Below are positions 1 through 64,000 of a stretch of DNA of 64,000 bases, piece by piece. The notes under the pieces were generated by a model, which did not search any database, was not told where the DNA came from, and saw only the letters and a list, made by a program, of their open reading frames with translations. Within the stretch, counting starts at the first letter, position 1; each line of letters starts with the position of its first letter. This stretch comes from Opitutales bacterium (GTDB lineage Bacteria > Verrucomicrobiota > Verrucomicrobiia > Opitutales > JAJFLR01). A program made the position numbers and the translations under genes. The stretch is from NCBI GenBank assembly GCA_021772565.1, contig JAJFLR010000054.1, forward strand, positions 1 to 64,000, read 5' to 3'.

Positions 1-60
1 CGTTGTCGTAATCGTAATCGTTGTCGTGATCGAGATTCAACGATTACGATTACGACAACG
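1..60. repeat. 23-bp perfect inverted repeat
   Basis: Positions 1-23 and 38-60 are exact reverse complements, separated by a 14-base loop. The arms are built from variants of the hexamers cgtaat and cgttgt. A single-stranded copy would form a long hairpin. A related stretch of the same simple-repeat type occurs at 62900-62925. The left part may continue beyond the window. No gene is associated, and its function is unknown. Confidence 0.85.
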
Positions 61-78
61 ACAACGACAACGACAACG
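55..78. repeat. Hexamer tandem repeat (acaacg x4)
   Basis: Four perfect copies of acaacg run directly out of the right arm of the inverted repeat at 38-60. This looks like slippage expansion of the hairpin arm. The sequence from 79 to 232 shows no gene or recognisable signal. Confidence 0.8.
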
Positions 79-232
79 AAAGTGATAAATGACGGGATTT
101 AAACTTGCGATTGTAAATCAGTAATAACGGTCAAATTACTGAGGTCTGGACAAAAGGGGTAAGCCATTTACTTTCATTTTTCAACAGCCTCCAAGTTCGA
201 TGACTTGTATGAAGACTAAGCAACTTGAGGCA

Positions 233-246
233 CTCCGCTAGCGGAG
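233..246. repeat. 14-bp palindrome, dispersed repeat fragment
   Basis: CTCCGCTAGCGGAG is a perfect palindrome followed by gccctac. The reverse complement reads gtagggcctccgctagcggag, close to the hairpin at 42547-42565 (tagggccttcgcttgcgaag). It is probably a remnant of the hairpin repeat family seen at 9866, 42541, 44591 and 45740. Confidence 0.5.
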
Positions 247-299
247 GCCCTACAATGAAATTCAGAAGAATAATTGATATCCAGTGCCATGCTGAGTGT

Positions 300-704
300 T
301 TACCTACTATCAGTCAATGCATTCAAGATAGGACATTGCCTATGGCTAACATTCCCCGGACAAGCAACCGACAATTTTTTTAAGGCATTGCGCATGCGCT
401 TTAAGTATCTGATTTTCTGCTCAATTTCTTCCATTTTTTCGAGCGCTATATCTTTGAAAATTTCGCAATCTGATTTAATATCCTCACTCAATGCAAGTAG
501 TTCTCTGATTTCTCTGAGGGTAAAGCCAAGCGCTTTTGATCGTTTGATGAAATGAATGCGCGTTATGGTATTTTCAGGGTATTGGCGATAACCCGAATCT
601 GACCTTGGAGGTGCCGCGATTAGTTTTTCACGTTCGTAAAATCTGATCGTTTCAATTCCCAGTCCCGATTCCCTGGCAACTTTCCCTATGGTTAATCCTG
701 TCAT
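300..704 (-). CDS. merR: MerR-type mercury-responsive transcriptional regulator
   Basis: A DNA-binding repressor/activator of 134 residues. It has an N-terminal winged helix-turn-helix (residues 3-70, starting LTIGKVARESGLGIETIRFY), a long dimerisation helix and a C-terminal metal loop. Cysteines at 80, 115 and 124 have spacings of 35 and 9, the same as Cys82, Cys117 and Cys126 of Tn501 MerR. A mercury sensor is therefore more likely than ZntR or CueR. The reading frame stays open to a GTG at 764, but that extension lies over the promoter at 712-742. I take the ATG at 704, which starts at the usual MTGLTIGKVA and sits 7 bases after the -10 box. It is the last gene of the mer-type cluster, has its own operator, and follows the permease stop by about 35 bases. 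Orientation and position differ from classical divergent merR. Confidence 0.88.
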   Translation of the reverse strand: MTGLTIGKVARESGLGIETIRFYEREKLIAAPPRSDSGYRQYPENTITRIHFIKRSKALGFTLREIRELLALSEDIKSDCEIFKDIALEKMEEIEQKIRYLKRMRNALKKLSVACPGNVSHRQCPILNALTDSR

Positions 705-711
705 TCCTGTA

Positions 712-742
712 ATTATAACTCTATAGTTTACTACAGAGTCAA
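712..742 (-). promoter_or_regulatory. MerR-type promoter/operator of merR
   Basis: Read on the minus strand: -35 TTGACT (742-737), a 19-bp spacer and -10 TATAAT (717-712). The over-long spacer carries an imperfect dyad at 718-739. A 19-20 bp spacer with a dyad is the hallmark of MerR-family promoters. The TGA stop of the permease (741-739) lies inside the -35 box. Only 7 bases separate the -10 box from the merR ATG, so the transcript should start at or next to the start codon. Confidence 0.78.
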
Positions 743-1827
743 GTGTTGAAACGATTACTAACACGATTTACAATCAAACGCTTTAATGGCAGCGTATATA
801 GCAAAACCATCACAAGTATAAATGCTGAAATCTTATTGAACATTCCAATAGGGGTATTTTTCTGCACTTCGATATTCATAACGATTTCATGGCTGACCGT
901 ATGGTCAAAAATAAAACCTGCTATCCACGCTACAATAATGAGGGTAGAAAGGTAAACAAATGTTTCACATTTGCCAATTATTCGGAATAACGCAGTGATG
1001 GTTGTCGTGTTTGTTGCCGGGCCGGCGATTAACAGAACTAATGCAGCTCCCGGAGAAAATCCAATTTGAATCAAGGCCAAAGCGAGAGGAATAGAACCCG
1101 TGGCACAAACATAAAGTGGAATAGCAAATAAAGTGACAACGCCATATTCAACAATGCTATTTCCCAATAAGGGACGCAATGTATCTTCTGAAATTACTGC
1201 CATCATTAAACCTCCCAATAAAATGCCGATGAAAATATAATTACCAATTTCGTGCGGTAACGCGACAAAGCCTTCATAGAGACCGTTACGGATTCGCTTT
1301 TTCCAGTTAATCGGTATCGAGCTATATGCTTTTGGATTTTGCTGACAACAGGAATCCATATTGCCGAAATGCACATTCTTTTTTGAATTATTTGCTTGAT
1401 CTGCCGGCTTCGTTACTGAAATCAAATTAATGAAAATACCCGCTAACATACCGGAACAAAAGTCTGCCAATAATCGTGCAATAGTGAAAAATCCTCCCAT
1501 TAAACTATAACTGGCGGCGATACTGTCTATTCCCGTCTGTGGCGTAGTCGCAGTAAATGCAGCGACAGCGCCGGGCGAAGCGCCCTGTTTTCTGAGACTG
1601 GCAGCAACCGGTATCACACCACACGAACACAATGGTAATGGTATGCCGATTAGAACTGCTTTTAAGACACTTGATAAATTGTTTTTCAAGAGATGCTTTT
1701 TAATAAAATCGTCAGTGACAAACTGCGAAAATATTCCAGCTAAAGCAAAACCCAAGAGCAAGAATGGCGCCATGAGTTGAGTCAATGTCCAAATATTTTT
1801 TACTGTTTCAATTGCTATCTCATTCAT
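739..1827 (-). CDS. CSCG-motif metal permease (DUF318/SO_0444-type efflux family)
   Basis: An integral inner-membrane protein of 362 residues with about ten hydrophobic segments in two inverted halves. The first half carries PLPLCSCGVIPVAASL (cysteines 67 and 69). The second half carries a matching CATGSIPLALAL segment near residue 250. A polar loop near residues 150-165 holds a Cys-Cys pair. This signature belongs to the YraQ/DUF318 permease superfamily, whose members include ArsP and the SO_0444-type Cu/Zn exporters. The substrate is not known. In this operon a thiophilic metal, mercury or a relative, is the natural inference. It lies 27 bases after the outer membrane protein gene and its stop overlaps the merR -35 box. 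Confidence 0.8.
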   Translation of the reverse strand: MNEIAIETVKNIWTLTQLMAPFLLLGFALAGIFSQFVTDDFIKKHLLKNNLSSVLKAVLIGIPLPLCSCGVIPVAASLRKQGASPGAVAAFTATTPQTGIDSIAASYSLMGGFFTIARLLADFCSGMLAGIFINLISVTKPADQANNSKKNVHFGNMDSCCQQNPKAYSSIPINWKKRIRNGLYEGFVALPHEIGNYIFIGILLGGLMMAVISEDTLRPLLGNSIVEYGVVTLFAIPLYVCATGSIPLALALIQIGFSPGAALVLLIAGPATNTTTITALFRIIGKCETFVYLSTLIIVAWIAGFIFDHTVSHEIVMNIEVQKNTPIGMFNKISAFILVMVLLYTLPLKRLIVNRVSNRFNT

Positions 1828-1854
1828 CGTAATCTTCTGATTCTTTAATTTTCA

Positions 1855-2751
1855 TTAAAAATTAAAACGAAAACTTGTCGTTACAATAAAATCATTTTTC
1901 AGCGCCGTGCCATTGAGGTTTTGCAGGATGGGGAATTGCGCTGCTGCTTCAATTATAAAGCGTTTCGTAACATACTGCATTCCGGGTGCCAGATACCAGG
2001 CAACACCTCCTGAGTCAGGGTCGTTATTGCCGGCAATTTCGTTTTGCTGCTGCCAATAAAAATTACTTTCGAGCACGCCATAGAAATAATCCGGCGTTCC
2101 ATAACTTAATTTTTTTGGCAATAAGCGGTATTGCGCCGAGAAATCAGCACGTACTGCGTCGCCGAATTTAAACCCATTAGCTTTTGTATTTGCTTCATAG
2201 GCTAACGATGTATCGACTTGAAAATCCACCCGGGACCAGGTTAATACAGCACCGCCGAACGCATCCCATGATCCGGAACCGAGTTGAAAGGGTTGAGGAA
2301 ACTTGCCGAGACTATCAGAGTCGCTATCTTTGCCTGTTGGCACCTCAATACCTCCAAACAGCGCAAATCGTGTCGTCTCCTGAGGTCGATTTTGTTGATA
2401 AATTGTATAGCGGGTAAAAATCTTCAGGTCGCCTACCCCGGATGTTTTACGGATTGTCCGCCCCGTTAGTATTTCTGAATCCGAACGTTTATTCAAGTAA
2501 GGCACGACGCCGAATAGTGTCCATTTCTCATTGAGTCCGTAACCGAATACAACCGGAGATGCCCCAACCGTTAGCTCACGATTTGCCGTGGTTGGATCGT
2601 CTGTCGATTGCAGATATTTTATTTGACCTCTTAGAAGATATTCCCCTTCAGCTATTGGCAGAGCTGTGTTAAAGAGAATGGGGGCTGCCGGAAGAATATG
2701 CGGCAATACCACTGAAATAATCGCATAAAACCATCTATTTTTCATTTTCAA
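1855..2751 (-). CDS. Outer membrane beta-barrel protein of the mer-type cluster
   Basis: A 298-residue secreted protein. A signal peptide (about residues 1-22, ending in LPAAP) is followed by alternating amphipathic strands and a terminal aromatic residue (SFRFNF), as expected for a barrel inserted by BAM. The pattern (AEGEYLLRGQIKYLQS near the start, GLNEKWTLFGVVPYL, a GGIEVPTG turn) resembles the MetA-pathway/phenol-degradation transporter-like group (PF13557). It starts 16 bases inside the upstream heavy-metal-associated gene, so the two are translationally coupled. An outer membrane partner in a mercury-type operon is unusual. A role in metal passage across the outer membrane is inference only. 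A second possible start is ATG 2745. Confidence 0.72.
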   Translation of the reverse strand: MKMKNRWFYAIISVVLPHILPAAPILFNTALPIAEGEYLLRGQIKYLQSTDDPTTANRELTVGASPVVFGYGLNEKWTLFGVVPYLNKRSDSEILTGRTIRKTSGVGDLKIFTRYTIYQQNRPQETTRFALFGGIEVPTGKDSDSDSLGKFPQPFQLGSGSWDAFGGAVLTWSRVDFQVDTSLAYEANTKANGFKFGDAVRADFSAQYRLLPKKLSYGTPDYFYGVLESNFYWQQQNEIAGNNDPDSGGVAWYLAPGMQYVTKRFIIEAAAQFPILQNLNGTALKNDFIVTTSFRFNF

Positions 2752-3343
2752 AACCGAAAGCTCCGGTTAAGTTTTCCGGTAGTAATTGTATCGATGTTAC
2801 CGAAAGGTGAAATACGTTTGACTCACCTTTATCAATGATTCCGCTAACCAGAACAGTATGGTTCGTTTTCTGTATTTCGGCGAGTGATTCATGGCCCTTT
2901 TTATCTGCTGATTTCCTGGTCTCGGTAAGCAGTATTTTCAGTGACGAATGGCTGACATTCAAGAAGTATTGCTCGTGCTGTTTAGTTATTATACCTTTTG
3001 CTGTTACCGTCGTTTTGCCGGATGAAAATCCGGCCTTTCGTACAGCATTATTCAAATCCTCTACAGAGGTGAATGTTTTATCGTTTATTGTAATATGAGT
3101 ATTGCCGGTTTTTAAATCAATTTCGGCCTGAGCAACGCCATCGACCGCCTTTAATTTTTGCTCAAGGCCGGATATACAAAACGGACAAGTCAACCCTTCT
3201 ACCTCAATATTTACTTCTTTAATTTCAGCAAATACAGCACTTGTTTGAAAGAACATGCCAATTAATGCCGAAACAATAAATTGCTTATTCAGTAATGCGA
3301 ATAAATGCCGAAGTCGCCATTTTTTTTTAGTTTTCGAATTCAT
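2735..3343 (-). CDS. Secreted heavy-metal-associated (HMA) domain protein
   Basis: A periplasmic metal-binding protein of 202 residues. The signal peptide ends near AVFAE (residues 36-40). An HMA domain spans about 41-108 with the metal pair GLTCPFC (Cys53 and Cys56). A further roughly 90-residue domain contains two short hydrophobic strands and no cysteines. MerP-like proteins normally end after the HMA domain, so the C-terminal domain is an addition of unknown role. The frame is open upstream to 3523 inside the GDCCVxC gene. I choose the ATG at 3343 because it starts a proper signal peptide and has AGGAGA six bases upstream. That is one of the very few clear Shine-Dalgarno sites in this window, and it suggests the cluster came from another host. 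Confidence 0.82.
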   Translation of the reverse strand: MNSKTKKKWRLRHLFALLNKQFIVSALIGMFFQTSAVFAEIKEVNIEVEGLTCPFCISGLEQKLKAVDGVAQAEIDLKTGNTHITINDKTFTSVEDLNNAVRKAGFSSGKTTVTAKGIITKQHEQYFLNVSHSSLKILLTETRKSADKKGHESLAEIQKTNHTVLVSGIIDKGESNVFHLSVTSIQLLPENLTGAFGFENEK

Positions 3344-3365
3344 TTTTTCTCCTATTAACTTTAAT

Positions 3366-3593
3366 TTATAGCTTACTATTTGTACCACAACAGTCCTCAC
3401 CTTCATCCTGTTGAATCGGCGGACAGGCAACGTCGCCATAAGAACAATATACACAGCAATCACCTTTTTTCGGTCGCAGTGCTTTACCGCAGTTGGGACA
3501 TTTCCAGTAAACCTGACAGGCATCCGTCGGCATAGTCTCTTTGGATTTATTGCCGCATTCGGGACATGTTATAATTGATGCCAGTTTTATCAT
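3366..3593 (-). CDS. GDCCVxC-domain small cysteine-rich protein
   Basis: A small cytoplasmic protein of 75 residues with 11 cysteines. It has CPEC (10-13), CPNC (32-35), the family motif GDCCVYC (44-50) and a Cys-Cys pair near the end. The first two pairs resemble a zinc knuckle. The GDCCVxC family commonly accompanies MerT-type transporters and is sometimes a selenoprotein. Here the last motif residue is encoded by TGT, so it is a plain cysteine form. It lies 2 bases after the merTP stop and 22 before the HMA gene. A likely role is to bind or hand over thiophilic metal in the cytoplasm, by inference from context. Confidence 0.82.
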   Translation of the reverse strand: MIKLASIITCPECGNKSKETMPTDACQVYWKCPNCGKALRPKKGDCCVYCSYGDVACPPIQQDEGEDCCGTNSKL

Positions 3594-3595
3594 TG

Positions 3596-4198
3596 TTAGT
3601 TCGGGGCTAGGAATAACGTATATTGATCATTTGTTTTTGCATTCAAGATTTTGTCAACAGAGGTTTTATTCTGGTCATACGCCACGCGTGCATTACCGGT
3701 TTTCCAGTTTACTTTTGCATCTAATACCCAGGGTGTTTTTATGAGTGCTTCTTTAATGCCGACCGCACAGCCTGCGCAGGTCATGCCGTCAATTTTTAAT
3801 TCCGCAACCGATGTTTGCGAAGATGACCAGATAGCTGAATTAGCGGAATCGGGTGATAGTCTGTCATTGGCAATACCTGCAAGAAACGGCAGCAGAGCAT
3901 ATTGCATAATGGCATAGAAGACAAAACCGGTGCCAAAAATTAATCCGATTAGCTGAATATCTTTCAAGCGGTTATTTATCTTGCAGCAGCGATTTCTTTT
4001 TCTAATCGCAAGCCATGAGGCACCGGCCAAAATCAATAATCCAATGGTTATGAAAACCGGTTTATACGCATCCATGCCAAGAAATGCTGCTGTGCCACCG
4101 ACACCTATGAGCACAGGTATTATCGGCCCCAGGCAACAAAGTACCCCAAACAAACCGCCGGTTATGCCTAACCTGACTATCCATTTTGCTTCATTCAT
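3596..4198 (-). CDS. merT: MerT-MerP fusion mercuric transport protein
   Basis: A 200-residue inner-membrane transporter. A MerT part has three membrane segments: Cys21-Cys22 in the first (GVLCCLGP), and Cys71-Cys72 just after the second (RNRCCKI). The third is followed by a MerP-like HMA domain with MTCAGC (Cys141 and Cys144). This is the MerTP layout: the HMA domain captures Hg2+, the membrane cysteines carry it inward and the cytosolic cysteines release it. The frame is open to 4261, but that stretch overlaps the promoter at 4205-4236. The ATG at 4198 starts the normal MerT N-terminus. First gene of the operon. No MerA to receive the imported mercury is encoded nearby. Confidence 0.85.
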   Translation of the reverse strand: MNEAKWIVRLGITGGLFGVLCCLGPIIPVLIGVGGTAAFLGMDAYKPVFITIGLLILAGASWLAIRKRNRCCKINNRLKDIQLIGLIFGTGFVFYAIMQYALLPFLAGIANDRLSPDSANSAIWSSSQTSVAELKIDGMTCAGCAVGIKEALIKTPWVLDAKVNWKTGNARVAYDQNKTSVDKILNAKTNDQYTLFLAPN

Positions 4199-4204
4199 AA
4201 AAAT

Positions 4205-4236
4205 ATTATACACCCTGTAGTTAACTAAAGGGTCAA
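4205..4236 (-). promoter_or_regulatory. MerR-type promoter/operator of the mer-type operon
   Basis: Minus-strand -35 TTGACC (4236-4231), 20-bp spacer, -10 TATAAT (4210-4205). A 22-bp near-perfect dyad (4212-4233) with one symmetric mismatch fills the spacer and overlaps the -35 box, as in merOP. The start codon at 4198 lies 6 bases after the -10 box, so the message should be leaderless. Confidence 0.85.
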
Positions 4237-4273
4237 GAGTTTTATTGCGGGCGAGAAGCAAATGGAATTATCC

Positions 4274-4534
4274 TTAATGCTTATAAATGTCTTTTCGATG
4301 TCTGATTTTAACTACCGATACAATTAACTCTCCATCATTAATATGGTATAGAATCCTATAGTTTCCCTGCCTAACTCTATACTTTTCTTCGCCTGATAGC
4401 TTAATTGATCCCTGTGGCCAAGGGTCACTTGATAATCCCCGGATTTTATCTATTATTTTCTTTCGATTCTTTTTGGGAATTTTATCAATATCCTTAAAAA
4501 CAGAAGGCTTAATTAAAACTTTATAATTTTCCAC
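4274..4534 (-). CDS. RelE/ParE-family toxin
   Basis: An 86-residue toxin-like protein. It has the RelE/ParE pattern: a basic N-terminal strand (YKVLIKPSVFKDIDKIP), two helices, then KLSGEEKYRVRQGNYRILY and a final strand ending in KIRHRKDIYKH. The GNYRILY segment and the terminal Arg/His residues are typical of the RelE ribosome-dependent RNase fold. It overlaps the antitoxin gene by 14 bases, the usual coupling in such modules, with the antitoxin first. It sits just upstream of the mer-type operon on the same strand and could help stabilise it. Confidence 0.82.
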   Translation of the reverse strand: MENYKVLIKPSVFKDIDKIPKKNRKKIIDKIRGLSSDPWPQGSIKLSGEEKYRVRQGNYRILYHINDGELIVSVVKIRHRKDIYKH

Positions 4535-4742
4535 TTCGTTTTAATTCTTTAACAAAACTTTCAAAACTAATCGATTTCTCATTACGTCTTTCTTCAAAAC
4601 TATTCAAATCATCCAAGTCCTCAGACAAAGATTCTTTGACTGAGATATTCACCAATTCAGACAATGAAACACCTGTCTCTACAGCTTTTAATTTTATAGC
4701 TGTATGTAACTCTTCATCAAAATATACCGTTGCTCTTTTCAT
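4521..4742 (-). CDS. Ribbon-helix-helix antitoxin
   Basis: A 73-residue protein with an N-terminal ribbon-helix-helix DNA-binding fold (residues 1-45: KRATVYFDEELHTAIKLKA followed by GVSLSELVN) and a charged, probably unstructured tail that would wrap the RelE-type toxin encoded next. It likely represses its own operon. The first gene of the pair; its stop overlaps the toxin start. No Shine-Dalgarno is visible before the ATG at 4742. Confidence 0.78.
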   Translation of the reverse strand: MKRATVYFDEELHTAIKLKAVETGVSLSELVNISVKESLSEDLDDLNSFEERRNEKSISFESFVKELKRSGKL

Positions 4743-4865
4743 AAATTCAAGGTTGCGCTTAAACGTTAAAACGTCAATTTATATTTTTGTCGAACATCTG
4801 GAATGTTGTGCCGAGCGAATCGCGAATATCGGGAAAGAGAGCTAAAAGCCATCATTGTAAGATAT

Positions 4866-5552
4866 TTATGAACTTTCCAGAAATCGGCGTTTTAAGGTAA
4901 AGAAAAGCACTCCGAAAATAACGTATATAGTGGATATAACTAAACCACCATTATCAGATGTTACCCAGTCTATTAAAAGTCCAAAACCGGCACCTAGTAG
5001 AAAACTGAGAAATAGTGAGCAATAAAGCCAGATTTTCCAGGGATCGACATTGTGTCCTGCAAGGCACATCCCCGCTGCTTGTCCGAAGTCAGTGACAATT
5101 CCAGTGATGTGTGTTGTACGAAGAATGGCACCCCGATATCGTGTTGCCAGTGCATTCTGGAGGCCTGATGCAAAGGCAGCGAGCGGCAATGCAATACCTG
5201 GATGGTTACGTTCCATGAGGGTTGCGATACCAAAGATAATTCCAATAGACATTAGAGAACGGCCGTAAGGTCGTTCAAGATTAAATCTCGGATGATGAAT
5301 GACTAAGCCGGCAGTTATTGCACCCATAATAAATGCGATAGTTATCAGTAGCAGCGTTATAGCAGCAGCAATTTCCGCATTAGAGTGGTAATTATGGATA
5401 TAGAGGCGAAGGATGTCTCCGGCAAGATAACCAACAGCAAAGTTCAAAAGTCGAACAAAGTGTATATTGATCGCTGCAGATAGAAAACAGAGAATACAAG
5501 CTCCGGCGGCAATCAAATGTTGTGGATTATATTTGATAGTCCGATGGGCCAT
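4866..5552 (-). CDS. DUF1275 (YoaK family) membrane protein
   Basis: A 228-residue integral membrane protein with six hydrophobic segments. The diagnostic DUF1275 stretch is ASGLQNALATRYRGAIL followed by RTTHITGIVTDFG (about residues 127-157), along with an early FLSAAINIHFVRLLNFAVG segment. The biochemical role of the family is not established. It stands alone between the toxin-antitoxin pair and the ECF sigma gene on the same strand. No operator or Shine-Dalgarno is visible. Confidence 0.8.
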   Translation of the reverse strand: MAHRTIKYNPQHLIAAGACILCFLSAAINIHFVRLLNFAVGYLAGDILRLYIHNYHSNAEIAAAITLLLITIAFIMGAITAGLVIHHPRFNLERPYGRSLMSIGIIFGIATLMERNHPGIALPLAAFASGLQNALATRYRGAILRTTHITGIVTDFGQAAGMCLAGHNVDPWKIWLYCSLFLSFLLGAGFGLLIDWVTSDNGGLVISTIYVIFGVLFFTLKRRFLESS

Positions 5553-5957
5553 TTTTAATATTTAAAATATATACTATTAATTCACCTGCATTTTGGCTGA
5601 TACATTTTTCATGCGATGGTAACGAATTATCATACATTTTTTTAATTTGTTATGAATAATATTTTTTGAAAAGATAACTGAGTATTACAACTCAAATCTT
5701 CATAGAATCTAATTTCAGGTCTAATTTGTGATATAATCAATTTCAGTATGTTGGACAAAGTCTTACTGACAATTTTTATTTGCTCATTATTAAATTCCGG
5801 AAAATGCATTAAATAATTTGATGTATATTTAGAGTTCTAAATATTTATCAATGTTGTATGGTTCAATACTCTATTAAACAAAAAAATTAATTTCTTTCAT
5901 AGTTAACGTGCGTTAGAATTTTGCCGGATACTGAGTTTTACCTTTATTTATGAAAAC
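5553..5957. other. AT-rich intergenic gap, no gene seen
   Basis: About 405 bases without a plausible reading frame. The only structure I see is an 8-bp inverted repeat (TGAGTTTT at 5932-5939 with AAAACTCA at 5953-5960) that overlaps the stop of the sigma factor gene. It lacks a T-run on the minus strand, so it is not a convincing terminator. The promoter of the DUF1275 gene should lie here but no clear boxes stand out. Confidence 0.5.
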
Positions 5958-6515
5958 TCATAAATTTTTCAGAGACTTTCGAGCACGATATATTCGTGTT
6001 TCAACTGCCTTGATACTAACTCCTAAAACTTTTGCACAATCTTCATAGGAATTGTCTTCCAATACACAAAAGATGAGAGGAAATTTTAGTTTGTCCGGAA
6101 GATTATGTATGGCCGTTTGTATTGCTTCAAGATTTTCGCTTTGCTCTAATTTTTCGTTAGCGAGCCTGTCGGAATCAATGATTGAATCTTTTAGTGAGCG
6201 GTTATTATTGTCATGTATCGATGCGTCAATTGAATGTTCAACGGACCTCTTTTTGTTTTTTCGATGGTGATCATGGCACAGATTTCTGGCGATAGTAAAT
6301 ACCCATGTTTTTACTGTGGCTTTGGGGTTAAATCGATCAGCTTTAAAAAATACCCTAACAAAAGTTTCTTCTGTTAATTCTTCAGCATCTGCTTCATTGC
6401 CAGTGTATCGCAATATAAAATGAAACACAGCAGTTTTATGCCGAGACATTAATTTTCTGAGACTGCTTTCATCGCCCTGTTTTATGGCTTCGATAGATGT
6501 CAGATCACTGTCCAT
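5958..6515 (-). CDS. ECF RNA polymerase sigma factor, CnrH-like
   Basis: A 185-residue sigma-70 family factor of the extracytoplasmic function type. Region 2 spans about 20-90 (YTGNEADAEELTEETFVRVF, then KTWVFTIARNLCHDHHRK). A linker of about 45 residues follows, then region 4 at about 125-183 (LPDKLKFPLIFCVLEDNSY, then KVLGVSIKAVETRIYRARK). It is the third gene of a minus-strand set after a CnrY-like and a CnrX-like gene, 14 bases behind the sensor. That is the gene order of cnrYXH in Cupriavidus, so the factor is probably released in response to periplasmic nickel, cobalt or another metal. Targets are not visible; the DUF1275 gene downstream is one candidate. Confidence 0.85.
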   Translation of the reverse strand: MDSDLTSIEAIKQGDESSLRKLMSRHKTAVFHFILRYTGNEADAEELTEETFVRVFFKADRFNPKATVKTWVFTIARNLCHDHHRKNKKRSVEHSIDASIHDNNNRSLKDSIIDSDRLANEKLEQSENLEAIQTAIHNLPDKLKFPLIFCVLEDNSYEDCAKVLGVSIKAVETRIYRARKSLKNL

Positions 6516-6529
6516 CTATATCAATATTT

Positions 6530-6985
6530 TCATTGAGGTTTACTTAGAGCCTGAACAGCAAACTGTTTAAGTTTTTCTCGCTTTTCAGGCGTTAGCACTT
6601 CAAACATGTCATAATAATGTTTAATTGCTAATTGTTGAAGATTCCCATGTATAGCATGAATTTCACTTACTTTGGCAGTCACTTCAGGAGTATATTTATC
6701 ATTACTCTGAAGTAGTTTGGAAAGCTGAGCTATTTTATCTTTAAATTCCTTTTCGAGCTCATATTTTCTGGATTGATATTTCTTTTCAAATGCATGAATT
6801 TTTTCTTCTTCGGATTGAGTTAATTCGAGTTGATCATGGAGCCATTGGTGGGGTTCATCAGATTTGGGATTATTTTTGTTATGTGCAATAATAGAAAATG
6901 TCGTATAACATACTGAGATACAGAGTACAACCAATACAACTATAAATGCAAAGACCCTTATTACCACTTTACGCTTATCTATCAT
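6530..6985 (-). CDS. CnrX-like periplasmic metal sensor
   Basis: A 151-residue membrane-anchored periplasmic protein. One membrane helix (residues 8-33) is followed by a helical hairpin domain rich in charged residues. Five positions match the CnrX metal ligands (His42, His46, Glu63, His119, Met123) with one constant offset of +4: His46 and His50 in HQWLH, Glu67, then His123 and Met127 in HYYDM. This makes a Ni/Co-type sensor much more likely than a generic Spy/CpxP chaperone. It follows the CnrY-like gene by 10 bases and precedes the sigma factor. In the known complex, metal binding to X releases H from Y. Confidence 0.8.
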   Translation of the reverse strand: MIDKRKVVIRVFAFIVVLVVLCISVCYTTFSIIAHNKNNPKSDEPHQWLHDQLELTQSEEEKIHAFEKKYQSRKYELEKEFKDKIAQLSKLLQSNDKYTPEVTAKVSEIHAIHGNLQQLAIKHYYDMFEVLTPEKREKLKQFAVQALSKPQ

Positions 6986-6995
6986 AAGTAAGATT

Positions 6996-7322
6996 TTATT
7001 TAATGATAAATTGAAAACTTTGAGAATCAGTCACTGTGTTAAACCCTAAAGCTTTATTAGCCAAATAGTTGGTTGTTTCCAAATAGTTCAATTTAATTAG
7101 AGATACTGAAACTATTGAACTTAAAATTACGACAATAGCAAAAGTTGATATAACAAATCCTGTTTTGTTGAACAATAGATTCAACCAACCTAAAGTGCTT
7201 TCATCCGGAAGGCTTCTTTGTTGTATCTTTCTCAATACGTTAGTTTCAAGATTTATTGGACATTCAGGTAATGAGTTATCATGAATTCGTTTTATTATTT
7301 TATCTATAACTATATCTTTCAT
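6996..7322 (-). CDS. CnrY-like small membrane anti-sigma protein
   Basis: A 108-residue protein with a polar cytosolic part (residues 1-52), one membrane helix (about 53-76, GFVISTFAIVVILSSIVSVS) and a short periplasmic tail. Size and layout fit CnrY, a roughly 95-residue single-span anti-sigma factor. Sequence similarity cannot be judged by eye. The assignment rests on topology and on being first in a Y-X-H ordered set. It has no zinc-binding anti-sigma motif (HxxxCxxC). No Shine-Dalgarno precedes the ATG. Confidence 0.65.
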   Translation of the reverse strand: MKDIVIDKIIKRIHDNSLPECPINLETNVLRKIQQRSLPDESTLGWLNLLFNKTGFVISTFAIVVILSSIVSVSLIKLNYLETTNYLANKALGFNTVTDSQSFQFIIK

Positions 7323-7420
7323 AATATTGTTTAACGTATTTATTAAAAAATAGACTCAAAAAAATTTAATAAAATTGCAAATTAATCGCCAAGTTTGAAA
7401 ATACTGACAGATCAAAAATG

Positions 7421-7434
7421 GAGGGACTTCCCTC
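7421..7434 (-). terminator. Short hairpin, possible terminator of priA
   Basis: GAGGG and CCCTC form a 5-bp GC-rich stem with a 4-base loop. On the minus strand it is followed after two bases by ATTTTTG. It lies about 75 bases past the priA stop and about 100 before the CnrY-like gene, where a terminator would be expected. The stem is short, so the call is tentative. Confidence 0.4.
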
Positions 7435-7508
7435 GTCGGCATTGAATTAAGTGGACAGGAATGTTAACAAGGAAATAAGTGTGTGTTTACTTCAATTTAA
7501 ATTTTTTT

Positions 7509-9776
7509 TCAGGATAAATTCACCGGATCTATATCGAGAAGCTCAATCACATCTTTATCAAATTTAAAGTTTTTTCTAATTTCGGCAAGATGTGGAATAA
7601 TCCTGGATACATTTTTGACAAAATACCAAACCTGAAAACGGTATTGGTCTTTCATTTTTTCTATCGGTGCGGGTGAAGGCCCCCTGATTTCAAGTGGATG
7701 TAATTTTGCATTTTTTTTCATTTCATTTTCCAGGTGCTGTACCCACTGTTGGGCATAAAATGAAACCTTATCCGGATTTCTTCCTCTAAACAGATGACGG
7801 ATCAAATGCCTGAATGGAGGATAGTTATACGACTTTCGTTGTTCAAGTTCTTCTTTGAAATATCCATCAAAATCTGCTCGTCGAGCAAATTGGATCGGTG
7901 CACTGTAAGGCAAAAAAGATTGAGCGACCACTTCTCCCGACTGGTCACCTCTGCCACTTCTTCCGGCGACTTGAACCAATAATTGAAAAGTGCGCTCTGA
8001 TGCCCTGAAATCTTGAATATGTAAAGATAGATCCGCATCGATTAACCCAACTAATGTTACATTAGGAAAATCCAGCCCTTTAGCTATCATTTGCGTGCCG
8101 ACAAGAATATCAATTTTACCGATTTTGAAATCAGAAAATATTTTGCGAAACAAATTTTTCTTCTGCATCGAATCTGAATCAAGTCGAACAATTTTAGCAG
8201 TTGGTAAAAATTTTTTAACTATGTCTTCAACTTTTTGAGTCCCCATACCACGCCATCTTATTTTTTCCGATTGGCACTTGGGACAATATTTTGGGGCCTG
8301 ATTTTGTTTACCGCAAATATGACATTTTAGTTTTTCGTCAGTGCGATGATAGGTCATGGCAATACTACAATGTTCACATGTTTCAATATGTGAGCAATCA
8401 GGACAGAGCATACTCGAAGAATAACCTCTACGATTAATAAATAAAATAGCTTGTTCCTTGTCTTCAAAACGTTGTTTTAACTTTTCTATTAACATTCGTG
8501 ATAAAACCACATGTCCTTTTTGATTGATTACTTCTCTGGTCATATCCACGACGTGTACTAGCGGAAGACTTCGATTATCAACACGATTCAAAATTTTATT
8601 AATACTGTATTTCCCAATTTCTACATTGTAGAGAGATTCCAAAGATGGAGTTGCGGACCCCAATAAACAAACAGCGTTATTTAACCTGGCACGATAAATG
8701 GCAACATCTCTCCCGTGATATCGCGGTGATTCATCTTGTTTGTAAGCCGGTTCGTGTTCTTCATCGACAATTATCAAACGTAAATTTTGCACAGGCGCAA
8801 AAACAGCAGAGCGTGGACCGACAACAACATTTGCTTCACCAGTCGCCAATGAGTGCCAGGCATCCAATTTTTCTCCTTCCGAAATCATACTATGCCAAAC
8901 AATAATTTTTGAGCCGCATTCATTTTCTAATCTGGATCGAACCTGACCGACCGTTTGAGGGGTAAGTGCGATTTCCGGCACCAGAAGAATTGCGCCACCT
9001 CCGCCAGCAACCACTTTTTTTAGAAGATGAATATAAACTTCAGTTTTCCCGGAACCAGTTACACCGTGCAGTAAATGTGATTTAAATTTGTGACGATCTA
9101 TACTTTCGCCGATATCCATCACAGCAGTTTCCTGTTCCTGATTAAGAATAATTTTTTTTGGCAGAGTAGTTTCACTAAAACCTATTTCGTCATCGTAGAC
9201 AGTTCTATTAATCTGCGTTAAATTTTCCTTTATAATCTTTTTGTCGATCAATGTTTTGCAGCTACTCGAATTCACACCTAATCGATTAAGAACTTTTGAT
9301 TTTTGAACTGCATTAGTTTGTTGGCTTAAAAAATTATAAAGCTTCGCCTGTTTGGGTGCTTTTTTTTGTAACTGTATCAGTGATTCGGCATCCAATTTAT
9401 TATCAATTTGAATAAATAAATTACTCTTCAACCCCATGCCTTTTCTAGCAGCAGTGGGAATTATTGCTTCCAGCACAGAGTCATAGGTAAGCGCATAGTA
9501 AGATCTCATCCAAACAACCAACTTGATTAATTCAAAAGTTAGTACTGAGAAAGGATAAACAATTTGCAGAATAAATTTTAGTTTATTCACCGGACAATCA
9601 TCCGGCGCAACTAAATCAGAAACTATCGCCAGCTCTGTGCGACTTAATAAAGGTACTCGAACTAGCTGTCCAATTTTAATATCATTACTAATTGTTAGAG
9701 GAACTTTATAACCTAAAACTTTATCAAACCCGGTCAGAGGAAAAACGGAAATTGCCTGAGTAGTTTTTTCTTTCAT
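7509..9776 (-). CDS. priA: Primosomal protein N' (PriA), replication restart helicase
   Basis: A 755-residue SF2 DNA helicase that reloads the replisome at stalled forks. The N-terminal DNA-binding region (1-110) binds the 3' end at forks. The helicase core has Walker A GVTGSGKTE, the DEEH box, and YHGRDVAIYRA. Eight cysteines of the zinc-binding insertion occur in CPDCSHIETCEHC and the following CHICG and CPKCQ segments. Motif VI is QVAGRSGRGDQSG. Length and motif order are normal for the family. It stands alone with no gene coupled on either side. The ATG has no Shine-Dalgarno. Confidence 0.96.
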   Translation of the reverse strand: MKEKTTQAISVFPLTGFDKVLGYKVPLTISNDIKIGQLVRVPLLSRTELAIVSDLVAPDDCPVNKLKFILQIVYPFSVLTFELIKLVVWMRSYYALTYDSVLEAIIPTAARKGMGLKSNLFIQIDNKLDAESLIQLQKKAPKQAKLYNFLSQQTNAVQKSKVLNRLGVNSSSCKTLIDKKIIKENLTQINRTVYDDEIGFSETTLPKKIILNQEQETAVMDIGESIDRHKFKSHLLHGVTGSGKTEVYIHLLKKVVAGGGGAILLVPEIALTPQTVGQVRSRLENECGSKIIVWHSMISEGEKLDAWHSLATGEANVVVGPRSAVFAPVQNLRLIIVDEEHEPAYKQDESPRYHGRDVAIYRARLNNAVCLLGSATPSLESLYNVEIGKYSINKILNRVDNRSLPLVHVVDMTREVINQKGHVVLSRMLIEKLKQRFEDKEQAILFINRRGYSSSMLCPDCSHIETCEHCSIAMTYHRTDEKLKCHICGKQNQAPKYCPKCQSEKIRWRGMGTQKVEDIVKKFLPTAKIVRLDSDSMQKKNLFRKIFSDFKIGKIDILVGTQMIAKGLDFPNVTLVGLIDADLSLHIQDFRASERTFQLLVQVAGRSGRGDQSGEVVAQSFLPYSAPIQFARRADFDGYFKEELEQRKSYNYPPFRHLIRHLFRGRNPDKVSFYAQQWVQHLENEMKKNAKLHPLEIRGPSPAPIEKMKDQYRFQVWYFVKNVSRIIPHLAEIRKNFKFDKDVIELLDIDPVNLS

Positions 9777-9865
9777 TCAAAAAAATGAGTATCAAATTAA
9801 AATTGGGAGACAAAACAAAAGTGAGATTAATTCATAGTTATAGCATCTGAAACTGTGACGAGAAA

Positions 9866-9960
9866 AGCGGTGCTGAAGCACCGTACTCCAGAGAAGCTAC
9901 GCTTCATGGAAAGTCTTTGAGACGAAGTCTCTTTAAAGTACGGCGTTTCAGTGCCGTCTA
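9866..9960. repeat. Cluster of short hairpins (dispersed repeat family)
   Basis: Consecutive inverted repeats: CGGTGC-tgaa-GCACCG, GAAGC-tac-GCTTC, GAGAC-gaa-GTCTC and ACGGC...GCCGT. The wording agcggtgctgaagcaccg and gaagctacgcttc recurs, in the other orientation, in the elements at 44591 and 45740. This is a non-coding repeat fragment in the 324-base gap between priA and the OppD-like gene. The rest of that gap shows nothing recognisable. Confidence 0.65.
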
Positions 9961-10100
9961 CGGTCGAACCAACACAGTGTCATAGTATTCGAATTGATGA
10001 CTTTCTCTCACTCCTTTTACCCTCTATCACCATCGGAATTAAAAAATATCGAGCCCGCTACAGATAACCGTTTCACTGATACCGAAAGTGAATGCTAAAA

Positions 10101-11084
10101 TTAAATCTCAGCCAATTCGCCATTTTGATAACGAATACACGCAGTCTTTTGACCTGCACCAATTTCAAACAACTTGATTTCTGATTTTTGACAAATATCC
10201 TTAACAAATTCGCAACGCTCTTGAAATGCACATCCAACAATCTCATTCGATAAATCCGGTGGCATTCCCTGAATAGTATACAAATCCTCACCTTTTTCCT
10301 GCAATGAAGGTATTGATTTTTGTAAAGCTCGAGTGTAAGGATGTTTCGACTTATAATAAATATTATCAATCAACCCGGACTCCAATATTTTTCCGGCATA
10401 CATAACGTTTACCCGATCACAGATTCCTGCGACTACCCCCAAATCGTGAGTAATAAAAATTATTGCGGTACCGGTATCTTTTTGCCGTTGCTTAATTAAT
10501 TCTAAAATCTGTGCCTGAACAGTTACATCGAGTGCAGTAGTCGGTTCATCAGCGATCAGGATTTCCGGTTGTGTAATTAAAGCCATTGCAATCATCACTC
10601 GTTGAAGCATGCCGCCAGAAAATTCGTGCGGGTAAGCATGTATCCGATTTGCAGCATCATGAATCCCGACCTCTTCCAAAGCTTCTATTGCTTTTCTAGT
10701 AGCGTCCTTTTTATTGTAATTTTCATGATAAATTAATGGTTCAATCAATTGTGTTGAAATTTTTAAAAATGGGTTGAGAGAAGTCATAGGGTCTTGAAAA
10801 ATCATTGAAATTTTTTTTCCCCGAATAGACCTTAAATTCTTTTTTGTGGTATTGAGTAAATCTGTGCCAGCAAACAGAGCACTACCACTTTCAATTTTTC
10901 CCGGTGGTTCGGGAATCAATCCCAACAATGCGTGAATCGATACAGATTTTCCCGATCCCGACTCACCCACAATTCCGAGAGTTTCGCCTTTTTCTATGGA
11001 AAACGAGATATCATTAACAGCTCTAACAATTCCATTACGTGTATAAAAAAAGATTTTTAAATCTCTAACCTCTAAAAGTGCCAT
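10101..11084 (-). CDS. OppD/DppD-type ABC transporter ATP-binding protein
   Basis: A 327-residue ATPase of the oligopeptide/dipeptide uptake family. It has Walker A GESGSGKS (about 40-47), the Q-loop in MIFQDPMTSLNPF, signature FSGGMLQRVMIAMAL, and Walker B ILIADEPTTALDVT. The C-terminal peptide-transporter extension carries the cysteine cluster CAFQERCEFVKDIC. Such ATPases normally sit with OppBC permeases, OppF and a binding protein. Here none is nearby, so it is an orphan, and its partners must lie outside the window. No Shine-Dalgarno precedes the ATG. Confidence 0.92.
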   Translation of the reverse strand: MALLEVRDLKIFFYTRNGIVRAVNDISFSIEKGETLGIVGESGSGKSVSIHALLGLIPEPPGKIESGSALFAGTDLLNTTKKNLRSIRGKKISMIFQDPMTSLNPFLKISTQLIEPLIYHENYNKKDATRKAIEALEEVGIHDAANRIHAYPHEFSGGMLQRVMIAMALITQPEILIADEPTTALDVTVQAQILELIKQRQKDTGTAIIFITHDLGVVAGICDRVNVMYAGKILESGLIDNIYYKSKHPYTRALQKSIPSLQEKGEDLYTIQGMPPDLSNEIVGCAFQERCEFVKDICQKSEIKLFEIGAGQKTACIRYQNGELAEI

Positions 11085-11179
11085 AATTGAATTTTCTGGT
11101 TGTGTCTTAATTTAGTTCGATCAATTCTTATAGTATATTTGTAGCAAAAGTTTAATAGGCAAGAAAGTTTAAACGACAT

Positions 11180-11617
11180 ATGAAGTTATCCATCAAATTT
11201 ACTAAAATAAAACTATTCTCAATTATATTAGTCTCCGGATTTTTATTAAATTCACCACTCACACTATTTGGTCAAAATATAGGTGATGAACTGCCAAAGA
11301 AAGGTCTGAACTTAAAATTAGAAAACGGAAATTCATTGTATCTCAAAATTGAGGAAAGTAATTTTCGGATATATTTTGTCGATGCAGAAAATTTCGTGAT
11401 AAAACCACCATTTGATGCTGCTCGCATTCAATACGAAAATTTTCGCGGTGAAAAAGATAAAAAAACTTTATCAATAAAAAAATCATCATCCGGCCCTTAC
11501 TTAACAAGTTCACGTCGAATAGATAAACCGTACCAATTTTGGCTTCGATTAAAACTGCTTGATGCAAAGGATGAGAAAAAAAATAAATTCTTCCCGAGAA
11601 TGAAGTTTAGGCAGTGA
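11180..11617 (+). CDS. Secreted hypothetical protein
   Basis: A 145-residue protein I do not recognise. Residues 1-31 form a signal peptide or anchor (ILVSGFLLNSPLTLFG). The mature part is strongly basic, with beta-strand-like alternation (NSLYLKIEESNFRIYFVDAE) and a Lys-rich centre (EKDKKTLSIKKSSSG). It has no cysteines, and no lipobox is apparent. It is divergent from the OppD-like gene, with 95 bases between them that must hold both promoters. Probably a periplasmic protein. Confidence 0.6.
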   Translation: MKLSIKFTKIKLFSIILVSGFLLNSPLTLFGQNIGDELPKKGLNLKLENGNSLYLKIEESNFRIYFVDAENFVIKPPFDAARIQYENFRGEKDKKTLSIKKSSSGPYLTSSRRIDKPYQFWLRLKLLDAKDEKKNKFFPRMKFRQ

Positions 11618-11965
11618 ATTTACAGAATAGTTATTAGATCATTGAGATTAATTTTTGTTTACTGAATTTACAAAATTATTATCTCCATTATCTCTAGTTA
11701 TCTTTTCATTTTTCATATCAAAATTTGATTATATTAAAACACTGTTATCAGTCCCATGGAATTTCACAATTTAATATACTACATAGATATATAACGGTTA
11801 TGTTGGGTAAATAGTTTAAACAACTAACTTGCAAAAACAACGGGACAAAATAAGTGGGATAAATATATAAATTTCGATAACAATTATATTGAAATTTTTT
11901 AAGTAATATTACATAAAACTTTTTTCTTAGTTATTTATTAACAATAATTTACTAAATTATATAAT
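11618..11965. other. AT-rich intergenic gap, no gene seen
   Basis: About 348 bases, very AT-rich, without a convincing reading frame, hairpin or RNA motif. It precedes the Fic gene and ends in tataat immediately before that ATG. Confidence 0.5.
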
Positions 11966-13150
11966 ATGAAAAAAAACAGGAAATTCACTACAACTCATCC
12001 ATGGCTTGAAAAATTTAGCGTGGACACCAGAGAAATTGACTTTGAAACATGGATTTTACTGGGAGAGGCACAATCAAAATGTGAGCATATTTCAAATGCA
12101 CCATTAAAGCCTATAACAGCACAAAAATTGCACCAGATTTATTTAGCCAAAGGGGTACTTGCAACAACAGCTATCGAAGGCAATACCTTAAAAGAAGAAG
12201 AAGTAATACAAAGACTTCAAGGTAAGCTTGAACTACCCGAGTCTAAACAATATCTACAGCAAGAAATAGATAATATAATTGAATCTTGTAATGACATTGC
12301 TGAAAACTTATTCAATAAAACCAATGTGGAACTTAATCCTAACCATTTAAATAATATTAATGGAAAAGTTCTAAAAAACTTAGTATTGGAAGAAGATGTC
12401 AGTCCCGGAAAATTGAGATTAACCGGTGTAGCCGTAGGAAGATATTTAGCAGTTCCAGCCGAAGATGTTGAATATTTGCTTAATGAATATTGCACATGGC
12501 TAAATAAAACACTTTCAAAACTGGATAGTAAAAACAAAATAGTTTACTCAATAATTATTGCAATTTATGCACATTTATACTTCGTCTGGATTCACCCTTA
12601 CGGTGACGGCAATGGCAGAACTGCAAGACTCATAGAGCTGAGCATTTTACTTAATGCAGGAATTCCCCAGCCGGCAACACAACTCTTAAGCAACTTTTAT
12701 AATCAAACAAGAACCGAATACTACCGACAATTAGATAAAGCAGGTCAATTAAAAGGTAACATGATCAGATTTCTAAAGTATGCTATCAGAGGATTTGTTG
12801 ATCAGTTAAAAGAACAAATTGAACAAATAAGAATTCAACAATGGGAGACTTCCTGGATTGAATATGTTCATGAAAAGTTTAATGAAAAAGAGTCTATGTC
12901 AGACAGAAGAATACGGCGACTAGCATTAGATTTATCAAAAATTTTTATGCCCACACCATTTTCAAAAATACGCCAAATTTCTATAAGGACAGCAGAAGCA
13001 TACGCTAGCAAAACAGATCGAACATTATTGAATGATTTGAAAAAACTCATTCAACTAAATATTATTAAAAAAACGAAAGATGGGTATATTGTTAACAGAG
13101 AAATCATATTGGCGTTTTTACCTGAAAAAATTAATGATTCTATAAAATAG
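11966..13150 (+). CDS. Fic family protein (class II, autoinhibited)
   Basis: A 394-residue protein of the Fic/DOC superfamily, which usually transfers AMP from ATP to a target hydroxyl. The active-site loop HPYGDGNGRTARL starts at His210 and matches HPFxxGNGRxxR. An N-terminal inhibitory helix motif T67-xxx-E71-G72 (TTAIEG) fits [S/T]xxxE[G/N], so the enzyme is probably kept off by its own N-terminal helix. The C-terminal part (about 300-390) looks like a winged helix domain, as in Fic proteins that bind DNA. No partner gene is adjacent. Its stop codon abuts the stop of the convergent recJ with no base between. Confidence 0.9.
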   Translation: MKKNRKFTTTHPWLEKFSVDTREIDFETWILLGEAQSKCEHISNAPLKPITAQKLHQIYLAKGVLATTAIEGNTLKEEEVIQRLQGKLELPESKQYLQQEIDNIIESCNDIAENLFNKTNVELNPNHLNNINGKVLKNLVLEEDVSPGKLRLTGVAVGRYLAVPAEDVEYLLNEYCTWLNKTLSKLDSKNKIVYSIIIAIYAHLYFVWIHPYGDGNGRTARLIELSILLNAGIPQPATQLLSNFYNQTRTEYYRQLDKAGQLKGNMIRFLKYAIRGFVDQLKEQIEQIRIQQWETSWIEYVHEKFNEKESMSDRRIRRLALDLSKIFMPTPFSKIRQISIRTAEAYASKTDRTLLNDLKKLIQLNIIKKTKDGYIVNREIILAFLPEKINDSIK

Positions 13151-14869
13151 TTAATCGCTAGCCAGCTTCCAATCCACCAACGTCAATTGCGGTGTCTTAT
13201 TGCCATTCCAACTATTCCAGTTAAATTTTACTGCAATGTCTATTGGCTTATCGACTGGCATCATATTATCTGCCTGTTTCCAGGCGATTCCTTTTATTTT
13301 AGTTCTCATATCTTTGCGGATTTCAAAACGGTAATGATTTTCGCCGAAATTAACTGGTTCGCTATTTAATATTAAATTCTTAATGCCAAATATTGGCTCC
13401 TGGTTACCTTGACCAAAGGGATGCATTTTTTCCAGCTCATCGAGTAGCTGATCGGTTAAATCTATTGGGTTGAGATAAATAGAAATATCCAGCTGTCGTT
13501 TGATTGCGTTGCCATTTAATATTTTTTTGATTGAATTGTTAAATGTTTCACGAAACTCTTCGACAACTGCAGGATCAATAGTTACTCCAACGGCCATTGG
13601 ATGGCCTCCCCAACTGCCAAGTAAATGTGAACAATTTTGAAGCGCATCAACTAAATTGATGCCAATTAAACTTCTCCCAGACCCTTTCGCAAGTATTCCT
13701 TCAGATCCTAAAACAATTGTTGGTAAATTAAATTTCTGGCTAATACGACTGGCGACTATTCCGACTACACCGGCATGCCACTCAGATGAATATAAAACCA
13801 ACGCTGTATCTTCCGTATATTTTTCGAAAACTTCTTTTTCAGCTTCTTTGCAGATTTTTTTTTCAATCTCTTGTCTTTCCCTATTATACTGGTCGAGTCT
13901 TTTTGCTATCTCTACGCAACGGCTCAAATCATTACTCAATAAAAGTTCTATCGGTTCTGTAGCATCAGCCAAACGGCCGCTGGCATTGATACGCGGCCCC
14001 AGTCGGAAACCGACATCCACCGGTTTTATCTCACTTCCCAATTTTATTCCACTGACATCACAGAGCGCAGAGACCCCTGGTCGACCGGAGAATTGCATTC
14101 TAGCCAAACCCTTTTTAGCCAGTATTCTGTTTTCTCCTTGTAATGGAACTATATCAGCAATGGTACCCATCGCAACCAGATCTAAAAATTTTTTAAGATC
14201 AATTTTTTTTGCAACATCAATATCTAAATTTCTTGTATGGATTAGCAATCCGTGTATCAGTTTAAAAACTAATCCGACTGCACTCATTTGAGACCATGAT
14301 TTTTTTTCATCATCAAAAACATGGGGATTAACTAATATGCAGTTATCTGGAGGAGTCTCTTTACTTTTATGATGATCAATAATTATTACATCTATGCTTT
14401 TTTCCAAAAGATATTTTATTTCAGAATGACTGTTGGTACCACAGTCAACTGCAATCAACAGACCTGGAATACCAAACTCACCAATTGCCCGATCCAGAGC
14501 AATTTTGCCAAGTCCATAACCTTCATCGAGACGACGCGGCACAAAAAAATCAGGCAGTAAATCAAATTCTCTGAGGACACTAGTAAGTAATACATTACTC
14601 GTTACACCATCGACATCGTAATCCCCATAAATGAGAATTTTTTCTTTGCTCTCAATCGCCTGAAAAATCCGCTTAACCGCAGATTCAAGATTTGTGATTT
14701 TAAACGGGTCGTCTAAATTTTTGAGTTGTGGATTGAGAAATCGTTTTGCGTCATCAGAATTACAAATTCCAATTCTGACAAGTAGTTCAGTTAGAACATT
14801 ACTGATATCCAATGCCTGACTGATCTGATCAACAAGTTTTGAATCTGCTTGAGTAAAATTCCAAAGCAT
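13151..14869 (-). CDS. recJ: Single-stranded-DNA-specific exonuclease RecJ
   Basis: A 572-residue 5'-3' single-strand exonuclease used in recombination and repair. The DHH phosphoesterase core shows IYGDYDVDGVTS (near residue 80), DCGTNSH, the IIDHHK motif and, in the DHHA1 part, HAGVVGIVASRI and GSWGGHPMAVG. A C-terminal OB-like domain follows. Size and motif order are normal. It is 9 bases downstream of secDF on the same strand, suggesting cotranscription, and converges on the Fic gene. Confidence 0.96.
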   Translation of the reverse strand: MLWNFTQADSKLVDQISQALDISNVLTELLVRIGICNSDDAKRFLNPQLKNLDDPFKITNLESAVKRIFQAIESKEKILIYGDYDVDGVTSNVLLTSVLREFDLLPDFFVPRRLDEGYGLGKIALDRAIGEFGIPGLLIAVDCGTNSHSEIKYLLEKSIDVIIIDHHKSKETPPDNCILVNPHVFDDEKKSWSQMSAVGLVFKLIHGLLIHTRNLDIDVAKKIDLKKFLDLVAMGTIADIVPLQGENRILAKKGLARMQFSGRPGVSALCDVSGIKLGSEIKPVDVGFRLGPRINASGRLADATEPIELLLSNDLSRCVEIAKRLDQYNRERQEIEKKICKEAEKEVFEKYTEDTALVLYSSEWHAGVVGIVASRISQKFNLPTIVLGSEGILAKGSGRSLIGINLVDALQNCSHLLGSWGGHPMAVGVTIDPAVVEEFRETFNNSIKKILNGNAIKRQLDISIYLNPIDLTDQLLDELEKMHPFGQGNQEPIFGIKNLILNSEPVNFGENHYRFEIRKDMRTKIKGIAWKQADNMMPVDKPIDIAVKFNWNSWNGNKTPQLTLVDWKLASD

Positions 14870-14878
14870 TTCAATCTA

Positions 14879-17437
14879 TCATACGTTAGTTGTGCCTTCC
14901 CAATCATAAGATGGTAGTATTTTACCCTCTTCAACTTTCTTGCGATCACCTTTATGATAACGATAAAATATTGGACTAGCGATAAAGATTGATGAAAATG
15001 TTCCGGTTAAAATTCCTATGATAAACACAGTTGCAAAATCTACAATCACTCCAGCGCCATAAATCCTCAAAGCAAATGTAGCTAACAATGTCGTCATACT
15101 AGTTAGGATAGTTCGAGAGAGCGTTCGGTTAATTGCCAAATTAATTATATCTGACAAAGTCGATCTTGGATCTAATGTTAGTTCTTCTCTAATTCTATCA
15201 AAAACGACAATAGTATCATTGATTGAATAACCAACGATCATTAAAATTGAGGCAACCATAGGTGCAGTAAATTGTCCGCTACCAATTCCGAGAACTTGTC
15301 CGAGAAAAACATAGAGTCCGATTGTCATTAAAATATCATGTACAGTTGCAACCACAGCACCTAATCCGTAACCGAATTCAAAACGAACTGCTACATACAT
15401 CAATATTCCAAGTAACGCGACAGCCACAGATATGAGCGCGCTTTTTTGCACTTCTTTACCAACAGTGGCACCGATAATTGATTCACCTGCCAATTCTAAT
15501 TCAGCGCCTGGATGAGCAGCTGCCAGTGCTTTATGAAACTGATTCCCTTTGCCTTCTTCAGTTTGAATTTTTAAGATTTCTTCGCCTTGTCCAATGAGAC
15601 TTTGATAATTAACAATAATTTCGCCGAATTCACCTTCTCGTGCAACCTGCATTATTTTATCAGTCGATAATTTTTCTGCAAAATTTATTGAAATTTCATC
15701 ACCGCCCTCAAAATCAATACCGAGTATATTTTCCTTATGAATTCCTACAGTAACCACACCAATAAAAACTATAATCCATGAAGTAATAAAGGCCGGTTTC
15801 CAATAGTTAAGAAAAGGTGTGTCTTTAAATTTAAATATATCCAGCCCGAGAATTTTTTTCGCAAATCCAGTATGAACAAATAATTCTAATATCCAACGGT
15901 TGATAATTAAGGCAGAAAACATTGAACTGACGATACCAATAGCCAGAGTCACACCAAATCCCTTAACAGGACCTGTCCCAAGCCAAATTAGAATCGAGGC
16001 AGTTATTAAAGTAGTTATATTAGCATCAACGATTGTAGTAATTACTTTATCGTAGCCATTGACTAAAGCAGTTTTCAGATTTTTTCCTAGTTTTAATTCT
16101 TCTCTTATTCGTTCAAAAATTAGAATGTTGGCGTCAACTGCCATACCAATCGTCAAAACTAACGCGGCTACTCCTGGTAATGTTAAAGTCGCACCAAGAC
16201 TCGACAATGTACCGATCACAATAACGACATTGGCCACAACTGAAATCACCGCTACAAATCCCGATGTAAAATAATAAACAATCATGAAAATGGCGACAAG
16301 AATTGATCCCATAATTGCTGCTTTGAGACTGGCAGCTCTGGAATCCTTGGCCAGGGTTGGTCCAATCTCGTACATCTCTTCCATCTGCAGCCCAACTTGA
16401 AGTGGATTACTTAAAACGTTAGCTAACTCAATTGCTTCACGCTGTGAGAATCGCCCTTCAATTGTAGCGGAGCCTCCGGAAATTTCTTTTCTTACAGTTG
16501 GTGCGGAATAGAGTTTACCATCAAGAATTATCGCTAATTGCCCAACAGTCCCATTTTTGTTCTCTTCTTCAATTCTTCGAGTTAAATCGGCAAATTTATT
16601 TCCACCGGAATTTGTAAAATCGAGATAGATCAAATAGCTACCCACTTCATTTGGCCCGGCATATGCGCGTTTAATAATTTCACCGGTAAGTTCAGGAATA
16701 CGTTTTACATAATATCTGATCTCGGAAATTTCACCGGTTTTTGGGTCTTCACGCTCTTCAAACATTTCAACATAGCCAGTTGGTTTTTCAGCAGGGGGTT
16801 GAATTGAACGGTGAACCAAGCTGAGCTCAAGTAAAGCCGGAGCCTGTAAAGATTCAGCTGCATTAGGATTATCTTTCAATGATATTCCAGGCATCTGTAC
16901 TTCAATTTTATTGTTCCCTTTTTCGCGAACAATCGGTTCAGCAACACCGAGCCCATCAACTCGTCGTGCGATTATTGACTTGGCCTGCGATAATTGATCA
17001 GCACGTTGCTCATCAACTGTAGACAAATCTTTTTCATTAATCGCAAAAGTAAATGCTACACCACCATTGAGATCGAGGCCCAGTTTAACTTTACTCTGAG
17101 AACTTTTTAATAAATGACTTAATAAAACATTATTTCTTTTTTCCAGATTTTTAATATCTGAAATATTTATCTCAGGGTAGAATTTCGAAAAATCAATTTT
17201 CCGTTCATTAACAATATTTTTTAAAGTCAGAAAAAATGATTTTTCTTTTTCTTTATCTGCGTCATACTTATCCTGAGCTTCTTTGAGGAGGGCTTCATGT
17301 TCTTCAATCAATGCAGTAGACTGAGCGACCAAATAATCTTTAAATTCTGTGCTTTGCCAAGGTACTAAATTTGAGACAGCCCAAATAAAAATCATAACCG
17401 ACAACACTAATTTCCAAATAATACTTCCTGATGACAT
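14879..17437 (-). CDS. secDF: Fused SecD-SecF protein translocase subunit
   Basis: An 852-residue inner-membrane protein that uses the proton gradient to help pull exported proteins out of SecYEG. Residues 1-520 are SecD: one N-terminal span, KLGLDLNGGVAF, a large periplasmic P1 domain, then five spans with TIGMAVDANILIFERIREE. Residues about 550-852 are SecF: GIDFEGGDEI, then GYSINDTIVVFDRIREE. Both halves keep the membrane Asp/Arg residues of the proton path. The fused form is common in Verrucomicrobiota and Bacteroidota. A long N-terminal coiled-coil-like stretch (about 30-95) precedes P1. The gene follows yajC by 39 bases. Confidence 0.95.
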   Translation of the reverse strand: MSSGSIIWKLVLSVMIFIWAVSNLVPWQSTEFKDYLVAQSTALIEEHEALLKEAQDKYDADKEKEKSFFLTLKNIVNERKIDFSKFYPEINISDIKNLEKRNNVLLSHLLKSSQSKVKLGLDLNGGVAFTFAINEKDLSTVDEQRADQLSQAKSIIARRVDGLGVAEPIVREKGNNKIEVQMPGISLKDNPNAAESLQAPALLELSLVHRSIQPPAEKPTGYVEMFEEREDPKTGEISEIRYYVKRIPELTGEIIKRAYAGPNEVGSYLIYLDFTNSGGNKFADLTRRIEEENKNGTVGQLAIILDGKLYSAPTVRKEISGGSATIEGRFSQREAIELANVLSNPLQVGLQMEEMYEIGPTLAKDSRAASLKAAIMGSILVAIFMIVYYFTSGFVAVISVVANVVIVIGTLSSLGATLTLPGVAALVLTIGMAVDANILIFERIREELKLGKNLKTALVNGYDKVITTIVDANITTLITASILIWLGTGPVKGFGVTLAIGIVSSMFSALIINRWILELFVHTGFAKKILGLDIFKFKDTPFLNYWKPAFITSWIIVFIGVVTVGIHKENILGIDFEGGDEISINFAEKLSTDKIMQVAREGEFGEIIVNYQSLIGQGEEILKIQTEEGKGNQFHKALAAAHPGAELELAGESIIGATVGKEVQKSALISVAVALLGILMYVAVRFEFGYGLGAVVATVHDILMTIGLYVFLGQVLGIGSGQFTAPMVASILMIVGYSINDTIVVFDRIREELTLDPRSTLSDIINLAINRTLSRTILTSMTTLLATFALRIYGAGVIVDFATVFIIGILTGTFSSIFIASPIFYRYHKGDRKKVEEGKILPSYDWEGTTNV

Positions 17438-17476
17438 TTTACGTTATAAAAAATTACAAATTCCAAACTGATAATT

Positions 17477-17815
17477 CTATTTTGAATTATTCTGTGTTTT
17501 TACTATTTTATTTTGAATGAAGTTTTTATGAATCTCAATTCTCGCATTGTCTGCAACTTTCAATACCATACGATCAGGTTTAACAGCTGCAATAACACCA
17601 AATATTCCCCCATTAGTCATGACTGAATCGCCGGCTTTAAGTTCTCCAAGCATTTTATCGTGCTCTTTTTGCTTTTTTCTTTGTGGCGCAATTAACAGGA
17701 ACCACATCCCGGCGATGAAGAGTCCCATAATGACAAATTGAAATGTCGGGTTGACCCCGGAAGGTGCTGGATCAGCCTGAGCCAATATAAAATTATAAAT
17801 ATCTAATGATTGCAT
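17477..17815 (-). CDS. yajC: Preprotein translocase subunit YajC
   Basis: A 112-residue single-span protein of the Sec holotranslocon. The membrane helix (about 25-43) is followed by the typical LIAPQRKKQKEHDKML segment and a small beta domain (LKAGDSVMTNGGIFGVIAAV). First gene of a yajC-secDF-recJ set on the minus strand. It is divergent from speA across 265 bases that must carry both promoters. Confidence 0.94.
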   Translation of the reverse strand: MQSLDIYNFILAQADPAPSGVNPTFQFVIMGLFIAGMWFLLIAPQRKKQKEHDKMLGELKAGDSVMTNGGIFGVIAAVKPDRMVLKVADNARIEIHKNFIQNKIVKTQNNSK

Positions 17816-18080
17816 TGTTACTCAAAATATTTGAAAAACAGGCAATGAAGTTAAGGAAGCCTTAAAATGCAAGTTATTTATGCCCTCTGCTTAATGTGAC
17901 AACTCATCATGAATATAAGATTACAATATCGATTTCATTTTCAGTTTAGTGAAAAAGTGCGACTTTTATCATCGGCACAGAATAACTCAATCGCGATTCC
18001 GATTCTTTCAACCATTTCACTGATACCGATTATTTCATCATCGTTTATAAATTTAATAGTTACATCCAAGAAGCGAAACA

Positions 18081-20045
18081 ATGGCTCAAGATATAAGATC
18101 AAATCAAGAATGGTCCGCTGAAAAGTCGGAGAAACTATATGGCTTTAATCGTTGGGGAGACAGATATTTTTCAGTTAACAAAGATGGGTTTGCCTGTGTT
18201 GAGCCGATGTTGGATGGGCGAAAAATCAAGATTGCCGATGTAGTTGCCGAGGCTAAATCTATTGGATTAAAGCCACCACTGACTATACGATTTCAAGACA
18301 TACTCAGACATCGGGTTATCCAGCTCAATGATGCTTTTCAGTCTGCGCTTAAGGAAGAAGAATATGATGGCGAATACAAAGGGGTGTTTCCAATAAAAGT
18401 AAATCATTTGCGCGAAGTGGTTGAAGAGATTATGGATGCAGGAGAGTGCTACAATTTCGGACTGGAAGCAGGCAGTAAAGCAGAATTATTAATAGCCCTG
18501 GCACTGCATGAAAATAATAACAGTATGATAATATGCAATGGGTACAAAGACGAAGAATATATCAGGCTGGCTTTTCTGGGAAAAAAATTGGGCAAAGAGA
18601 TTTATCTGGTTATAGAGCAACAATCAGAGTTAAGTACAATTTTAAAAATTTCAAAAGAATTTGATACTAAACCATTATTGGGAATTCGCATTAAACTAAC
18701 TACTGAAGGTGAAGGAAAATGGGCTGAGTCAAGCGGTATCGGAGCCAAATTCGGGTTGACTAGTACTGAAATTATTGAAGTAACACGTCAATTAAAAAGA
18801 AGTGGGTTTAAAGATAGTCTTAAATTGATTCATATTCACATCGGCTCACAAGTTCCCAATATCCAGACAATCAAAAAAGCAGTTGTAGAAGCTTCACGTT
18901 ATTATTGTGAAATTGCCCGGCTGGGATTCCCAATGCAATATTTGGATGTGGGTGGTGGATTGGGAATTGACTATGACGGAAGTCGCACGAATTTTGAAAG
19001 TTCAATAAATTATTCCTTACTGGAGTATGCTCGAAATATAGTTTTCAATATCAAGACCGTCTGTACTTCATCGAATATTGCATGTCCGACAATCATATCC
19101 GAAAGTGGCAGAGCAATTGTTGCATTACACTCTGTTTTGATAGTAGAAGTAGTTGACAGAATCAAGAAGCCGGAAAAACCGATTGAGAAAAGAATAACAA
19201 AAAAAAGGCATCACCTTTTGTCAGAGCTTGATTATATTTTACAAGACAATAAATCGTCCGATCGGTTAGAATATTATCATGATGCCCAACGACTCCACGA
19301 AGAGGCTGTAAGTTTATTTTCAATGGGCTACCTTAACCTGAATACATTAGCTGAAGCAGAAAGTCTTTACTGGAAAATTTGCAAAAAAATTTATGAAAGT
19401 GTTCCCATAAGTGGATATAAACCGGAAGAGCTGGAAAACTTACAATATGTTTTGTCAGAAAATTATATCTGTAATTTCTCAGTTTTTCAGTCACTTATAG
19501 ATCATTGGGCCTGCAATCAACTTTTTCCGGTTGCGCCAATTCATCGATTAGGAGCAGCACCAACAGTCAATGCAACATTAGTTGATATAACGTGTGACAG
19601 TGAAGGAAAGATTGATGCATTTATTGATCTAGAAAATGAAGAAAACAAAACAATTCCATTACATCCCCTGGAAAAAGAAAATCCGTACTATCTTGGAATT
19701 TTTTTAGTTGGAGCTTATCAAGATATCATGGGGGATATACATAATTTATTTGGCAGAGTTGGTGAAGCTCATGTCTTTTTAGATGATAATGAAGCAGACG
19801 GTTTTTACATCGAAGAAACTGTCAACGGAAGTAAAGTAAGCGACTTACTAAAATTAATTCAATATCGGTCTAACGACCTTGCAAGACTCATGAAAAAACA
19901 GATTGATCGATCAACTAAAGATAAACAGATCAAAGCACGAGAAGGAGTTCGGCTATTAGATTTTTATGAAAATCAACTGGAAAAAGAATCTTATTTAACA
20001 CCAAAGAATTCTTCTATGAAAAGAAAGCGAATTAAGAAGGATTAA
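18081..20045 (+). CDS. speA: Biosynthetic arginine decarboxylase
   Basis: A 654-residue PLP enzyme that converts arginine to agmatine for putrescine and spermidine synthesis. It belongs to the fold III alanine-racemase-like family. The Schiff-base lysine is in GVFPIKVNHLREV (near residue 103). The glycine-rich phosphate loop is LDVGGGLGIDYDGS. ESGRAIVALHSV follows, and late residues include the substrate-binding CDSEGKID and GAYQDIMGDIHNLFGRVGEA segments. Length matches E. coli SpeA (about 658). The ATG at 18081 starts the usual short N-terminal extension. Upstream (17980-18060) is AT-rich with no clear regulatory element. Confidence 0.96.
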   Translation: MAQDIRSNQEWSAEKSEKLYGFNRWGDRYFSVNKDGFACVEPMLDGRKIKIADVVAEAKSIGLKPPLTIRFQDILRHRVIQLNDAFQSALKEEEYDGEYKGVFPIKVNHLREVVEEIMDAGECYNFGLEAGSKAELLIALALHENNNSMIICNGYKDEEYIRLAFLGKKLGKEIYLVIEQQSELSTILKISKEFDTKPLLGIRIKLTTEGEGKWAESSGIGAKFGLTSTEIIEVTRQLKRSGFKDSLKLIHIHIGSQVPNIQTIKKAVVEASRYYCEIARLGFPMQYLDVGGGLGIDYDGSRTNFESSINYSLLEYARNIVFNIKTVCTSSNIACPTIISESGRAIVALHSVLIVEVVDRIKKPEKPIEKRITKKRHHLLSELDYILQDNKSSDRLEYYHDAQRLHEEAVSLFSMGYLNLNTLAEAESLYWKICKKIYESVPISGYKPEELENLQYVLSENYICNFSVFQSLIDHWACNQLFPVAPIHRLGAAPTVNATLVDITCDSEGKIDAFIDLENEENKTIPLHPLEKENPYYLGIFLVGAYQDIMGDIHNLFGRVGEAHVFLDDNEADGFYIEETVNGSKVSDLLKLIQYRSNDLARLMKKQIDRSTKDKQIKAREGVRLLDFYENQLEKESYLTPKNSSMKRKRIKKD

Positions 20046-20211
20046 TTCATTATTGATATGCTGAGGATCAAAAAAATTCGATTGTTTAAAAATAATGCTG
20101 ATTACTTTCTTTGTTCACATAGAGTGCCTGACAGTTAAGAAATTTTTTATCGATTGACATCGAGACAATATCCAGCCCGAAAGGATCAATTATGCCAAAC
20201 GTAGATAACGC

Positions 20212-21729
20212 TCAATCTTTATCTTTCTTTTGGTTAACTGTAAGTTTGTATTTCAAACTTCGTTTGACTTTCCCAATTTTTTTGTTAGCGGTACAAAAAT
20301 AATATCTGACTCTCTTGATTGGCATACTCTGGTTTTTTTCATACCAGTCTTCAGCATAATAACGCAAAAAATATTGTCTTAACTTCACGTACCGACTTCT
20401 ATTTAAATTCCACATAAATTTCCTCCAATAACGACTCTTATAGTGCAATGAGATATCTTTTGGTATTTCATTTTTATCGAGATCAAATTCCAGTAAGTTT
20501 CTTTTACTGCCGTCATAGAACTCTGCTTCAACGGAATGCCAGCTTACGCGCTTGCTCATACCACCAAACATCTTCCAGCCTTGTCCGAGATACATTGTTG
20601 ATTCAAAAAATGAAGCCCACTTGGGCATTGGAATATCGTAGTCAGTTTTATCTAAATTACTAAGCAAAACAAAAACCGCACAAATAAATATCCAAAGATT
20701 AACATAGATCGGTACTATCTTAAAATTAAATTTAGCTTCTTTAACCGGGCTGATGATATTTTTCAGAAGTGATATAGAAATTGGGATAATAAGCATTGTC
20801 CAAAAAGATATTAACCCCCGAAATACTTTACTTATCCGATCCCAAAACTCAGTTGGCAGAAATGGTATTAGCGCAATACTACTAACAAATGGGAAATGGC
20901 CAATTTTAAAAGACAAGAAAAATGACGCCTGTAATGATATAACCAGCAATACACTAAAGGTTTTGCTGCGCCATCCTATAAGTCCTGAAAAGAGTAGCAT
21001 AAATGCAATTGCAAACTCAAAATAGAGCACAATATGAGTTGATGGGACTAAAATATAATTGGGTAATGTTGATAATAATTTTCCGAGATCAGTCGTAATG
21101 TAGTCTTTTGCTAACGCTCTCGTTACTGCTTCGCCATTTTGCCAAATATTATAGCTTGACTTGTATAAAGCTGTAAAAAAATAGACATAAACCATCTGCA
21201 ACAAATAGGCAAATGTGGCAATTGAGAAAAAGGACCTAGTTTTATTTTTAATCGAGTGTAAAATTGATGAATCTGCAGAACAACAAGATGCAAGGGGTAA
21301 AAACATTGACCAAAAAATTGTCATGCGAAATAATTTGTCTCCCCCATTTAAAATAACCGGATTACGTGAATGCAGTGACAATGTAAGAATCCAAATTAAA
21401 AATATCATCAACCGGGTTCGATAACCGAGGATAAGTAATGTTGCTATCGGGATAAGCAAAAAAAGCATAAGTCCTTGAAAAAACAATGTATCATTTATGA
21501 GGAATAAACTGAACTTCCAACTACTGTTTACATAACGATCCAATACCCATGCAGGCATTGTACTGTCATCACCCATAAAAACCGGTAGATCAATAAATCG
21601 AAAAATAGCATTTAAAATCACTACGATACCAATTGCTACTCGCAGAACAGCTAAACCACGATAATCGATGCCACCTATATTCAATAATATAGATGAGCAT
21701 ATGTTTTTTACTCTGCTACCTTCTTCCAT
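20212..21729 (-). CDS. HTTM-domain membrane protein
   Basis: A 505-residue integral membrane protein. The N-terminal 300 residues have multiple hydrophobic segments, including RGLAVLRVAIGIVVILNAIF near residue 22 and a DKLFRMTIFWSMFLPLA segment. These fit the HTTM family, related to the membrane part of vitamin K-dependent gamma-carboxylase. The C-terminal about 130 residues are hydrophilic and aromatic (GQGWKMFGGMSKRVSWHSVE). The function of bacterial HTTM proteins is generally unknown; a lipid or quinone substrate is suspected. It stands alone, convergent with speA. Confidence 0.78.
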   Translation of the reverse strand: MEEGSRVKNICSSILLNIGGIDYRGLAVLRVAIGIVVILNAIFRFIDLPVFMGDDSTMPAWVLDRYVNSSWKFSLFLINDTLFFQGLMLFLLIPIATLLILGYRTRLMIFLIWILTLSLHSRNPVILNGGDKLFRMTIFWSMFLPLASCCSADSSILHSIKNKTRSFFSIATFAYLLQMVYVYFFTALYKSSYNIWQNGEAVTRALAKDYITTDLGKLLSTLPNYILVPSTHIVLYFEFAIAFMLLFSGLIGWRSKTFSVLLVISLQASFFLSFKIGHFPFVSSIALIPFLPTEFWDRISKVFRGLISFWTMLIIPISISLLKNIISPVKEAKFNFKIVPIYVNLWIFICAVFVLLSNLDKTDYDIPMPKWASFFESTMYLGQGWKMFGGMSKRVSWHSVEAEFYDGSKRNLLEFDLDKNEIPKDISLHYKSRYWRKFMWNLNRSRYVKLRQYFLRYYAEDWYEKNQSMPIKRVRYYFCTANKKIGKVKRSLKYKLTVNQKKDKD

Positions 21730-21991
21730 ATATCAATTGAAATAATTATGAGAAATGTAATTTAACAGCATTGAACCTGGTCATTTTTAATTTACTCAAT
21801 ATTTCCAAGTTCGATTAATTTTACCATCTTTTTCTTTAATTTAGTCGAATAGTAGTAAACTTATTATGCATTTATCAGTGAATTAATATAGACATAACAG
21901 TATTTATTTTAAAACATATTTTATAAATAAATTCATATTGAAATTATATTCTCACAATAGAAACGACATCATTTATTTTATATAGAGACAC

Positions 21992-24085
21992 ATGAAAAAA
22001 GTTATTATATTATTAGCCTGTTTATTCATCATAAATTTTACTTTTGCTGAAAAAAATAAGCAGTCAATTGAAATCCCGGAAAGTGTAATTTCCGATGATC
22101 TAACTTTAAAGGATATCATATATAATTACTATAGCACACAGAGTGGACTGAATGAAATGGACGCACTCATAAATATTAGAATGCGGGGGCAACTAAAAAG
22201 TAAAAATGAAGCTTATAATATCACTATATTCAAACATACGCCCAACTTAATAAGAATATCTGAGACTAATCCAATCGATAATTCGACAACTATAACCGTA
22301 TACGATGGCAAAAAAGTCTGGCAAGTGTTACCTGGACACGAACTGTCACAGGCACAAATACTTCCGAAAAAGGATAATTTACACTTCATTAACAGTGCTT
22401 CATTTTTTAATGCACTCTATCATTATGAAAAAAATAATATTAAGCCTGAATACGCGGGAAAAAAACAGCTAGGTGACAAGTTATGCTATGATATAATAGT
22501 CCAGCAAAATGACACAGCTGAAATTCATTATTATATAGACGTAAATAATTACTTAATTAATCAGATAGATACCATTGAAAGTATTAATGGAGAAAAAATA
22601 GTTAAAGAGGCCATCTATACTGATATCAGAAGAGTAGGCCCCTATTCTTTCCCATTTAGAGAAACAATAAAAATAAATGGAAGCCTGGAATCAATAACTG
22701 AATTCGATTCTATAGAATATAACGCTGAAAAGGAAACGGAATTTTTTGAATTCCCGAGAGTTAAGCTTTCTGATATTTTAACCCGTTATTATAAAACTCA
22801 GGGCGGATTAGCAGCAATGAATGAACTTCAAAGTGTGCGCATTAAAGGGAGTATTAAAATTAAGAATTCAGAATTCGATCTTACTATATTCAAACGTGCT
22901 CCCGATCTAATTCGATTATCAATGACTGACAAATCGGATAATTCAACAACAGTAGTCTGTTACAATGGCGAAGTTGTCTGGAAATTATTACCGGGCCAGG
23001 AAATGGAACAAGCAATAATAGTGCCGATGGATGAAGCATTAAATATAATTAGTAACGCTCCGATATTTAATCATTTACATAATTACACTGAAAAGGGAAT
23101 CAATCTTGAATACCTAGGTGAAAAATTAGTCGCTGCAATACCTTGTTTTGAAATTAAAGCTACCGGAAAAAAATTTCCGGAAATTCGATATTATATTGAT
23201 ACTGAAACATATGATATTCGTCAGATTAAAACATTTGAAATTATTGATGGCAAAGAATTAATCACAGAGAGCATTCTCGGTGACATTAGAAAGATCAATA
23301 GCTTCACAGTAGCCTTCAAGATGACCAATAAATTGAATGGTGAATTAGACACTATTACAAAACTAAATGAGGTTAAATATAGTGTGGGAATTTTTGAAAA
23401 CTATTTTGATTACCCCGGTCTACGACTTGAAAATATTCTTGAAAAATTTTATGAGACGCAAGGTGGAATCTTGTCTATGGATACACTCAGGAGTATGCGT
23501 ATCAAAGGTACTATTAAAAAAGGATCTAAAAAATACGATTTAACAATTTTCAAACGTAAACCAAATCGAATCAGAATTTCAGTTCGAGATCAGGAAACAC
23601 TAAAAACTTCGATAATTGCCTATGATGGAAAAAACGTTTGGCAAGTATTGCCCGGACAAGATAATACAGAGGCCAAAAGACTTCCAACTGAAAATATGGG
23701 CAACTTTATTAAAAACGCATCTATATTTAATTATTTATATAAACCTGAGGAAAAAAACGTAAAACTTAAATATTTAGGAACAAGAAGAGTTGCTGCAATA
23801 GACTGTCACGATATTCAAGTAATTGACTCAGATAATACTGAAACTCACTACTTTCTAGATATAAATAATTTTGATGTTCGCTTGATCAGAAATATAGAAG
23901 AAAAAGACGGTAAGAAAATTATTACAGAAAGTGTATTAAATGACATAAGGAGAGTTGGTGATTACACAATTTCATTTAAAACAATTAAAAGGGTTAATGG
24001 TTATACTGATTCTCTGACTGAATTGGAAGAAGTTAAATATGGTATAGGTATATTTGAAAGCTTCTTTAAATTTCCAGGGAAATAA
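21992..24085 (+). CDS. Secreted protein with three tandem LolA-like domains
   Basis: A 697-residue exported protein (signal peptide about 1-19, ending FTFA). It consists of three homologous units of about 220 residues, starting near 32, 256 and 475. Each unit opens with a helix ending YY.TQ.G, then runs through a strand LTIFK..P..IR.S, a V.Y.GK.VW..LPGQ turn, and YYID...Y.IRQI. The unit resembles the LolA/outer-membrane lipoprotein-sorting fold, a half-barrel that holds acyl chains. Single-unit relatives carry lipoproteins. A covalent triplet is unusual, and function here is inference. It is followed by a short hypothetical gene and an MDR gene on the same strand. Confidence 0.72.
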   Translation: MKKVIILLACLFIINFTFAEKNKQSIEIPESVISDDLTLKDIIYNYYSTQSGLNEMDALINIRMRGQLKSKNEAYNITIFKHTPNLIRISETNPIDNSTTITVYDGKKVWQVLPGHELSQAQILPKKDNLHFINSASFFNALYHYEKNNIKPEYAGKKQLGDKLCYDIIVQQNDTAEIHYYIDVNNYLINQIDTIESINGEKIVKEAIYTDIRRVGPYSFPFRETIKINGSLESITEFDSIEYNAEKETEFFEFPRVKLSDILTRYYKTQGGLAAMNELQSVRIKGSIKIKNSEFDLTIFKRAPDLIRLSMTDKSDNSTTVVCYNGEVVWKLLPGQEMEQAIIVPMDEALNIISNAPIFNHLHNYTEKGINLEYLGEKLVAAIPCFEIKATGKKFPEIRYYIDTETYDIRQIKTFEIIDGKELITESILGDIRKINSFTVAFKMTNKLNGELDTITKLNEVKYSVGIFENYFDYPGLRLENILEKFYETQGGILSMDTLRSMRIKGTIKKGSKKYDLTIFKRKPNRIRISVRDQETLKTSIIAYDGKNVWQVLPGQDNTEAKRLPTENMGNFIKNASIFNYLYKPEEKNVKLKYLGTRRVAAIDCHDIQVIDSDNTETHYFLDINNFDVRLIRNIEEKDGKKIITESVLNDIRRVGDYTISFKTIKRVNGYTDSLTELEEVKYGIGIFESFFKFPGK

Positions 24086-24119
24086 ATTTATAACTAAAAT
24101 TTCTAACTGATAATTTGCT

Positions 24120-24545
24120 ATGCAAAGTAAAGTAATTAATACCAAAGATAAGGAAAAACTAATTTCCGAATACCAGTATTTAATTAAGAACAATTATCTA
24201 AATGAAAATCAGTTTTTTAAAATTGCTGCTGCCTGCCAGACGACTACTCAGGTATCAACAATATTTCATTTAATTGAATCACATGAATCTACAGGAACAT
24301 CAATAATAAGCGCATATAAATTATTGTCAGAAAATATTGATGCTTCACCTTATCCACTGCAAGATTGGATAGTTTCTATTGAATTTTTAGTGGAATGGCT
24401 AGCTATAAAAAAGCGATCAACAACTTTAGGAAATGCAATAAGCTATTTATCGTGTTGTGTAGAGTCAGGAACATTGAGAAATATTAAATCGTCTTTGGTA
24501 AATTTGCTGGATGAAATGCTTTCTAACTATGGATATGATAGCTAA
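24120..24545 (+). CDS. Hypothetical helical protein
   Basis: A 141-residue protein I do not recognise. Composition predicts an all-helical soluble protein without signal peptide or membrane span. There are three cysteines, two adjacent (SCCVES). It begins 35 bases after the LolA-like gene, and its stop overlaps the ATG of the next gene by 11 bases, so it is probably translated as part of that operon. Confidence 0.6.
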   Translation: MQSKVINTKDKEKLISEYQYLIKNNYLNENQFFKIAAACQTTTQVSTIFHLIESHESTGTSIISAYKLLSENIDASPYPLQDWIVSIEFLVEWLAIKKRSTTLGNAISYLSCCVESGTLRNIKSSLVNLLDEMLSNYGYDS

Positions 24546-25518
24546 CGCAATACAATATCACGAATATGGAAAACCACAGGATGTTTTAAAATTTGAAAAG
24601 ATATCCATTGCATCAATTTTGCCGCATCAGGTTTTAATAAAAATGAAAGCCGCATCTATAAATCCATCAGATTTTGGATTAATAATGGGCAAATATGGAA
24701 GTAAGAATACGTTGCCCAGCATTGCCGGTCGTGAGGGTGTCGGAGAAATCGTTGAACTGGGAGATAATGTTAAAAACTTAAATCGCGGTGATCTGGTTAA
24801 CATACCCCAGGAATTAGGAACCTGGCTTGAGTATTGTGTTTCTGATTCTAGAAAATTATTCGCATTGCCAAAGAATATTGAGGCTGATCAAGCGGCACTG
24901 TCATTTATAAATCCTCCAACAGCATGGTTATTGTTACATCATTTTATCAAACTGAAAAAAGGAGACTGGATTATTCAAAACGCTGCAAATTCACAAGTCG
25001 GCATTTGCCTTATTCAATTTGCTAAACTTTTAGGTTTTAAAACTATAAACGTTGTTCGTCGCAAAAACCTGGAAACAGAATTACAAATTTTAGGAGCTGA
25101 TGTTGTTGTGACCGAAGATGAAGATTATTACAAATCGATTAACGAGATTACTCAAAACAAGCCGATAAAGTTAGCTATAAACTCTGTTGGCGGATCGAGT
25201 GTATCAAAGTTAATTCGTTCTTTATCGAAAGATGGAATGCTCGTTACAATTGGCGCCATGGATTTTGAACCGATTCGTTTTCCGACAAGAGAGTTGATAT
25301 TTAATAATATCTCATTAAAGGGTTTCTGGTTAGATCAATGGCTTAAGACCAATGACAAAAACAGAATCGATGATTTGCTTAAAACTATTTTTAATTTTAT
25401 TTCTAAAAATCAAATTATATTTCCCATCGAAAAAAAATATAGACTTTGTGACTACCTTACAGCATTTGAGCATTCTCAAAAACCACGTTTCGGTAAAATT
25501 ATTTTTACTAACGAATAA
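24535..25518 (+). CDS. MDR-family NADPH oxidoreductase (2-enoyl thioester reductase-like)
   Basis: A 327-residue medium-chain dehydrogenase/reductase. The N-terminal GroES-like domain has AGREGVGEIVELGDNVKNL. The nucleotide-binding domain has NAANSQVGICLIQFAKLLGF (near residue 150) and INSVGGSSVSKLIRSL. Catalytic zinc ligands are absent. The N-terminal YHEYGKPQDVLKFE and SINPSDFGLIMGKYG segments resemble the MECR/Etr1 group, which reduces trans-2-enoyl-CoA or -ACP. An ordinary quinone reductase remains possible. I take the ATG at 24535, which gives the normal N-terminus; in-frame ATGs at 24511 and 24529 lie inside the upstream gene. Confidence 0.82.
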   Translation: MIANAIQYHEYGKPQDVLKFEKISIASILPHQVLIKMKAASINPSDFGLIMGKYGSKNTLPSIAGREGVGEIVELGDNVKNLNRGDLVNIPQELGTWLEYCVSDSRKLFALPKNIEADQAALSFINPPTAWLLLHHFIKLKKGDWIIQNAANSQVGICLIQFAKLLGFKTINVVRRKNLETELQILGADVVVTEDEDYYKSINEITQNKPIKLAINSVGGSSVSKLIRSLSKDGMLVTIGAMDFEPIRFPTRELIFNNISLKGFWLDQWLKTNDKNRIDDLLKTIFNFISKNQIIFPIEKKYRLCDYLTAFEHSQKPRFGKIIFTNE

Positions 25519-25531
25519 TTAAGAATTGATT

Positions 25532-28417
25532 ATGTCATCTGAACCAGAACCTCCCAGGCTGACGCAAAATGATCTCGTCGATCTTGGTGGCTGGATTGTA
25601 TTAAAAGAAGCCAAACAATTATTTAATAGCAATGCTGTCAAAGAAACCGTTTGGGAACCACCATACCTGATTGGAAAAATTGAAATCGCTGGAACATCGA
25701 TCTACCCCAGGCTTAATTTAAGGTCATTAACTTTTGCAGAAAACAAATGCAGTTGTATAAAGGGAAGGCAAGGTATGATTTGCTCACATGCGATAGCACT
25801 CTGTCTCGACATCATGGAGCAAAAAAAGATCAATGAAGCTATCGCAAAGCAAACATTAATCAGAGAAAAAGAAGCCCTACAGCCAGTAGTTGAACCGGTT
25901 ATTAATTCTTTTAATATAGATAATGAAAATGGAACAACCCTGGAGCTGATTATTTATCTTCCACCGAACTTATTAGCTGTTGCTCCTCGTGACACAATCA
26001 TCATCAAAACAGAAGCAAAGATAAACAACAAATCGAATTCATGGGAAAAACTAAATCGTGGATCGAAATATAAATTAAGCGAGTCTCAAAACAGGGCTAT
26101 ACTTCTACTAGAAAAGCTAACTAGTGGGAAATTATCGAGCATGATGCAATTGAATCGATCACAGCTGTTAGCACTTCTGGTCTCCTTAGAAGGTCTACCG
26201 AATGTCTACTGGGCAAATAATCCAAAAAATGCAATAGATTGGCAAAATGAATTAAAACCAAAAATCTACCCAATACTTCAAAACAATAATACAGAATCGG
26301 ACGAATCCCCAAAAAACCGTTTAGAAAAAATAAAAGTTTCTGTTATTAGTAACACCGAGCGCAAAAAAACTGTTCTATCAGCAAATGAAAAAGGTATACT
26401 CATAGATGGTTCGACAAATTTTCTTTGTATTACACTCCCCTCTCGCGAGAATCCACTATTTCATGAAGCTGCAGAATTTTTAAAAAGAAATAATTTTATT
26501 TATGAGTTATCAAATAAAAAGTGGTGGCTTAGAGACCGCCATAAAACGCTCACATTTTTAGCACAGCATCGCAAATTTATCGATAATGATTTATCTGCAG
26601 AGTACACAAATAATTTTAAAGAACGAACAAAAAACCTGATGACAGCATCACTGAATGTAGACACTCAATCTATGGGCAATGACTTTGCAGTGACAATTAA
26701 TTTGGATCTCGGAGAAACCTCTGAAAAAGATGCCTCAATTTTTTTCAACCAGGGAAAATTATATTTAGAAAGCAATGAATCAATTTATCTCGTCGAACCT
26801 GATACTTTAAAAAAATTATCTGATGCACAAAAAGCTCTCAGTGGAAAATTTAGTCAATCGGCTATACCCAAATTCAAACAGAGATTCTCTACCAAGGAAC
26901 TCGCTAATGTAGATACAATTTTAGACGAACTTGTTGGCACATATGAATCACCGGAAACCTGGAAAGAAAGAAGTGGAGCTTTAAAAAGTATCGCACAGTT
27001 AAAACAAGCACCAATAGCTAAAGTTTTAGATGATAGATTGAGAAACTATCAACGTATTGGATCTGCATGGCTCTGGCATCTTTACAACAATGATTTAGGT
27101 GGAGTCCTCGCTGATGAAATGGGATTGGGAAAGACAGTTCAAGCAATTGGTTTGTTGAGTTGTATAAGTAACACGGATAATTCAGAAAAGAATAAAGAAA
27201 ACAGCCTGGTAATTTGTCCTGCTAGTCTGACTGAAAACTGGAAACGAGAAACTAACTATTTTGCCGAGTGGCTCAACGTATATATTCATCATGGCAAAAG
27301 CCGTTTGTTGGATGAAGTTTCTTTCGCTCAATACGATGTCATAATAACATCTTACTCAACTCTAACTAATGACATTGATTTATTTCAAAAAATAAATTTT
27401 TCCTGTATTATTGCCGATGAAGCTCAGCACATGAAAAACAGAAGAACGCAAGGCGCAAGAGCATTGAAAAGTTTACAGGCAAAATGTAAATTTGCTCTAA
27501 CCGGAACCCCTATTGAAAACAGTTTGGATGATTTACGTTCTCTTTTTGATTTTGTCATGCCCGGGTATTTCATAAAATCACCTACTCACATGAACACCGA
27601 TGAAAGATCATGGTTAGCTGAACGACATCAAAAACAGGCAACACCATATATTTTAAGACGCAGTAAACAGTTAGTTGCACCTGAACTACCGGATAAAATT
27701 GAGCAAGTTATTTATTGCGAAATGACAGATGAACAATCTTCAGTTTATAAAAGCGTTAAGGAAAAAACAGATCAGACGATTTCACAACTGGAATATTCAG
27801 GTGTTACAGGTAATCGCGTTCTTATGGCAGCGTTGACACAGTTATTGCGACTTCGTCAAACATGCGTAGATCCACGACTTATTAATGATAAATTAAAATC
27901 AGAACACTCAGCTAAATTATCTGCATTTAAAGAAATTCTTAATGAGGCGATCGACGGGAATCATCGCATTCTATTATTTTCACAATTTGTAACCGTCTTA
28001 AAATTCCTATCAAATTATTTAGATGAAAATAAAATGAAATATTGCTATCTTGATGGTCAGACAAAAAACCGATTGGCCGTTTGCGACAAATTCAATAACG
28101 ATGAGAGCATACCGATATTTTTAATCTCTCTAAAAGCCGGTGGTACCGGTCTTAATTTAACCGGAGCTGATACAGTTATTCATTTCGACCCATGGTGGAA
28201 TCCGGCAATTGAAGCACAAGCAACCGACCGTGCTCATCGTATAGGTCAGACAAAAACTGTAACCAGTATAAAATTAATTGCAGCAAATACTGTAGAAGAA
28301 AAAATAATGGAACTTCAAAAAAGTAAGTCAGCAATTCTAAAATCTTTGCTGGATGAAAGTTCTGCTGCAACAGCAAAAGTCGGCCTGGAAGATATTAAGA
28401 ATATTTTGGAAGTATAA
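25532..28417 (+). CDS. SWIM zinc finger-SNF2 family helicase
   Basis: A 961-residue protein of the SNF2/HepA ATPase group. Near residue 73 is a SWIM zinc finger, CSCIKGRQGMICSHAIAL (CxCx..CxH). A long middle region of unclear fold spans about 120-480. Then come the two SNF2 lobes: DEMGLGKTVQ, DEAQHMK and LTGTPIENSLDDLRSLFDF, followed by LKAGGTGLNLTGADTVIHFD and ATDRAHRIGQTK. Such proteins translocate on double-stranded DNA and remodel bound proteins, including RNA polymerase for RapA. I use ATG 25532; a TTG two codons upstream is the only alternative. The gene starts 13 bases after the MDR gene. Confidence 0.92.
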   Translation: MSSEPEPPRLTQNDLVDLGGWIVLKEAKQLFNSNAVKETVWEPPYLIGKIEIAGTSIYPRLNLRSLTFAENKCSCIKGRQGMICSHAIALCLDIMEQKKINEAIAKQTLIREKEALQPVVEPVINSFNIDNENGTTLELIIYLPPNLLAVAPRDTIIIKTEAKINNKSNSWEKLNRGSKYKLSESQNRAILLLEKLTSGKLSSMMQLNRSQLLALLVSLEGLPNVYWANNPKNAIDWQNELKPKIYPILQNNNTESDESPKNRLEKIKVSVISNTERKKTVLSANEKGILIDGSTNFLCITLPSRENPLFHEAAEFLKRNNFIYELSNKKWWLRDRHKTLTFLAQHRKFIDNDLSAEYTNNFKERTKNLMTASLNVDTQSMGNDFAVTINLDLGETSEKDASIFFNQGKLYLESNESIYLVEPDTLKKLSDAQKALSGKFSQSAIPKFKQRFSTKELANVDTILDELVGTYESPETWKERSGALKSIAQLKQAPIAKVLDDRLRNYQRIGSAWLWHLYNNDLGGVLADEMGLGKTVQAIGLLSCISNTDNSEKNKENSLVICPASLTENWKRETNYFAEWLNVYIHHGKSRLLDEVSFAQYDVIITSYSTLTNDIDLFQKINFSCIIADEAQHMKNRRTQGARALKSLQAKCKFALTGTPIENSLDDLRSLFDFVMPGYFIKSPTHMNTDERSWLAERHQKQATPYILRRSKQLVAPELPDKIEQVIYCEMTDEQSSVYKSVKEKTDQTISQLEYSGVTGNRVLMAALTQLLRLRQTCVDPRLINDKLKSEHSAKLSAFKEILNEAIDGNHRILLFSQFVTVLKFLSNYLDENKMKYCYLDGQTKNRLAVCDKFNNDESIPIFLISLKAGGTGLNLTGADTVIHFDPWWNPAIEAQATDRAHRIGQTKTVTSIKLIAANTVEEKIMELQKSKSAILKSLLDESSAATAKVGLEDIKNILEV

Positions 28418-28493
28418 ATTTTATTGTTTAATAATAAAAATACAATAGTGAGCATATATATAGCGATTGACATAAGTATTTTCGTTTAAAAAA

Positions 28494-28638
28494 ATAATCA
28501 TGGATCGCCGCGTCGGTTTTGCTCCTCGCGAAGACAAAGTGTGCACGATTGTCATGTTTTCTCGTGATCATGTCGTCCCGATAAATCGGCACTCGGTAGC
28601 GAGACCTGCTGAGGCAGGTTGTGGCAATCTATCTGGCT
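28494..28638. repeat. Dispersed intergenic repeat (gattgcc/gcaatgac family), copy 1
   Basis: Contains ataatcatggatcgccgcg, gctcctcgcga and, near the end, tggcaatctatctgg. The same words occur in reverse-complement order at 52949-53040 and partly at 40957-41052. Short inverted repeats lie inside (tcccgataaatcggc area; gcgagacctgctgaggcag). The stretch lies in a 491-base gap between the SNF2 gene and the DUF1223 gene. The rest of the gap, 28418-28493 and 28639-28908, is AT-rich with no gene seen. Confidence 0.7.
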
Positions 28639-28908
28639 TTCAATTTTTGATAACTGTATAATCATTCAGTTTATTGATACTGATATTTAAAATATACGAA
28701 GACATTTATGGCAAACACTATATATTCAATCTGACATAATGCATTACATGTCAGAGAAGACTGCAGTTTCTAGAATTATGAAATAAAATAAGTATCTCGG
28801 TCATTAAACATCGCATCTTTCCCACAATTTAAAATTCTCCTGAACAGGTTGAATAAAATACGTTTCATTAATTCTGGTAATGACTTTTGGCATTTGTTAT
28901 AAAATAAC

Positions 28909-29652
28909 TCAGATCCTATACTTTTTAATTCCAAATATCCTACCCTGTGATTTCTCCTGCAGTAATAAAACCATATCAGTTGTCCCTTGGGGCAGTGTTG
29001 TTTGCAGAATCATTTTTTCACCTTCCCAAACTCCAACATATTTAATATCTTGAACGATGTTGTAATTCACAATTCTCTTTCCCCGATTTTCTCCTCGTCC
29101 AACATTAGTAGAATGTTTTGAATTATAGGTAATAAGAATTATATCACCACTAGTTGGCTTTATTGATTTTGATTCAGCAATATTTATTTGTATGCTATTA
29201 TTACCAGACGCTTCGACATTGATTGGTATGTTGATAAAATTATTTTTTGCTTTTTCTATTAATCGCAAAACCTGACTGCGATTTGAGCCTACTGTTTCTA
29301 ATCGCCCATCGATAACAATTTGCGGTGTATAGATAGTTTTCAAACCCAACGATTGCGCATATTTGCGCTGGCGTTTGCTTTTATCCGGAGCTGAAAATGG
29401 ATCTTTCCATCCGATGTAATTCCAGTAATCGACATGGAATGATAACGGGATTACATCATCAGATTCATAAACTAATTCCCCAAGAAATTTATCTGCCGGT
29501 GGACAGGAAGAACAGCCCTGAGAGGTATACAATTCGACTAATATTGGCCTACCTAATTTTCTGCTTACTGCAACATCTGTATCACTTAATAATTCTAAAT
29601 TAATAATACATACGTTGAAAAATATAAAAACTATAACTAACCGTTGTTTCAT
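28909..29652 (-). CDS. DUF1223 secreted thioredoxin-fold protein
   Basis: A 247-residue exported protein. A signal peptide covers about 1-24. The thioredoxin-like N-terminal half has LVELYTSQGCSSCPPADKFL (Cys-x-x-Cys near 47-50) and the family phrase SFHVDYWNYIGWKDPF, with TPQIVIDG near residue 110. A C-terminal beta domain follows. The DUF1223 family has no proven role. The CxxC and extracytoplasmic location suggest thiol-disulfide chemistry. It lies directly downstream of two envelope methionine sulfoxide reductase genes on the same strand (12 bases after msrA), which suggests it may deliver reducing power or share their stress response. Confidence 0.85.
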   Translation of the reverse strand: MKQRLVIVFIFFNVCIINLELLSDTDVAVSRKLGRPILVELYTSQGCSSCPPADKFLGELVYESDDVIPLSFHVDYWNYIGWKDPFSAPDKSKRQRKYAQSLGLKTIYTPQIVIDGRLETVGSNRSQVLRLIEKAKNNFINIPINVEASGNNSIQINIAESKSIKPTSGDIILITYNSKHSTNVGRGENRGKRIVNYNIVQDIKYVGVWEGEKMILQTTLPQGTTDMVLLLQEKSQGRIFGIKKYRI

Positions 29653-29664
29653 GAAACATTATTT

Positions 29665-30267
29665 CTAAAAATTACTGATGTTACTCCAAATTTCTTTTAA
29701 TCGTTTATCACGTCCACAACTATATCTATAAAATTTATAACGACGAGGATTCTTTAAATAATAATCCTGATGATAATCTTCTGCAGAATAAAATGTAGTT
29801 GCCGCAATAATCTCTGTAGCAATTTCCTTATGAAGGACAATATTAGCTTTTTTCTTCGTTTTTTCAGCTAGTTCTTTTTGTTGGTTATCCAAATAAAATA
29901 TTGCTGTTTGATAAGTGCGACCTCGATCACAAAACTGTCCTCCTCCATCAATTGGATCAATATTCTTCCAAAACACTCGAAGTAATTTTTTATAGTCAAT
30001 TTTCTTAGGATCATATTTTATTTGGATGGCTTCTATATGACCTGTCGTCCCAGAAGACACATCACTGTAATTTGGATTTTTAGTATGTCCGCCAGTGTAT
30101 CCAGATGTGGTCGAAATTACACCCTCTAAATTGTCAAACGGTGGTTCCATACACCAAAAGCAACCTCCGGCAAAAATGGCAGTTTTATATTCGTCTGAGT
30201 TATTTTTTTCAGCACTCGATAACAATGGTATCAAAAAAATAAGAATAAAATAAGAATAAACTTTCAT
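29665..30267 (-). CDS. msrA: Peptide-methionine (S)-S-oxide reductase MsrA, exported
   Basis: A 200-residue enzyme reducing the S form of methionine sulfoxide. The catalytic motif GGCFWCMEPPF has nucleophile Cys36. GYTGGHTKNPNYSDVSSGTTGH and DPIDGGGQFCDRG follow. Resolving cysteines are likely in the C-terminal YSCGRDKR. A cleavable signal sequence (residues 1-18, ending LLSSA) places it outside the cytoplasm. It overlaps msrB by 4 bases (msrB first), a tight operon with the DUF1223 gene next. Confidence 0.94.
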   Translation of the reverse strand: MKVYSYFILIFLIPLLSSAEKNNSDEYKTAIFAGGCFWCMEPPFDNLEGVISTTSGYTGGHTKNPNYSDVSSGTTGHIEAIQIKYDPKKIDYKKLLRVFWKNIDPIDGGGQFCDRGRTYQTAIFYLDNQQKELAEKTKKKANIVLHKEIATEIIAATTFYSAEDYHQDYYLKNPRRYKFYRYSCGRDKRLKEIWSNISNF

Positions 30268-30782
30268 TGTTTTGGTTCTTCAATTTTCTCAGGTATGAAT
30301 TTTAAGGCAATTCCATTATTACAATAGCGAAGCCCTGTCGGAGCCGGCCCATCCTTAAAAATATGTCCCATGTGACCACCACATCTTGCACAATGATATT
30401 CAGTTCGTGGAAAGCCAATTTTATAATCAGTTTTTTCTTCAATATGACCCTCTATAGCTTTCCAAAAACTGGGCCACCCGGTTCCACTATCAAATTTCTT
30501 ATCTGAGGTAAACAATTCCAGATCGCAACCCGCGCAAACAAATTTCCCATGACGTTTTTCAGTATTAAGCGGACTGGTAAAAGCACGTTCCGTCCCTTCC
30601 TCCCTTAAAATAAAATATTCATCATCAGATAATTTTTTTTTCCACTCTCCATCACTGAGCTCTATTTTCTTTATTAAAGGATTATTTTTCTCACTAACAT
30701 TTTCTTTTTTATTTCCCATCAAATAAATGAATGCAGAAGTGAGTATAACAACTAATAAATATATTAAATTTCTTTTTTTCAT
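30264..30782 (-). CDS. msrB: Peptide-methionine (R)-S-oxide reductase MsrB, membrane-anchored
   Basis: A 172-residue enzyme reducing the R form of methionine sulfoxide. An uncleaved-looking N-terminal anchor (residues 5-22) is followed by the MsrB domain. Two CxxC zinc pairs (CAGCD and CARCG) and FDSGTGWPSFW are present. The catalytic segment LRYCNNGIALKF has the nucleophile cysteine in place of selenocysteine. Usual sequence at that place is CxNS; here the last residue is Gly. First gene of an msrB-msrA-DUF1223 operon for repair of oxidised envelope proteins. Confidence 0.93.
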   Translation of the reverse strand: MKKRNLIYLLVVILTSAFIYLMGNKKENVSEKNNPLIKKIELSDGEWKKKLSDDEYFILREEGTERAFTSPLNTEKRHGKFVCAGCDLELFTSDKKFDSGTGWPSFWKAIEGHIEEKTDYKIGFPRTEYHCARCGGHMGHIFKDGPAPTGLRYCNNGIALKFIPEKIEEPKQ

Positions 30783-30905
30783 GATTCGGACAGTTTTATC
30801 GGTCCAAGTAATTCGATTTCAGATTTAGATATTTGCAATACGTAGACGAGATAAAATAGAAAATATTCCAGTAAAGATAAATATATGTATAAAAAATTTT
30901 AAACC

Positions 30906-31661
30906 TCAAATGTTCAATAGCGTTTGTTCACTTTTATCAGGAAAAATGTTTCTTAAAAATTTTTTGCGATGAATCGGTAATGGGCCTATTTTTTTGATAG
31001 CATCTATGTGTCGTTTGGTACCATAACCTTTATGACTTGAAAATCCAAATTCGGGAAATTTTTTATCCAACGTAATCATTTTTCTGTCACGACTAACTTT
31101 TGCTATGATTGAACCCATTGCAATTGCCAATGATTTCCCATCTCCTTTTACTATTCCAGTATGATGGTATTGGAAATTTTTCAAAGGTTTTCCATCAATC
31201 AATATTTTGACGGTATTTTTTGTATCGTTATTATTCTCACCTTCTTGTCCAAATAAAACCGGGCAATTCTCCGAGAATAATTTAATCGATTCAATATTTT
31301 CAGTCTCATCGATTAATTCTTTAAGCGCCCTTGACATCGCCAGTTTAGTTGCACCGACAATATTAAATTGCTCAATCTCATTAACATCGGCTGAGCCTAC
31401 TTTGAAATTTAGTTTTCCATTATTTCTTAAATCTAATATTTTAGCGTAAAATTTTTCTCTGTCATCAGCACTGATCTGCTTCGAATCATTAATGCCGGTT
31501 GATTCTTTTTTGCACTTTTCACATAAATAAAATTCTTGCTTTAGACTCACTGCGGCAGCAACGACATCACCAGCAAATGCTCCACGGCCTGCTTCATCAA
31601 CTCCAATTAGTATATTGAAATTTTTTATTTGTTCCAAATCGAACTTCAATAGTAAAGACAT
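30906..31661 (-). CDS. rnhB: Ribonuclease HII
   Basis: A 251-residue nuclease that cuts the RNA strand of RNA-DNA hybrids and single ribonucleotides. Conserved acidic sites are in GVDEAGRGAFAGDVVAAAV, ILIDG, and SIIAKVSRDR, and the C-terminal HKGYGTKRHIDAI is typical. Two insertions are unusual: FYLCEKCKKESTG near residue 45 and a polar segment PVLFGQEGENNNDTKN near 137, adding about 25 residues to the normal length. I use ATG 31661; an in-frame TTG at 31703 is the alternative. Divergent from the TPR gene at 31728. Confidence 0.92.
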   Translation of the reverse strand: MSLLLKFDLEQIKNFNILIGVDEAGRGAFAGDVVAAAVSLKQEFYLCEKCKKESTGINDSKQISADDREKFYAKILDLRNNGKLNFKVGSADVNEIEQFNIVGATKLAMSRALKELIDETENIESIKLFSENCPVLFGQEGENNNDTKNTVKILIDGKPLKNFQYHHTGIVKGDGKSLAIAMGSIIAKVSRDRKMITLDKKFPEFGFSSHKGYGTKRHIDAIKKIGPLPIHRKKFLRNIFPDKSEQTLLNI

Positions 31662-31727
31662 GATAACTTTATTTTTTTCAGAATCATTGTGATGTTGTAA
31701 CAAAGCGATAAAAATATTGTCTGTTCA

Positions 31728-32645
31728 ATGAATAAAATATTTATGATGAAATATAATCAGTCAGACTTTTTCTGCTTTCTCATATATCTGGTAACAGCTT
31801 TTATTATATGTAACGTTCAACTTCAAGCTGACATTAAAATTGATGCATCTGATGTTAATGAAAGTGCCAGTTTACTGGAAAGATCGATTCATAAATTACT
31901 GGAAAAACAAAAAGTTCTAATTCAGGAATTTGAAAAAAGTGGAAATGAGAATTTAAACTCTAGTCTTGAAATGAAAGCGCAAAAGTTGGCTGAGAGCTGG
32001 GAATATCTCATCGAAAAATACCCTGACGATGTTATGCCTTATTTGTTTTATGGTAAATTTCTAAGAAAGTTGAATCAGCGCGAAAAGGCTCAGTTAATAT
32101 TTATTAACGTAATGAGAATGAATCCGAAACTTGCTGTAGCAAATCAACAAATCAGTAACTTCTATGCAGAAGATGGAAATTTCACAGCAGCATTTGGTTT
32201 TATTATAAAAGCAATCGATATTGAACCGCACACACCCATTTATCATTACCAACTGGGCGGGCTACTTCATCACTATTACCGTTCTTTTATTGATGAAGAA
32301 ATATTTACACGTGAGGCGATTGATCGTCAAATGCTGGAGGCTTTCAGAAAAGCAGCCCAACTGGAGACCAATAATAGAAATTATCAATTCCGTTATGCAG
32401 AAACATTTTACGACGTAGAGTCACCGAATTGGGAGATGGCACTAGAAGCTTGGGAAAATATTAAAAAAATAAAATTATCTATTTCCGAAATTGCTGCTGT
32501 GAATTTACATCAAGCAAGAATTCTTATTCAATTACAACGTTATGTAGAGGCTGAAAAATTACTCACACAAGTAAACACACCCCATCTCTTAAATACCAAA
32601 AATGAGCTGATTGAGAAATTAAATAAAATTTCAGATCAACATTAA
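31728..32645 (+). CDS. Exported tetratricopeptide repeat protein
   Basis: A 305-residue helical protein. A hydrophobic N-terminus (about 13-36, FCFLIYLVTAFIICNVQLQA) is a signal peptide or anchor. A coiled-coil-like stretch (40-85) leads into about five TPR-type repeats (for example MPYLFYGKFLRKLNQREKAQ and NFTAAFGFIIKAIDIEPHTP). It is a scaffold type with no enzymatic motif, so function is unknown. Divergent from rnhB. A terminator-like hairpin follows at 32687. Confidence 0.72.
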   Translation: MNKIFMMKYNQSDFFCFLIYLVTAFIICNVQLQADIKIDASDVNESASLLERSIHKLLEKQKVLIQEFEKSGNENLNSSLEMKAQKLAESWEYLIEKYPDDVMPYLFYGKFLRKLNQREKAQLIFINVMRMNPKLAVANQQISNFYAEDGNFTAAFGFIIKAIDIEPHTPIYHYQLGGLLHHYYRSFIDEEIFTREAIDRQMLEAFRKAAQLETNNRNYQFRYAETFYDVESPNWEMALEAWENIKKIKLSISEIAAVNLHQARILIQLQRYVEAEKLLTQVNTPHLLNTKNELIEKLNKISDQH

Positions 32646-32686
32646 AATTTTTTAAACGATTATTTTTAAACTGAATTATTTCTATT

Positions 32687-32727
32687 ATAGAGTTTAGCCT
32701 TGTCCTGATGGGGAACTCTATTTTTTA
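32687..32727 (+). terminator. Rho-independent terminator-like hairpin
   Basis: ATAGAGTT (32687-32694) pairs with AACTCTAT (32714-32721), and inner CC/GG pairs can extend the stem. A run of T follows (32721-32726). It ends the TPR gene 42 bases after its stop. Oddly, the ATG of the peptidase gene is only 8 bases beyond the T-run, so the hairpin could also act on that gene as a leader attenuator. Confidence 0.65.
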
Positions 32728-32734
32728 ATTATAT

Positions 32735-33400
32735 ATGTCAAATGATATAAGAGAAGGGCTGATTTATTATTTTATTTTAGTGGCAAGTTTGAGTGTCCAT
32801 GAATGGGCTCATGCCATTTCAGCCGATAAGCTTGGAGATGACACACCAAGAAACCAGGGAAGACTCACACTCAATCCGATATCACATATTGATCCAATTG
32901 GTACAGTCTTCATCCCACTCTTTATGTTATTTATGCCTGGTGGATTTAGTCTCATCGGATGGGGAAAACCAGTGCAAGTCGATATGAGAAATTTCAAGCA
33001 AAAAGTTCGAGATGATATTATTGTTTCAATGGCCGGCCCTTTTTCAAATTTAATGATCTGTCTGGGTATCGCAATTGTTGGGGGAGTAATCGTTCGTTTT
33101 GTACCACAAGCAGCACCTTTAATTGGAAAAGTTATTGTGGTAAATGCCTTATTAATTGTTTTTAACATGATTCCTATTCCACCATTGGATGGATCTCATG
33201 TCATGAGGCATATTGTTAAAATGAATGACGAAACCTATGCCCAGTTTTCGAGTTACGGTTTCATTATTTTAATTGTCCTAATCAATTTACCATTTTTTTG
33301 GAAATTTGCTTTCATGCCAATTTATTTTATTTTATTCACATTCTCAGCTCTGTCAGCGATAATAAGCGGTGTGAATATTTCTCAATTTCTACCCATGTAA
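32735..33400 (+). CDS. Site-2-type metalloprotease (M50 family, rhomboid-like size)
   Basis: A 221-residue intramembrane zinc metalloprotease homologue with five to six membrane spans. The zinc motif HEWAH (His22, Glu23, His26) is in the first helix. GRLTLNPISHIDPIGTV follows, and the third ligand is in NMIPIPPLDGSH near residue 148. It has no PDZ or CBS domain, so it belongs to the short M50 group with unknown substrates rather than RseP. No Shine-Dalgarno is present, and the hairpin at 32687-32727 occupies its leader. Confidence 0.9.
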   Translation: MSNDIREGLIYYFILVASLSVHEWAHAISADKLGDDTPRNQGRLTLNPISHIDPIGTVFIPLFMLFMPGGFSLIGWGKPVQVDMRNFKQKVRDDIIVSMAGPFSNLMICLGIAIVGGVIVRFVPQAAPLIGKVIVVNALLIVFNMIPIPPLDGSHVMRHIVKMNDETYAQFSSYGFIILIVLINLPFFWKFAFMPIYFILFTFSALSAIISGVNISQFLPM

Positions 33401-33451
33401 ATCCTGATATAGTTGGTTGGACTATATTATATTATGAGTAGAATTATACTG

Positions 33452-33769
33452 CTAATTAAAAGACTTTCCACAGCCGCAGGTGTTTTGGGCATTAGGGTTT
33501 TTAACTTCAAATCCTTTGCCGTGTAATCCGTCATCAAAATCAATTTCAGAATTTTTCAGGTAACTAATACTTGAAGAATCAACAGCAAATGTAATATTTT
33601 TACTCTCAATAATTACATCATCATTTTTCTTTTGATCAAATGACATACCATATTCGAAGCCGGAACAGCCACCGGAATCGACAAACACTCGCATGATTTT
33701 GTCTTTATCAGCCATTTCTTTCTGTAATTCCTTAATTTTAGTAGCCGCACTATCAGTTAATGTGATCAT
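33452..33769 (-). CDS. IscA/ErpA-type iron-sulfur carrier
   Basis: A 105-residue A-type carrier that holds and transfers Fe-S clusters. Three conserved cysteines are present: Cys35 in GGCSGFEYG, and Cys98 and Cys100 in TCGCGKSF. The length and the C-terminal CGC motif are standard. It is isolated from other isc or suf genes and convergent with the peptidase gene. A 7-bp inverted repeat (33407-33427) sits between the two stops. Confidence 0.92.
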   Translation of the reverse strand: MITLTDSAATKIKELQKEMADKDKIMRVFVDSGGCSGFEYGMSFDQKKNDDVIIESKNITFAVDSSSISYLKNSEIDFDDGLHGKGFEVKNPNAQNTCGCGKSFN

Positions 33770-33923
33770 TAATTACCATATCTAGCATAACATATTGACT
33801 TGTCAAGTTGACTCATTTGGTATCAATCTACATACTTTGCAATAATTTATAATTAAACATTGAATTAATAAATCTGATATTCATCTTATAAGTTTAATAT
33901 ATAAAGTTAGTTAACTAAAAACA

Positions 33924-34913
33924 ATGAGTCAATTAAGGCATATTTTTAATGAAATCGATTACGAGTTAGTCAGAAGTATTGCCGAGGGTGGAATGGGTGT
34001 TGTTTATGAAGCTCATCAATTGGGAGTTGACGATTTCTGCAAAACCGTCGCTATTAAATTAATCCGTGAAGAGTTTTCCGCCATTGAGGAATTTAGAAAT
34101 AATTTTGTTGGAGAAGCACGGCTTGTTGCTGATTTAATTCATACCAATATTGTTCAAACTTATCACCTCGGTGCAATAGGTGAACAATATTATATGGTTA
34201 TGGAGTTTGTTAATGGCATAAATCTGGAACAATTCCTATTACAACATGATGCAATGAAAAGACAAATGCCTATAGACTTGGCAGTGTTTGTCGTTTCAAG
34301 AGTTTGTCGTGGATTGGCATACGCGCATAATAAAAGAGATAGTAGTGATCGCTTACTCGGAATTGTGCACCGTGATGTTAATCCTAAAAACATTATGCTG
34401 GCAGTTGAAGGTGATGTAAAGCTAACCGACTTTGGTATAGCCAAGGCGCTTGATCTCATGTATAATGAAGAAGGAGAAGTCATTGCCGGTAAAGATGAAT
34501 ATTTGTCTCCTGAGCAGGCCAGGTGTGAAGTTACCGACGGGCGTGCAGATTTATTTTCCTGTGGTATCGTTTTAGCAGAATTATTGGTCGGACATAATAT
34601 TTTTGAAGGAGCATCACCCGATGAAACTTTAAAAAATATTCTGGACAAATCAATTCCGGATTTCACACAACTCAGAAACGGGGTAGATTATAAATTAAAT
34701 CTTATTCTCCAAAAGTCACTTGAAAGAGATCGTAATAAAAGATATAATTCGGCAAGTGAAATGCTTACTGCATTGGAAATGTATATCTATAGTGATGGCT
34801 ACGGCCCTACTAATGAAAAGCTCTCTGAGTATATTGAAGATCTGTTTAAAGTATCTCGTTCCGACCATTTAATGCAAAAGGAAGGTAATAGTACTTCAAA
34901 TAGAATTGGCTAA
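33924..34913 (+). CDS. Soluble Ser/Thr protein kinase
   Basis: A 329-residue Hanks-type kinase. It has glycine loop [10 protein letters not shown], catalytic lysine Lys45, HRD at 149-151 followed by VNPKN, and DFG at 169-171 (LTDFGIAKA). The activation segment ends in EYLSPEQAR, and a final lobe extends to about 295. There is no membrane span and no sensor domain, so it is a cytosolic kinase like the Pkn types of Myxococcus and Planctomycetes. Asn replaces the usual Lys two residues after HRD (HRDVNPKN), a substitution often seen in this group. It stands 26 bases before rpoN on the same strand, so the two are probably cotranscribed. Confidence 0.92.
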
Positions 34914-34939
34914 CCCATAACTCGTAATTTTTCTGACCT

Positions 34940-36415
34940 ATGTGTGCTCAGAGTCTACAGCAAGTTCAGAAGCAATCTTTAACAATGGCGCCTCAAATGC
35001 GCCAGTCATTAAAAATTCTGCAGGTTAATGCTTTAGATTTACGTAATACTATTCTAGAAGAGCTGCAGGCGAACCCCGCACTTGAAGAGCTTTCCAATGA
35101 GGCTACAAGTATCGATGAAACCGGTAACAATTTAATAGAGAGTACGCCCGATAATTTGAACGAAAGCTCAAGTGAGCCTACTGCTGATCTGCAAACCAAG
35201 GAGTTAAATTTTGATGGTGAATTTGAAGCATTCGCACAAATTAATGAAGAGTGGAATGATGATTACTCTGATAGAAATTTCAAAAATTCTTATACATCTG
35301 ATGATGCTGAAAGACGGCAGCACTTTTTTGAATCAATTACCATTGAAACTTCACTTCAGGAACACCTCGTTAATCAAATAGAGTTATCAGATGTATCAGA
35401 CGAAATGTTGGAAGCACTAAATTTTTTAGTCGGCAGTCTAAATGATAACGGTTTTCTGGTAGGTACTTTAGAGGAAATTGCAGAATCTTCAAAGTTACCT
35501 CTTGCAACAATTCAAGAAGCTCACATTATGCTAAAAACGTTTGAGCCACGAGGCATTGGATGTTTTGGCTTGAAAGAATGCCTCATCACTCAATTAGAAC
35601 TTAAGAAAAACCCTTGCCCGTTAGCTGTAGAAATAATCCTCAATCATTATGATCTACTTTTACGTCGACGTATACCGGAAATTGCCAAAAATCTTGATGT
35701 CAGTATTGATAAAGTTGAGGAGACTATTGAAGTAATTTCTACTCTTGATCCTGCTCCGGGACGTCAATTTTCCGAAGATAATAACCGCGTCGTGTTACCT
35801 GATGTCAAAGTAGAAAAAGATGGTGATAATTGGATTGTCATATTAAACAATGATTACATTCCACGTCTACGTATCAGTAATACCTACAAAAATATGATAG
35901 CTAAAGGCGGCTTATCGAATAATGAAAAAAATTATATTCTAAAAAAATTTAGAGATGGGAAATTTTTAATCAGTGCTATCGAACAACGCCAACAGACAAT
36001 CGAAAGAATAACCAGAATACTCCTCGATTTTCAAAAAGATTTTTTTGAAAATGGTGTCAAAAAAATGCATCCGTTGACAATGAACCAAGTTGCAAATGTG
36101 CTCGAAGTTCATGAAACTACAGTAAGTCGTGCTATAGCTAATAAATATATTGATACCCCTCATGGGGTTTTTGAGTTTAAATACTTTTTCACTCAGGGAT
36201 TTGTATCAGAAGATGGCGAAGCTGTTTCAAATACATCAATTAAAAGCCAAATCGCAAAAATTATTGAAGATGAAAATCCGGCAAAACCGCTAAGCGATAA
36301 CGCAATTGTTAATATACTTGCAGAAAAAGATATCAAAATAGCTCGTCGCACAATTGCAAAATACCGCGAAATGATGGGTATTTTACCAACAAATTTGCGC
36401 AGACGGTATAATTGA
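34940..36415 (+). CDS. rpoN: RNA polymerase sigma-54 factor
   Basis: A 491-residue sigma factor for enhancer-dependent promoters (-24/-12). Region I starts QKQSLTMAPQMRQSLKILQV (activator-interacting). An acidic region II spans about 60-125. Region III includes the core-binding part, an HTH (LTMNQVANVLEVHETTVSRAI) and the RpoN box ARRTIAKYRE near residue 472. Normal length. It follows the Ser/Thr kinase gene by 26 bases. No activator ATPase gene lies in the window. Confidence 0.95.
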   Translation: MCAQSLQQVQKQSLTMAPQMRQSLKILQVNALDLRNTILEELQANPALEELSNEATSIDETGNNLIESTPDNLNESSSEPTADLQTKELNFDGEFEAFAQINEEWNDDYSDRNFKNSYTSDDAERRQHFFESITIETSLQEHLVNQIELSDVSDEMLEALNFLVGSLNDNGFLVGTLEEIAESSKLPLATIQEAHIMLKTFEPRGIGCFGLKECLITQLELKKNPCPLAVEIILNHYDLLLRRRIPEIAKNLDVSIDKVEETIEVISTLDPAPGRQFSEDNNRVVLPDVKVEKDGDNWIVILNNDYIPRLRISNTYKNMIAKGGLSNNEKNYILKKFRDGKFLISAIEQRQQTIERITRILLDFQKDFFENGVKKMHPLTMNQVANVLEVHETTVSRAIANKYIDTPHGVFEFKYFFTQGFVSEDGEAVSNTSIKSQIAKIIEDENPAKPLSDNAIVNILAEKDIKIARRTIAKYREMMGILPTNLRRRYN

Positions 36416-36529
36416 ATTTGTGTATTGGCCTCATCAACCCTTCGGGCTATAGAAATTTCTGATGGCAGTTGCTATATTTGCTATAGCCTCAGTAAGATTG
36501 GTAATTAGATTATTGTAAATCAATAAAAG

Positions 36530-36606
36530 TGGTACCAGGAGTGGGACTCGAACCCACGGCCTCCTGATCCACAATCAGGCGCTCTAACCAACTGAGCTAT
36601 CCCGGC
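36530..36606 (-). tRNA. tRNA-His (anticodon GTG)
   Basis: A 77-base cloverleaf with encoded CCA. The acceptor 5' strand is GCCGGGA, the D arm GCTC...GAGC, the anticodon stem CCTGA/TCAGG with loop TTGTGGA (GTG, His), the T arm GTGGG-TTCGAGT-CCCAC, and the acceptor 3' strand TCCTGGT followed by A73 and CCA. Pair 1-72 is G-T and the discriminator is A. The base before position 1 is T. The usual bacterial tRNA-His has G-1 paired with C73; both are missing here. The rest of the structure is fully paired, so it looks functional. Confidence 0.95.
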
Positions 36607-36781
36607 AAATAAATTTATTTTGTAGGTATACTATCTTCAGTTCTAATATTATAAAAGAAAATTTTTTGACTAAATTATTGAGTAAGTGTATCGCGACATA
36701 GTTTCATAGTTGAAAATTGATACCGAGCAAAAAGCGCCATTTCCAAAATAAAACTCTATCACTTTACTGGATAAAAACTGC

Positions 36782-37831
36782 TTATTTTTTCCATGGTAGT
36801 TCTATCCTTATGCCTCTCTTTTTATTGGTTGCTTTAACTTCTTCAATAACTTCATTTTGATGAGCATAAATAATTTCATCAATTACTTTGAGTTGAGTTC
36901 GAGCAATGTGTGATGAAGGCGAATTAGGTGCAACAGTTATAGCCTCATTATAAAATACACGAGCCGCTTTAGTATTATTGCGTTTATAAAAATAATAATC
37001 GCCGATTACCAATTTGCTTTTCGAAAAGACTTCTTTCATGTTTGCCAGCCCTTGTTCACTGACTGCAACCTTTTTACTTTCGGGATAGAGATATAGAAAA
37101 TCTTGAAAATAATTCATCGCCTCCGATGTTGAATCCTGATCGTAATCGGGCCCGTCAACAATGGAACTGAATGTTTCAGCCAATTTCAAATAGGCCTCTT
37201 CAACCAATTCATGTTCAGGATAAAAATCTATCAGACGATCAAGCGCGTCGATAGTCTCTATTGTTTTTTTGCGCTTTTTATTTGCTTCAGCGATATTGAT
37301 TAAAGATTTTGGAGCCAGTTCATGATAGGGTGCTGACTTAATAATATTTTCAAAAATTTCTATCGCCAATGCATAATCGTGATAATTAAAAAAGAATAGG
37401 AATTTTTTTGGATCCCCACTCATTGCTTCCAGTGCAATATCATTTTGCCTCTGAATTACAGAATTAAACTTATTAAAGTGTGGATATTTAGTTATGATTT
37501 CATTGTAAGCCTTATATGCTTTTTTCCACTGCTTTTTTTCAAAATAAATCTGACCTGCTTTAAAAAGTGCTTCTGGAGCATCGGGCGAATTCGGTTGTTT
37601 TTTTACTAGCTTTTTCAAGCTACGTACTGATTCTGTTTCGTTACTTTTCTTCGATGAATTCTTGGTAGAGTTTTTAATGTCAGATTCAATACTCTCTTGA
37701 ACTGCGTCTTTATTTTTGCCCAATTTAGGTAACCTGAAATTGACTTTAGCATCCCCAGTCAAATTACTGAATAAAATTACAGTAATCAAAATCAATACAG
37801 CTATAAAATTTTGTCCTTTTAACAGTGCCAT
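36782..37831 (-). CDS. BamD-like outer membrane assembly/TPR protein
   Basis: A 349-residue exported helical protein. After a signal-like N-terminus (about 5-25) and a polar linker rich in Lys and Ser, at least four TPR-type repeats follow: EALFKAGQIYFEKKQWKKAY, DYALAIEIFENIIKSAPYHE, EAYLKLAETFSS and YKRNNTKAARVFYNEAI. The spacing of an 'outer membrane protein assembly factor BamD' domain fits. A lipobox cysteine is not seen, so membrane anchoring as a lipoprotein is doubtful. The start (ATG 37831) overlaps the fabH stop by 13 bases; ATG 37852 is an alternative. Confidence 0.72.
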   Translation of the reverse strand: MALLKGQNFIAVLILITVILFSNLTGDAKVNFRLPKLGKNKDAVQESIESDIKNSTKNSSKKSNETESVRSLKKLVKKQPNSPDAPEALFKAGQIYFEKKQWKKAYKAYNEIITKYPHFNKFNSVIQRQNDIALEAMSGDPKKFLFFFNYHDYALAIEIFENIIKSAPYHELAPKSLINIAEANKKRKKTIETIDALDRLIDFYPEHELVEEAYLKLAETFSSIVDGPDYDQDSTSEAMNYFQDFLYLYPESKKVAVSEQGLANMKEVFSKSKLVIGDYYFYKRNNTKAARVFYNEAITVAPNSPSSHIARTQLKVIDEIIYAHQNEVIEEVKATNKKRGIRIELPWKK

Positions 37832-38811
37832 TTTAATAACGTTGAAGCCCATGTTAGACCTGCGCCAAATGCGATCATTAATACATAGTCTCCATTTTTA
37901 ATTTTGTTGTTATTCAGTGCTTCATCAAGTGCCAATGGAATTGATGCAGCAGATGTATTGCCATAACGATCTAAATTAACCGGAATACGTTCCATTGGTA
38001 TTTTCATTCTTGTAGAGAAAGATTCAATTATACGAATATTGGCTTGATGCGGAATAAAGCAAGAAATTTCGTCGGCATTCAGATTATACTCTCTGAGCAT
38101 GTCAATCGTGCTTTGCTCCATTACTTTGACAGCTGATTTAAATACTTCTTTGCCCAACATTTTCAAGTAGTGCTGCCTATCATTAATTGATTGTACTGAT
38201 GCCGGACACGTACTTCCGCCACCAGGCATATATAAAATTTTTGCATCATTACCATTTGCAGCTAACCGTGTTCCAATAATCCCAACATTCGCACAATCAG
38301 AAATACTCAAAACTGCAGCTCCGGCACCGTCACCAAACAATACACATGTTGATCGATCTTCCCAGTCGAGAATGCTGGATAATTTTTCTGCACCGATAAT
38401 CAACGCATTTTTATAATTTCCTGTTTTTAGCATACTACTGGCGATATCCAATATATATAAAAATCCTGAACATGCGGCTTCAACATCAAAACATGGAATC
38501 GGACTAATTCCTAACTGTTTTTGAACAAGACAGGCAGTTGAGGGAAAAGGCATATCTGGAGTAATCGTCGCTACGATTATCATATCAATATCCTGCGCTG
38601 TTAATCCGGCATTTTTAATTGCTTTCTCAGCAGCTTTAGTTGCCATATCTGAGCAACTCTCATTATCTGCTGCAATACGTCTCTCTTTAATTCCGGTACG
38701 AGATTGAATCCACTCATCCGATGTATCGACCATATGTGCTAAATCGCTATTAGTTAATACTCTATCAGGTGTGTAGGCTCCTATTCCTTTTATAATTATG
38801 GATGAATCCAT
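37819..38811 (-). CDS. fabH: 3-oxoacyl-ACP synthase III
   Basis: A 330-residue condensing enzyme that starts fatty acid synthesis from acetyl-CoA and malonyl-ACP. Catalytic Cys is in CFDVEAACSGFLY (near residue 114), His in ISCFIPHQANIR and Asn in YGNTSAASIPLAL. N-terminal GIGAYTPDRVLTN and SRTGIKERR are typical. I take the ATG at 38811, which gives the standard N-terminus; the frame is open to 38889. Usually found with plsX and rpmF, here instead followed by the BamD-like gene, with which it overlaps. Confidence 0.95.
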   Translation of the reverse strand: MDSSIIIKGIGAYTPDRVLTNSDLAHMVDTSDEWIQSRTGIKERRIAADNESCSDMATKAAEKAIKNAGLTAQDIDMIIVATITPDMPFPSTACLVQKQLGISPIPCFDVEAACSGFLYILDIASSMLKTGNYKNALIIGAEKLSSILDWEDRSTCVLFGDGAGAAVLSISDCANVGIIGTRLAANGNDAKILYMPGGGSTCPASVQSINDRQHYLKMLGKEVFKSAVKVMEQSTIDMLREYNLNADEISCFIPHQANIRIIESFSTRMKIPMERIPVNLDRYGNTSAASIPLALDEALNNNKIKNGDYVLMIAFGAGLTWASTLLKWHC

Positions 38812-39022
38812 AGCTGTGTTCATAGATATCATGACTGAAACTTTGATAAATTTCTCACGAGATAGAACGGAAAAAAGTCGGGTAGTCAAGGGTGTAGAAT
38901 TATTAACACCTGAAATAGATTGTATATCCTATTTCGCTGCCCATAAATTATTTTGCTATAAAATCTTTCTATCAATAAAATATTTTTTATAGCTGACCAA
39001 ATAGACTAAAGAATTTTTTAAC

Positions 39023-40798
39023 ATGTATTACGGTAAAAGAAGTATAGACTACTGGATACTAGGGTTTTTAACAGGTGTCATAGTTTTAGCCTTATACCCG
39101 GTATTATTCAACGGGTTTGTCTGGGATGATTCAGGAAATATTGAAAACAACCTCAAATTCCGTGGTCTGACACTTACCCACATGAAATGGATGTTCTCAA
39201 CATTTTATTGGGGTCATTATCAACCATTTGCCTGGTTATCATTTGCATTTGATAATTCTATCTGGGGCATGAATCCTTTTGGCTATCACCTGACTAATTT
39301 GTTAATTCATATATTAAATTCAATCGTATTTTATTTTTTTATAAAATTAATTTTGATAAAAATATTTTTCGACATCTCGACATCTACAAAAAAAGAAATT
39401 CCTAATATCAAATTTCAAATCACCTGTCTCATCGGTACATTATTTTTTGCTATCAATCCGATGCGGGTTGAAACAGTTGCCTGGGTAACAGAAAGAAGAG
39501 ATGTATTGTCGGGTCTGTTTTTTATCCTGACGCTTTATACTTATCTGAAGTATCACATTGATGAAAAAAAGAACGAACTCATTCGTCGGTTATCACTTTT
39601 ATTTTTTGTCTGCTCACTCTTTTCAAAAGTGTGGGGAATCGTTATTCCTGCAGTACTGCTAATTTTAGATTACTACCCATTGAAGAGATATGAATGTGAA
39701 CAAAAATCTTCCAAAAAAATTTTAAAACTGTTTATCGAAAAATTACCTTACATCTTACTCTGTGGAATATTTTTGTTGCTGACAATTCTGTCACAAAAAG
39801 TTTACGGAATGAAAATTTCTGCAGGACACAATTTTATCGAGCGCACAATTCAGTCGGGCTACGGGCTCGTTATGTATCCGCTAAAAACAATCTTTCCAAT
39901 AAATTTATCTCCACTTTATTTACTGCATCATAACTTTAATGCATTTCAAATTAAATATCTGGCCGGATTTTTAATTTCAGTAATATTGACCTTATTTATT
40001 TTATTTAAATCTCGTCGGTGGCCTGCCGTTTTTGCCATCTGGTTCAGTTACGGAGCAATAATTTTTCCAATGCTCGGATTTGCTCAAGGGGGTGAACAAA
40101 TAATCGCCGATCGATACAGTTATCTTTCCTGTTTGCCATTTGCTATAACAATTTCAGCACTCAGTTTTTTATTTTTAAAAATTGAAAGTAAGAAATTTTC
40201 TTCAACAAAAATTTTAGGCGTTATTTCATTAACAGTTTTACTTTGGTTCATAACTCGGACAAATATTCAATCCAGAATTTGGAAGAACACATTTACTCTC
40301 TGGAGTCATGCAATTACAATAGATCCGGAAAATTATACGGCCTACAATAATCGTGGCACTTTTTTTGCTGAAATAGGAAATCCGAATTTTGCACTCTCTG
40401 ATTATAATAATGCGATTCGTTTTTTTCCAAATAATGAAGACGCTTATTTTAATCGTGCAAGTTTATACGACTCATTAAAAAAATTTGATCGGGCATTATC
40501 AGATTACAATTCTGTCATTAGAATCGACCCTGAATTTGCTGAAGCCTATTTAAATCGGGGAAATATAAAGCTGAGCCTGGGAAACAAAATGGCGGCTATT
40601 AAAGATTACACAGAAGCAATTCAGGTAAATCCGAAATATACCATGGCGTACTACAATCGTGGTGTTCTGCGTCATCAAACTGGAGATGAAAAAGGGGCCA
40701 TTGAAGATTTCAAAAAAGCGATGGAAACCGCTCCACCTGATTGGCCACAAAAAAATAATGTTTTAAAATTTTTGAAGGCACAGGAGAAAAAAAGGTAG
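39023..40798 (+). CDS. PMT-like multispanning membrane protein with C-terminal TPRs
   Basis: A 591-residue protein. Residues 1-410 contain about ten membrane spans with phrases typical of the GT-C glycosyltransferase-like group: FNGFVWDDSGNIENN near 30, MKWMFSTFYWGHYQPFAWLS, NPFGYHLTNLLIHILNS, and RVETVAWVTERRDVLSGLFF. Residues about 430-580 carry four TPRs (YNNRGTFFAEIGN, YFNRASLYDSLKKFDRALSD, YLNRGNIKLSLGNK, YYNRGVLRHQTGDEKGAIED). The WDD motif in the first loop is the probable catalytic acidic pair. Family members are common in Verrucomicrobiota and Planctomycetota with unproved substrate. It is preceded by about 210 bases without features. Confidence 0.82.
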   Translation: MYYGKRSIDYWILGFLTGVIVLALYPVLFNGFVWDDSGNIENNLKFRGLTLTHMKWMFSTFYWGHYQPFAWLSFAFDNSIWGMNPFGYHLTNLLIHILNSIVFYFFIKLILIKIFFDISTSTKKEIPNIKFQITCLIGTLFFAINPMRVETVAWVTERRDVLSGLFFILTLYTYLKYHIDEKKNELIRRLSLLFFVCSLFSKVWGIVIPAVLLILDYYPLKRYECEQKSSKKILKLFIEKLPYILLCGIFLLLTILSQKVYGMKISAGHNFIERTIQSGYGLVMYPLKTIFPINLSPLYLLHHNFNAFQIKYLAGFLISVILTLFILFKSRRWPAVFAIWFSYGAIIFPMLGFAQGGEQIIADRYSYLSCLPFAITISALSFLFLKIESKKFSSTKILGVISLTVLLWFITRTNIQSRIWKNTFTLWSHAITIDPENYTAYNNRGTFFAEIGNPNFALSDYNNAIRFFPNNEDAYFNRASLYDSLKKFDRALSDYNSVIRIDPEFAEAYLNRGNIKLSLGNKMAAIKDYTEAIQVNPKYTMAYYNRGVLRHQTGDEKGAIEDFKKAMETAPPDWPQKNNVLKFLKAQEKKR

Positions 40799-40851
40799 GG
40801 ACGTCTGTCCTTGGTCGTCCGTCTTACGATTTCACATCACTGGCAACACGG

Positions 40852-40915
40852 TTATCAGTATCGCTATCAATTTTTTTTCGAATGCGGAATATGATACCGA
40901 TAGCGATACTGATAA
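40852..40915. repeat. 17-bp inverted repeat, GATANC-type
   Basis: Positions 40852-40868 and 40899-40915 are exact reverse complements built of degenerate hexamers (gataccgatagcgatactgat). The loop is 30 bases. It is similar in spirit to the hexamer-based inverted repeat at 1-60. It lies in the 313-base gap after the PMT/TPR gene. Confidence 0.75.
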
Positions 40916-40956
40916 AAAACCCCATATTAATTTATCGTTAATTTTCTATTCCATAT

Positions 40957-41052
40957 TGTCATTGCCAGCTCATGATAATGAGTGTGGCAATCAATGTAGA
41001 TTTATAAAAGAGTCATAGATCGCCGTGTCATTTCATTGCTCCCGATGACAAT
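40957..41052. repeat. Dispersed intergenic repeat, copy 2 (degenerate)
   Basis: Contains attgtcattgccagctcatg, gagtgtggcaatcaatg and gtcatagatcgccgtgtcat, followed by attgctcccgatgacaat. The words match the copies at 28494-28638 and 52949-53040. The copy is degenerate and internally rearranged. The start of the menF gene lies 60 bases further on. Confidence 0.6.
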
Positions 41053-41111
41053 CGTAAATTAAATTAAAAAATTTCGTGCATTTTCCGCAAACAGACATTT
41101 TATAATAAATC

Positions 41112-42527
41112 GTGCAAATTATTCCGACAGATCAATATAAAGAAAAAAACTTTGAATCACTCATCGAATTTTTAAAATATTGTCGCGAGCAGGCGCTCAA
41201 AGATAACCATTTTAAGATCGCCAGCATTTCACTTGAAGTAAAACATATCGATCCATTAGCAGTACTCGAGTCAATCTATGAACCTGAAGAACTGCATTTT
41301 TATTTGGAAAACCCTAAGCGTGATGAAGCAATTGCCGGCGCAGAATCAGTCGTTGAAAAAAAATGTGATGGTTCTAATCGATTTAAAACAATTAAAGAGT
41401 TCTCCAATGAAATTTTGGCAAACAGTATTGCGACTGGAGATTTAGAATTACCATTTAGTGGACCTCATTTTTTTTGTGGCTTCACATTTTTTGATAATAT
41501 ATCAGAAAATTCTCCTTACCCACCTGCATTAGTTTTTTTACCTCGATGGCAAGTTTCACGATCGAAAGGAACCTACTGCGCTGTTGCTAATGTTCGGATT
41601 GAGCCGACTTCAGATTTGAAAATCATTGCCCAAAAAGTTTGGAGTGCGCACGCAAAATTTTCTTCATTTAAATACACACAGCCTGAAGTTTCCAATAATA
41701 TTACAGATGAGATTTCATATAATAATCTTTTTGATGAAGAATTTTTAAATTCAGTTGCAACAGCTTTAACTAAAATTGAAAAAGGCAATTATTCAAAAAT
41801 AGTTTTATCTCGAGCAATAAATATTACAAAAAATTCCTCCTTTAATCCACTTGAGACACTCAATAGTATGCGAAATATTTATCCGGCTTGCTACTCCTTT
41901 TCATTGGCTAACGGAAATTCTAAAAGTTTTATCGGTGCAACACCCGAACGCTTATTAAAGGTTAAAAAAAATATTTTATACACTGAAGCAGTCGCTGGTT
42001 CTGAGAAACGCGGCAAAAGCGTCAGCGAAGATGCAAAGCTGGCGACAGAGTTGTTAAGTAGCAGGAAAAATTTAAATGAACATCAATTGGTAATTGATTC
42101 AATTCAACGCCGCTTAAACTCAATTGGTATTGATGCAGAGATTGAAAAAAATCCAAAACTGATCCAACTCTCAAATGTTCAACATTTGCTTACACCTATT
42201 TCATCAAAAATTAAAAACAGCCAACACTTAATAGATATTTTAGGCGTCTTACATCCGACACCGGCAGTCGGCGGCACACCGAGGGATGCAGCATTAGATG
42301 ATATAAAAATGCTGGAGAAATTTGATCGCGGACTCTTTGCCGGAGCCATTGGCTGGTTTGATTATAGACGTGAAGGAGAATTCGTTGTCGCCATAAGATC
42401 GGCATTAATTGAAGGCAAAAATGCAACAGCTTACGCTGGCGCCGGAATTATCAAAGGCAGCAATCCCGAGAAAGAAAAACAGGAAACAGATTTAAAATTT
42501 AAAGCGATCTTGAATGCATTAAAGTAA
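41112..42527 (+). CDS. menF: Isochorismate synthase (menaquinone pathway)
   Basis: A 471-residue chorismate-utilising enzyme making isochorismate, first step to menaquinone (or a siderophore). Conserved blocks are KIVLSRAINI, FIGATPERLLKV, EAVAGSEKRG, HPTPAVGGTPRDAAL and YAGAGIIKGSNPEKE with the final ETDLKFKAIL. The lysine in YSKIVLSRA is the general base that activates water. It starts with GTG. No other men gene is adjacent; with the cytochrome oxidase genes at the right end, a quinone role is the natural reading. A PabB or TrpE identity is unlikely given the EAVAGS and HPTPAVGG blocks. Confidence 0.88.
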   Translation: MQIIPTDQYKEKNFESLIEFLKYCREQALKDNHFKIASISLEVKHIDPLAVLESIYEPEELHFYLENPKRDEAIAGAESVVEKKCDGSNRFKTIKEFSNEILANSIATGDLELPFSGPHFFCGFTFFDNISENSPYPPALVFLPRWQVSRSKGTYCAVANVRIEPTSDLKIIAQKVWSAHAKFSSFKYTQPEVSNNITDEISYNNLFDEEFLNSVATALTKIEKGNYSKIVLSRAINITKNSSFNPLETLNSMRNIYPACYSFSLANGNSKSFIGATPERLLKVKKNILYTEAVAGSEKRGKSVSEDAKLATELLSSRKNLNEHQLVIDSIQRRLNSIGIDAEIEKNPKLIQLSNVQHLLTPISSKIKNSQHLIDILGVLHPTPAVGGTPRDAALDDIKMLEKFDRGLFAGAIGWFDYRREGEFVVAIRSALIEGKNATAYAGAGIIKGSNPEKEKQETDLKFKAILNALK

Positions 42528-42540
42528 GAGTAAACTAGTA

Positions 42541-42590
42541 GCTGGTAGGGCCTTCGCTTGCGAAGAGCCTTTTGTAGGTTGTAGCTTGTA
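42541..42590. repeat. Hairpin repeat with gtaggttgtag tail
   Basis: CTTCGC-TT-GCGAAG (42552-42565) forms a 6-bp hairpin, followed by cttttgtaggttgtagcttg. The tail matches the terminal inverted repeat of the element at 44591 (ttttaggttgtaggt). A further word, atactcgcgcc, recurs at 42658 and 44579. It is a partial copy of the same element family, directly downstream of menF and of the broken phosphodiesterase gene. Confidence 0.55.
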
Positions 42591-42694
42591 AATATTCAGA
42601 TAGACGCTCTCATACATTTTTGGTGCGTTATTTATGTACTGACTTCTCAGAGCTTATACTCGCGCCCAAATTTCCAATTTTGAATTTCTTCCCC

Positions 42695-44516
42695 CTACTT
42701 CTTCTGCCGATGCAGACTCGGATCGACCACTGCAGCCATGGCATTTTCATCCATCGTTCCACCAAAAAATTTATTTACTCTAGCTGCACACTCTTGTGGA
42801 TTCTCAACCGTTAATTTATGACTAACAAATAGCGCGTCCACCTTCGGATGATTTTCCAGAATGGCTTTTTCCAATTCGTAATAACCGCGCGGATTATCTT
42901 CATCAGCTTCACGCTGACCATCGGTCAGTGGCTCAATACCTCCTGCTGCCAACATTTGCATCATCATCGATGTCCCTGATCTGGGTAATCCTGAGACAAT
43001 TGTTATCACTTCTTTGGTATCTAAATCACGAGCGACAACTTCCTCTTTAAATTTTTGCATTGCTTCTTCAGATGCTTTACCAAGCTCTTCTTCAAACTCA
43101 GTGATATCCTGATTTTGCGGCAATGTGGTAACCTCCGGTAAACCTCTGCCTTTACGCACCTGCACGATATTTTTTCGGGCCAGTTTGGCCAGTTTGATAT
43201 GCTGCTCAGCTTTATCAAATTCTTTCAGGCGATTTTTATAAATGTAGGCTAACCGTTTATGGGCTTCAGCATGATTCGGACTTTGCATGACAGCAACCTG
43301 CAAAGCTTTTTCAGAATACTCTTTTTTATTTTCTAAAATTTTATCAAACGTCACACGCATTTTGTCAGTAAGTTCGAGTGCTTGTTGGCATTGATAAAGT
43401 TGTATGCCAAAACGGTGTTCCTCCGGCCATTTTTGCCATAGTTCTTCAAAAATTGGTATGGCATTGAGGTAACGACCGGCATCGATATACGATCGAGCCA
43501 AATTGTATTTTAATTCGCGCACATCTTGTTCAACCGCTTTTTCCTTATTTTCATCCGGCTCTTCAATATAGCCGAGAGCCACCAGTTGGTCGATCGCCTC
43601 TTTTGCTTCAATCGGATCGAGCTTTTTATCCGGTGGGTGCATACCATCCTCGCCCGCAACATCGTCCCAACTCGGTATAGTTTCAATTTTTTGTGGTTCT
43701 TCAAAAGCCGTTGAGATAACTTTGCCGTCAAAATCCTGGCCAACAGCCAAACCAAAAAGGTGCAGGATTGTCGGAGCCAGGTCGAGTAAGTTGGTACCAT
43801 AGACCCGTTCGTCTTTTTTAATACCGGGTCCTTTCATCGCAAAAATTCCATAGTGCCGATGTTCTTCAGCCGGTCCAGCCGGTTCCATTGGGATGTGTTG
43901 CGGGCGCAAATGATCGGGGTGAAATCCATGATCTGAATTTAAAATTATAGTAGTATCCTCACCAGCCAGAGTTAACAATGCTCCCAACATCAAATCGTGG
44001 TAACGATAGCCGGCCTCAGTTACCCCTTTGTACATTTCAAAATCTTCCTCTTTGACCCACGGACTGCGCGGCGGATGGTAACGCATAAAGCCGTGACCAA
44101 AGTGATCGATAGCATCGTAATAAATCGCCATGTAATCCCACGGTTCGAGTTGCATAAGAGCAGTTCCGGCAGCATGGATAGTTGTGCAATCGGCAATAAT
44201 TTTTGCCAGACTTACCAAACGTTTGTCCTTTTCCTGATCGACATCAGCAGCATTCGGCACAAATGGCAAAATATGTTCCTGGTCGAGTTCCGCCGGGTGC
44301 AGACGCAGTTTAGCCAAATTATCAGATAGTTCAGCCGGTGGCAATCGATGTCCACAACATTGGAGACAAAACCGGGTAGAGCGTGGCGATATTACCGATG
44401 ACGCCCTCGTTGATAAATTTTTCCAGATTGGGCATTTTACCCTCATCGATCAAAGGATTAATCACTCGCCAATCGGCGGCATCCCAGCCTATATGTAAAA
44501 CTTTTTGTTTAGCCAT
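42695..44516 (-). pseudogene. Broken phosphodiesterase-TPR-sulfotransferase gene
   Basis: Frame 1 (44516-44331) encodes the start of a type I phosphodiesterase/nucleotide pyrophosphatase-like enzyme: [11 protein letters not shown] and [11 protein letters not shown] with nucleophile Thr56. It then hits a stop at 44331. Frame 2 (from about 44345 to 42695) continues the same protein: HPAELDQEHILPFVP, IYYDAIDHFGHGFM, NSDHGFHPDHLRP, TPR-like repeats, and a P-loop sulfotransferase start ITIVSGLPRSGTSMMMQML. About 70-90 residues are missing at the junction, where TTGCCACCGG may be a deletion micro-homology. A second gap is likely after GYYELEKA: the central sulfotransferase part seen in relatives is absent although the frame is kept. 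Deletion sizes are inferred from family recall. Confidence 0.8.
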
Positions 44517-44590
44517 AGAAAATTTCTATGCTAAAAATTTATTGTAAGGTAAATAAAATAATTTGGTTGGCAGAGAAATATACTCGCGCC

Positions 44591-44944
44591 TTTTAGGTTG
44601 TAGGTGGTAAAAGATAGGTAGTAGCTTGTAGGTAGTAGGTTGTAGGAATTGCGAAAGACGGTAATGATTCCCCGAAGCGTAGCTTCTTTGGAGTGCGGTG
44701 TTTTAACACCGCTTTTTGACGATACGGGTTACATTTCTGAAAATATCAAAGATGTTTTTGAAATCTACGACACTTTCAATTCGTTCGAAAAGCGGCGCCA
44801 AGTCGCCGCACTCCAAAGAGGTTTTCGCCTCAAAGATTTTCCCACAAGTCATTATTGAATTTCTACTTACTCAAAAGTATTATACTGAATGTAAGATATC
44901 TCCATTTCACTCCCAATACAGTATTTACAACCTACAACCTAAAA
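44591..44944. mobile_element. MITE-like element with 15-bp terminal inverted repeats, copy A
   Basis: ttttaggttgtaggt (44591-44605) is exactly inverted at 44930-44944. Between them lie hairpins gaagcgtagcttc, ggtgttttaacacc, gcggcgccaagtcgccgc and gaggttttcgcctc. The central part (about 44651-44880) is repeated in the same direction at 45743-45975. No transposase is encoded. The element ends 8 bases before the stop of the PIN-domain gene. It fills most of the 435-base gap between the broken phosphodiesterase gene and the VapC-like gene. No target duplication was recognised. Confidence 0.65.
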
Positions 44945-44951
44945 AGAGTCA

Positions 44952-45374
44952 CTAAAAGTGATCAAACGGATTAACGACAACTACGCCTTCATATGACTGG
45001 CCTGCATTCAAATCTTCAGTCAATAATTTTTTCACTTCTGCCTTGTGGGCAGCTGCAATTATTAGTGCATCCCATAGCGAAATATGATACTGATCAACAA
45101 TCTCAAGAGCATGGGTATAAAGTTGTGTTGTGCCATTGATTATTTTCCAATAGAGAAGAGGCTGAACTGCTTTACGAATGTTTTGCGTAGTGAAGCCACG
45201 TCGAAGAAGTTGATGTGAAAATTCTTGAAGAACCTGCACACTGATTACGGCAGCCTTATCTTGTTGAAAATAAGGTTTCAAGTATTCTCGAGCACGTTTT
45301 TGCTTTTCTGGCTCACGTTGATCGTAAGCGTATAAAAACAGATTGGTGTCAATGAAGATGTCGGCGTATTCCAT
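44952..45374 (-). CDS. PIN-domain toxin, VapC-like
   Basis: A 140-residue ribonuclease-like toxin. PIN domain acidic residues are seen in FIDTNLFLYAYDQREPEK (Asp9), SVQVLQEFSHQL (Glu near 54), SLWDALIIAAAH (Asp near 102) and the late LLTEDLNAG (Asp near 119). All four positions of the active site appear intact. It overlaps nothing but follows the antitoxin gene by 3 bases, the usual operon. The module is flanked by the two repeat elements at 44591 and 45740. Confidence 0.87.
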   Translation of the reverse strand: MEYADIFIDTNLFLYAYDQREPEKQKRAREYLKPYFQQDKAAVISVQVLQEFSHQLLRRGFTTQNIRKAVQPLLYWKIINGTTQLYTHALEIVDQYHISLWDALIIAAAHKAEVKKLLTEDLNAGQSYEGVVVVNPFDHF

Positions 45375-45377
45375 CTG

Positions 45378-45620
45378 TTATTTGTGATTTCCACGACCAT
45401 AGAGTTCATCTCGGACAAAGTCTTCTGAGGCACCAGGCAGCCCTTCCTGCATCAATGCCCAAGCTTGATCCTGTGCTTTTCGATAGTCAGCATTGTCCAT
45501 ATTTTCAAGCTGTTTTTCCAATAATTCAGCGACAATCGCTGAAAGTGATTTTCCTTCATCAACTGCAAAATGCTTGGCGCGTTTGCCAAGTTCATCAGAA
45601 ATTCTAAGTGTAATATTCAT
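45378..45620 (-). CDS. Antitoxin of the VapC-like pair (RHH-type)
   Basis: An 80-residue protein beginning MNITLRISDELGKRAKHFA, which is a ribbon-helix-helix N-terminus. A helix with KSLSAIVAELLEKQLEN follows, then an acidic tail that should clamp the toxin. It is the first gene of the pair and the likely autorepressor. Its upstream 583 bases up to 46203 contain copy B of the repeat element. Confidence 0.8.
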   Translation of the reverse strand: MNITLRISDELGKRAKHFAVDEGKSLSAIVAELLEKQLENMDNADYRKAQDQAWALMQEGLPGASEDFVRDELYGRGNHK

Positions 45621-45739
45621 AGTAAAATTTTTAAATTAATTTATGTTTGCACACAACATAAAAGTATAAGATAGCGTGCAGCACGCAAATTAAATATATT
45701 TATCCTGATATTTACTTTTGTAAAGAAGAAGTTCTAGGG

Positions 45740-46057
45740 ATAGCCGAAAGACGTTTAATGATTCCCTGAAGCGTAGCTTCTTTGGAGTGCGGTGCTTCAG
45801 CACCGCTTTTTGACGTTACGGTTTACTCTTCTCTAAATTTCAAAGTTGTATTTCGAATCCAACGACTTAATCATTTCGAAATTATAGTGGCGACAAGTCG
45901 CCGTAGTTCAAAGAGGTTGAAGTCTCAAAGATATTTGCCACAAGAATTGAGACAATTTCTACTTACTCAACATTATTATTCTGAATTTTCTGAATTCTAA
46001 ATGTAAGATGTCGTCATTTCATTATCCAATACCGTAACGTACAACCTACCACCTAAA
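45740..46057. mobile_element. MITE-like element, copy B
   Basis: Same order of signals as copy A: gccgaaagacg, gattccctgaagcgtagctt, a cggtgcttcagcaccg hairpin, tggcgacaagtcgcc, tttctacttactcaa and finally acaacctaccacctaaaa. It is direct relative to copy A with about 70-80 percent visual identity over the core. The left end has lost the ttttaggttgtagg word. After the right end comes cgtctttggtgcgaga, which is roughly the inverse of tactcgcgcc at the left of copy A. The rest of the gap (45621-45739 and 46058-46203) shows no gene. Confidence 0.6.
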
Positions 46058-46203
46058 AAACGTCTTTGGTGCGAGATAAAATACCTATCTCTCAATCAGT
46101 GTTCTATAACTTTCTGAATTACTAATTAAATTTAGACTGTATAAATATTGCATGCTTCAGTTGACAGCAAAGTTGTCGATTATTAGTTTTCACATTTTTA
46201 AAA

Positions 46204-47602
46204 ATGACAGAGTTATCCTCAAATCGAATTTTATTACTGGGTTTTGATTCAGCTGACTGGAAGATGATTCGTCCTCTACTTGACGACGATAAAATGCCCA
46301 ATCTTAAGGCTCTTATGGGCCAGGGTGTTCATGGAAATTTACGAACGTTGACACCTGCGATTTCTCCTATGCTTTGGAACAGTATCGCAACCGGTAAGCA
46401 CGGTGATCAACATGGAATACTCGGCTTCGTTGAACCTCGGCCGGATGGTCAGGGAATTCAACCTGCCAGCAGCCATTCTCGTAAGTGTAAAGCCATTTGG
46501 CAGATTATTTCAGAAAGCAATAAGCGGGCAGATGTTGTTAACTGGTTTGCTTCGCATCCGGCAGAAAATATTCCACGGTTCCGCGAACTCGATTTGGAAA
46601 AAGATCATCGTCCAAAACAATTAATCCATCGTTTGGCTCAACTCTATACAATACATGCTGCGGGAACCTGGTTGGCGGAAAAAGATGACTGGGATTTTCT
46701 GGCAGTCTATTATGAGTCGATCGATCATTTTTCTCATGACTTTATGGAATTTCATCCACCACGAATGGACCATGTGAATGAGGCAGATTTTGATATTTAT
46801 CAAAACGTCATGACTGAAATCTACGCATATCACGATCAGATTCTCGGGCGTTATTTAGATATAGTCGATGATGAAACAACTGTTATCGTTGTCTCCGATC
46901 ACGGATTTCATAGCGACCATCTAAGGCCTGCAGGCAGTAGTTCGATGCAGGCCAATCCTGTAAGCTGGCATCGGGAAAATGGTATTTTGGTAGCAAAAGG
47001 ACCTAAAATTAAAGAAGATGAAAATATTTACGGCATGTCGTTATTGGATATTGCTCCGACAATTCTTGCTCTGCTTGATTTAGATGTGCCAACTGATATG
47101 GATGGTAATGCTCAACGTCAATGGTGGAAGAAAATACCTGAGATAAATTATATCGAAAGTTACGAATCCGTATCAGTGGATAGCGAAAAAGATGGTTCTA
47201 CTATAGTGGATCCACAAGCAGCTACAGCCAGCATGAAACAGTTAGCTGCACTCGGTTATTTACCGGATCTTTCAACCAAAAATGAGGATCTTATCAAACA
47301 AGCCCAACATTCACAATTGGCAACTTTGGCGTTAATATTTGATGAATCCAGATGTTGATCGTTCACAATCAAATCCTGAAGCGTTATTGCTTGAGTATTA
47401 CCAACGACACTTGGATGAATGTCGACGATGGTTATCTACACAAACAAACATAAGAAGTCTATTTATTGAACATCGCGATTTTTTATATGATTCAGAAAAT
47501 TCTGCTCAAAAAATATCTACATTTATAAATCAAACATTAAATTTGCAAAAAATGATAGGTGTAATTGATATAAAATTATATCGGCAAAAGGAAAATGAAT
47601 AA
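46204..47602 (+). pseudogene. Truncated phosphodiesterase-sulfotransferase gene, paralogue of 42695-44516
   Basis: The first frame (46204-47358, 384 residues) is a nearly complete type I phosphodiesterase domain: LLLGFDSADWKMI, SPMLWNSIATGKHG, YYESIDHFSHDFMEFHPP, VVSDHGFHSDHLRP and SLLDIAPTILALL. The nucleophile position is Asn59 where the paralogue has Thr. It stops soon after the catalytic domain. A second frame (47339-47602) continues with the C-terminal end of the sulfotransferase domain (ECRRWLSTQTNIRSLFIEH, then DIKLYRQKENE), similar to the end of the paralogue. TPRs and the P-loop are gone. A deletion with frameshift near 47335-47345 explains both. Confidence 0.75.
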
Positions 47603-47880
47603 CGATTTTCAACATCAGGGGACAGACAGTGATCCCTATGCATTTGATCTTGTCTGGCGTGAGGATCAGGAAGCCTTAACAGAAAGTCATATTGTACCCC
47701 AACTCGATACAGTTTTAAATTTGTTCAGGCAATTGCGTTCTGATGTCGATAACGAATTTAATCTGAAGAAGACCAAGTTGGGTCGATTTGGTGGTGAGGG
47801 TCTTTCTTTGGATACATACCCGTTTGGTTGGTGCATGATTATCAATCAGGAAGTATACAAGAGGGCAAAAAAACAGGAAG
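47595..47880 (+). pseudogene. Truncated hypothetical gene fragment
   Basis: About 95 residues of a protein I do not recognise (begins MNNDFQHQGTDSDPYAFDLV; later KLGRFGGEGLSLDTYPFGWC). It starts 8 bases inside the remnant before it, as in a real operon. From about 47880 on, the frame runs into the antisense of a PEP-CTERM-like gene, so the listed 3' end is the junction, not a real stop. The formal stop is at 48014. Confidence 0.55.
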
Positions 47881-48173
47881 TTATTAAAAACAACTTTGTC
47901 GTTACTATCCTCTCCCTCAAGAAGGACTCGGTCATCACCGAGGCCATTAAATTTAAGATCGTTAGTGGTATCTCCATTAATATCGATGTTTGTAAATCCT
48001 ATAGTTGCAATTGATACATTTGAAAGTGTCGATTGAGTGACAGCTGAGTATCCATCCGTCGCAGAAGTAAAAGCAACTGCACTGGCAATTAATGGTGCAA
48101 TTTTTTGTGTCTTTTGCTTACTCCTTTCGATAACGTCTTTTAAGGAACTGAGTGGGGAGATTTTCTTTTTCAT
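47880..48173 (-). pseudogene. PEP-CTERM-like gene remnant (N-terminal part)
   Basis: The first 98 residues parallel the intact neighbour at 48265-48921: SPLSSLKDVIERSKQKTQKI, ASAVAFTSATDGYSAV, NVSIATIGFTNIDINGDTTN against the corresponding stretches. Beyond residue 98 the frame enters the antisense of the fragment at 47595-47880, so the rest of the protein and the PEP-CTERM anchor are lost. It marks one side of a rearrangement junction. Confidence 0.7.
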
Positions 48174-48264
48174 AATATAGTTTAAGGTTTGTTGATTGAT
48201 AATAGTTTCATTATTCTACCTAAATCCATATTTTGTGATACGGCAGGAGTTTATTAGATTTTAA

Positions 48265-48921
48265 TCAAGAATTTTTTGCTTTGTGAAGGCTGTGACGAAG
48301 AGCAATTACAGCTGATGCACCGAGCGCTAAAACAGCAGCTGTTTCACTTGGCTCCGGTACTGTTATAGCAGTAGCAGTATCACTTTCATATTTAGCACTG
48401 ACCAATGTGAAGCCGGTAAAATTACCCGTATTCGGTTTATTTACAACCATGTAACCATATTTTTGGAAGCTGCCGATATCAAATTTAAAGCCAAGATAAA
48501 AATTACCCGATTGCCCACCTAATCCTGATGTGGGCGATCCATTAGCATATAATACTGTACTTTGGGAAAAAGTTTGTCCTGCGTTTATTAAAGAACCTAT
48601 GGATAGTTGGTCTGGATAGAGTGAAGTGTTTTCTACCAATTGGTCGTAGCCGTCAATACCACCAAGGAAAAAGCCATTAATACCAGATGTTGGATCAAAA
48701 CTAAAGTCGTTATTAGCATCTCCATTGATGTCTATATTTGTAACGCTTGATGTCGATATCGCTACATTTGAAAGTGCTGACACAGTAACAACTGCATATC
48801 CATCAGTAGCTGCAGTTAAGGCCGCAGCACTCGCTATTAAAGGCGCAACACGTTGCGTCTTTTGTTTGGCATTTTGTAAAACTTCCTCTAGCGAACTAAG
48901 TGGTGATTTTTGATTATTCAT
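48265..48921 (-). CDS. PEP-CTERM sorting-domain protein
   Basis: A 218-residue secreted protein. An N-terminal segment SPLSSLEEVLQNAKQKTQRV precedes a hydrophobic signal region (LIASAAALTAATDGYAVV). The mature part is Gly/Ser/Asn-rich with a Ca-loop-like DINGDANNDFSFD. The C-terminus is the PEP-CTERM tripartite signal: VPEPS, a hydrophobic stretch and a basic tail RHSLHKAKNS. The signal should be cut by an exosortase, leaving the protein on the surface or in the matrix. No exosortase gene is in the window. The N-terminal segment before the signal peptide is unusual and shared with the remnant at 47880-48173. Confidence 0.85.
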   Translation of the reverse strand: MNNQKSPLSSLEEVLQNAKQKTQRVAPLIASAAALTAATDGYAVVTVSALSNVAISTSSVTNIDINGDANNDFSFDPTSGINGFFLGGIDGYDQLVENTSLYPDQLSIGSLINAGQTFSQSTVLYANGSPTSGLGGQSGNFYLGFKFDIGSFQKYGYMVVNKPNTGNFTGFTLVSAKYESDTATAITVPEPSETAAVLALGASAVIALRHSLHKAKNS

Positions 48922-49152
48922 GTCATGAAATTTTGCTTTTTTTTATTTATGTCAACTATGCAAATTATTATAATAAATTTTTTAAGTGAGTTAATTGTGA
49001 ATAACGTATTGTGCATTTTTAATAGCAAACAAATCTCGTATCTTTTCATAAAGAATGCATTGAAAATTGAAAAGAGCCTAGCTGCAATTTAGGTAAAAGA
49101 TTAGTATCAAGATTAAGAGCAAGGTGAGAATATGGATTTTAAATTGTGAGAC

Positions 49153-50520
49153 TTAAAGTAATTCTTTAGCTAATTCTTTTCCTTGTTCTAAATTCATAAT
49201 TATACCATTAAGCTGGGCGTCATAGATTTCGTTTAATATTTTTTTAAACTCCGGGCCGGGGTTGGCACCAAGTTCAATCAAGTGACGTCCTTGTAATATT
49301 GGTTTTGGAACGCTGTCTTTGACTGCTAATTCTTCAGCTCGTTTTAGCAACCATTCACCTTCTATAAATTTTGAAACCGTTTTTGGCGGACGACCGTGCA
49401 TATCAGCACTCGCTACTCTAACGAGCCGATCAATTCGTTTAACTTTGCGTGCGAGCTTTCTAATTGCACTGTCACTTGCATTTGTTTTGTAAAACTCAAA
49501 CGGTCGCATGTGATTTTGTACCAGGGCTATGACATCGTTTATTAAATCTTTTTGACGTGTCATATCGGATAAAAATCTGCGTGTTGGATTATCACCCTTT
49601 AAATCATGTCGAGGAGAGCGAATACGCCCATCGATTATTTCAGTGGTTGCCGGTTTGCCAAAATCATGACAGAGAACAGCAAAGCCAATTATTAAATCTT
49701 CCACATCGTTATTAATTTTTTCACGAGCAAAGGCGTCCATACAATGTAAAGTGTGCGTCCAGACATCGCCTTCGGGGTGCCATTCAGGATCTTGTTGGCA
49801 ACCGATTAATGATTCAAGTTGTGGAAAGTATTTTATCCAGCCAGATTCTTTTAAAAAATTTAAACCGATCGAAGGTTGTGCTCCCAAAAGTATTAGTTTC
49901 TTCCATTCATCAAAAATTCTTTCGTGAGATAAATTTTCAGGAGTAATTTTTTTACATAACTCAATTGTTTCCGGAGCAACATGCATTTTGAATCGAGCAG
50001 CAAACTGCATGGCTCTTAAAACTCGCAGGGGGTCTTCGATAAATTTATCTGAAGTATGTCGAATGACGCCTTTTTCTAAATCCTGTTTTCCATTATAAGG
50101 ATCAATAATTTCATTTGATTGAATATCCCAATAAATTGCATTGATAGTAAAGTCGCGCCGTGAGGCCGCTTCTTCGATAGACATTGATGGGTCACCCTCA
50201 ACTGAAAATCCTTTGTGTCCCGGTGCTATTTTTGATTCACGGCGAGGCAGTGCAATGTCAATATTATGGTGGTGAATTTTAAATACGCCAAAAGATCGAC
50301 CAACTTCCGACAAAACAAATTTTTCCTTGAGCAATGATTCCAAACGGTCAGAGTCAATTCCAAAAACTTCGATATCGGCATCTTTGATTGGATTATCTAA
50401 CAGAGCATCGCGTACAGAACCGCCAACTAAATAGGCTTTGCCGCCGTTATTATTTATTGTAGTTAAAATTTCCAAACAGACTGACCGCAAATTTTCTGTT
50501 ATAGAATCAATCGTTATCAT
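49153..50520 (-). CDS. CCA tRNA nucleotidyltransferase/poly(A) polymerase family, with HD domain
   Basis: A 455-residue enzyme adding or repairing the 3' CCA of tRNAs. The nucleotidyltransferase head has AYLVGGSVRDALL and the catalytic pair DADIEVFGID. RRDFTINAIYWD and RVLRAMQFAARF (neck) follow. An HD domain (CHDFGKPATTEI) in the C-terminal half may give phosphatase activity, as in the E. coli type. A polyA polymerase identity cannot be ruled out. I use ATG 50520, 10 bases after the stop of the gmhA-like gene; ATG 50550 would overlap it by 20 bases. Confidence 0.9.
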   Translation of the reverse strand: MITIDSITENLRSVCLEILTTINNNGGKAYLVGGSVRDALLDNPIKDADIEVFGIDSDRLESLLKEKFVLSEVGRSFGVFKIHHHNIDIALPRRESKIAPGHKGFSVEGDPSMSIEEAASRRDFTINAIYWDIQSNEIIDPYNGKQDLEKGVIRHTSDKFIEDPLRVLRAMQFAARFKMHVAPETIELCKKITPENLSHERIFDEWKKLILLGAQPSIGLNFLKESGWIKYFPQLESLIGCQQDPEWHPEGDVWTHTLHCMDAFAREKINNDVEDLIIGFAVLCHDFGKPATTEIIDGRIRSPRHDLKGDNPTRRFLSDMTRQKDLINDVIALVQNHMRPFEFYKTNASDSAIRKLARKVKRIDRLVRVASADMHGRPPKTVSKFIEGEWLLKRAEELAVKDSVPKPILQGRHLIELGANPGPEFKKILNEIYDAQLNGIIMNLEQGKELAKELL

Positions 50521-50530
50521 TTTTACAGAA

Positions 50531-51187
50531 TCAATCCTGAAATAACTCATCTTCCAACATTAAACAAATACAATGATATATTGGTAAATGATATTCCTGA
50601 ATTCGATAAACGTTATTGTCAGGAACGCAAATGCAGAGATCGACCTCTTTTATTAATCTGCCACCACTTGAGCCACTCAATCCAATTGTCGTCATTGACT
50701 TTGCTTTAGCGACATTTGCAGCGTGTAAAACGTTAATAGAGTTTCCTGATGTACTGATACATAACAATGCATCACCCTCATTACCCAGTCCCCAGGTAAG
50801 CTGAGCAAAAGCGTATTCAGCATTTCTATCGTTAGAAAAAGCTGTGATCAGAGAATTAAAATTAGTGAGAGGAATTGTTGGCAATGCACCCTCCAGATTT
50901 TCGGCTAATTCTGGTCCCAGTTTTTTTTGCCAATCGAAAGATAGGGGTCTGTCTTTACCAAATTTTTTTAAAAGTTCACCTGATATATGATCTGCATCAG
51001 AGGCACTGCCGCCATTTCCGCAAATCAAAAGTTTATTGCCGGATTTGAAAACATTTAACAGTTTGTTATAAGTCTGTTCAATTTCAGTCTGGCAAGATAT
51101 TAGATCAGGATAATTATTTATCAAAATTTCCAAATGTTTTTTCATTTTTTTGAGTTCAGGTATAAAATCCTTTTCTGATAAGTTCAT
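50531..51187 (-). CDS. gmhA: SIS-domain phosphoheptose isomerase (GmhA-like)
   Basis: A 218-residue SIS-fold isomerase that likely makes D-glycero-D-manno-heptose 7-phosphate for the lipopolysaccharide core. Motifs are KLLICGNGGSASDADHISGE (near 52-71), LCISTSGNSINVLHAA and TIGLSGSSGGRL. The DADH pattern and the terminal YHLPIYHCICLMLEDELF are typical of GmhA. It precedes the CCA-adding gene by 10 bases. Other heptose genes are not in the window. Confidence 0.9.
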   Translation of the reverse strand: MNLSEKDFIPELKKMKKHLEILINNYPDLISCQTEIEQTYNKLLNVFKSGNKLLICGNGGSASDADHISGELLKKFGKDRPLSFDWQKKLGPELAENLEGALPTIPLTNFNSLITAFSNDRNAEYAFAQLTWGLGNEGDALLCISTSGNSINVLHAANVAKAKSMTTIGLSGSSGGRLIKEVDLCICVPDNNVYRIQEYHLPIYHCICLMLEDELFQD

Positions 51188-51306
51188 AGCCTTTCAGATA
51201 CGAGTCAAGATCAGGATTAATATAGGTAAATATTTATCAATTGTATTGATTGCCTAAACTCTCATGCTGGCTCTAAATATTTTTGAAAAACCATTAGTAA
51301 TGCAAA

Positions 51307-52869
51307 ATGTCAAATAAGCTGGAAAATATTTCATTAGTTTCACTAGCGACTGTCGGATCGAGAATCTTGGGGTTGCTACGTGATATTTTAGTTTTTTCTA
51401 TATTTGGCACAACGGTAATAAACTCAGCTTTTCAATTTGCATTTACACTACCAAATCTTTTCCGACGATTACTGGGCGAAGGTGCGTTAACATCAGCAGT
51501 AGTTCCATTATTATCTGATGAATTAAAAAACAATGACAGAAAATCGCTATTTGATTTATTTAATAAAATTCTGACGCGAACTTTTATTACGCTTCTCATA
51601 ATAATATTAGTAATGATAGTTTTGCTAATATTGTTGCGCAATAACGATGGGTTACCGCATCGATGGCATTTGGGTGCTGAGTATGGAATTGTATTGTTAC
51701 CGTATATGGCGTTGGTTTGCTTAGCTGCTTTATTTGCAGCCGGTTTAAACGTATTCAATCATTTTATCACACCTGCCCTAACACCTATAATATTTAATTT
51801 TATTCTGATAGTATCGCTCGGAGTATTTGGATGTTTATTTAGTGAAACTGCAGAAGTGAGAATTTGGTTTTTATGTGCCGGAGTTTTAATTGGTGGCTTG
51901 GCCCAAGCAATTATCACAGCAAGGGCATTTCAAAAGAAAGGGTGGCAGCCAAAATTTGATTTAAGATTTTCGAAAAAAATTAGTGAGTTACTATCGCTTT
52001 TTTTACCTGGCTTAGCTGGAGCTGCTATTGTGCAAATCAATATACTGGTATCGAGAGTATTAGCTTTCAGCCTTGATGAATCAGCAGTTTCAATTCTGTA
52101 TTTAGCTAGTCGTCTGATTGAGTTACCACTAGGGATTTTTGCAATATCGGTGACTACTGTATTGTTTCCCAATTTATCGCTGTTTGCTTCAAAGAAAGAT
52201 TTTGATGGATTCGCAAAAGAGGGTGCTCATGGGATTCGCCTAATCTTAGCTATTACACTTCCCGCTGCTCTGGGATTAATAGTTCTACGAAAGCCCATAC
52301 TGACATTGTTATTTGACTGGGGTGCTTTTGGATCAGCTGAAGTGTCAGAAACTGCTTCACCTCTTTTAATCATGGCAATTGGTCTACCATTTTATTCCTG
52401 GATAATTTTGATGACCAGAAAGTATCACGCATTAAAAGACATGACAACTCCCGTTAAATTATCATTTCAAAATTTAATTTTAAACGTAGTATTGAGTCTT
52501 TTGCTCATGCATAAATTTGGCGTTAACGGATTGGCCACAGCAAATACATTGGCTTTAGTATGTCACAGCATTTTAATGTATTGGTTTCTGGTTAAAAAGC
52601 GTCCCGAAATATCTAGATACATAATGCCATATCAATTTCTTATAATACTATTTGCCGGATGTGGAATGTCAGTTGTTACTTTTCTTGGTTGGAGTTTTGT
52701 TAGTTCAGTCATCTCGTCAGAAAAAATTGCTGCACTTATCTGCGTTATTACAATAATTCCACTTGGAATGTTAACATATTTTTTGTCACTAAATTTATTG
52801 AGATTCAAGGAGTGGGAAGATTTACTGGAGTTAATTTTAACACCACTAAGAAAATTTAAATTATTCTAG
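51307..52869 (+). CDS. murJ: Lipid II flippase MurJ
   Basis: A 520-residue integral membrane protein with 14 predicted spans, of the MVF/MOP superfamily. It moves the peptidoglycan precursor lipid II to the periplasmic face. The N-terminus SRILGLLRDILVFSIFG and the Asp/Arg-containing PNLFRRLLGEGALTSAVVP segment are diagnostic. Normal length. It has a lone transcription unit divergent from the gmhA-CCA set, no Shine-Dalgarno and an AT-rich leader. Confidence 0.94.
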   Translation: MSNKLENISLVSLATVGSRILGLLRDILVFSIFGTTVINSAFQFAFTLPNLFRRLLGEGALTSAVVPLLSDELKNNDRKSLFDLFNKILTRTFITLLIIILVMIVLLILLRNNDGLPHRWHLGAEYGIVLLPYMALVCLAALFAAGLNVFNHFITPALTPIIFNFILIVSLGVFGCLFSETAEVRIWFLCAGVLIGGLAQAIITARAFQKKGWQPKFDLRFSKKISELLSLFLPGLAGAAIVQINILVSRVLAFSLDESAVSILYLASRLIELPLGIFAISVTTVLFPNLSLFASKKDFDGFAKEGAHGIRLILAITLPAALGLIVLRKPILTLLFDWGAFGSAEVSETASPLLIMAIGLPFYSWIILMTRKYHALKDMTTPVKLSFQNLILNVVLSLLLMHKFGVNGLATANTLALVCHSILMYWFLVKKRPEISRYIMPYQFLIILFAGCGMSVVTFLGWSFVSSVISSEKIAALICVITIIPLGMLTYFLSLNLLRFKEWEDLLELILTPLRKFKLF

Positions 52870-52948
52870 CATCTGCCATAATAAATTGGAAGATGTCGTT
52901 TTCAACTCGGTACCGAAATAAATCAGTGTATGCAAACAATAGACATAA

Positions 52949-53040
52949 GTCAGATAGATTGCCACACTCTGTATTCACAGTGCTCGCAATGACAACTTGT
53001 CATCGCGAGGAGCAAAGCGACGCGGCGATCCATGATTATT
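52949..53040. repeat. Dispersed intergenic repeat, copy 3 (inverted versus copy 1)
   Basis: agtcagatagattgccaca, gctcgcaatgacaacttgtc, atcgcgaggagcaaagcg and acgcggcgatccatgatta are the reverse complements of the words in copy 1 (28494-28638). The flanking aacaataaaatttt is also similar to the left flank of copy 1. An inner palindrome ctctgtattcacagtg-like stem is visible. It lies between murJ and the exonuclease gene. Confidence 0.75.
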
Positions 53041-53085
53041 TTTTGATTAAACAATAAAATTTTTGGCAATTACTATATCAAAACA

Positions 53086-53955
53086 TTAACTTTCATATCG
53101 CAATTGTGCATCACGATATGCAGTTTTCATTTCCATTAATTCCAATATATCCAACAAGCCTGCCAAATTACTTTGTGGTGGTTTAATTTCATCAAGATGC
53201 ACTTCATACTGAAGGGTTGTGAGCTCAAGATTTTTTTTAAGAAGATCTTTATTTCTATAAACGATGCCTTGAAATCGAACAGGTTTTAATTCACCTGAAT
53301 GGGCAATAATACCTTCAATATTTTTATAAAGATTCAACCATTTGGAGGCAGTTTTAGGGCCAACACCAGGAATTCCCGGAATATTATCTGCTGTATCACC
53401 GATGAGTGAGAGGTAATCCGGAATTTGGTCGGGTTTGACATTAAATTTTTTTTCAACTCCTTCGGGATTGAGTTTTCTCCATCCAAGTTTTGGATTTGCA
53501 GTTGGTGGAGGGAGTAATTGAAAAATTTTGCCCCCGACACATTGAGCCAAGTCTTTGTCGGCACTTACGATGCATACATCATCTCCATTTTCAGCAAATC
53601 GTTTTGCTGCAATACCAATCAGGTCATCAGCTTCAACCCCTTTTTTTTCAATTAAGGCAAATCCTAAACAGACCGCAATATCTTTTAAAAAAGAAAACTG
53701 TTTGCTTAGATCTTCGGGACACTCAGATCGTTGAGCTTTATATTCAGGTAATAGTGCTTCTCTTTTGTCGTCACCCTCCAAATCAAAAAATACGGCGATG
53801 TGATCAGGTTTTTCATCATCTTCAAGGCGCCAGAGAGTTCTGATCCAGCCATGAATGGCATTCGTTGGAAATCCATCAGTACGGGTTAATTCCGGAATTC
53901 CATAAAAAGATCTGAAGGCCAAATTGTGGCCATCGAGCAATAGCCACTTTGCCAT
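53086..53955 (-). CDS. Stand-alone 5'-3' exonuclease (Pol I N-terminal domain-like)
   Basis: A 289-residue flap endonuclease/5'-3' exonuclease. Acidic metal-binding clusters are LLLDGHNLAFRSFYGI, VEADDLIGIAAKR, VSADKDLAQCV and LIGDTADNIPGIPGVGPKTA (helix-hairpin-helix). This is the nuclease found as the N-terminal domain of DNA polymerase I, but here no polymerase follows. It could be the ExoIX type or a split Pol I. The gene lies 38 bases after the stop-to-start gap of the secretin gene transcribed on the same strand, so it may be first in that unit only by distance. Confidence 0.87.
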   Translation of the reverse strand: MAKWLLLDGHNLAFRSFYGIPELTRTDGFPTNAIHGWIRTLWRLEDDEKPDHIAVFFDLEGDDKREALLPEYKAQRSECPEDLSKQFSFLKDIAVCLGFALIEKKGVEADDLIGIAAKRFAENGDDVCIVSADKDLAQCVGGKIFQLLPPPTANPKLGWRKLNPEGVEKKFNVKPDQIPDYLSLIGDTADNIPGIPGVGPKTASKWLNLYKNIEGIIAHSGELKPVRFQGIVYRNKDLLKKNLELTTLQYEVHLDEIKPPQSNLAGLLDILELMEMKTAYRDAQLRYES

Positions 53956-53993
53956 GTTGATTATGAGTTAATGTCGTTTTTACTGTATTCTAT

Positions 53994-56900
53994 TTATTCT
54001 GATTTAGCTCCACGACTGACCGCTCTTCCGGGTGTAACGATTGTTGGATTTTGAAAGAGTGTTCCAGGCTCAACATTTGTGAACTGTTGACGCGCAGGTG
54101 ATCCCCCCGGGCTGATTAAATTTGCTGTAACGAAAATTAATAAATTACGCTTGAGTGTAGTTTCTCCTTCTGATCGGAAGAGTCTTCCAAATAAAGGAAC
54201 ATCTCCGAGAACAGGTACTTTATCTTTTACTGTTTTAACTTCTTCACGTGTTAAACCTCCCATAACTACTGTAGCACCGTCCCAGATAGTTACTTCTGTT
54301 CTCACTTCGCGAACTGAAAAGATAGGTTGGTAAAAACCTGAAGGCACGCGGACAGTAGAATTATTCGAAATAGCAACACTTGGCCCGCCATACTCGACGA
54401 ATCCTTCAAACTCGGTTACTTTTGGATTTAGATTTAGACTGATACTACTGTCATCTTCAACTGTAGGTGTTACTTCCATTTCAACTCCAACATTTCTTAC
54501 GACAAAATCTTGTGGTGTTCCAGTTGTTATAGCGACACTGGAATTTGTGACATCACCACTTCCAACTTCAGCTTCTGTATCGCCATATGATTCGGGATAA
54601 CGAAGTTCCTGAGCAACTGTAATATTGGCAGTTTTACCTGAAAGCACTGTTACTTTAGGAGCACTCATTAAATCGCTGCCTTCTTCTCTGGAAAGGGCTC
54701 TTATTAGTGCTGTTACATCGAGATCACCGATAATTCCAGTAAGGGTTCCGATCGAACCTGTAATATCAGATGCTAAATCAATAGCACCCGGAATATTTGG
54801 TGGTGAAATTGTGTCTCTAGTTGTTCCTGTGGCTTGTGCTATTTCGATGACACTAGTATCATTATTAATAGAAAAACTAGTTAAATTTCTATTGGCAGTA
54901 TCCAGTCTATTGTTGCCCAAGCCATTTTTAATTAACCAGTCAATGCCAAATTCTTCGAGATTGCCTTGAGAAATTTCAAGAAATTTTGCTTCGATTTCAA
55001 CCTGCTTAATATCGTTATAGCGGCGAAGAATGTTACCAACTTTTTCTATATTGCGGGATGTGTTAGTGACGATTAGCTGACCATCACCCATTGCAAGATT
55101 TGCATTTGGCACAGAATCAAATTGCACGCCGGCCCGTTGTAGAAAATCTTTTAAAGCTTTTTCCTCTTCAGCCTGAATAGATATTGTCGAGGTTGTTTCC
55201 GCAGAAGGCGCAAATGGGTCAATATTTTCAGCTGAGATAGAATTGTTGCCGGCACCAATACCGGTTAATCGAATAATTGTAGATCTGGAGATTGGGAAAA
55301 ATTCGGTTTCGAGTCTCGATCCCTGACCTGCACCTAGTCTGACAACAACGGCATCATCTTGAACATCGTATTCATAGCCGACTGATTCGACTACAAAATC
55401 TAAGATTCTATGTAGTTTCAGTTTTCTAAGTGTGATATTTACTTTTGGGTCGTTGTTTGATGGGTCAATTAAAACAATGTTTACTCCTGATTTATCAGTA
55501 GTATCATATTCTAAAGAAAGCTCTGACAATGTATCAATAACTCTACTTAAAGGCACACCACTGAAATTGACACGTGGAATCTCGATGGCTTCCAGTTTTT
55601 CCTGTGTAATGTTTCTTCCTTTGATACCTCCATCGGGTGCTTCTCTCTCAAAGATTTGTGGACGTTGCCATCCCTGGCTAACTTCTTGAAGCATCTGATT
55701 TTTAGTTTTCTGATGATCCAGATAGCCTTTGTTTAATTCCTTTTGGGCAATTTTGTCTAAAAAGTACTTAGCCTCAGTATTATTTGGATCCTCGGCTTCA
55801 ATTTGGCTGAAAGTCACTTGTGCACCATCATAATCACCAGCGATAAACTGTGCTTTGCCTTTAGTGATGAAATCTTGTAATCTTCTTTGTTCATTCGAGA
55901 AGTTTGGATTTATTTCATCGATATCAAATCTGTTTGGGTTCTTGGCATAGATTTCAAGTTGATCACTATAAGATTGATATTCTTCAGTTGTTCCAAGGAG
56001 TCTTTTGTAGTTATCCAATGCTTCTCTCGCTTTATCGATTTCAGTTTCCTGAAAAAATTTGTCAACTTGTGTGAGATAAATATCTCCCTTAAAATTGATT
56101 AAATCTGATCTAAGCGTTTCTTCGTTAATGTCTTTTGCCAGTAAAAGTGCTTCATCCAGAGTATTTTGTGCCTGATCGAAATTCTGCTGACTTGCCAGAA
56201 CATATGCCGTCTGCATTTGTTCTCTGATACTTATTACGTTTTTATCATATTTTTTGGATTCTTCCTGCAGAGTTGCTGTAATGAGATTTTTTGTTTTAAC
56301 AGGTCTACTTAATTGAGGTTTGTCCGAGCTATGAGCAGCAGACACACTCTTGTTACTGGTGGATTTTGATTTTCTGGATTTTTTCTGAGCTGACACCTTT
56401 TTCTTTGGCTTACTCTCGGATTTTTTACTTTTAGCTGCTACAGTGTTTTTACCAGATTTTTTATCCTTCTTCGCAACTTTTGAGCTTTTAGACTTATTTT
56501 TATCAGCTTTTACACTCGCTTTTTTACTTTTATCGGCAGTTTTCAGGCCAACCGCTTTTTTATTTTTCCTGGAGGCTTTTTTACTTTTGGGTTTAGTTAC
56601 TTCGGAAGATTTGGTAGAATCGTATTTAAGCTCTGCATTAACAGTATATAAAAGTTTACGAGCTTTTTTGTCATTTGAGTCTATCGCTAAAATTTCTTCC
56701 AGGATACTTTTAGCTGATTCTGAATCTCCCTTTGCTCGAGCTCTTTTAGCTTCTGTCATTAATATTTGCTTTTTAGCCTTTATGTTTTTCTTGTCTCTAT
56801 TTGCATTCCCGCTGGATGCATATTTAACAGTGGTCTTGGTAGTTTTAGTACTGCTATCGACTGCAGCTTTAGACGAAATACCGGACAGTTCATTATTTAC

Positions 56901-57140
56901 TTTGTCCAACAATTGAAGGGCATTTTTGTCATTAGGAGAAATGATCAATAGTTCTTCAAGATAGTCTTTAGCCGCGTTATTATTTCCTTGAGACCTTGCT
57001 TTAAGCGCATCGGACATCAAGTCAACTTTAGCTTGTGCGTCTGATACTGCAAACTCCTCACTTTGAGATAAAGCAGGTGTTAAGACTAAAATTATAGTAA
57101 CAATTTTAATCAAATTAATCATTCGTATTTGGAATTTCAT
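53994..57140 (-). CDS. Type IV pilus-like secretin, PilQ/Amuc_1098-like
   Basis: A 1048-residue outer membrane secretin. Order: signal peptide (1-27); first helical TPR-like unit (about 32-78, LKARSQGNNNAAKDYLEELL); second copy (about 132-172, KRARAKGDSESAKSILEEIL); Lys/Ser-rich low-complexity linker (about 177-285); more TPR-like helices (about 305-470); N domains (about 530-800, including NINLIDPSN-like and VEIEAKFLEISQGNLEEFGID); and the secretin barrel (about 830-1010) with VPVLGDVPLFGRLF. It ends in a short tail. Last gene of the five-gene pilus-like set. The linker makes it longer than usual PilQ. The secretin forms the outer membrane ring for a pseudopilus or pilus. Confidence 0.93.
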   Translation of the reverse strand: MKFQIRMINLIKIVTIILVLTPALSQSEEFAVSDAQAKVDLMSDALKARSQGNNNAAKDYLEELLIISPNDKNALQLLDKVNNELSGISSKAAVDSSTKTTKTTVKYASSGNANRDKKNIKAKKQILMTEAKRARAKGDSESAKSILEEILAIDSNDKKARKLLYTVNAELKYDSTKSSEVTKPKSKKASRKNKKAVGLKTADKSKKASVKADKNKSKSSKVAKKDKKSGKNTVAAKSKKSESKPKKKVSAQKKSRKSKSTSNKSVSAAHSSDKPQLSRPVKTKNLITATLQEESKKYDKNVISIREQMQTAYVLASQQNFDQAQNTLDEALLLAKDINEETLRSDLINFKGDIYLTQVDKFFQETEIDKAREALDNYKRLLGTTEEYQSYSDQLEIYAKNPNRFDIDEINPNFSNEQRRLQDFITKGKAQFIAGDYDGAQVTFSQIEAEDPNNTEAKYFLDKIAQKELNKGYLDHQKTKNQMLQEVSQGWQRPQIFEREAPDGGIKGRNITQEKLEAIEIPRVNFSGVPLSRVIDTLSELSLEYDTTDKSGVNIVLIDPSNNDPKVNITLRKLKLHRILDFVVESVGYEYDVQDDAVVVRLGAGQGSRLETEFFPISRSTIIRLTGIGAGNNSISAENIDPFAPSAETTSTISIQAEEEKALKDFLQRAGVQFDSVPNANLAMGDGQLIVTNTSRNIEKVGNILRRYNDIKQVEIEAKFLEISQGNLEEFGIDWLIKNGLGNNRLDTANRNLTSFSINNDTSVIEIAQATGTTRDTISPPNIPGAIDLASDITGSIGTLTGIIGDLDVTALIRALSREEGSDLMSAPKVTVLSGKTANITVAQELRYPESYGDTEAEVGSGDVTNSSVAITTGTPQDFVVRNVGVEMEVTPTVEDDSSISLNLNPKVTEFEGFVEYGGPSVAISNNSTVRVPSGFYQPIFSVREVRTEVTIWDGATVVMGGLTREEVKTVKDKVPVLGDVPLFGRLFRSEGETTLKRNLLIFVTANLISPGGSPARQQFTNVEPGTLFQNPTIVTPGRAVSRGAKSE

Positions 57141-57214
57141 AATATATTTGTTCAGTTTGTTGTAGTAATTTTACTTATCGTTATATTTGTTTACTTATAG
57201 TTTTGTTATAAATC

Positions 57215-58060
57215 TTATTTGTGAATTGCTGAGTTTGAAATTGTTAGAATTTTAGTTTTCGGGTTATTGTTGTTTAAGCTGGTTTTAATTACAGTCACTG
57301 ATCTATTTTTAAAATCGATATTTTGTAATGAATATTTATAGTTGTCTGCAACAAAAAAGTCACCCGGATAAACCTTAAATACATTTTCTGGATTTTTTAG
57401 TGAAATTAGTAAAGCAGCTGATGTAGGCATCAGCGTGAATGATTTATTTGATAATGTAATATCAGTTCCCAATTCCATATCTGAAATAACAACCGTTACA
57501 ATTTCATCAATATAGGGTGTGAGTGTTGGGTCCTCGGGTTGAATTGGTTCGCGGTTGATATCAATGGATTTTACACTGAATTTGAGATCATCAAATCTAT
57601 CACCGACGTTGCATCGAATTCCTTTACCGTTACTCAAGTTATTTAAAAGTATTATTTGAGAACCAATCGGATCGGAAAGGCTGCCAATATAACCTTCAAA
57701 TTGAAGTCGATATTTATCTTTTACAATATCAACCAATGAAATCCCAAACGTATTGATTTCAATTTTTGGTTCTATCGGGGGTGAAAGTGTGAATGATTTA
57801 TTTTTTTTATCATAATAAATTAAGGGTGGAGTGAAGATTTCAAAAATAGCTTTTGTGTCCCATGATTGATTTGTTGGCTCCAACCATTCGTTGAATTCAG
57901 TAACTGCCGGTGCTCGTTCGATGTTGGCGTAGGGGCGATGAGATAATTTAATCTCGTTACTCATTTTGGTGCTTTTACTCAATGGCGAAAACATCACAAT
58001 GGTTAAGATAAGAATTAGTATACTAATTCCAAGTAAAAATTTATCGTAATTTTTTTTCAC
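57215..58060 (-). CDS. PilP-like component, Amuc_1099-like
   Basis: A 281-residue protein with one N-terminal membrane span (about 8-27, FLLGISILILILTIVMFSPL) and a periplasmic beta-rich region containing two similar small domains (about 85-160 and 175-265; FGISLVDIVKDKYRLQFEGYIG and YPGDFFVADNYKYSLQNIDF). It starts with GTG. In Akkermansia the counterpart Amuc_1099 lies next to the secretin. By position between PilO-like and PilQ it should be the PilP-type adaptor to the secretin, but sequence alone does not prove it. Confidence 0.75.
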   Translation of the reverse strand: MKKNYDKFLLGISILILILTIVMFSPLSKSTKMSNEIKLSHRPYANIERAPAVTEFNEWLEPTNQSWDTKAIFEIFTPPLIYYDKKNKSFTLSPPIEPKIEINTFGISLVDIVKDKYRLQFEGYIGSLSDPIGSQIILLNNLSNGKGIRCNVGDRFDDLKFSVKSIDINREPIQPEDPTLTPYIDEIVTVVISDMELGTDITLSNKSFTLMPTSAALLISLKNPENVFKVYPGDFFVADNYKYSLQNIDFKNRSVTVIKTSLNNNNPKTKILTISNSAIHK

Positions 58061-58167
58061 AATTTTTGATGAAATGTCTCAGAAATAACAAGAATCACTT
58101 CGACTGTATTTTTCGTTATTAATTTTTCTACCATAGAATCATTTTAGTAGCTATAAATTTTCTGTGA

Positions 58168-59103
58168 TTACTTGAGTTCAATATATTCAATGGTAACTGT
58201 GAATTTAGAAATATTATTACTTACTACAGGGATTTGTTGTTCTGAATTAGGGTCCTGCCTGAGAGTTTGGCCAATCAGGCTAGCTAGATTATTAGCATTT
58301 GATAGTGCAGAATTTTTCTCAATATCTTTAAATGGCTCAACTTCCACACTTTGCACTACTAACGGGTATTCAAAATTCGAAAGTAATTTCAGGAAACTTC
58401 TTAATGATTGTGTCCTCGATGTGAAGGTTAATTTAAATGCGGTTGTGTCAACTACGCCGGGGACGTTATCTGAAATTCTTTGGTTGATTTGAAAAATATC
58501 ACTACCTGATTTTTTTTCAGACAAAATAGAATTTTCAGCAGATGAATTAACTTCTTCTCTTGCAATTGAGACTATACTTTTTGGTTTTGATAAGTATAAA
58601 TTTTTTAAAATATAGTCTAAAATTAATCGCTGCTTATATACGCCTTCAATTTTTTCTTTATTTGGCCCGGTGCCTGATTCAATAAATTTATTAAAGCCAA
58701 AGTTTTCTGCATCACCATTAACCAGCTTGATATTATTGATTTTAGCCTCATTTTTTTTAGCTTCAATAAAATCTACCAGGTCAAAGTATAAATCTTCAGG
58801 GTTAGTTATATTATTATCAGCTGTGGTTTGCTTAATCGCATTAATAGTAATATCTGATCTATACTCTTCCAACTGTTTAACTATATTTTTATAATTTGAA
58901 TTTGCAGCCAGTAAATTTTGGTTATCCGGCGAGGGTATAATTTTTTGCAGATAATCACGATTTTGCAGTTTTTTATCTAGAATTTTGGATAATTCATTTT
59001 CTTTATTTGATAGTATTATGGCAAATACAGTCTGAGCTATAATCAATAGACCTATTATTATCAGTGTCGCAAAAAAGTATGGGTTCTTCTTTAAGGCTTG
59101 CAT
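58168..59103 (-). CDS. PilO-like component, Amuc_1100-like
   Basis: A 311-residue protein with an N-terminal membrane span (about 11-30) followed by a coiled-coil (ENELSKILDKKLQNRDYLQK, 35-95) and an alpha/beta periplasmic domain. Its late strand TFTSRTQSLRSFLKLLSNFEYPLVVQSVEVEPF (quoted in parts only: FLKLLSNFEYPLVVQSVEV) suits the ferredoxin-like fold of PilO and GspM. The size (Akkermansia Amuc_1100 is about 317), topology and neighbours match the well-known Akkermansia host-interacting protein Amuc_1100. Sequence similarity is low by eye, so homology rests mostly on synteny. Lies 2 bases after pilMN-like. Confidence 0.78.
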   Translation of the reverse strand: MQALKKNPYFFATLIIIGLLIIAQTVFAIILSNKENELSKILDKKLQNRDYLQKIIPSPDNQNLLAANSNYKNIVKQLEEYRSDITINAIKQTTADNNITNPEDLYFDLVDFIEAKKNEAKINNIKLVNGDAENFGFNKFIESGTGPNKEKIEGVYKQRLILDYILKNLYLSKPKSIVSIAREEVNSSAENSILSEKKSGSDIFQINQRISDNVPGVVDTTAFKLTFTSRTQSLRSFLKLLSNFEYPLVVQSVEVEPFKDIEKNSALSNANNLASLIGQTLRQDPNSEQQIPVVSNNISKFTVTIEYIELK

Positions 59104-59105
59104 GG

Positions 59106-60824
59106 TTAAAGGGGCATTTCCGGGTTGAGTACCAGGGTAAATTCAAATTTCAGAATTCCTTTTTCAGTCGTATCAAATTTTTTATTTTTAACATCAGAGA
59201 TAAATACAGACTCATTAAATTTGCTCAAAATTACATTAACCCTCTTTTTTGTATTATTGCTTACTTTCGCCAGTGGATTGGCTCTATCGATCATTCGACC
59301 CACAAGATTTAATTCAATGTCAGAAATTAAAGAATCTTGCTCGTTAACCTGTTCATTTGTAATTCCCAGTAATCCATAAGAATTGTTTGTATTATTCTCT
59401 GTTGTATCGGATCTAGTTACATTGAGTTTTTCAAGCCAGACATCTTCAACTGCGACTAAACGTTTTTGTAAGTCTATAAAGAAGTTAATCCAGTTTGATT
59501 TTGAGTTTACCAGTCTTTCTATTTTTTTAATATTATCGCGAGCAGTATAAGTATCTTCGGTTATATTACTTATTTTATTCTGCAGGATATTTAATGGTGT
59601 CAGCTCATTCTCAAGATTATGAACCTGTAACTCGTTTGTTTTAATTTTATTACTTAAATGAAATATTGGGAAAAATCCTGCGATCAACAAAATTACAGCA
59701 GCTGCTATTAAATAAGGCTTCTTTGAGTTGAATTCATCAATTAACTTTAGACTTTGAGGAATAAGATCAACAGATATTGCTTTGGCTATATTATTTCTAA
59801 TGGCTTGTCCGATTAATTCTGAAATATGTAAACTTCCTCGGTTTAAATTTTGATTTCCAACATTTTTATTCAGCGTAATTTTATCTGAAATAATGGCGTA
59901 GTTTACCGGGACATTTAATTTTTCAGATAAAGTTTCTTTTAAATTAGGCAACCGTGAAGCACCGCCCGACAGGTAAACTTTTTTGTAATTAAATGCAGGT
60001 TTCTGCATTTTATAGTTCGCCATAGTACGTGCAAGTTCTGCCCCCAGTTTTTTTATAAATGATTCAGACTGTTCATTGAGTAACTTTGAGGTTATGGAAT
60101 CGGCTGTATTTGATTTTGATCCACTGAATTTATCTAACTTTATTATTTCTGATTCAATAAATGAGGTATTTATTTTATCAGAAATTTCTTGCGTTATTGT
60201 GTTTCCGCCCAATGGCAGATTTCTTATGAAAAATGAGTCTGAAGAAATAAGTAAAATTGTTGTGGAACGCGCACCGACGTTAATCTGTACAATACCTTTG
60301 TCATTAGACTTATTTTCCAGTAAATAAGTATTATACTCGAGTATTGTAGAAGGTGATATTGCTTTAACATTTAATTTTTGTTCTGATACTATATCATGAA
60401 TTTTTTTGGCCAAATCTTCTTTTATCGCGATAAATAATACCTCCAGCTCAACACCATCATCAGATATAATGTGACTCTCCCAAACTATTTCGGCTAATGT
60501 ATGGTAAATGTTTTGTTGAACCTCGTATGCGATTGCCTGTTTTTGACGACTTGCATCAACTTTTGGTACTTTTATTATTTTTGTTAGTAAGTTTGCTCCG
60601 GGCAAAATTAGTTCAGCGTCGCCTGAATAGTGTTGCTCAACAATTACATGACGGAGTGCATCCTGAATTGATTTCAACCAATCCTCTTCATTTCTGTAAT
60701 CATATGACAACTTTGTAGTACAAAATTTATCTACAGTTATTTTGTTGTCCTTAGACACAGAAATCACCCCGGTTGTCAGGTGTGTTGTTCCACAGTTGAT
60801 TATCAGTTTACTGATTAATCCCAT
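59106..60824 (-). CDS. PilM-PilN fusion, Amuc_1101-like
   Basis: A 572-residue protein. Residues 1-345 are an actin-like ATPase (PilM): phosphate 1 segment INCGTTHLTTGVISV, VQINVGARSTTILLIS (phosphate 2) and YKKVYLSGGASRLPNLKETL (adenosine). Residues about 374-394 form a membrane span, then a coiled-coil and a PilN-like domain (about 400-572). Separate PilM and PilN proteins are usual; here they are one chain, so the cytosolic ring and inner-membrane part are covalently linked. Second gene of the operon. A PilM-only name would miss the C-terminal half. Confidence 0.87.
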   Translation of the reverse strand: MGLISKLIINCGTTHLTTGVISVSKDNKITVDKFCTTKLSYDYRNEEDWLKSIQDALRHVIVEQHYSGDAELILPGANLLTKIIKVPKVDASRQKQAIAYEVQQNIYHTLAEIVWESHIISDDGVELEVLFIAIKEDLAKKIHDIVSEQKLNVKAISPSTILEYNTYLLENKSNDKGIVQINVGARSTTILLISSDSFFIRNLPLGGNTITQEISDKINTSFIESEIIKLDKFSGSKSNTADSITSKLLNEQSESFIKKLGAELARTMANYKMQKPAFNYKKVYLSGGASRLPNLKETLSEKLNVPVNYAIISDKITLNKNVGNQNLNRGSLHISELIGQAIRNNIAKAISVDLIPQSLKLIDEFNSKKPYLIAAAVILLIAGFFPIFHLSNKIKTNELQVHNLENELTPLNILQNKISNITEDTYTARDNIKKIERLVNSKSNWINFFIDLQKRLVAVEDVWLEKLNVTRSDTTENNTNNSYGLLGITNEQVNEQDSLISDIELNLVGRMIDRANPLAKVSNNTKKRVNVILSKFNESVFISDVKNKKFDTTEKGILKFEFTLVLNPEMPL

Positions 60825-60883
60825 TATTGATTATGGTTTACCAATTTGTCTGTATTGTATACAATTATCGCATCAAATATAGA

Positions 60884-61507
60884 TCAATTTTGTTTTTGAA
60901 TAAATGCGGGTAGCTCTTTTAATTTTTTTATAAATTCTTTGGAATTATAAAAGGGTGTTTTATAAATTGGTAACATCACACCCTCATTTTTTTTGGCTTC
61001 TGCCTGAGCTCTTTTTTTGAACGATTCGACTCTACTAATATCAGTTAATGTTGAGGAGACCTGGGTTTTTTGAATCTTTAAAGGTTTTCCATCAACTTCT
61101 AGTTCAATAAGGTAAGCGGTAGGATCAATTGAAACGTTATCTCTTTTGAATATTTCCGGCGGCAAATAAAAAAACACTTTGTTTTTCTGACCATTTTTAA
61201 GTGTAACAATATCGACTTCAGAATTATAAAACTGAAAAGCTTTCTTTTTCTTAGAACCGATATTGTATGCGCAGGTTAATTTAAGTTTTATATTGTCAAC
61301 GTAATTCACATTCGTCGCTTTAGGTGTCGGGTTTTTACCCCCTTCAATTTCTATTTCAAATTCTCCCCATTTTTCCTGTATGCCCGGAATTTTGACTTGA
61401 TTGATACCAACATTGGATACGCTAACTGGAAAATTTTGTTCCGCAGATAAATTACTGCAATGTATTCCTAAAAAAATTAGTAGAATCAGAATTTGTTTTT
61501 TTATCAT
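60884..61507 (-). CDS. Amuc_1102-like secreted protein, first gene of the pilus-like operon
   Basis: A 207-residue exported protein: signal peptide (about 1-22) and a beta-rich domain (23-160) with a repeated basic strand pattern, followed by a helical tail that ends near KKLKELPAFIQKQ. By order and size it matches Akkermansia Amuc_1102, whose role is not proven. It precedes the PilMN-like gene by 59 bases. It may be a pilin-assembly accessory or a sandwich-type adhesin. Confidence 0.75.
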   Translation of the reverse strand: MIKKQILILLIFLGIHCSNLSAEQNFPVSVSNVGINQVKIPGIQEKWGEFEIEIEGGKNPTPKATNVNYVDNIKLKLTCAYNIGSKKKKAFQFYNSEVDIVTLKNGQKNKVFFYLPPEIFKRDNVSIDPTAYLIELEVDGKPLKIQKTQVSSTLTDISRVESFKKRAQAEAKKNEGVMLPIYKTPFYNSKEFIKKLKELPAFIQKQN

Positions 61508-61525
61508 TTTAATTTTATAGTTTAG

Positions 61526-61996
61526 CTAATTGATATCACCCAGATATAAAGAATGCAAAACTTTCTTTTGATCACACAGGATCGATTTGACTGCTTTCGG
61601 AAAAAAACGTTCTGAATTCAATTTGCCAATTGACAGCCACTCAACTCCGACTTGCTTCTTATCAATTTGGTGTCCGTTACACACAGTTTCAGGATTATCG
61701 ATATGACATTTAAAAACAGCTTCCAGTTGATGAAAGCTGCTGTGGTTTTCAGAAAAAGTATGATTTTTCCCAATATAGTCGCGCAAATAAATAAGGTTAT
61801 CAACGATCACTGATACTCCGATTTCTTCGGCACATTCTCGTCTTAACGTTTCAAATAAAGTTTCCCCCGGTAATTGGCCGCCACCCGGAAGAATATAGAA
61901 GATTCCATTTTGATCCCGCATTTTTATGGTCAGCAATTTATCGTTATGAATGATAACGGCACGCGCTGCATTTCTAATCGAGTGAATCTTTCCCAT
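61526..61996 (-). CDS. NUDIX hydrolase
   Basis: A 156-residue Nudix pyrophosphohydrolase. The Nudix box is complete: GGQLPGE then TLFETLRRECAEEIGV (first Gly about residue 38), fitting Gx5Ex7REUxEExGU. Substrate cannot be told; the N-terminal RNAARAVIIHNDKLLTIKMR resembles ADP-ribose or mutT-like groups. It is 18 bases upstream of the Amuc_1102-like gene on the same strand and could be cotranscribed with the pilus-like set. Confidence 0.9.
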   Translation of the reverse strand: MGKIHSIRNAARAVIIHNDKLLTIKMRDQNGIFYILPGGGQLPGETLFETLRRECAEEIGVSVIVDNLIYLRDYIGKNHTFSENHSSFHQLEAVFKCHIDNPETVCNGHQIDKKQVGVEWLSIGKLNSERFFPKAVKSILCDQKKVLHSLYLGDIN

Positions 61997-62092
61997 TTAT
62001 TAAAGTTGATTAACAATTTGTAATTATTTTTGCAAGTCCCATATTGTCAAAACATTAACAATTTTTTATCAAATTAAAAAATTAGTAAATGT

Positions 62093-62872
62093 TCATTGAT
62101 TATCCTTTTTTTGCCACAAGTAAAAACTAATACCAAAAATTGTCAGCGACAGAATCATATTTGAAATTTTCATGATGACACCACCGATTACCTGATCTTC
62201 TAATGGAGTAACGTTGAAAAAATTTAGACGCACAGCATATTCGTATGTTTCGTATAATACATTTCCGGAAAAAGTTAGATAACCAAACACCGGTAATTGT
62301 CCAACCATGAGTAAAAAGATAAATAACATCCTAATTGGGTAACTGCTGGCAGGAATGATTTTTGATGGACTGACAAATGACCACCACATTAAAATTGCGC
62401 AGCCAAACATTGTCCAGTGTTCAAGCACATGTAATGCTTTATTGTGCAGTGCAGCTTCATAGAGTTCCGGTATGTGCCAAATTGAAAAACAGAGGGTGAA
62501 TAATACTCCGCTGACTAATGGTTTAACAAAAAATCCAACTAATAAATTGGCGATTTTAATTTTCAACAATCTATCCAATAGCCAACCGGGTGTGCCAAAA
62601 TAAAAAAACAGAGGGGCAACATATATTAGTAAAGTATGTTGAATCATATGTGCAGCGAACAAATATTCTTCACCTACTTGATCTAAAGGAGACCCTACAG
62701 TTATGTAAATAACTACTAATCCAGCTAAAAAAACTATTTTTTTAGCTAGCGGCAAAGATTGATCAGGAAATAAATTATTGCGCAAAGGGCCGGTTAATAC
62801 TGTGTAAAGCCAACCACTGAAAAGCAGGCTAATGATTAACAACGGTTCAGTATGCCAGTGCAGTTGGATCAT
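62093..62872 (-). CDS. ctaG: Cytochrome c oxidase assembly protein, CtaG (caa3 type)
   Basis: A 259-residue membrane protein with about seven spans. Conserved CtaG_caa3 phrases are LLIYVAPLFFYFGTPGWLL, ISCFSIWHIPELYEAAL-like (CFSIWHIPELYEAALHNKAL), and HMIQHTLL with paired His residues. These assemble copper in haem-copper oxidases. Last gene in the oxidase set of this strand, after subunits III and IV. It is separated from subunit IV by 121 bases. Confidence 0.88.
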   Translation of the reverse strand: MIQLHWHTEPLLIISLLFSGWLYTVLTGPLRNNLFPDQSLPLAKKIVFLAGLVVIYITVGSPLDQVGEEYLFAAHMIQHTLLIYVAPLFFYFGTPGWLLDRLLKIKIANLLVGFFVKPLVSGVLFTLCFSIWHIPELYEAALHNKALHVLEHWTMFGCAILMWWSFVSPSKIIPASSYPIRMLFIFLLMVGQLPVFGYLTFSGNVLYETYEYAVRLNFFNVTPLEDQVIGGVIMKISNMILSLTIFGISFYLWQKKDNQ

Positions 62873-62899
62873 GACTCAATTAACAATCTAAACATTGTC

Positions 62900-62925
62900 T
62901 TTGTCGTAATCGTGATCATAATCAA
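62900..62925. repeat. Simple-repeat fragment like that at 1-60
   Basis: ttgtcgtaatcgtgatcata lies in the gap between ctaG and the subunit IV gene. It uses the same gtcgtaatcg and cgtgatc words as the first 30 bases of the window. One partial arm only, with no inverted partner. Confidence 0.5.
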
Positions 62926-62993
62926 AATTGTAATTGAATGGGCAATTATAGCCAAAAGCTACTGAGATTTGCTACTGAAATTCTACCTTGAAT

Positions 62994-63368
62994 CTAAACA
63001 GCAATGAAATCTTCAATTCTTTGAACACTGGAAATCTCTTCTTCACCACCGATCGGAATAGTCTTTTCGCCGCCATGTAATACTAATAACGCGGTGACAG
63101 TTCCTGCTGCTATGACAAGTGCGGATAAAAATGTAAATGTCAGCAATGCTTTGTCATAAGTTAGGTGCATGAACCAAAATATAACACCGAAAAATTTTAC
63201 TACTGAAAGAAAGACAATAGCCGTTGTTGTAATCCAGTTTGCAAACGGAATAAAAATAATAACCAGCTCGATGCCGGTTATCGCCGCCATGAATAATGCC
63301 AGATTGACGAAGGTGTGAAACTTGCCTGCTTCACTGACATTTTTACTAAATAGTTGTATTGCTCCCAT
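62994..63368 (-). CDS. Cytochrome c oxidase subunit IV-type small membrane protein
   Basis: A 124-residue protein with three membrane spans (about 20-38, 42-70, 76-98). The phrase VKFFGVIFWFMHLTYDK is typical of the prokaryotic cytochrome c oxidase subunit IV family (COX4_pro). It follows the subunit III gene by 28 bases. Small accessory subunit of a caa3-type oxidase. Confidence 0.87.
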   Translation of the reverse strand: MGAIQLFSKNVSEAGKFHTFVNLALFMAAITGIELVIIFIPFANWITTTAIVFLSVVKFFGVIFWFMHLTYDKALLTFTFLSALVIAAGTVTALLVLHGGEKTIPIGGEEEISSVQRIEDFIAV

Positions 63369-63396
63369 TTATTTTTTTGATAAATATTTGTTGATC

Positions 63397-64000
63397 TCAA
63401 TATGTTTTACCGACAAACTCAATAAGATATATCGCTGGAAAAATTATTAGCCAAACGATATCAACAAAATGCCAGTAGAGTCCCATGACTTCCACGTCGA
63501 GTGCATGGTCGTGTGTCATTTTTCCGGTATATGAATACATCAGCATGCAGACTAACCAGATAACACCAATGGCAACGTGTGTTCCATGAGTTCCGGTTAA
63601 GACAAAAAAAGTACTGCCAAATAAGCTGTTCATAATAGTCAGATCTTTGATCATGACGAATTCATAAAATTCATAAACCTGGCAGCCTAAAAATATCAGT
63701 CCAAAAAATATGACCCCAAGTGTGCATTTTCTGAAACTCTTAATTTGTCCCTTATGCATGGCCGAAACAGCCAATGCCATGAGAAATGAGCTCATTAAAA
63801 GAATAAATGTGCTAAAGGTTGTCAGCTCGATATCAAAAATTTTCAGTGGATCAATCGGGCCGAAAGGATGCATCTTCCGATAAACCAAATGAGTTGAGAT
63901 CAGAGTGCCAAAAAACATGCAATCTGAGGCTAGAAAAAGCCACATGAGAAGTTTCTTGCTTTCGATGCCGGTAGAGGTAGCTGTTAAATCATGACCATGG
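63397..64000 (-). CDS. Cytochrome c oxidase subunit III (5' end outside window)
   Basis: The reading frame continues upstream past the ATG at 63945 to the window edge (codons read HGHDLTATSTGIESKKLL before MWLF), so the gene begins beyond 64000. The visible 200 residues show five spans, with LTGTHGTHVAIGVIWLV and YWHFVDIVWLIIFPAIYL, which are diagnostic of CoxC/subunit III. First visible gene of the operon, read leftward: subunit III, subunit IV and CtaG. Subunits I and II should lie just outside to the right. Confidence 0.92.
   Translation of the reverse strand, partial: HGHDLTATSTGIESKKLLMWLFLASDCMFFGTLISTHLVYRKMHPFGPIDPLKIFDIELTTFSTFILLMSSFLMALAVSAMHKGQIKSFRKCTLGVIFFGLIFLGCQVYEFYEFVMIKDLTIMNSLFGSTFFVLTGTHGTHVAIGVIWLVCMLMYSYTGKMTHDHALDVEVMGLYWHFVDIVWLIIFPAIYLIEFVGKTY

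Follow-up and report, generated by a model that had tools for sequence, protein, structure and literature searches.

The six-gene cluster at the start of the window (the whole 64,000-nucleotide stretch of DNA that was analysed, from an Opitutales bacterium) has the regulator, operators and transporter of a mercury resistance operon, while merA is missing and genes for a GDCCVxC protein and an exporter-family permease are present. It is interpreted as an Hg(II)-switched operon for capture, buffering and efflux, derived from a mer operon, at a probability of roughly one half. Modules of MerT(P) and GDCCVxC lacking merA are known already; what differs here is the missing merA together with a GDCCVxC gene and a permease of an exporter family. 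In the standard models, MerA is the point of every mer system, and Hg that is imported and not reduced would be expected to damage the cell.

The window lies at the start of contig C74 in the host genome, a 3.57 Mb assembly of 124 contigs that is 95.3% complete with 0.4% contamination. All six genes are on the minus strand between window positions 4198 and 300, as the sequence-only reading of 300–4236 had it, in the order merTP (3596–4198), GDCCVxC (3366–3593), a secreted HMA protein (2735–3343), an outer-membrane beta-barrel protein (1855–2745), a SO_0444-family permease (739–1827) and merR (300–704). Each gene has an ATG start, that of merR being the ATG at 704 rather than the GTG at 764, and the successive intergenic gaps are 2, 22, -11, 27 and 34 bp. 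This tight spacing makes the first five genes, merTP to the permease, look like a single transcription unit. The sequence-only reading was correct in placing them in one direction with merR, but overlooked that there are two operators, that merR is in a transcription unit of its own and that the cluster is at a contig edge, with 299 bp remaining beyond merR. Since these 299 bp contain no minus-strand frame of at least 50 aa and lead into a hairpin and short-repeat block at the contig edge, the operon probably ends at merR. The block is 78 bp long (window 1–78), with an inverted repeat of 32-nt arms and CGTTGTCGTAATCG-type units, and is probably the repeat that interrupted the assembly.

Operator 1 (4205–4236, minus strand) is located before merTP and has the form TTGACC-20 bp-TATAAT, with a dyad, ACCCTTTAGTTAACTACAGGGT, in which 10 of 11 positions pair. 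Operator 2 (712–742, minus strand) is located before merR and has the form TTGACT-19 bp-TATAAT, with the dyad ACTCTGTAGTAAACTATAGAGT. The 19–20 bp between the -35 and -10 sequences is the spacing of the MerR operator of canonical mer operons. Two promoters are therefore predicted in the cluster, one of them merR's own. A joint operator pattern, searched for in the whole genome with up to 3 mismatches, matches only these two sites, with two plus-strand matches that are the same palindromes; as the pattern was built from the two sites, this result describes their uniqueness and is not an independent test of significance. The sequence-only reading had raised the matter of a merA gene elsewhere under the same operator. 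This was looked for across the genome, and in the 3.57 Mb assembly this operator was found before no other gene, merA included.

The best-scoring family for the regulator is TIGR02051, to which it aligns over its full length as a divergent member at 134.3 bits, below the cut-off of 150.85. Cysteines 80, 115 and 124 are present with the spacing of Hg-type MerR, as had been reported from the sequence alone. CadR and PbrR align with Cys in the same three columns, however, and the argument that these residues by themselves prove Hg was dropped. A literature search for CadR and PbrR operator sequences found nothing. The nearest solved structure is 4UA1, which we take to be the Hg-sensing MerR of B. 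megaterium.

The MerTP fusion joins a MerT-like membrane part to a C-terminal MerP/HMA domain. Its best-scoring family is MerTP (NF033556), with a full-length alignment (12–193) at 83.9 bits, below the cut-off of 180. The transport cysteines of MerT and MerP in canonical mer operons are all found: a CC pair in TM1 (C21/C22), a CC in the cytosolic loop and GMTCAGC in the HMA domain. C21, C22, C72 (cytosolic), C141 and C144 (both in the HMA domain) are invariant across nine sequences.

The GDCCVxC protein is small and Cys-rich, contains the GDCCVxC motif and scores 102.6 bits against NF041374, for which the cut-off is 40. It has nine family-conserved cysteines (C10, 13, 26, 32, 35, 46, 47, 50 and 57), eight of which are present in 42 of 42 sequences and C35 in 41 of 42, followed by a C-terminal CC pair that most GDCCVxC proteins share. 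The structure model (pLDDT 56) is too poor to use, and the profile gives weak matches to solved structures, the best being a zinc-ribbon-type RNA polymerase fragment. A literature search under the name GDCCVxC gave no direct match; the family was formerly the hypothetical selenoprotein GOS_B (PMC13188914). A homologue in another genome (G098, L013) contains an in-frame TGA, for which a selenocysteine reading was rejected because the TGA is at a conserved aromatic/Trp position and not at a Cys; the homologue appears to be a disrupted gene rather than one for a selenoprotein. The family was found at 35 loci in the Balneolota, Bacteroidota, Proteobacteria, Actinobacteria, Verrucomicrobia and NC10, and 347 plasmid records match it. 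GDCCVxC genes also adjoin RND and P1B-ATPase genes and, because they are found beside CadR and CDF genes as well, the protein may serve several soft metals.

The secreted HMA protein has a signal peptide, a MerP-like HMA domain (CPFC) and a C-terminal beta-rich domain. Both domains are present in its structure model (pLDDT 71), for which the best match among solved structures is MerP (1osd). Its gene is preceded by AGGAG, the clear Shine-Dalgarno site that had been noticed in the cluster. Homologues of the beta-barrel protein (PF13557) are 56%, 52% and 29% identical (in genomes G063, G030 and G326, respectively) and all are beside metal genes. The permease (ArsP_1/DUF318; PF03773) scores 309.7 bits against NF033936, passing the curated cut-off of 300, and this membership of an exporter family agrees with the earlier suggestion that it is a putative exporter. 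It contains the motif PLCSCG, in which C67-S-C69 is invariant in 18 sequences, as is C241, and its central loop has a CC pair; no solved structure is related to it in sequence. At four loci in the host phylum (L159, L160, L161 and L171), a SO_0444-family permease has an HMA domain fused to its C-terminus, an arrangement that links HMA carriers to this permease as putative partners. Mutants of SO_0444 are sensitive to Zn and Cu, and on the basis of mutant fitness it is regarded as a Zn/Cu efflux protein (PMC3219624), while a relative in the family is induced by Cd and Cu (PMC10092412). No report of Hg export by the family was found in the literature.

Relatives from the host's own order indicate the metal. 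The MerTP proteins of four such genomes (G019, G038, G048 and G021) are in one clade with that of the window (FastTree support 1.0), and in all four a merA ending in SCCAT directly follows merTP. The window MerR is 52% identical to that of G048; this exact pairing has a weak support of 0.29, and the wider MerR clade, which includes a genome with an adjacent merA (G198), has a support of 0.89. The G048 operator, TTGACC-TTGTAGTATACTACAGGGTG-TAGACT, closely resembles operator 1, and nearly the operator 1 sequence precedes merR-x-merTP-merA in G048 and G021. Because the MerR, operator and MerTP of these relatives serve a true merA, the metal of the operon is very probably Hg. The complete genome G222 (5,957,605 bp) has four equal-scoring copies of merTP with merR alongside (L125, L126, L127 and L128), which suggests a mobile element.

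A broader specificity is nevertheless to be considered, in which the cluster is an efflux operon for soft metals in general (Zn/Cd/Cu/Pb) that has borrowed mer parts and for which Hg is not the main substrate. The curated family of the permease is one of Cu/Zn proteins (NF033936; PMC3219624), the neighbours of GDCCVxC at other loci include the CadR, CDF, RND and P1B-ATPase genes, and CadR and PbrR share the three MerR cysteine columns. These points give the explanation some weight, yet it is rather unlikely, given that MerR, operator and MerTP are all closest to the merA operons of the same order and that the nearest solved MerR is the presumed Hg sensor.

The additional genes also have precedents near mercury genes. 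In genome G030 (L180) the genes run in one direction as merR-HMA-barrel-NHL-merTP-merA-merF-like, with a merA ending in SCCAV. The HMA-barrel pair therefore belongs to mer operons of the host's order, and the possibility that the two are generic extras was ruled out by their location within this complete mer operon. Nor is this type of operon unique, as GDCCVxC recurs with MerT(P) and without merA in other genomes. One 4.3-kb contig of genome G063 contains the barrel, ArsR, an ArsP-type permease, GDCCVxC, merTP and a divergent merR, and no MerA above the cut-off was found in that genome. Likewise, an HMA lipoprotein, the barrel, ArsR and an ArsP-type permease are together in genome G326.

The absence of MerA and MerB claimed from the cluster extends to the assembly. 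A whole-genome search with TIGR02053 returned four flavoproteins at 266–368 bits, all below the cut-off of 454, and the C-terminal Cys pair of MerA is in none of these four strong matches. The search with PF03243 gave no match for MerB. The assembly is thus without the feature that marks a canonical mer operon, a reductase with a C-terminal Cys pair. There is one P1B-ATPase in the genome above its cut-off.

The assembly could have missed a merA that is unlinked or past the contig edge, in which case the mer system would be complete. The incompleteness of the assembly, its 124 contigs and the position of the cluster at a contig end leave room for this. It is improbable, however, as the 299 bp after merR are empty of minus-strand frames of the size sought, there is no third operator in the 3.57 Mb, and G063, with a similar gene set, also has no MerA above the cut-off.

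It has also been considered that reduction occurs in trans, with a glutathione-reductase-like flavoprotein reducing Hg(II) that GDCCVxC delivers; the C-terminal CC of GDCCVxC would then replace the C-terminal Cys pair of MerA. Operons in the Balneolota have such a flavoprotein directly after merTP-GDCCVxC, a truncated one is found by merT-GDCCVxC on a Methylobacterium plasmid, and the C-terminal CC is widespread in the family. The host genome has a copy that is about 41% identical to the Balneolota flavoprotein (C98:8065–9381; L004:1483–2826), with a GTCALRGCxPKK motif. That copy is away from the cluster, has no operator, is beside a glutamate-dehydrogenase-like gene, scores below the MerA cut-off and is from a family without tested Hg activity, and there is little likelihood that it completes the pathway.

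Of 13 genomes in which MerT(P) is next to GDCCVxC (12 compared and the host), 10 are without a MerA above the cut-off. Such merA-less pairs recur across phyla and on plasmids, which supports the interpretation of the pair as a working module. In Tn5563 on plasmid pRA2 the order is merR, merT, merP, GDCCVxC, transposase, with the GDCCVxC gene at L070:4992–5204, next to merP; published maps of the transposon show only merP, merT and merR, the GDCCVxC gene being absent from them (PMC4785139, PMC4133298). Decay of a mer operon, with merA lost and the remainder a relic or a cost, has a precedent in the published label 'defective mer locus' for Tn5563 (PMC4785139), but is very unlikely here, where six frames are open, neither the key cysteines nor the two operators are damaged, the genes are tightly spaced and the merA-less pairs recur in other phyla.

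The cluster had been described by eye as richer in GC than its surroundings, and its GC content is indeed 41.3% against 35.5% in the rest of the window, a value reached in 1 of 224 windows of equal size. Directly upstream of the operon, window 4274–4742 contains frames for a RelE/ParE-like toxin (86 aa) and a ribbon-helix-helix-like antitoxin (73 aa), assigned by eye, and a second GC-rich gene (43% GC) is at 4866–5552. The higher GC, the toxin-antitoxin-like pair and this second gene fit acquisition. Since the kin of MerTP and MerR come from the same order, any transfer could be within the host's taxonomic order. No Tn3-family transposase or terminal repeats were seen in window 1–8000, where the contig itself ends at base 1. 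Elsewhere in the window, again read by eye, consecutive DUF1223-like, MsrA-like and MsrB-like genes (oxidative protein repair) are found at 28909–30782, and another GC-rich patch (42–45%) at 42695–47358 contains two phosphodiesterase-like frames on opposite strands with a PIN-domain-like toxin between them.

In the preferred interpretation of capture, buffering and efflux, Hg(II) would bind MerR at the two operators and switch on merTP-GDCCVxC-HMA-barrel-permease and merR. The secreted HMA protein would capture periplasmic Hg(II), as would the MerP-like domain of MerTP, and the MerT cysteine pairs would pass the metal into the cytosol where, without MerA, the Cys-rich GDCCVxC protein would take it up and buffer it. 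The SO_0444-family permease, perhaps loaded by an HMA carrier, would then return Hg(II) across the inner membrane, and the beta-barrel may be its route across the outer membrane. The net outcome would be capture, buffering and export, not volatilisation. The sequence itself gives the gene content, the conserved ligands for metal, the restriction of the operators to this cluster, the lack of MerA and MerB in the assembly and the kinship of MerR, MerTP and operator with merA operons. The order of hand-over, the direction of transport by the permease, the role of the barrel and a resistance phenotype are what we infer from this gene set. An engineered MerT/MerP combined with a metallothionein accumulates Hg, which shows that import can work when it is paired with a thiol sink (PMC6215804). 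The sequence-only reading had proposed a resistance circuit of transport or sequestration only; the assembly without a reductase and the exporter-family permease are in accord with this, while export of Hg itself would be a predicted step. Several points count against capture and efflux: the metals linked to SO_0444 relatives are Cu, Zn and Cd and in no case Hg, MerTP and MerR are below the curated NCBI cut-offs, to import Hg and then export it is an odd use of energy, GDCCVxC is also next to CadR and CDF genes, merA could be within the ~5% of the genome that the assembly lacks, and the C98 flavoprotein could act as a reductase in trans.

As a tentative generalisation, reductase-free resistance to Hg(II) may proceed from MerT(P) to GDCCVxC to an exporter, here the SO_0444-family permease and elsewhere perhaps nearby P1B, RND or ArsP pumps, with GDCCVxC as a mercury or soft-metal carrier and with 'defective' loci such as Tn5563 being functional. 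For genomes with MerB only, a review regards it as an unanswered question how Hg(II) is disposed of when MerA is absent (PMC8261052). With a Hg-type switch of its own and an exporter, a conserved merA-less set allows reductase-free disposal to be tested directly. Such a set also points to a role for GDCCVxC, a family that is common on plasmids and uncharacterised, and calls the 'defective mer' label of Tn5563 into question. The literature search turned up no paper describing a bacterial operon for Hg efflux independent of merA.

Among known systems, the Tn21/Tn501-type mer operon shares with the window cluster the MerR logic and the functions of MerT and MerP, but has a divergent merR with one shared operator, an essential merA, no GDCCVxC and no exporter. 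The SO_0443-SO_0444 Cu/Zn efflux locus of Shewanella oneidensis likewise has a SO_0444-family permease and a MerR-type regulator in an operon, but the regulator is ZntR-like, the phenotype is for Zn/Cu and no MerTP is reported (PMC3219624). The Balneolota merR-arsR-merTP-GDCCVxC(-flavoprotein) operons have GDCCVxC directly after MerTP, as in the window, and some include a secreted HMA protein and barrel; they differ in the added ArsR, in the flavoprotein present in some and in having no adjacent SO_0444 permease. Tn5563 and the window cluster both combine MerR, MerT, MerP and GDCCVxC with no merA, and the window cluster is in this sense of the Tn5563 type. In Tn5563, however, merT and merP are separate, merR is divergent, the locus is transposon-borne and the HMA, barrel and permease genes are lacking, whereas the window has the fusion and those genes. 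The operons of G030, G048, G021, G019 and G038 have the MerR and MerTP families in common with the window, and that of G030 the HMA protein and barrel as well. These operons include a true merA with a C-terminal CC and lack both GDCCVxC and the permease, and in the window it is the reverse.

Follow-up and report, generated by a model that had tools for sequence, protein, structure and literature searches.

We found that the Opitutales genome studied here has most probably acquired a matched, G-1-independent pair of tRNA-His and histidyl-tRNA synthetase (HisRS) by horizontal transfer and has lost its native pair, a reading to which we assign a probability of roughly 0.86. The window, i.e., the whole stretch of 64,000 nucleotides that was analysed, contains the tRNA-His gene, and the HisRS gene (hisS) is located on a different contig. 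Since G-1 is regarded as a near-universal mark of histidine tRNA, the case is of general interest: both partners seem to have been exchanged in a lineage clearly outside the alphaproteobacteria, which suggests that a tRNA recognition rule can move from one phylum to another as a complete set and supplant the native rule. From the comparisons below we infer the direction of the transfer and also the joint arrival of the two genes, the latter only indirectly because they lie on different contigs.

The tRNA-His gene and its diagnostic positions in the window are as follows.

36530..36606, minus strand: tRNA-His (GTG), 77 nt with encoded CCA, G1:U72, A73 and U at -1 (ARAGORN, Rfam, sequence and fold)

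36607..36607, minus strand: precursor position -1, a U (T in the DNA) replacing G (direct reading of the sequence)

36533..36534, minus strand: U72 and A73, i.e., the first acceptor pair G1:U72 and the discriminator (sequence and tRNA comparison)

36570..36572, minus strand: anticodon GUG (ARAGORN)

ARAGORN and Rfam RF00005 agree on this minus-strand tRNA-His (GTG) gene (36530/36533-36606; RF00005 score 73.2 bits, E 4e-14), and the RNA is predicted to fold into a cloverleaf. The gene sequence is GCCGGGATAGCTCAGTTGGTTAGAGCGCCTGATTGTGGATCAGGAGGCCGTGGGTTCGAGTCCCACTCCTGGTACCA. Its acceptor stem, GCCGGGA/TCCTGGT, includes the pairs G1:U72 and G4:U69 and is followed by A73 and the encoded CCA; the base 5' of G1 is T, and no G is encoded at -1. 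The gene does not have the canonical bacterial G-1:C73 and shows the encoded features of the bacterial G-1-less A73 type (no G at -1, with A73 and U72). The sequence-only reading, which had described a tRNA-His lacking G-1 with G1-U72 and A73, was borne out by the sequence, ARAGORN and Rfam alike. It had also pointed to other tRNA-His genes, the motif-2 region of HisRS and a Thg1-like protein as the places to look next. In the assembly (3.57 Mb, 124 contigs, 95.3% complete, contamination 0.37%), the window gene is the sole tRNA-His found, and no second or canonical tRNA-His occurs among the 42 RF00005 matches of this approximately 95% complete sequence. Neither tRNA-Ile(GAT) nor tRNA-Ala(TGC) was seen among the same 42 matches, and the assembly is therefore incomplete. 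A search of the genome for a second HisRS found none, and Thg1 gave no family match in the genome. The only HisRS is encoded as follows.

Contig C106, L031:1456-2940: HisRS (hisS), the single HisRS of the genome

This enzyme scored 367.6 bits against the hisS equivalog TIGR00442 (cut-off 286.75) and has the catalytic and anticodon-binding domains (PF13393 and PF03129). Its identity is 27-32% to the HisRS of its own order and 40-63% to A73-type HisRS, the hosts of which are Omnitrophota, Abditibacteriota, Hydrogenedentota, one Planctomycetota MAG, two Actinomycetota MAGs, a MAG labelled Akkermansia and Bryobacterales/Acidobacteria; the alphaproteobacterial enzymes, which come from megaplasmids, share 36-38% identity with it. 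In a maximum-likelihood tree of 53 HisRS, the enzyme of the window genome is placed inside a 24-row clade (support 99/99), within a wider clade that also takes in Bryobacterales and alphaproteobacteria (92/95), and the order relatives are separate (100/99). Forcing it into its own order lowered the log-likelihood by 101 and was rejected (p-AU 1.6e-6). The nearest row is that of Omnitrophota SURF_12, with a support of only 93/73. For the wider A73-type clade, a single origin may be proposed provisionally from these sequences, in a sample that is without eukaryotes and cyanobacteria. Across the phylum, A73-type HisRS was found in 2 of 387 genomes, the window genome and a second one, G222. A scan match in a Paceibacterota MAG (L161) has 28% identity and was set aside as not being an A73-type HisRS. 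Four Acidobacteria with A73-type HisRS (L262, L263, L264 and L265) carry a second HisRS-like protein under the hisS cut-off, perhaps HisZ.

The motif-2 region, which had been singled out for inspection, departs from the canonical xQ(K/R)GR and has its own PDPGR: the HisRS of the order read (F/Y)R(Y/F)E(R/K)xQ(K/R)GR, and that of the window genome reads FRADKPDPGR. In E. coli HisRS, C73 is read by Gln118 and G-1 by Arg123 (PMC10100707). The position equivalent to Gln118 is Asp in the window genome and Gly in 18 of the 28 A73-type enzymes and in all five alphaproteobacterial ones, and a Pro before Gly-Arg is present in 26 of the 28. A change at Gln118 was considered as the sole marker of A73-type HisRS and was dropped, as 3/28 of these enzymes keep Gln. 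Judged from the enzyme sequences, the motif-2 loop is altered, but no one residue is diagnostic.

For the tRNA, 288 genomes of the phylum and 35 closer relatives were screened with a tRNA-His pattern. Of the genes obtained, 59 were read, 29 of them belonging to the same order and 30 to other parts of the phylum, and every one has G-1, C72 and C73. The window tRNA-His is an exception to these genes and not a matter of chance. Conversely, in the genomes with A73-type HisRS the tRNA-His, where readable, has A73 and nearly always U72, so that tRNA type and enzyme type go together. All 22 genes that could be read there with the pattern share U72, A73, C2:G71 and C3:G70; at position -1 they have T, C or A, except for two with G. 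Two further genes, detected by ARAGORN alone and read separately from these 22, belong to two actinobacterial MAGs (L152:4879-4951 and L153:503-576); they have A73 but G1:C72 and lie directly upstream of an A73-type hisS. No tRNA-His turned up for L134 (Omnitrophota SURF_12), whose HisRS is the nearest relative, or for a few other genomes with A73-type HisRS. In plasmid and phage records, similar tRNAs were weak matches, several of which are annotated as other tRNAs, with no pointer to a carrier.

Is the tRNA then a replacement, or a resident gene that followed a new enzyme? In the latter case, HisRS alone would have been acquired and the resident tRNA-His would have mutated in place, losing G-1 and gaining U72 and A73. 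Ardell and Andersson in 2006 reportedly proposed such in-place adaptation of tRNA-His to HisRS for the alphaproteobacteria, and the two genes are unlinked in the window genome, as this account would allow. However, when positions -1, 1, 72 and 73 were removed, the window tRNA still joined the 22 A73-type tRNAs with a support of 100/98, and it has the same C2:G71 and C3:G70. Furthermore, it has G26/A44, as do 21 of the 22 A73-type tRNAs, in contrast to A26/G44 in 29 of 29 order tRNAs. A tRNA is short, and other members of the phylum have G26/A44 in some of their canonical tRNAs; without the whole acceptor stem, the strong support for the A73-type grouping is gone, and the nearest rows are still of A73 type. 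Because the grouping holds without the identity positions and G26/A44 is shared, replacement of the tRNA gene is favoured over mutation in place, which we consider unlikely, at about one chance in ten. Of the two causes that the sequence-only reading had proposed, parallel loss and transfer of HisRS, the second was supported: the genome's only HisRS is of A73 type and unlike that of its own order. The tRNA seems to have been transferred too, as its A73-type grouping persists when the identity positions are left out.

Both genes reside in native surroundings. In the window, the tRNA-His gene is next to a block that is conserved in the order.

33924..34913, plus strand: Ser/Thr protein kinase, in the order-conserved block 33452-kinase-rpoN

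34940..36415, plus strand: rpoN (sigma-54), the nativeness marker beside tRNA-His

The rpoN gene ends 115 bp from tRNA-His, and its product is 53-60% identical to those of most order relatives vs 32-42% to those of the genomes with an A73-type pair. The block 33452(-)/kinase/rpoN (window 33452-36606) is kept in the order, and conservation stops at tRNA-His. A canonical hisS lies a few kb from the rpoN block in four relatives and elsewhere in most, no more than a hint that tRNA-His may occupy a former hisS site. On the other contig, the M42 peptidase adjoining hisS has 56-72% identity to its counterparts in almost every order relative and no more than 52% to those in A73-type-pair genomes. The contigs of the two genes (C74 and C106) have a GC of 0.35-0.37 and tetranucleotide correlations of 0.83-0.95 to the genome, while contigs of A73-type genomes reach 0.47-0.72. 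By composition and neighbouring genes, both contigs are native to this genome. The description of the genome as verrucomicrobial also fits: by kinship, it falls with what look like Verrucomicrobiota, and the members of its order resemble Opitutales. The assembly is fragmented, and a contig carrying tRNA-His or HisRS could in principle have been binned from another organism; however, contamination would need two separate contaminant contigs together with a missing native pair, the contamination estimate is low, and composition and the neighbouring genes, which are closest to order relatives, led us to reject this explanation as highly improbable. Equally little credence can be given to the proposal that the tRNA receives its G-1 post-transcriptionally and is then charged by a normal HisRS: Thg1-like proteins of some bacteria do add a G opposite C73 (PMC6471195), but the genome has no match to the family, the bacterial Thg1-like reaction would find no template for a G in A73 (PMC6471195), and the HisRS is of the divergent type.

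Under the transfer of a matched pair, the window tRNA-His and the HisRS on C106 would form a histidine identity set that is independent of G-1:C73. The source would be a lineage of the A73/U72 type, in which tRNA-His and hisS often lie next to each other; loss of the canonical HisRS and of the native G-1:C73 tRNA-His would have followed. RNase P would cut the leader at +1, leaving no G-1, and the HisRS with its altered motif-2 loop would charge the tRNA through the GUG anticodon, U72 and A73, as in Caulobacter (PMC9976931, PMC3875453); maturation and recognition are modelled here on that organism.

The closest known system is indeed that of the alphaproteobacteria (RRCH clade, SAR11 in part), including Caulobacter crescentus, whose tRNA-His, like that of the window, has no encoded G-1, A73 and U72. 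In C. crescentus, histidine identity in vitro consists of A73, U72 and the anticodon (PMC9976931). The alphaproteobacterial HisRS also have Pro before Gly-Arg in the motif-2 loop and belong to the same wider clade. Unlike the window genome's enzyme, however, they form a separate subclade, and their motif 2 reads RNEKP vs RADKP. The divergent alphaproteobacterial HisRS mentioned in the sequence-only reading belong to a related clade and are not the closest kin. The window pair further differs in that it is a rare replacement in another phylum, with related genomes often having tRNA-His beside hisS. Eukaryotic tRNA-His shares the A73 discriminator with the window tRNA-His, and the HisRS of the window genome matches the human cytosolic enzyme with a better score than the E. 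coli or Thermus enzymes; eukaryotes add G-1 by Thg1, for which this genome gave no match. Among protists, Trypanosoma brucei and Acanthamoeba likewise have a G-1-less tRNA-His with an atypical HisRS (PMC9976931, PMC6471195). The archaeal-type TyrRS and TrpRS of CPR bacteria (PMC5370408) are also transferred synthetases with changed tRNA identity, but they concern other amino acids and archaeal sources.

In previous studies, the trait was described for alphaproteobacteria and for certain protists (PMC3937112, PMC9976931, PMC6471195, PMC5370408). A single bacterial origin, within alphaproteobacteria, was considered likely for the state with A73 and without G-1, and a transferred synthetase was expected to adjust to the tRNAs already present and not to remodel the rules (PMC3937112). 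A literature search that paired tRNAHis with Hydrogenedentes, Acidobacteria or Solibacter gave no hits, the founding papers being outside its coverage. The identity set is known from alphaproteobacteria, and its spread and linkage appear to be new in the searchable literature; the occurrence of the trait outside alphaproteobacteria is likely, though not proven, to be new. We are inclined to believe, with some reservation, that the tRNA-His/hisS pair is a transferable module that has reached several bacterial phyla, can displace the native pair and lets an identity rule be inherited horizontally as a unit. The tRNA and the synthetase lie side by side in related genomes, which suggests that a swap of both partners is feasible.

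Such linkage was observed in nine genomes (L135, L136, L138, L142, L144, L152, L153, L159 and G222), where tRNA-His is immediately 5' of hisS in the same direction. In G222, the linked tRNA-His also has U72/A73; the tree test neither favours nor rejects one acquisition common to G222 and the window genome (p-AU 0.25). The E. coli and Caulobacter tRNA-His/HisRS pairs are mutually orthogonal (PMC3875453), and further orthogonal pairs could naturally be sought among the linked ones. The Bifidobacteriaceae MAG G333 (L153, L166 and L261) holds an A73-type tRNA-His/hisS pair together with a canonical tRNA-His and hisS. Because its A73-type contig has a GC of 57% vs 64-67% for the other contigs checked, G333 may be a mixed bin or may represent a recent arrival of the A73-type pair; if it is not a mixed bin, it could be an intermediate. 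Another of the A73-type pairs is found in the MAG labelled Akkermansia muciniphila (L144, G324), which, with 7.9 Mb and approximately 63% GC, is unlike that species.
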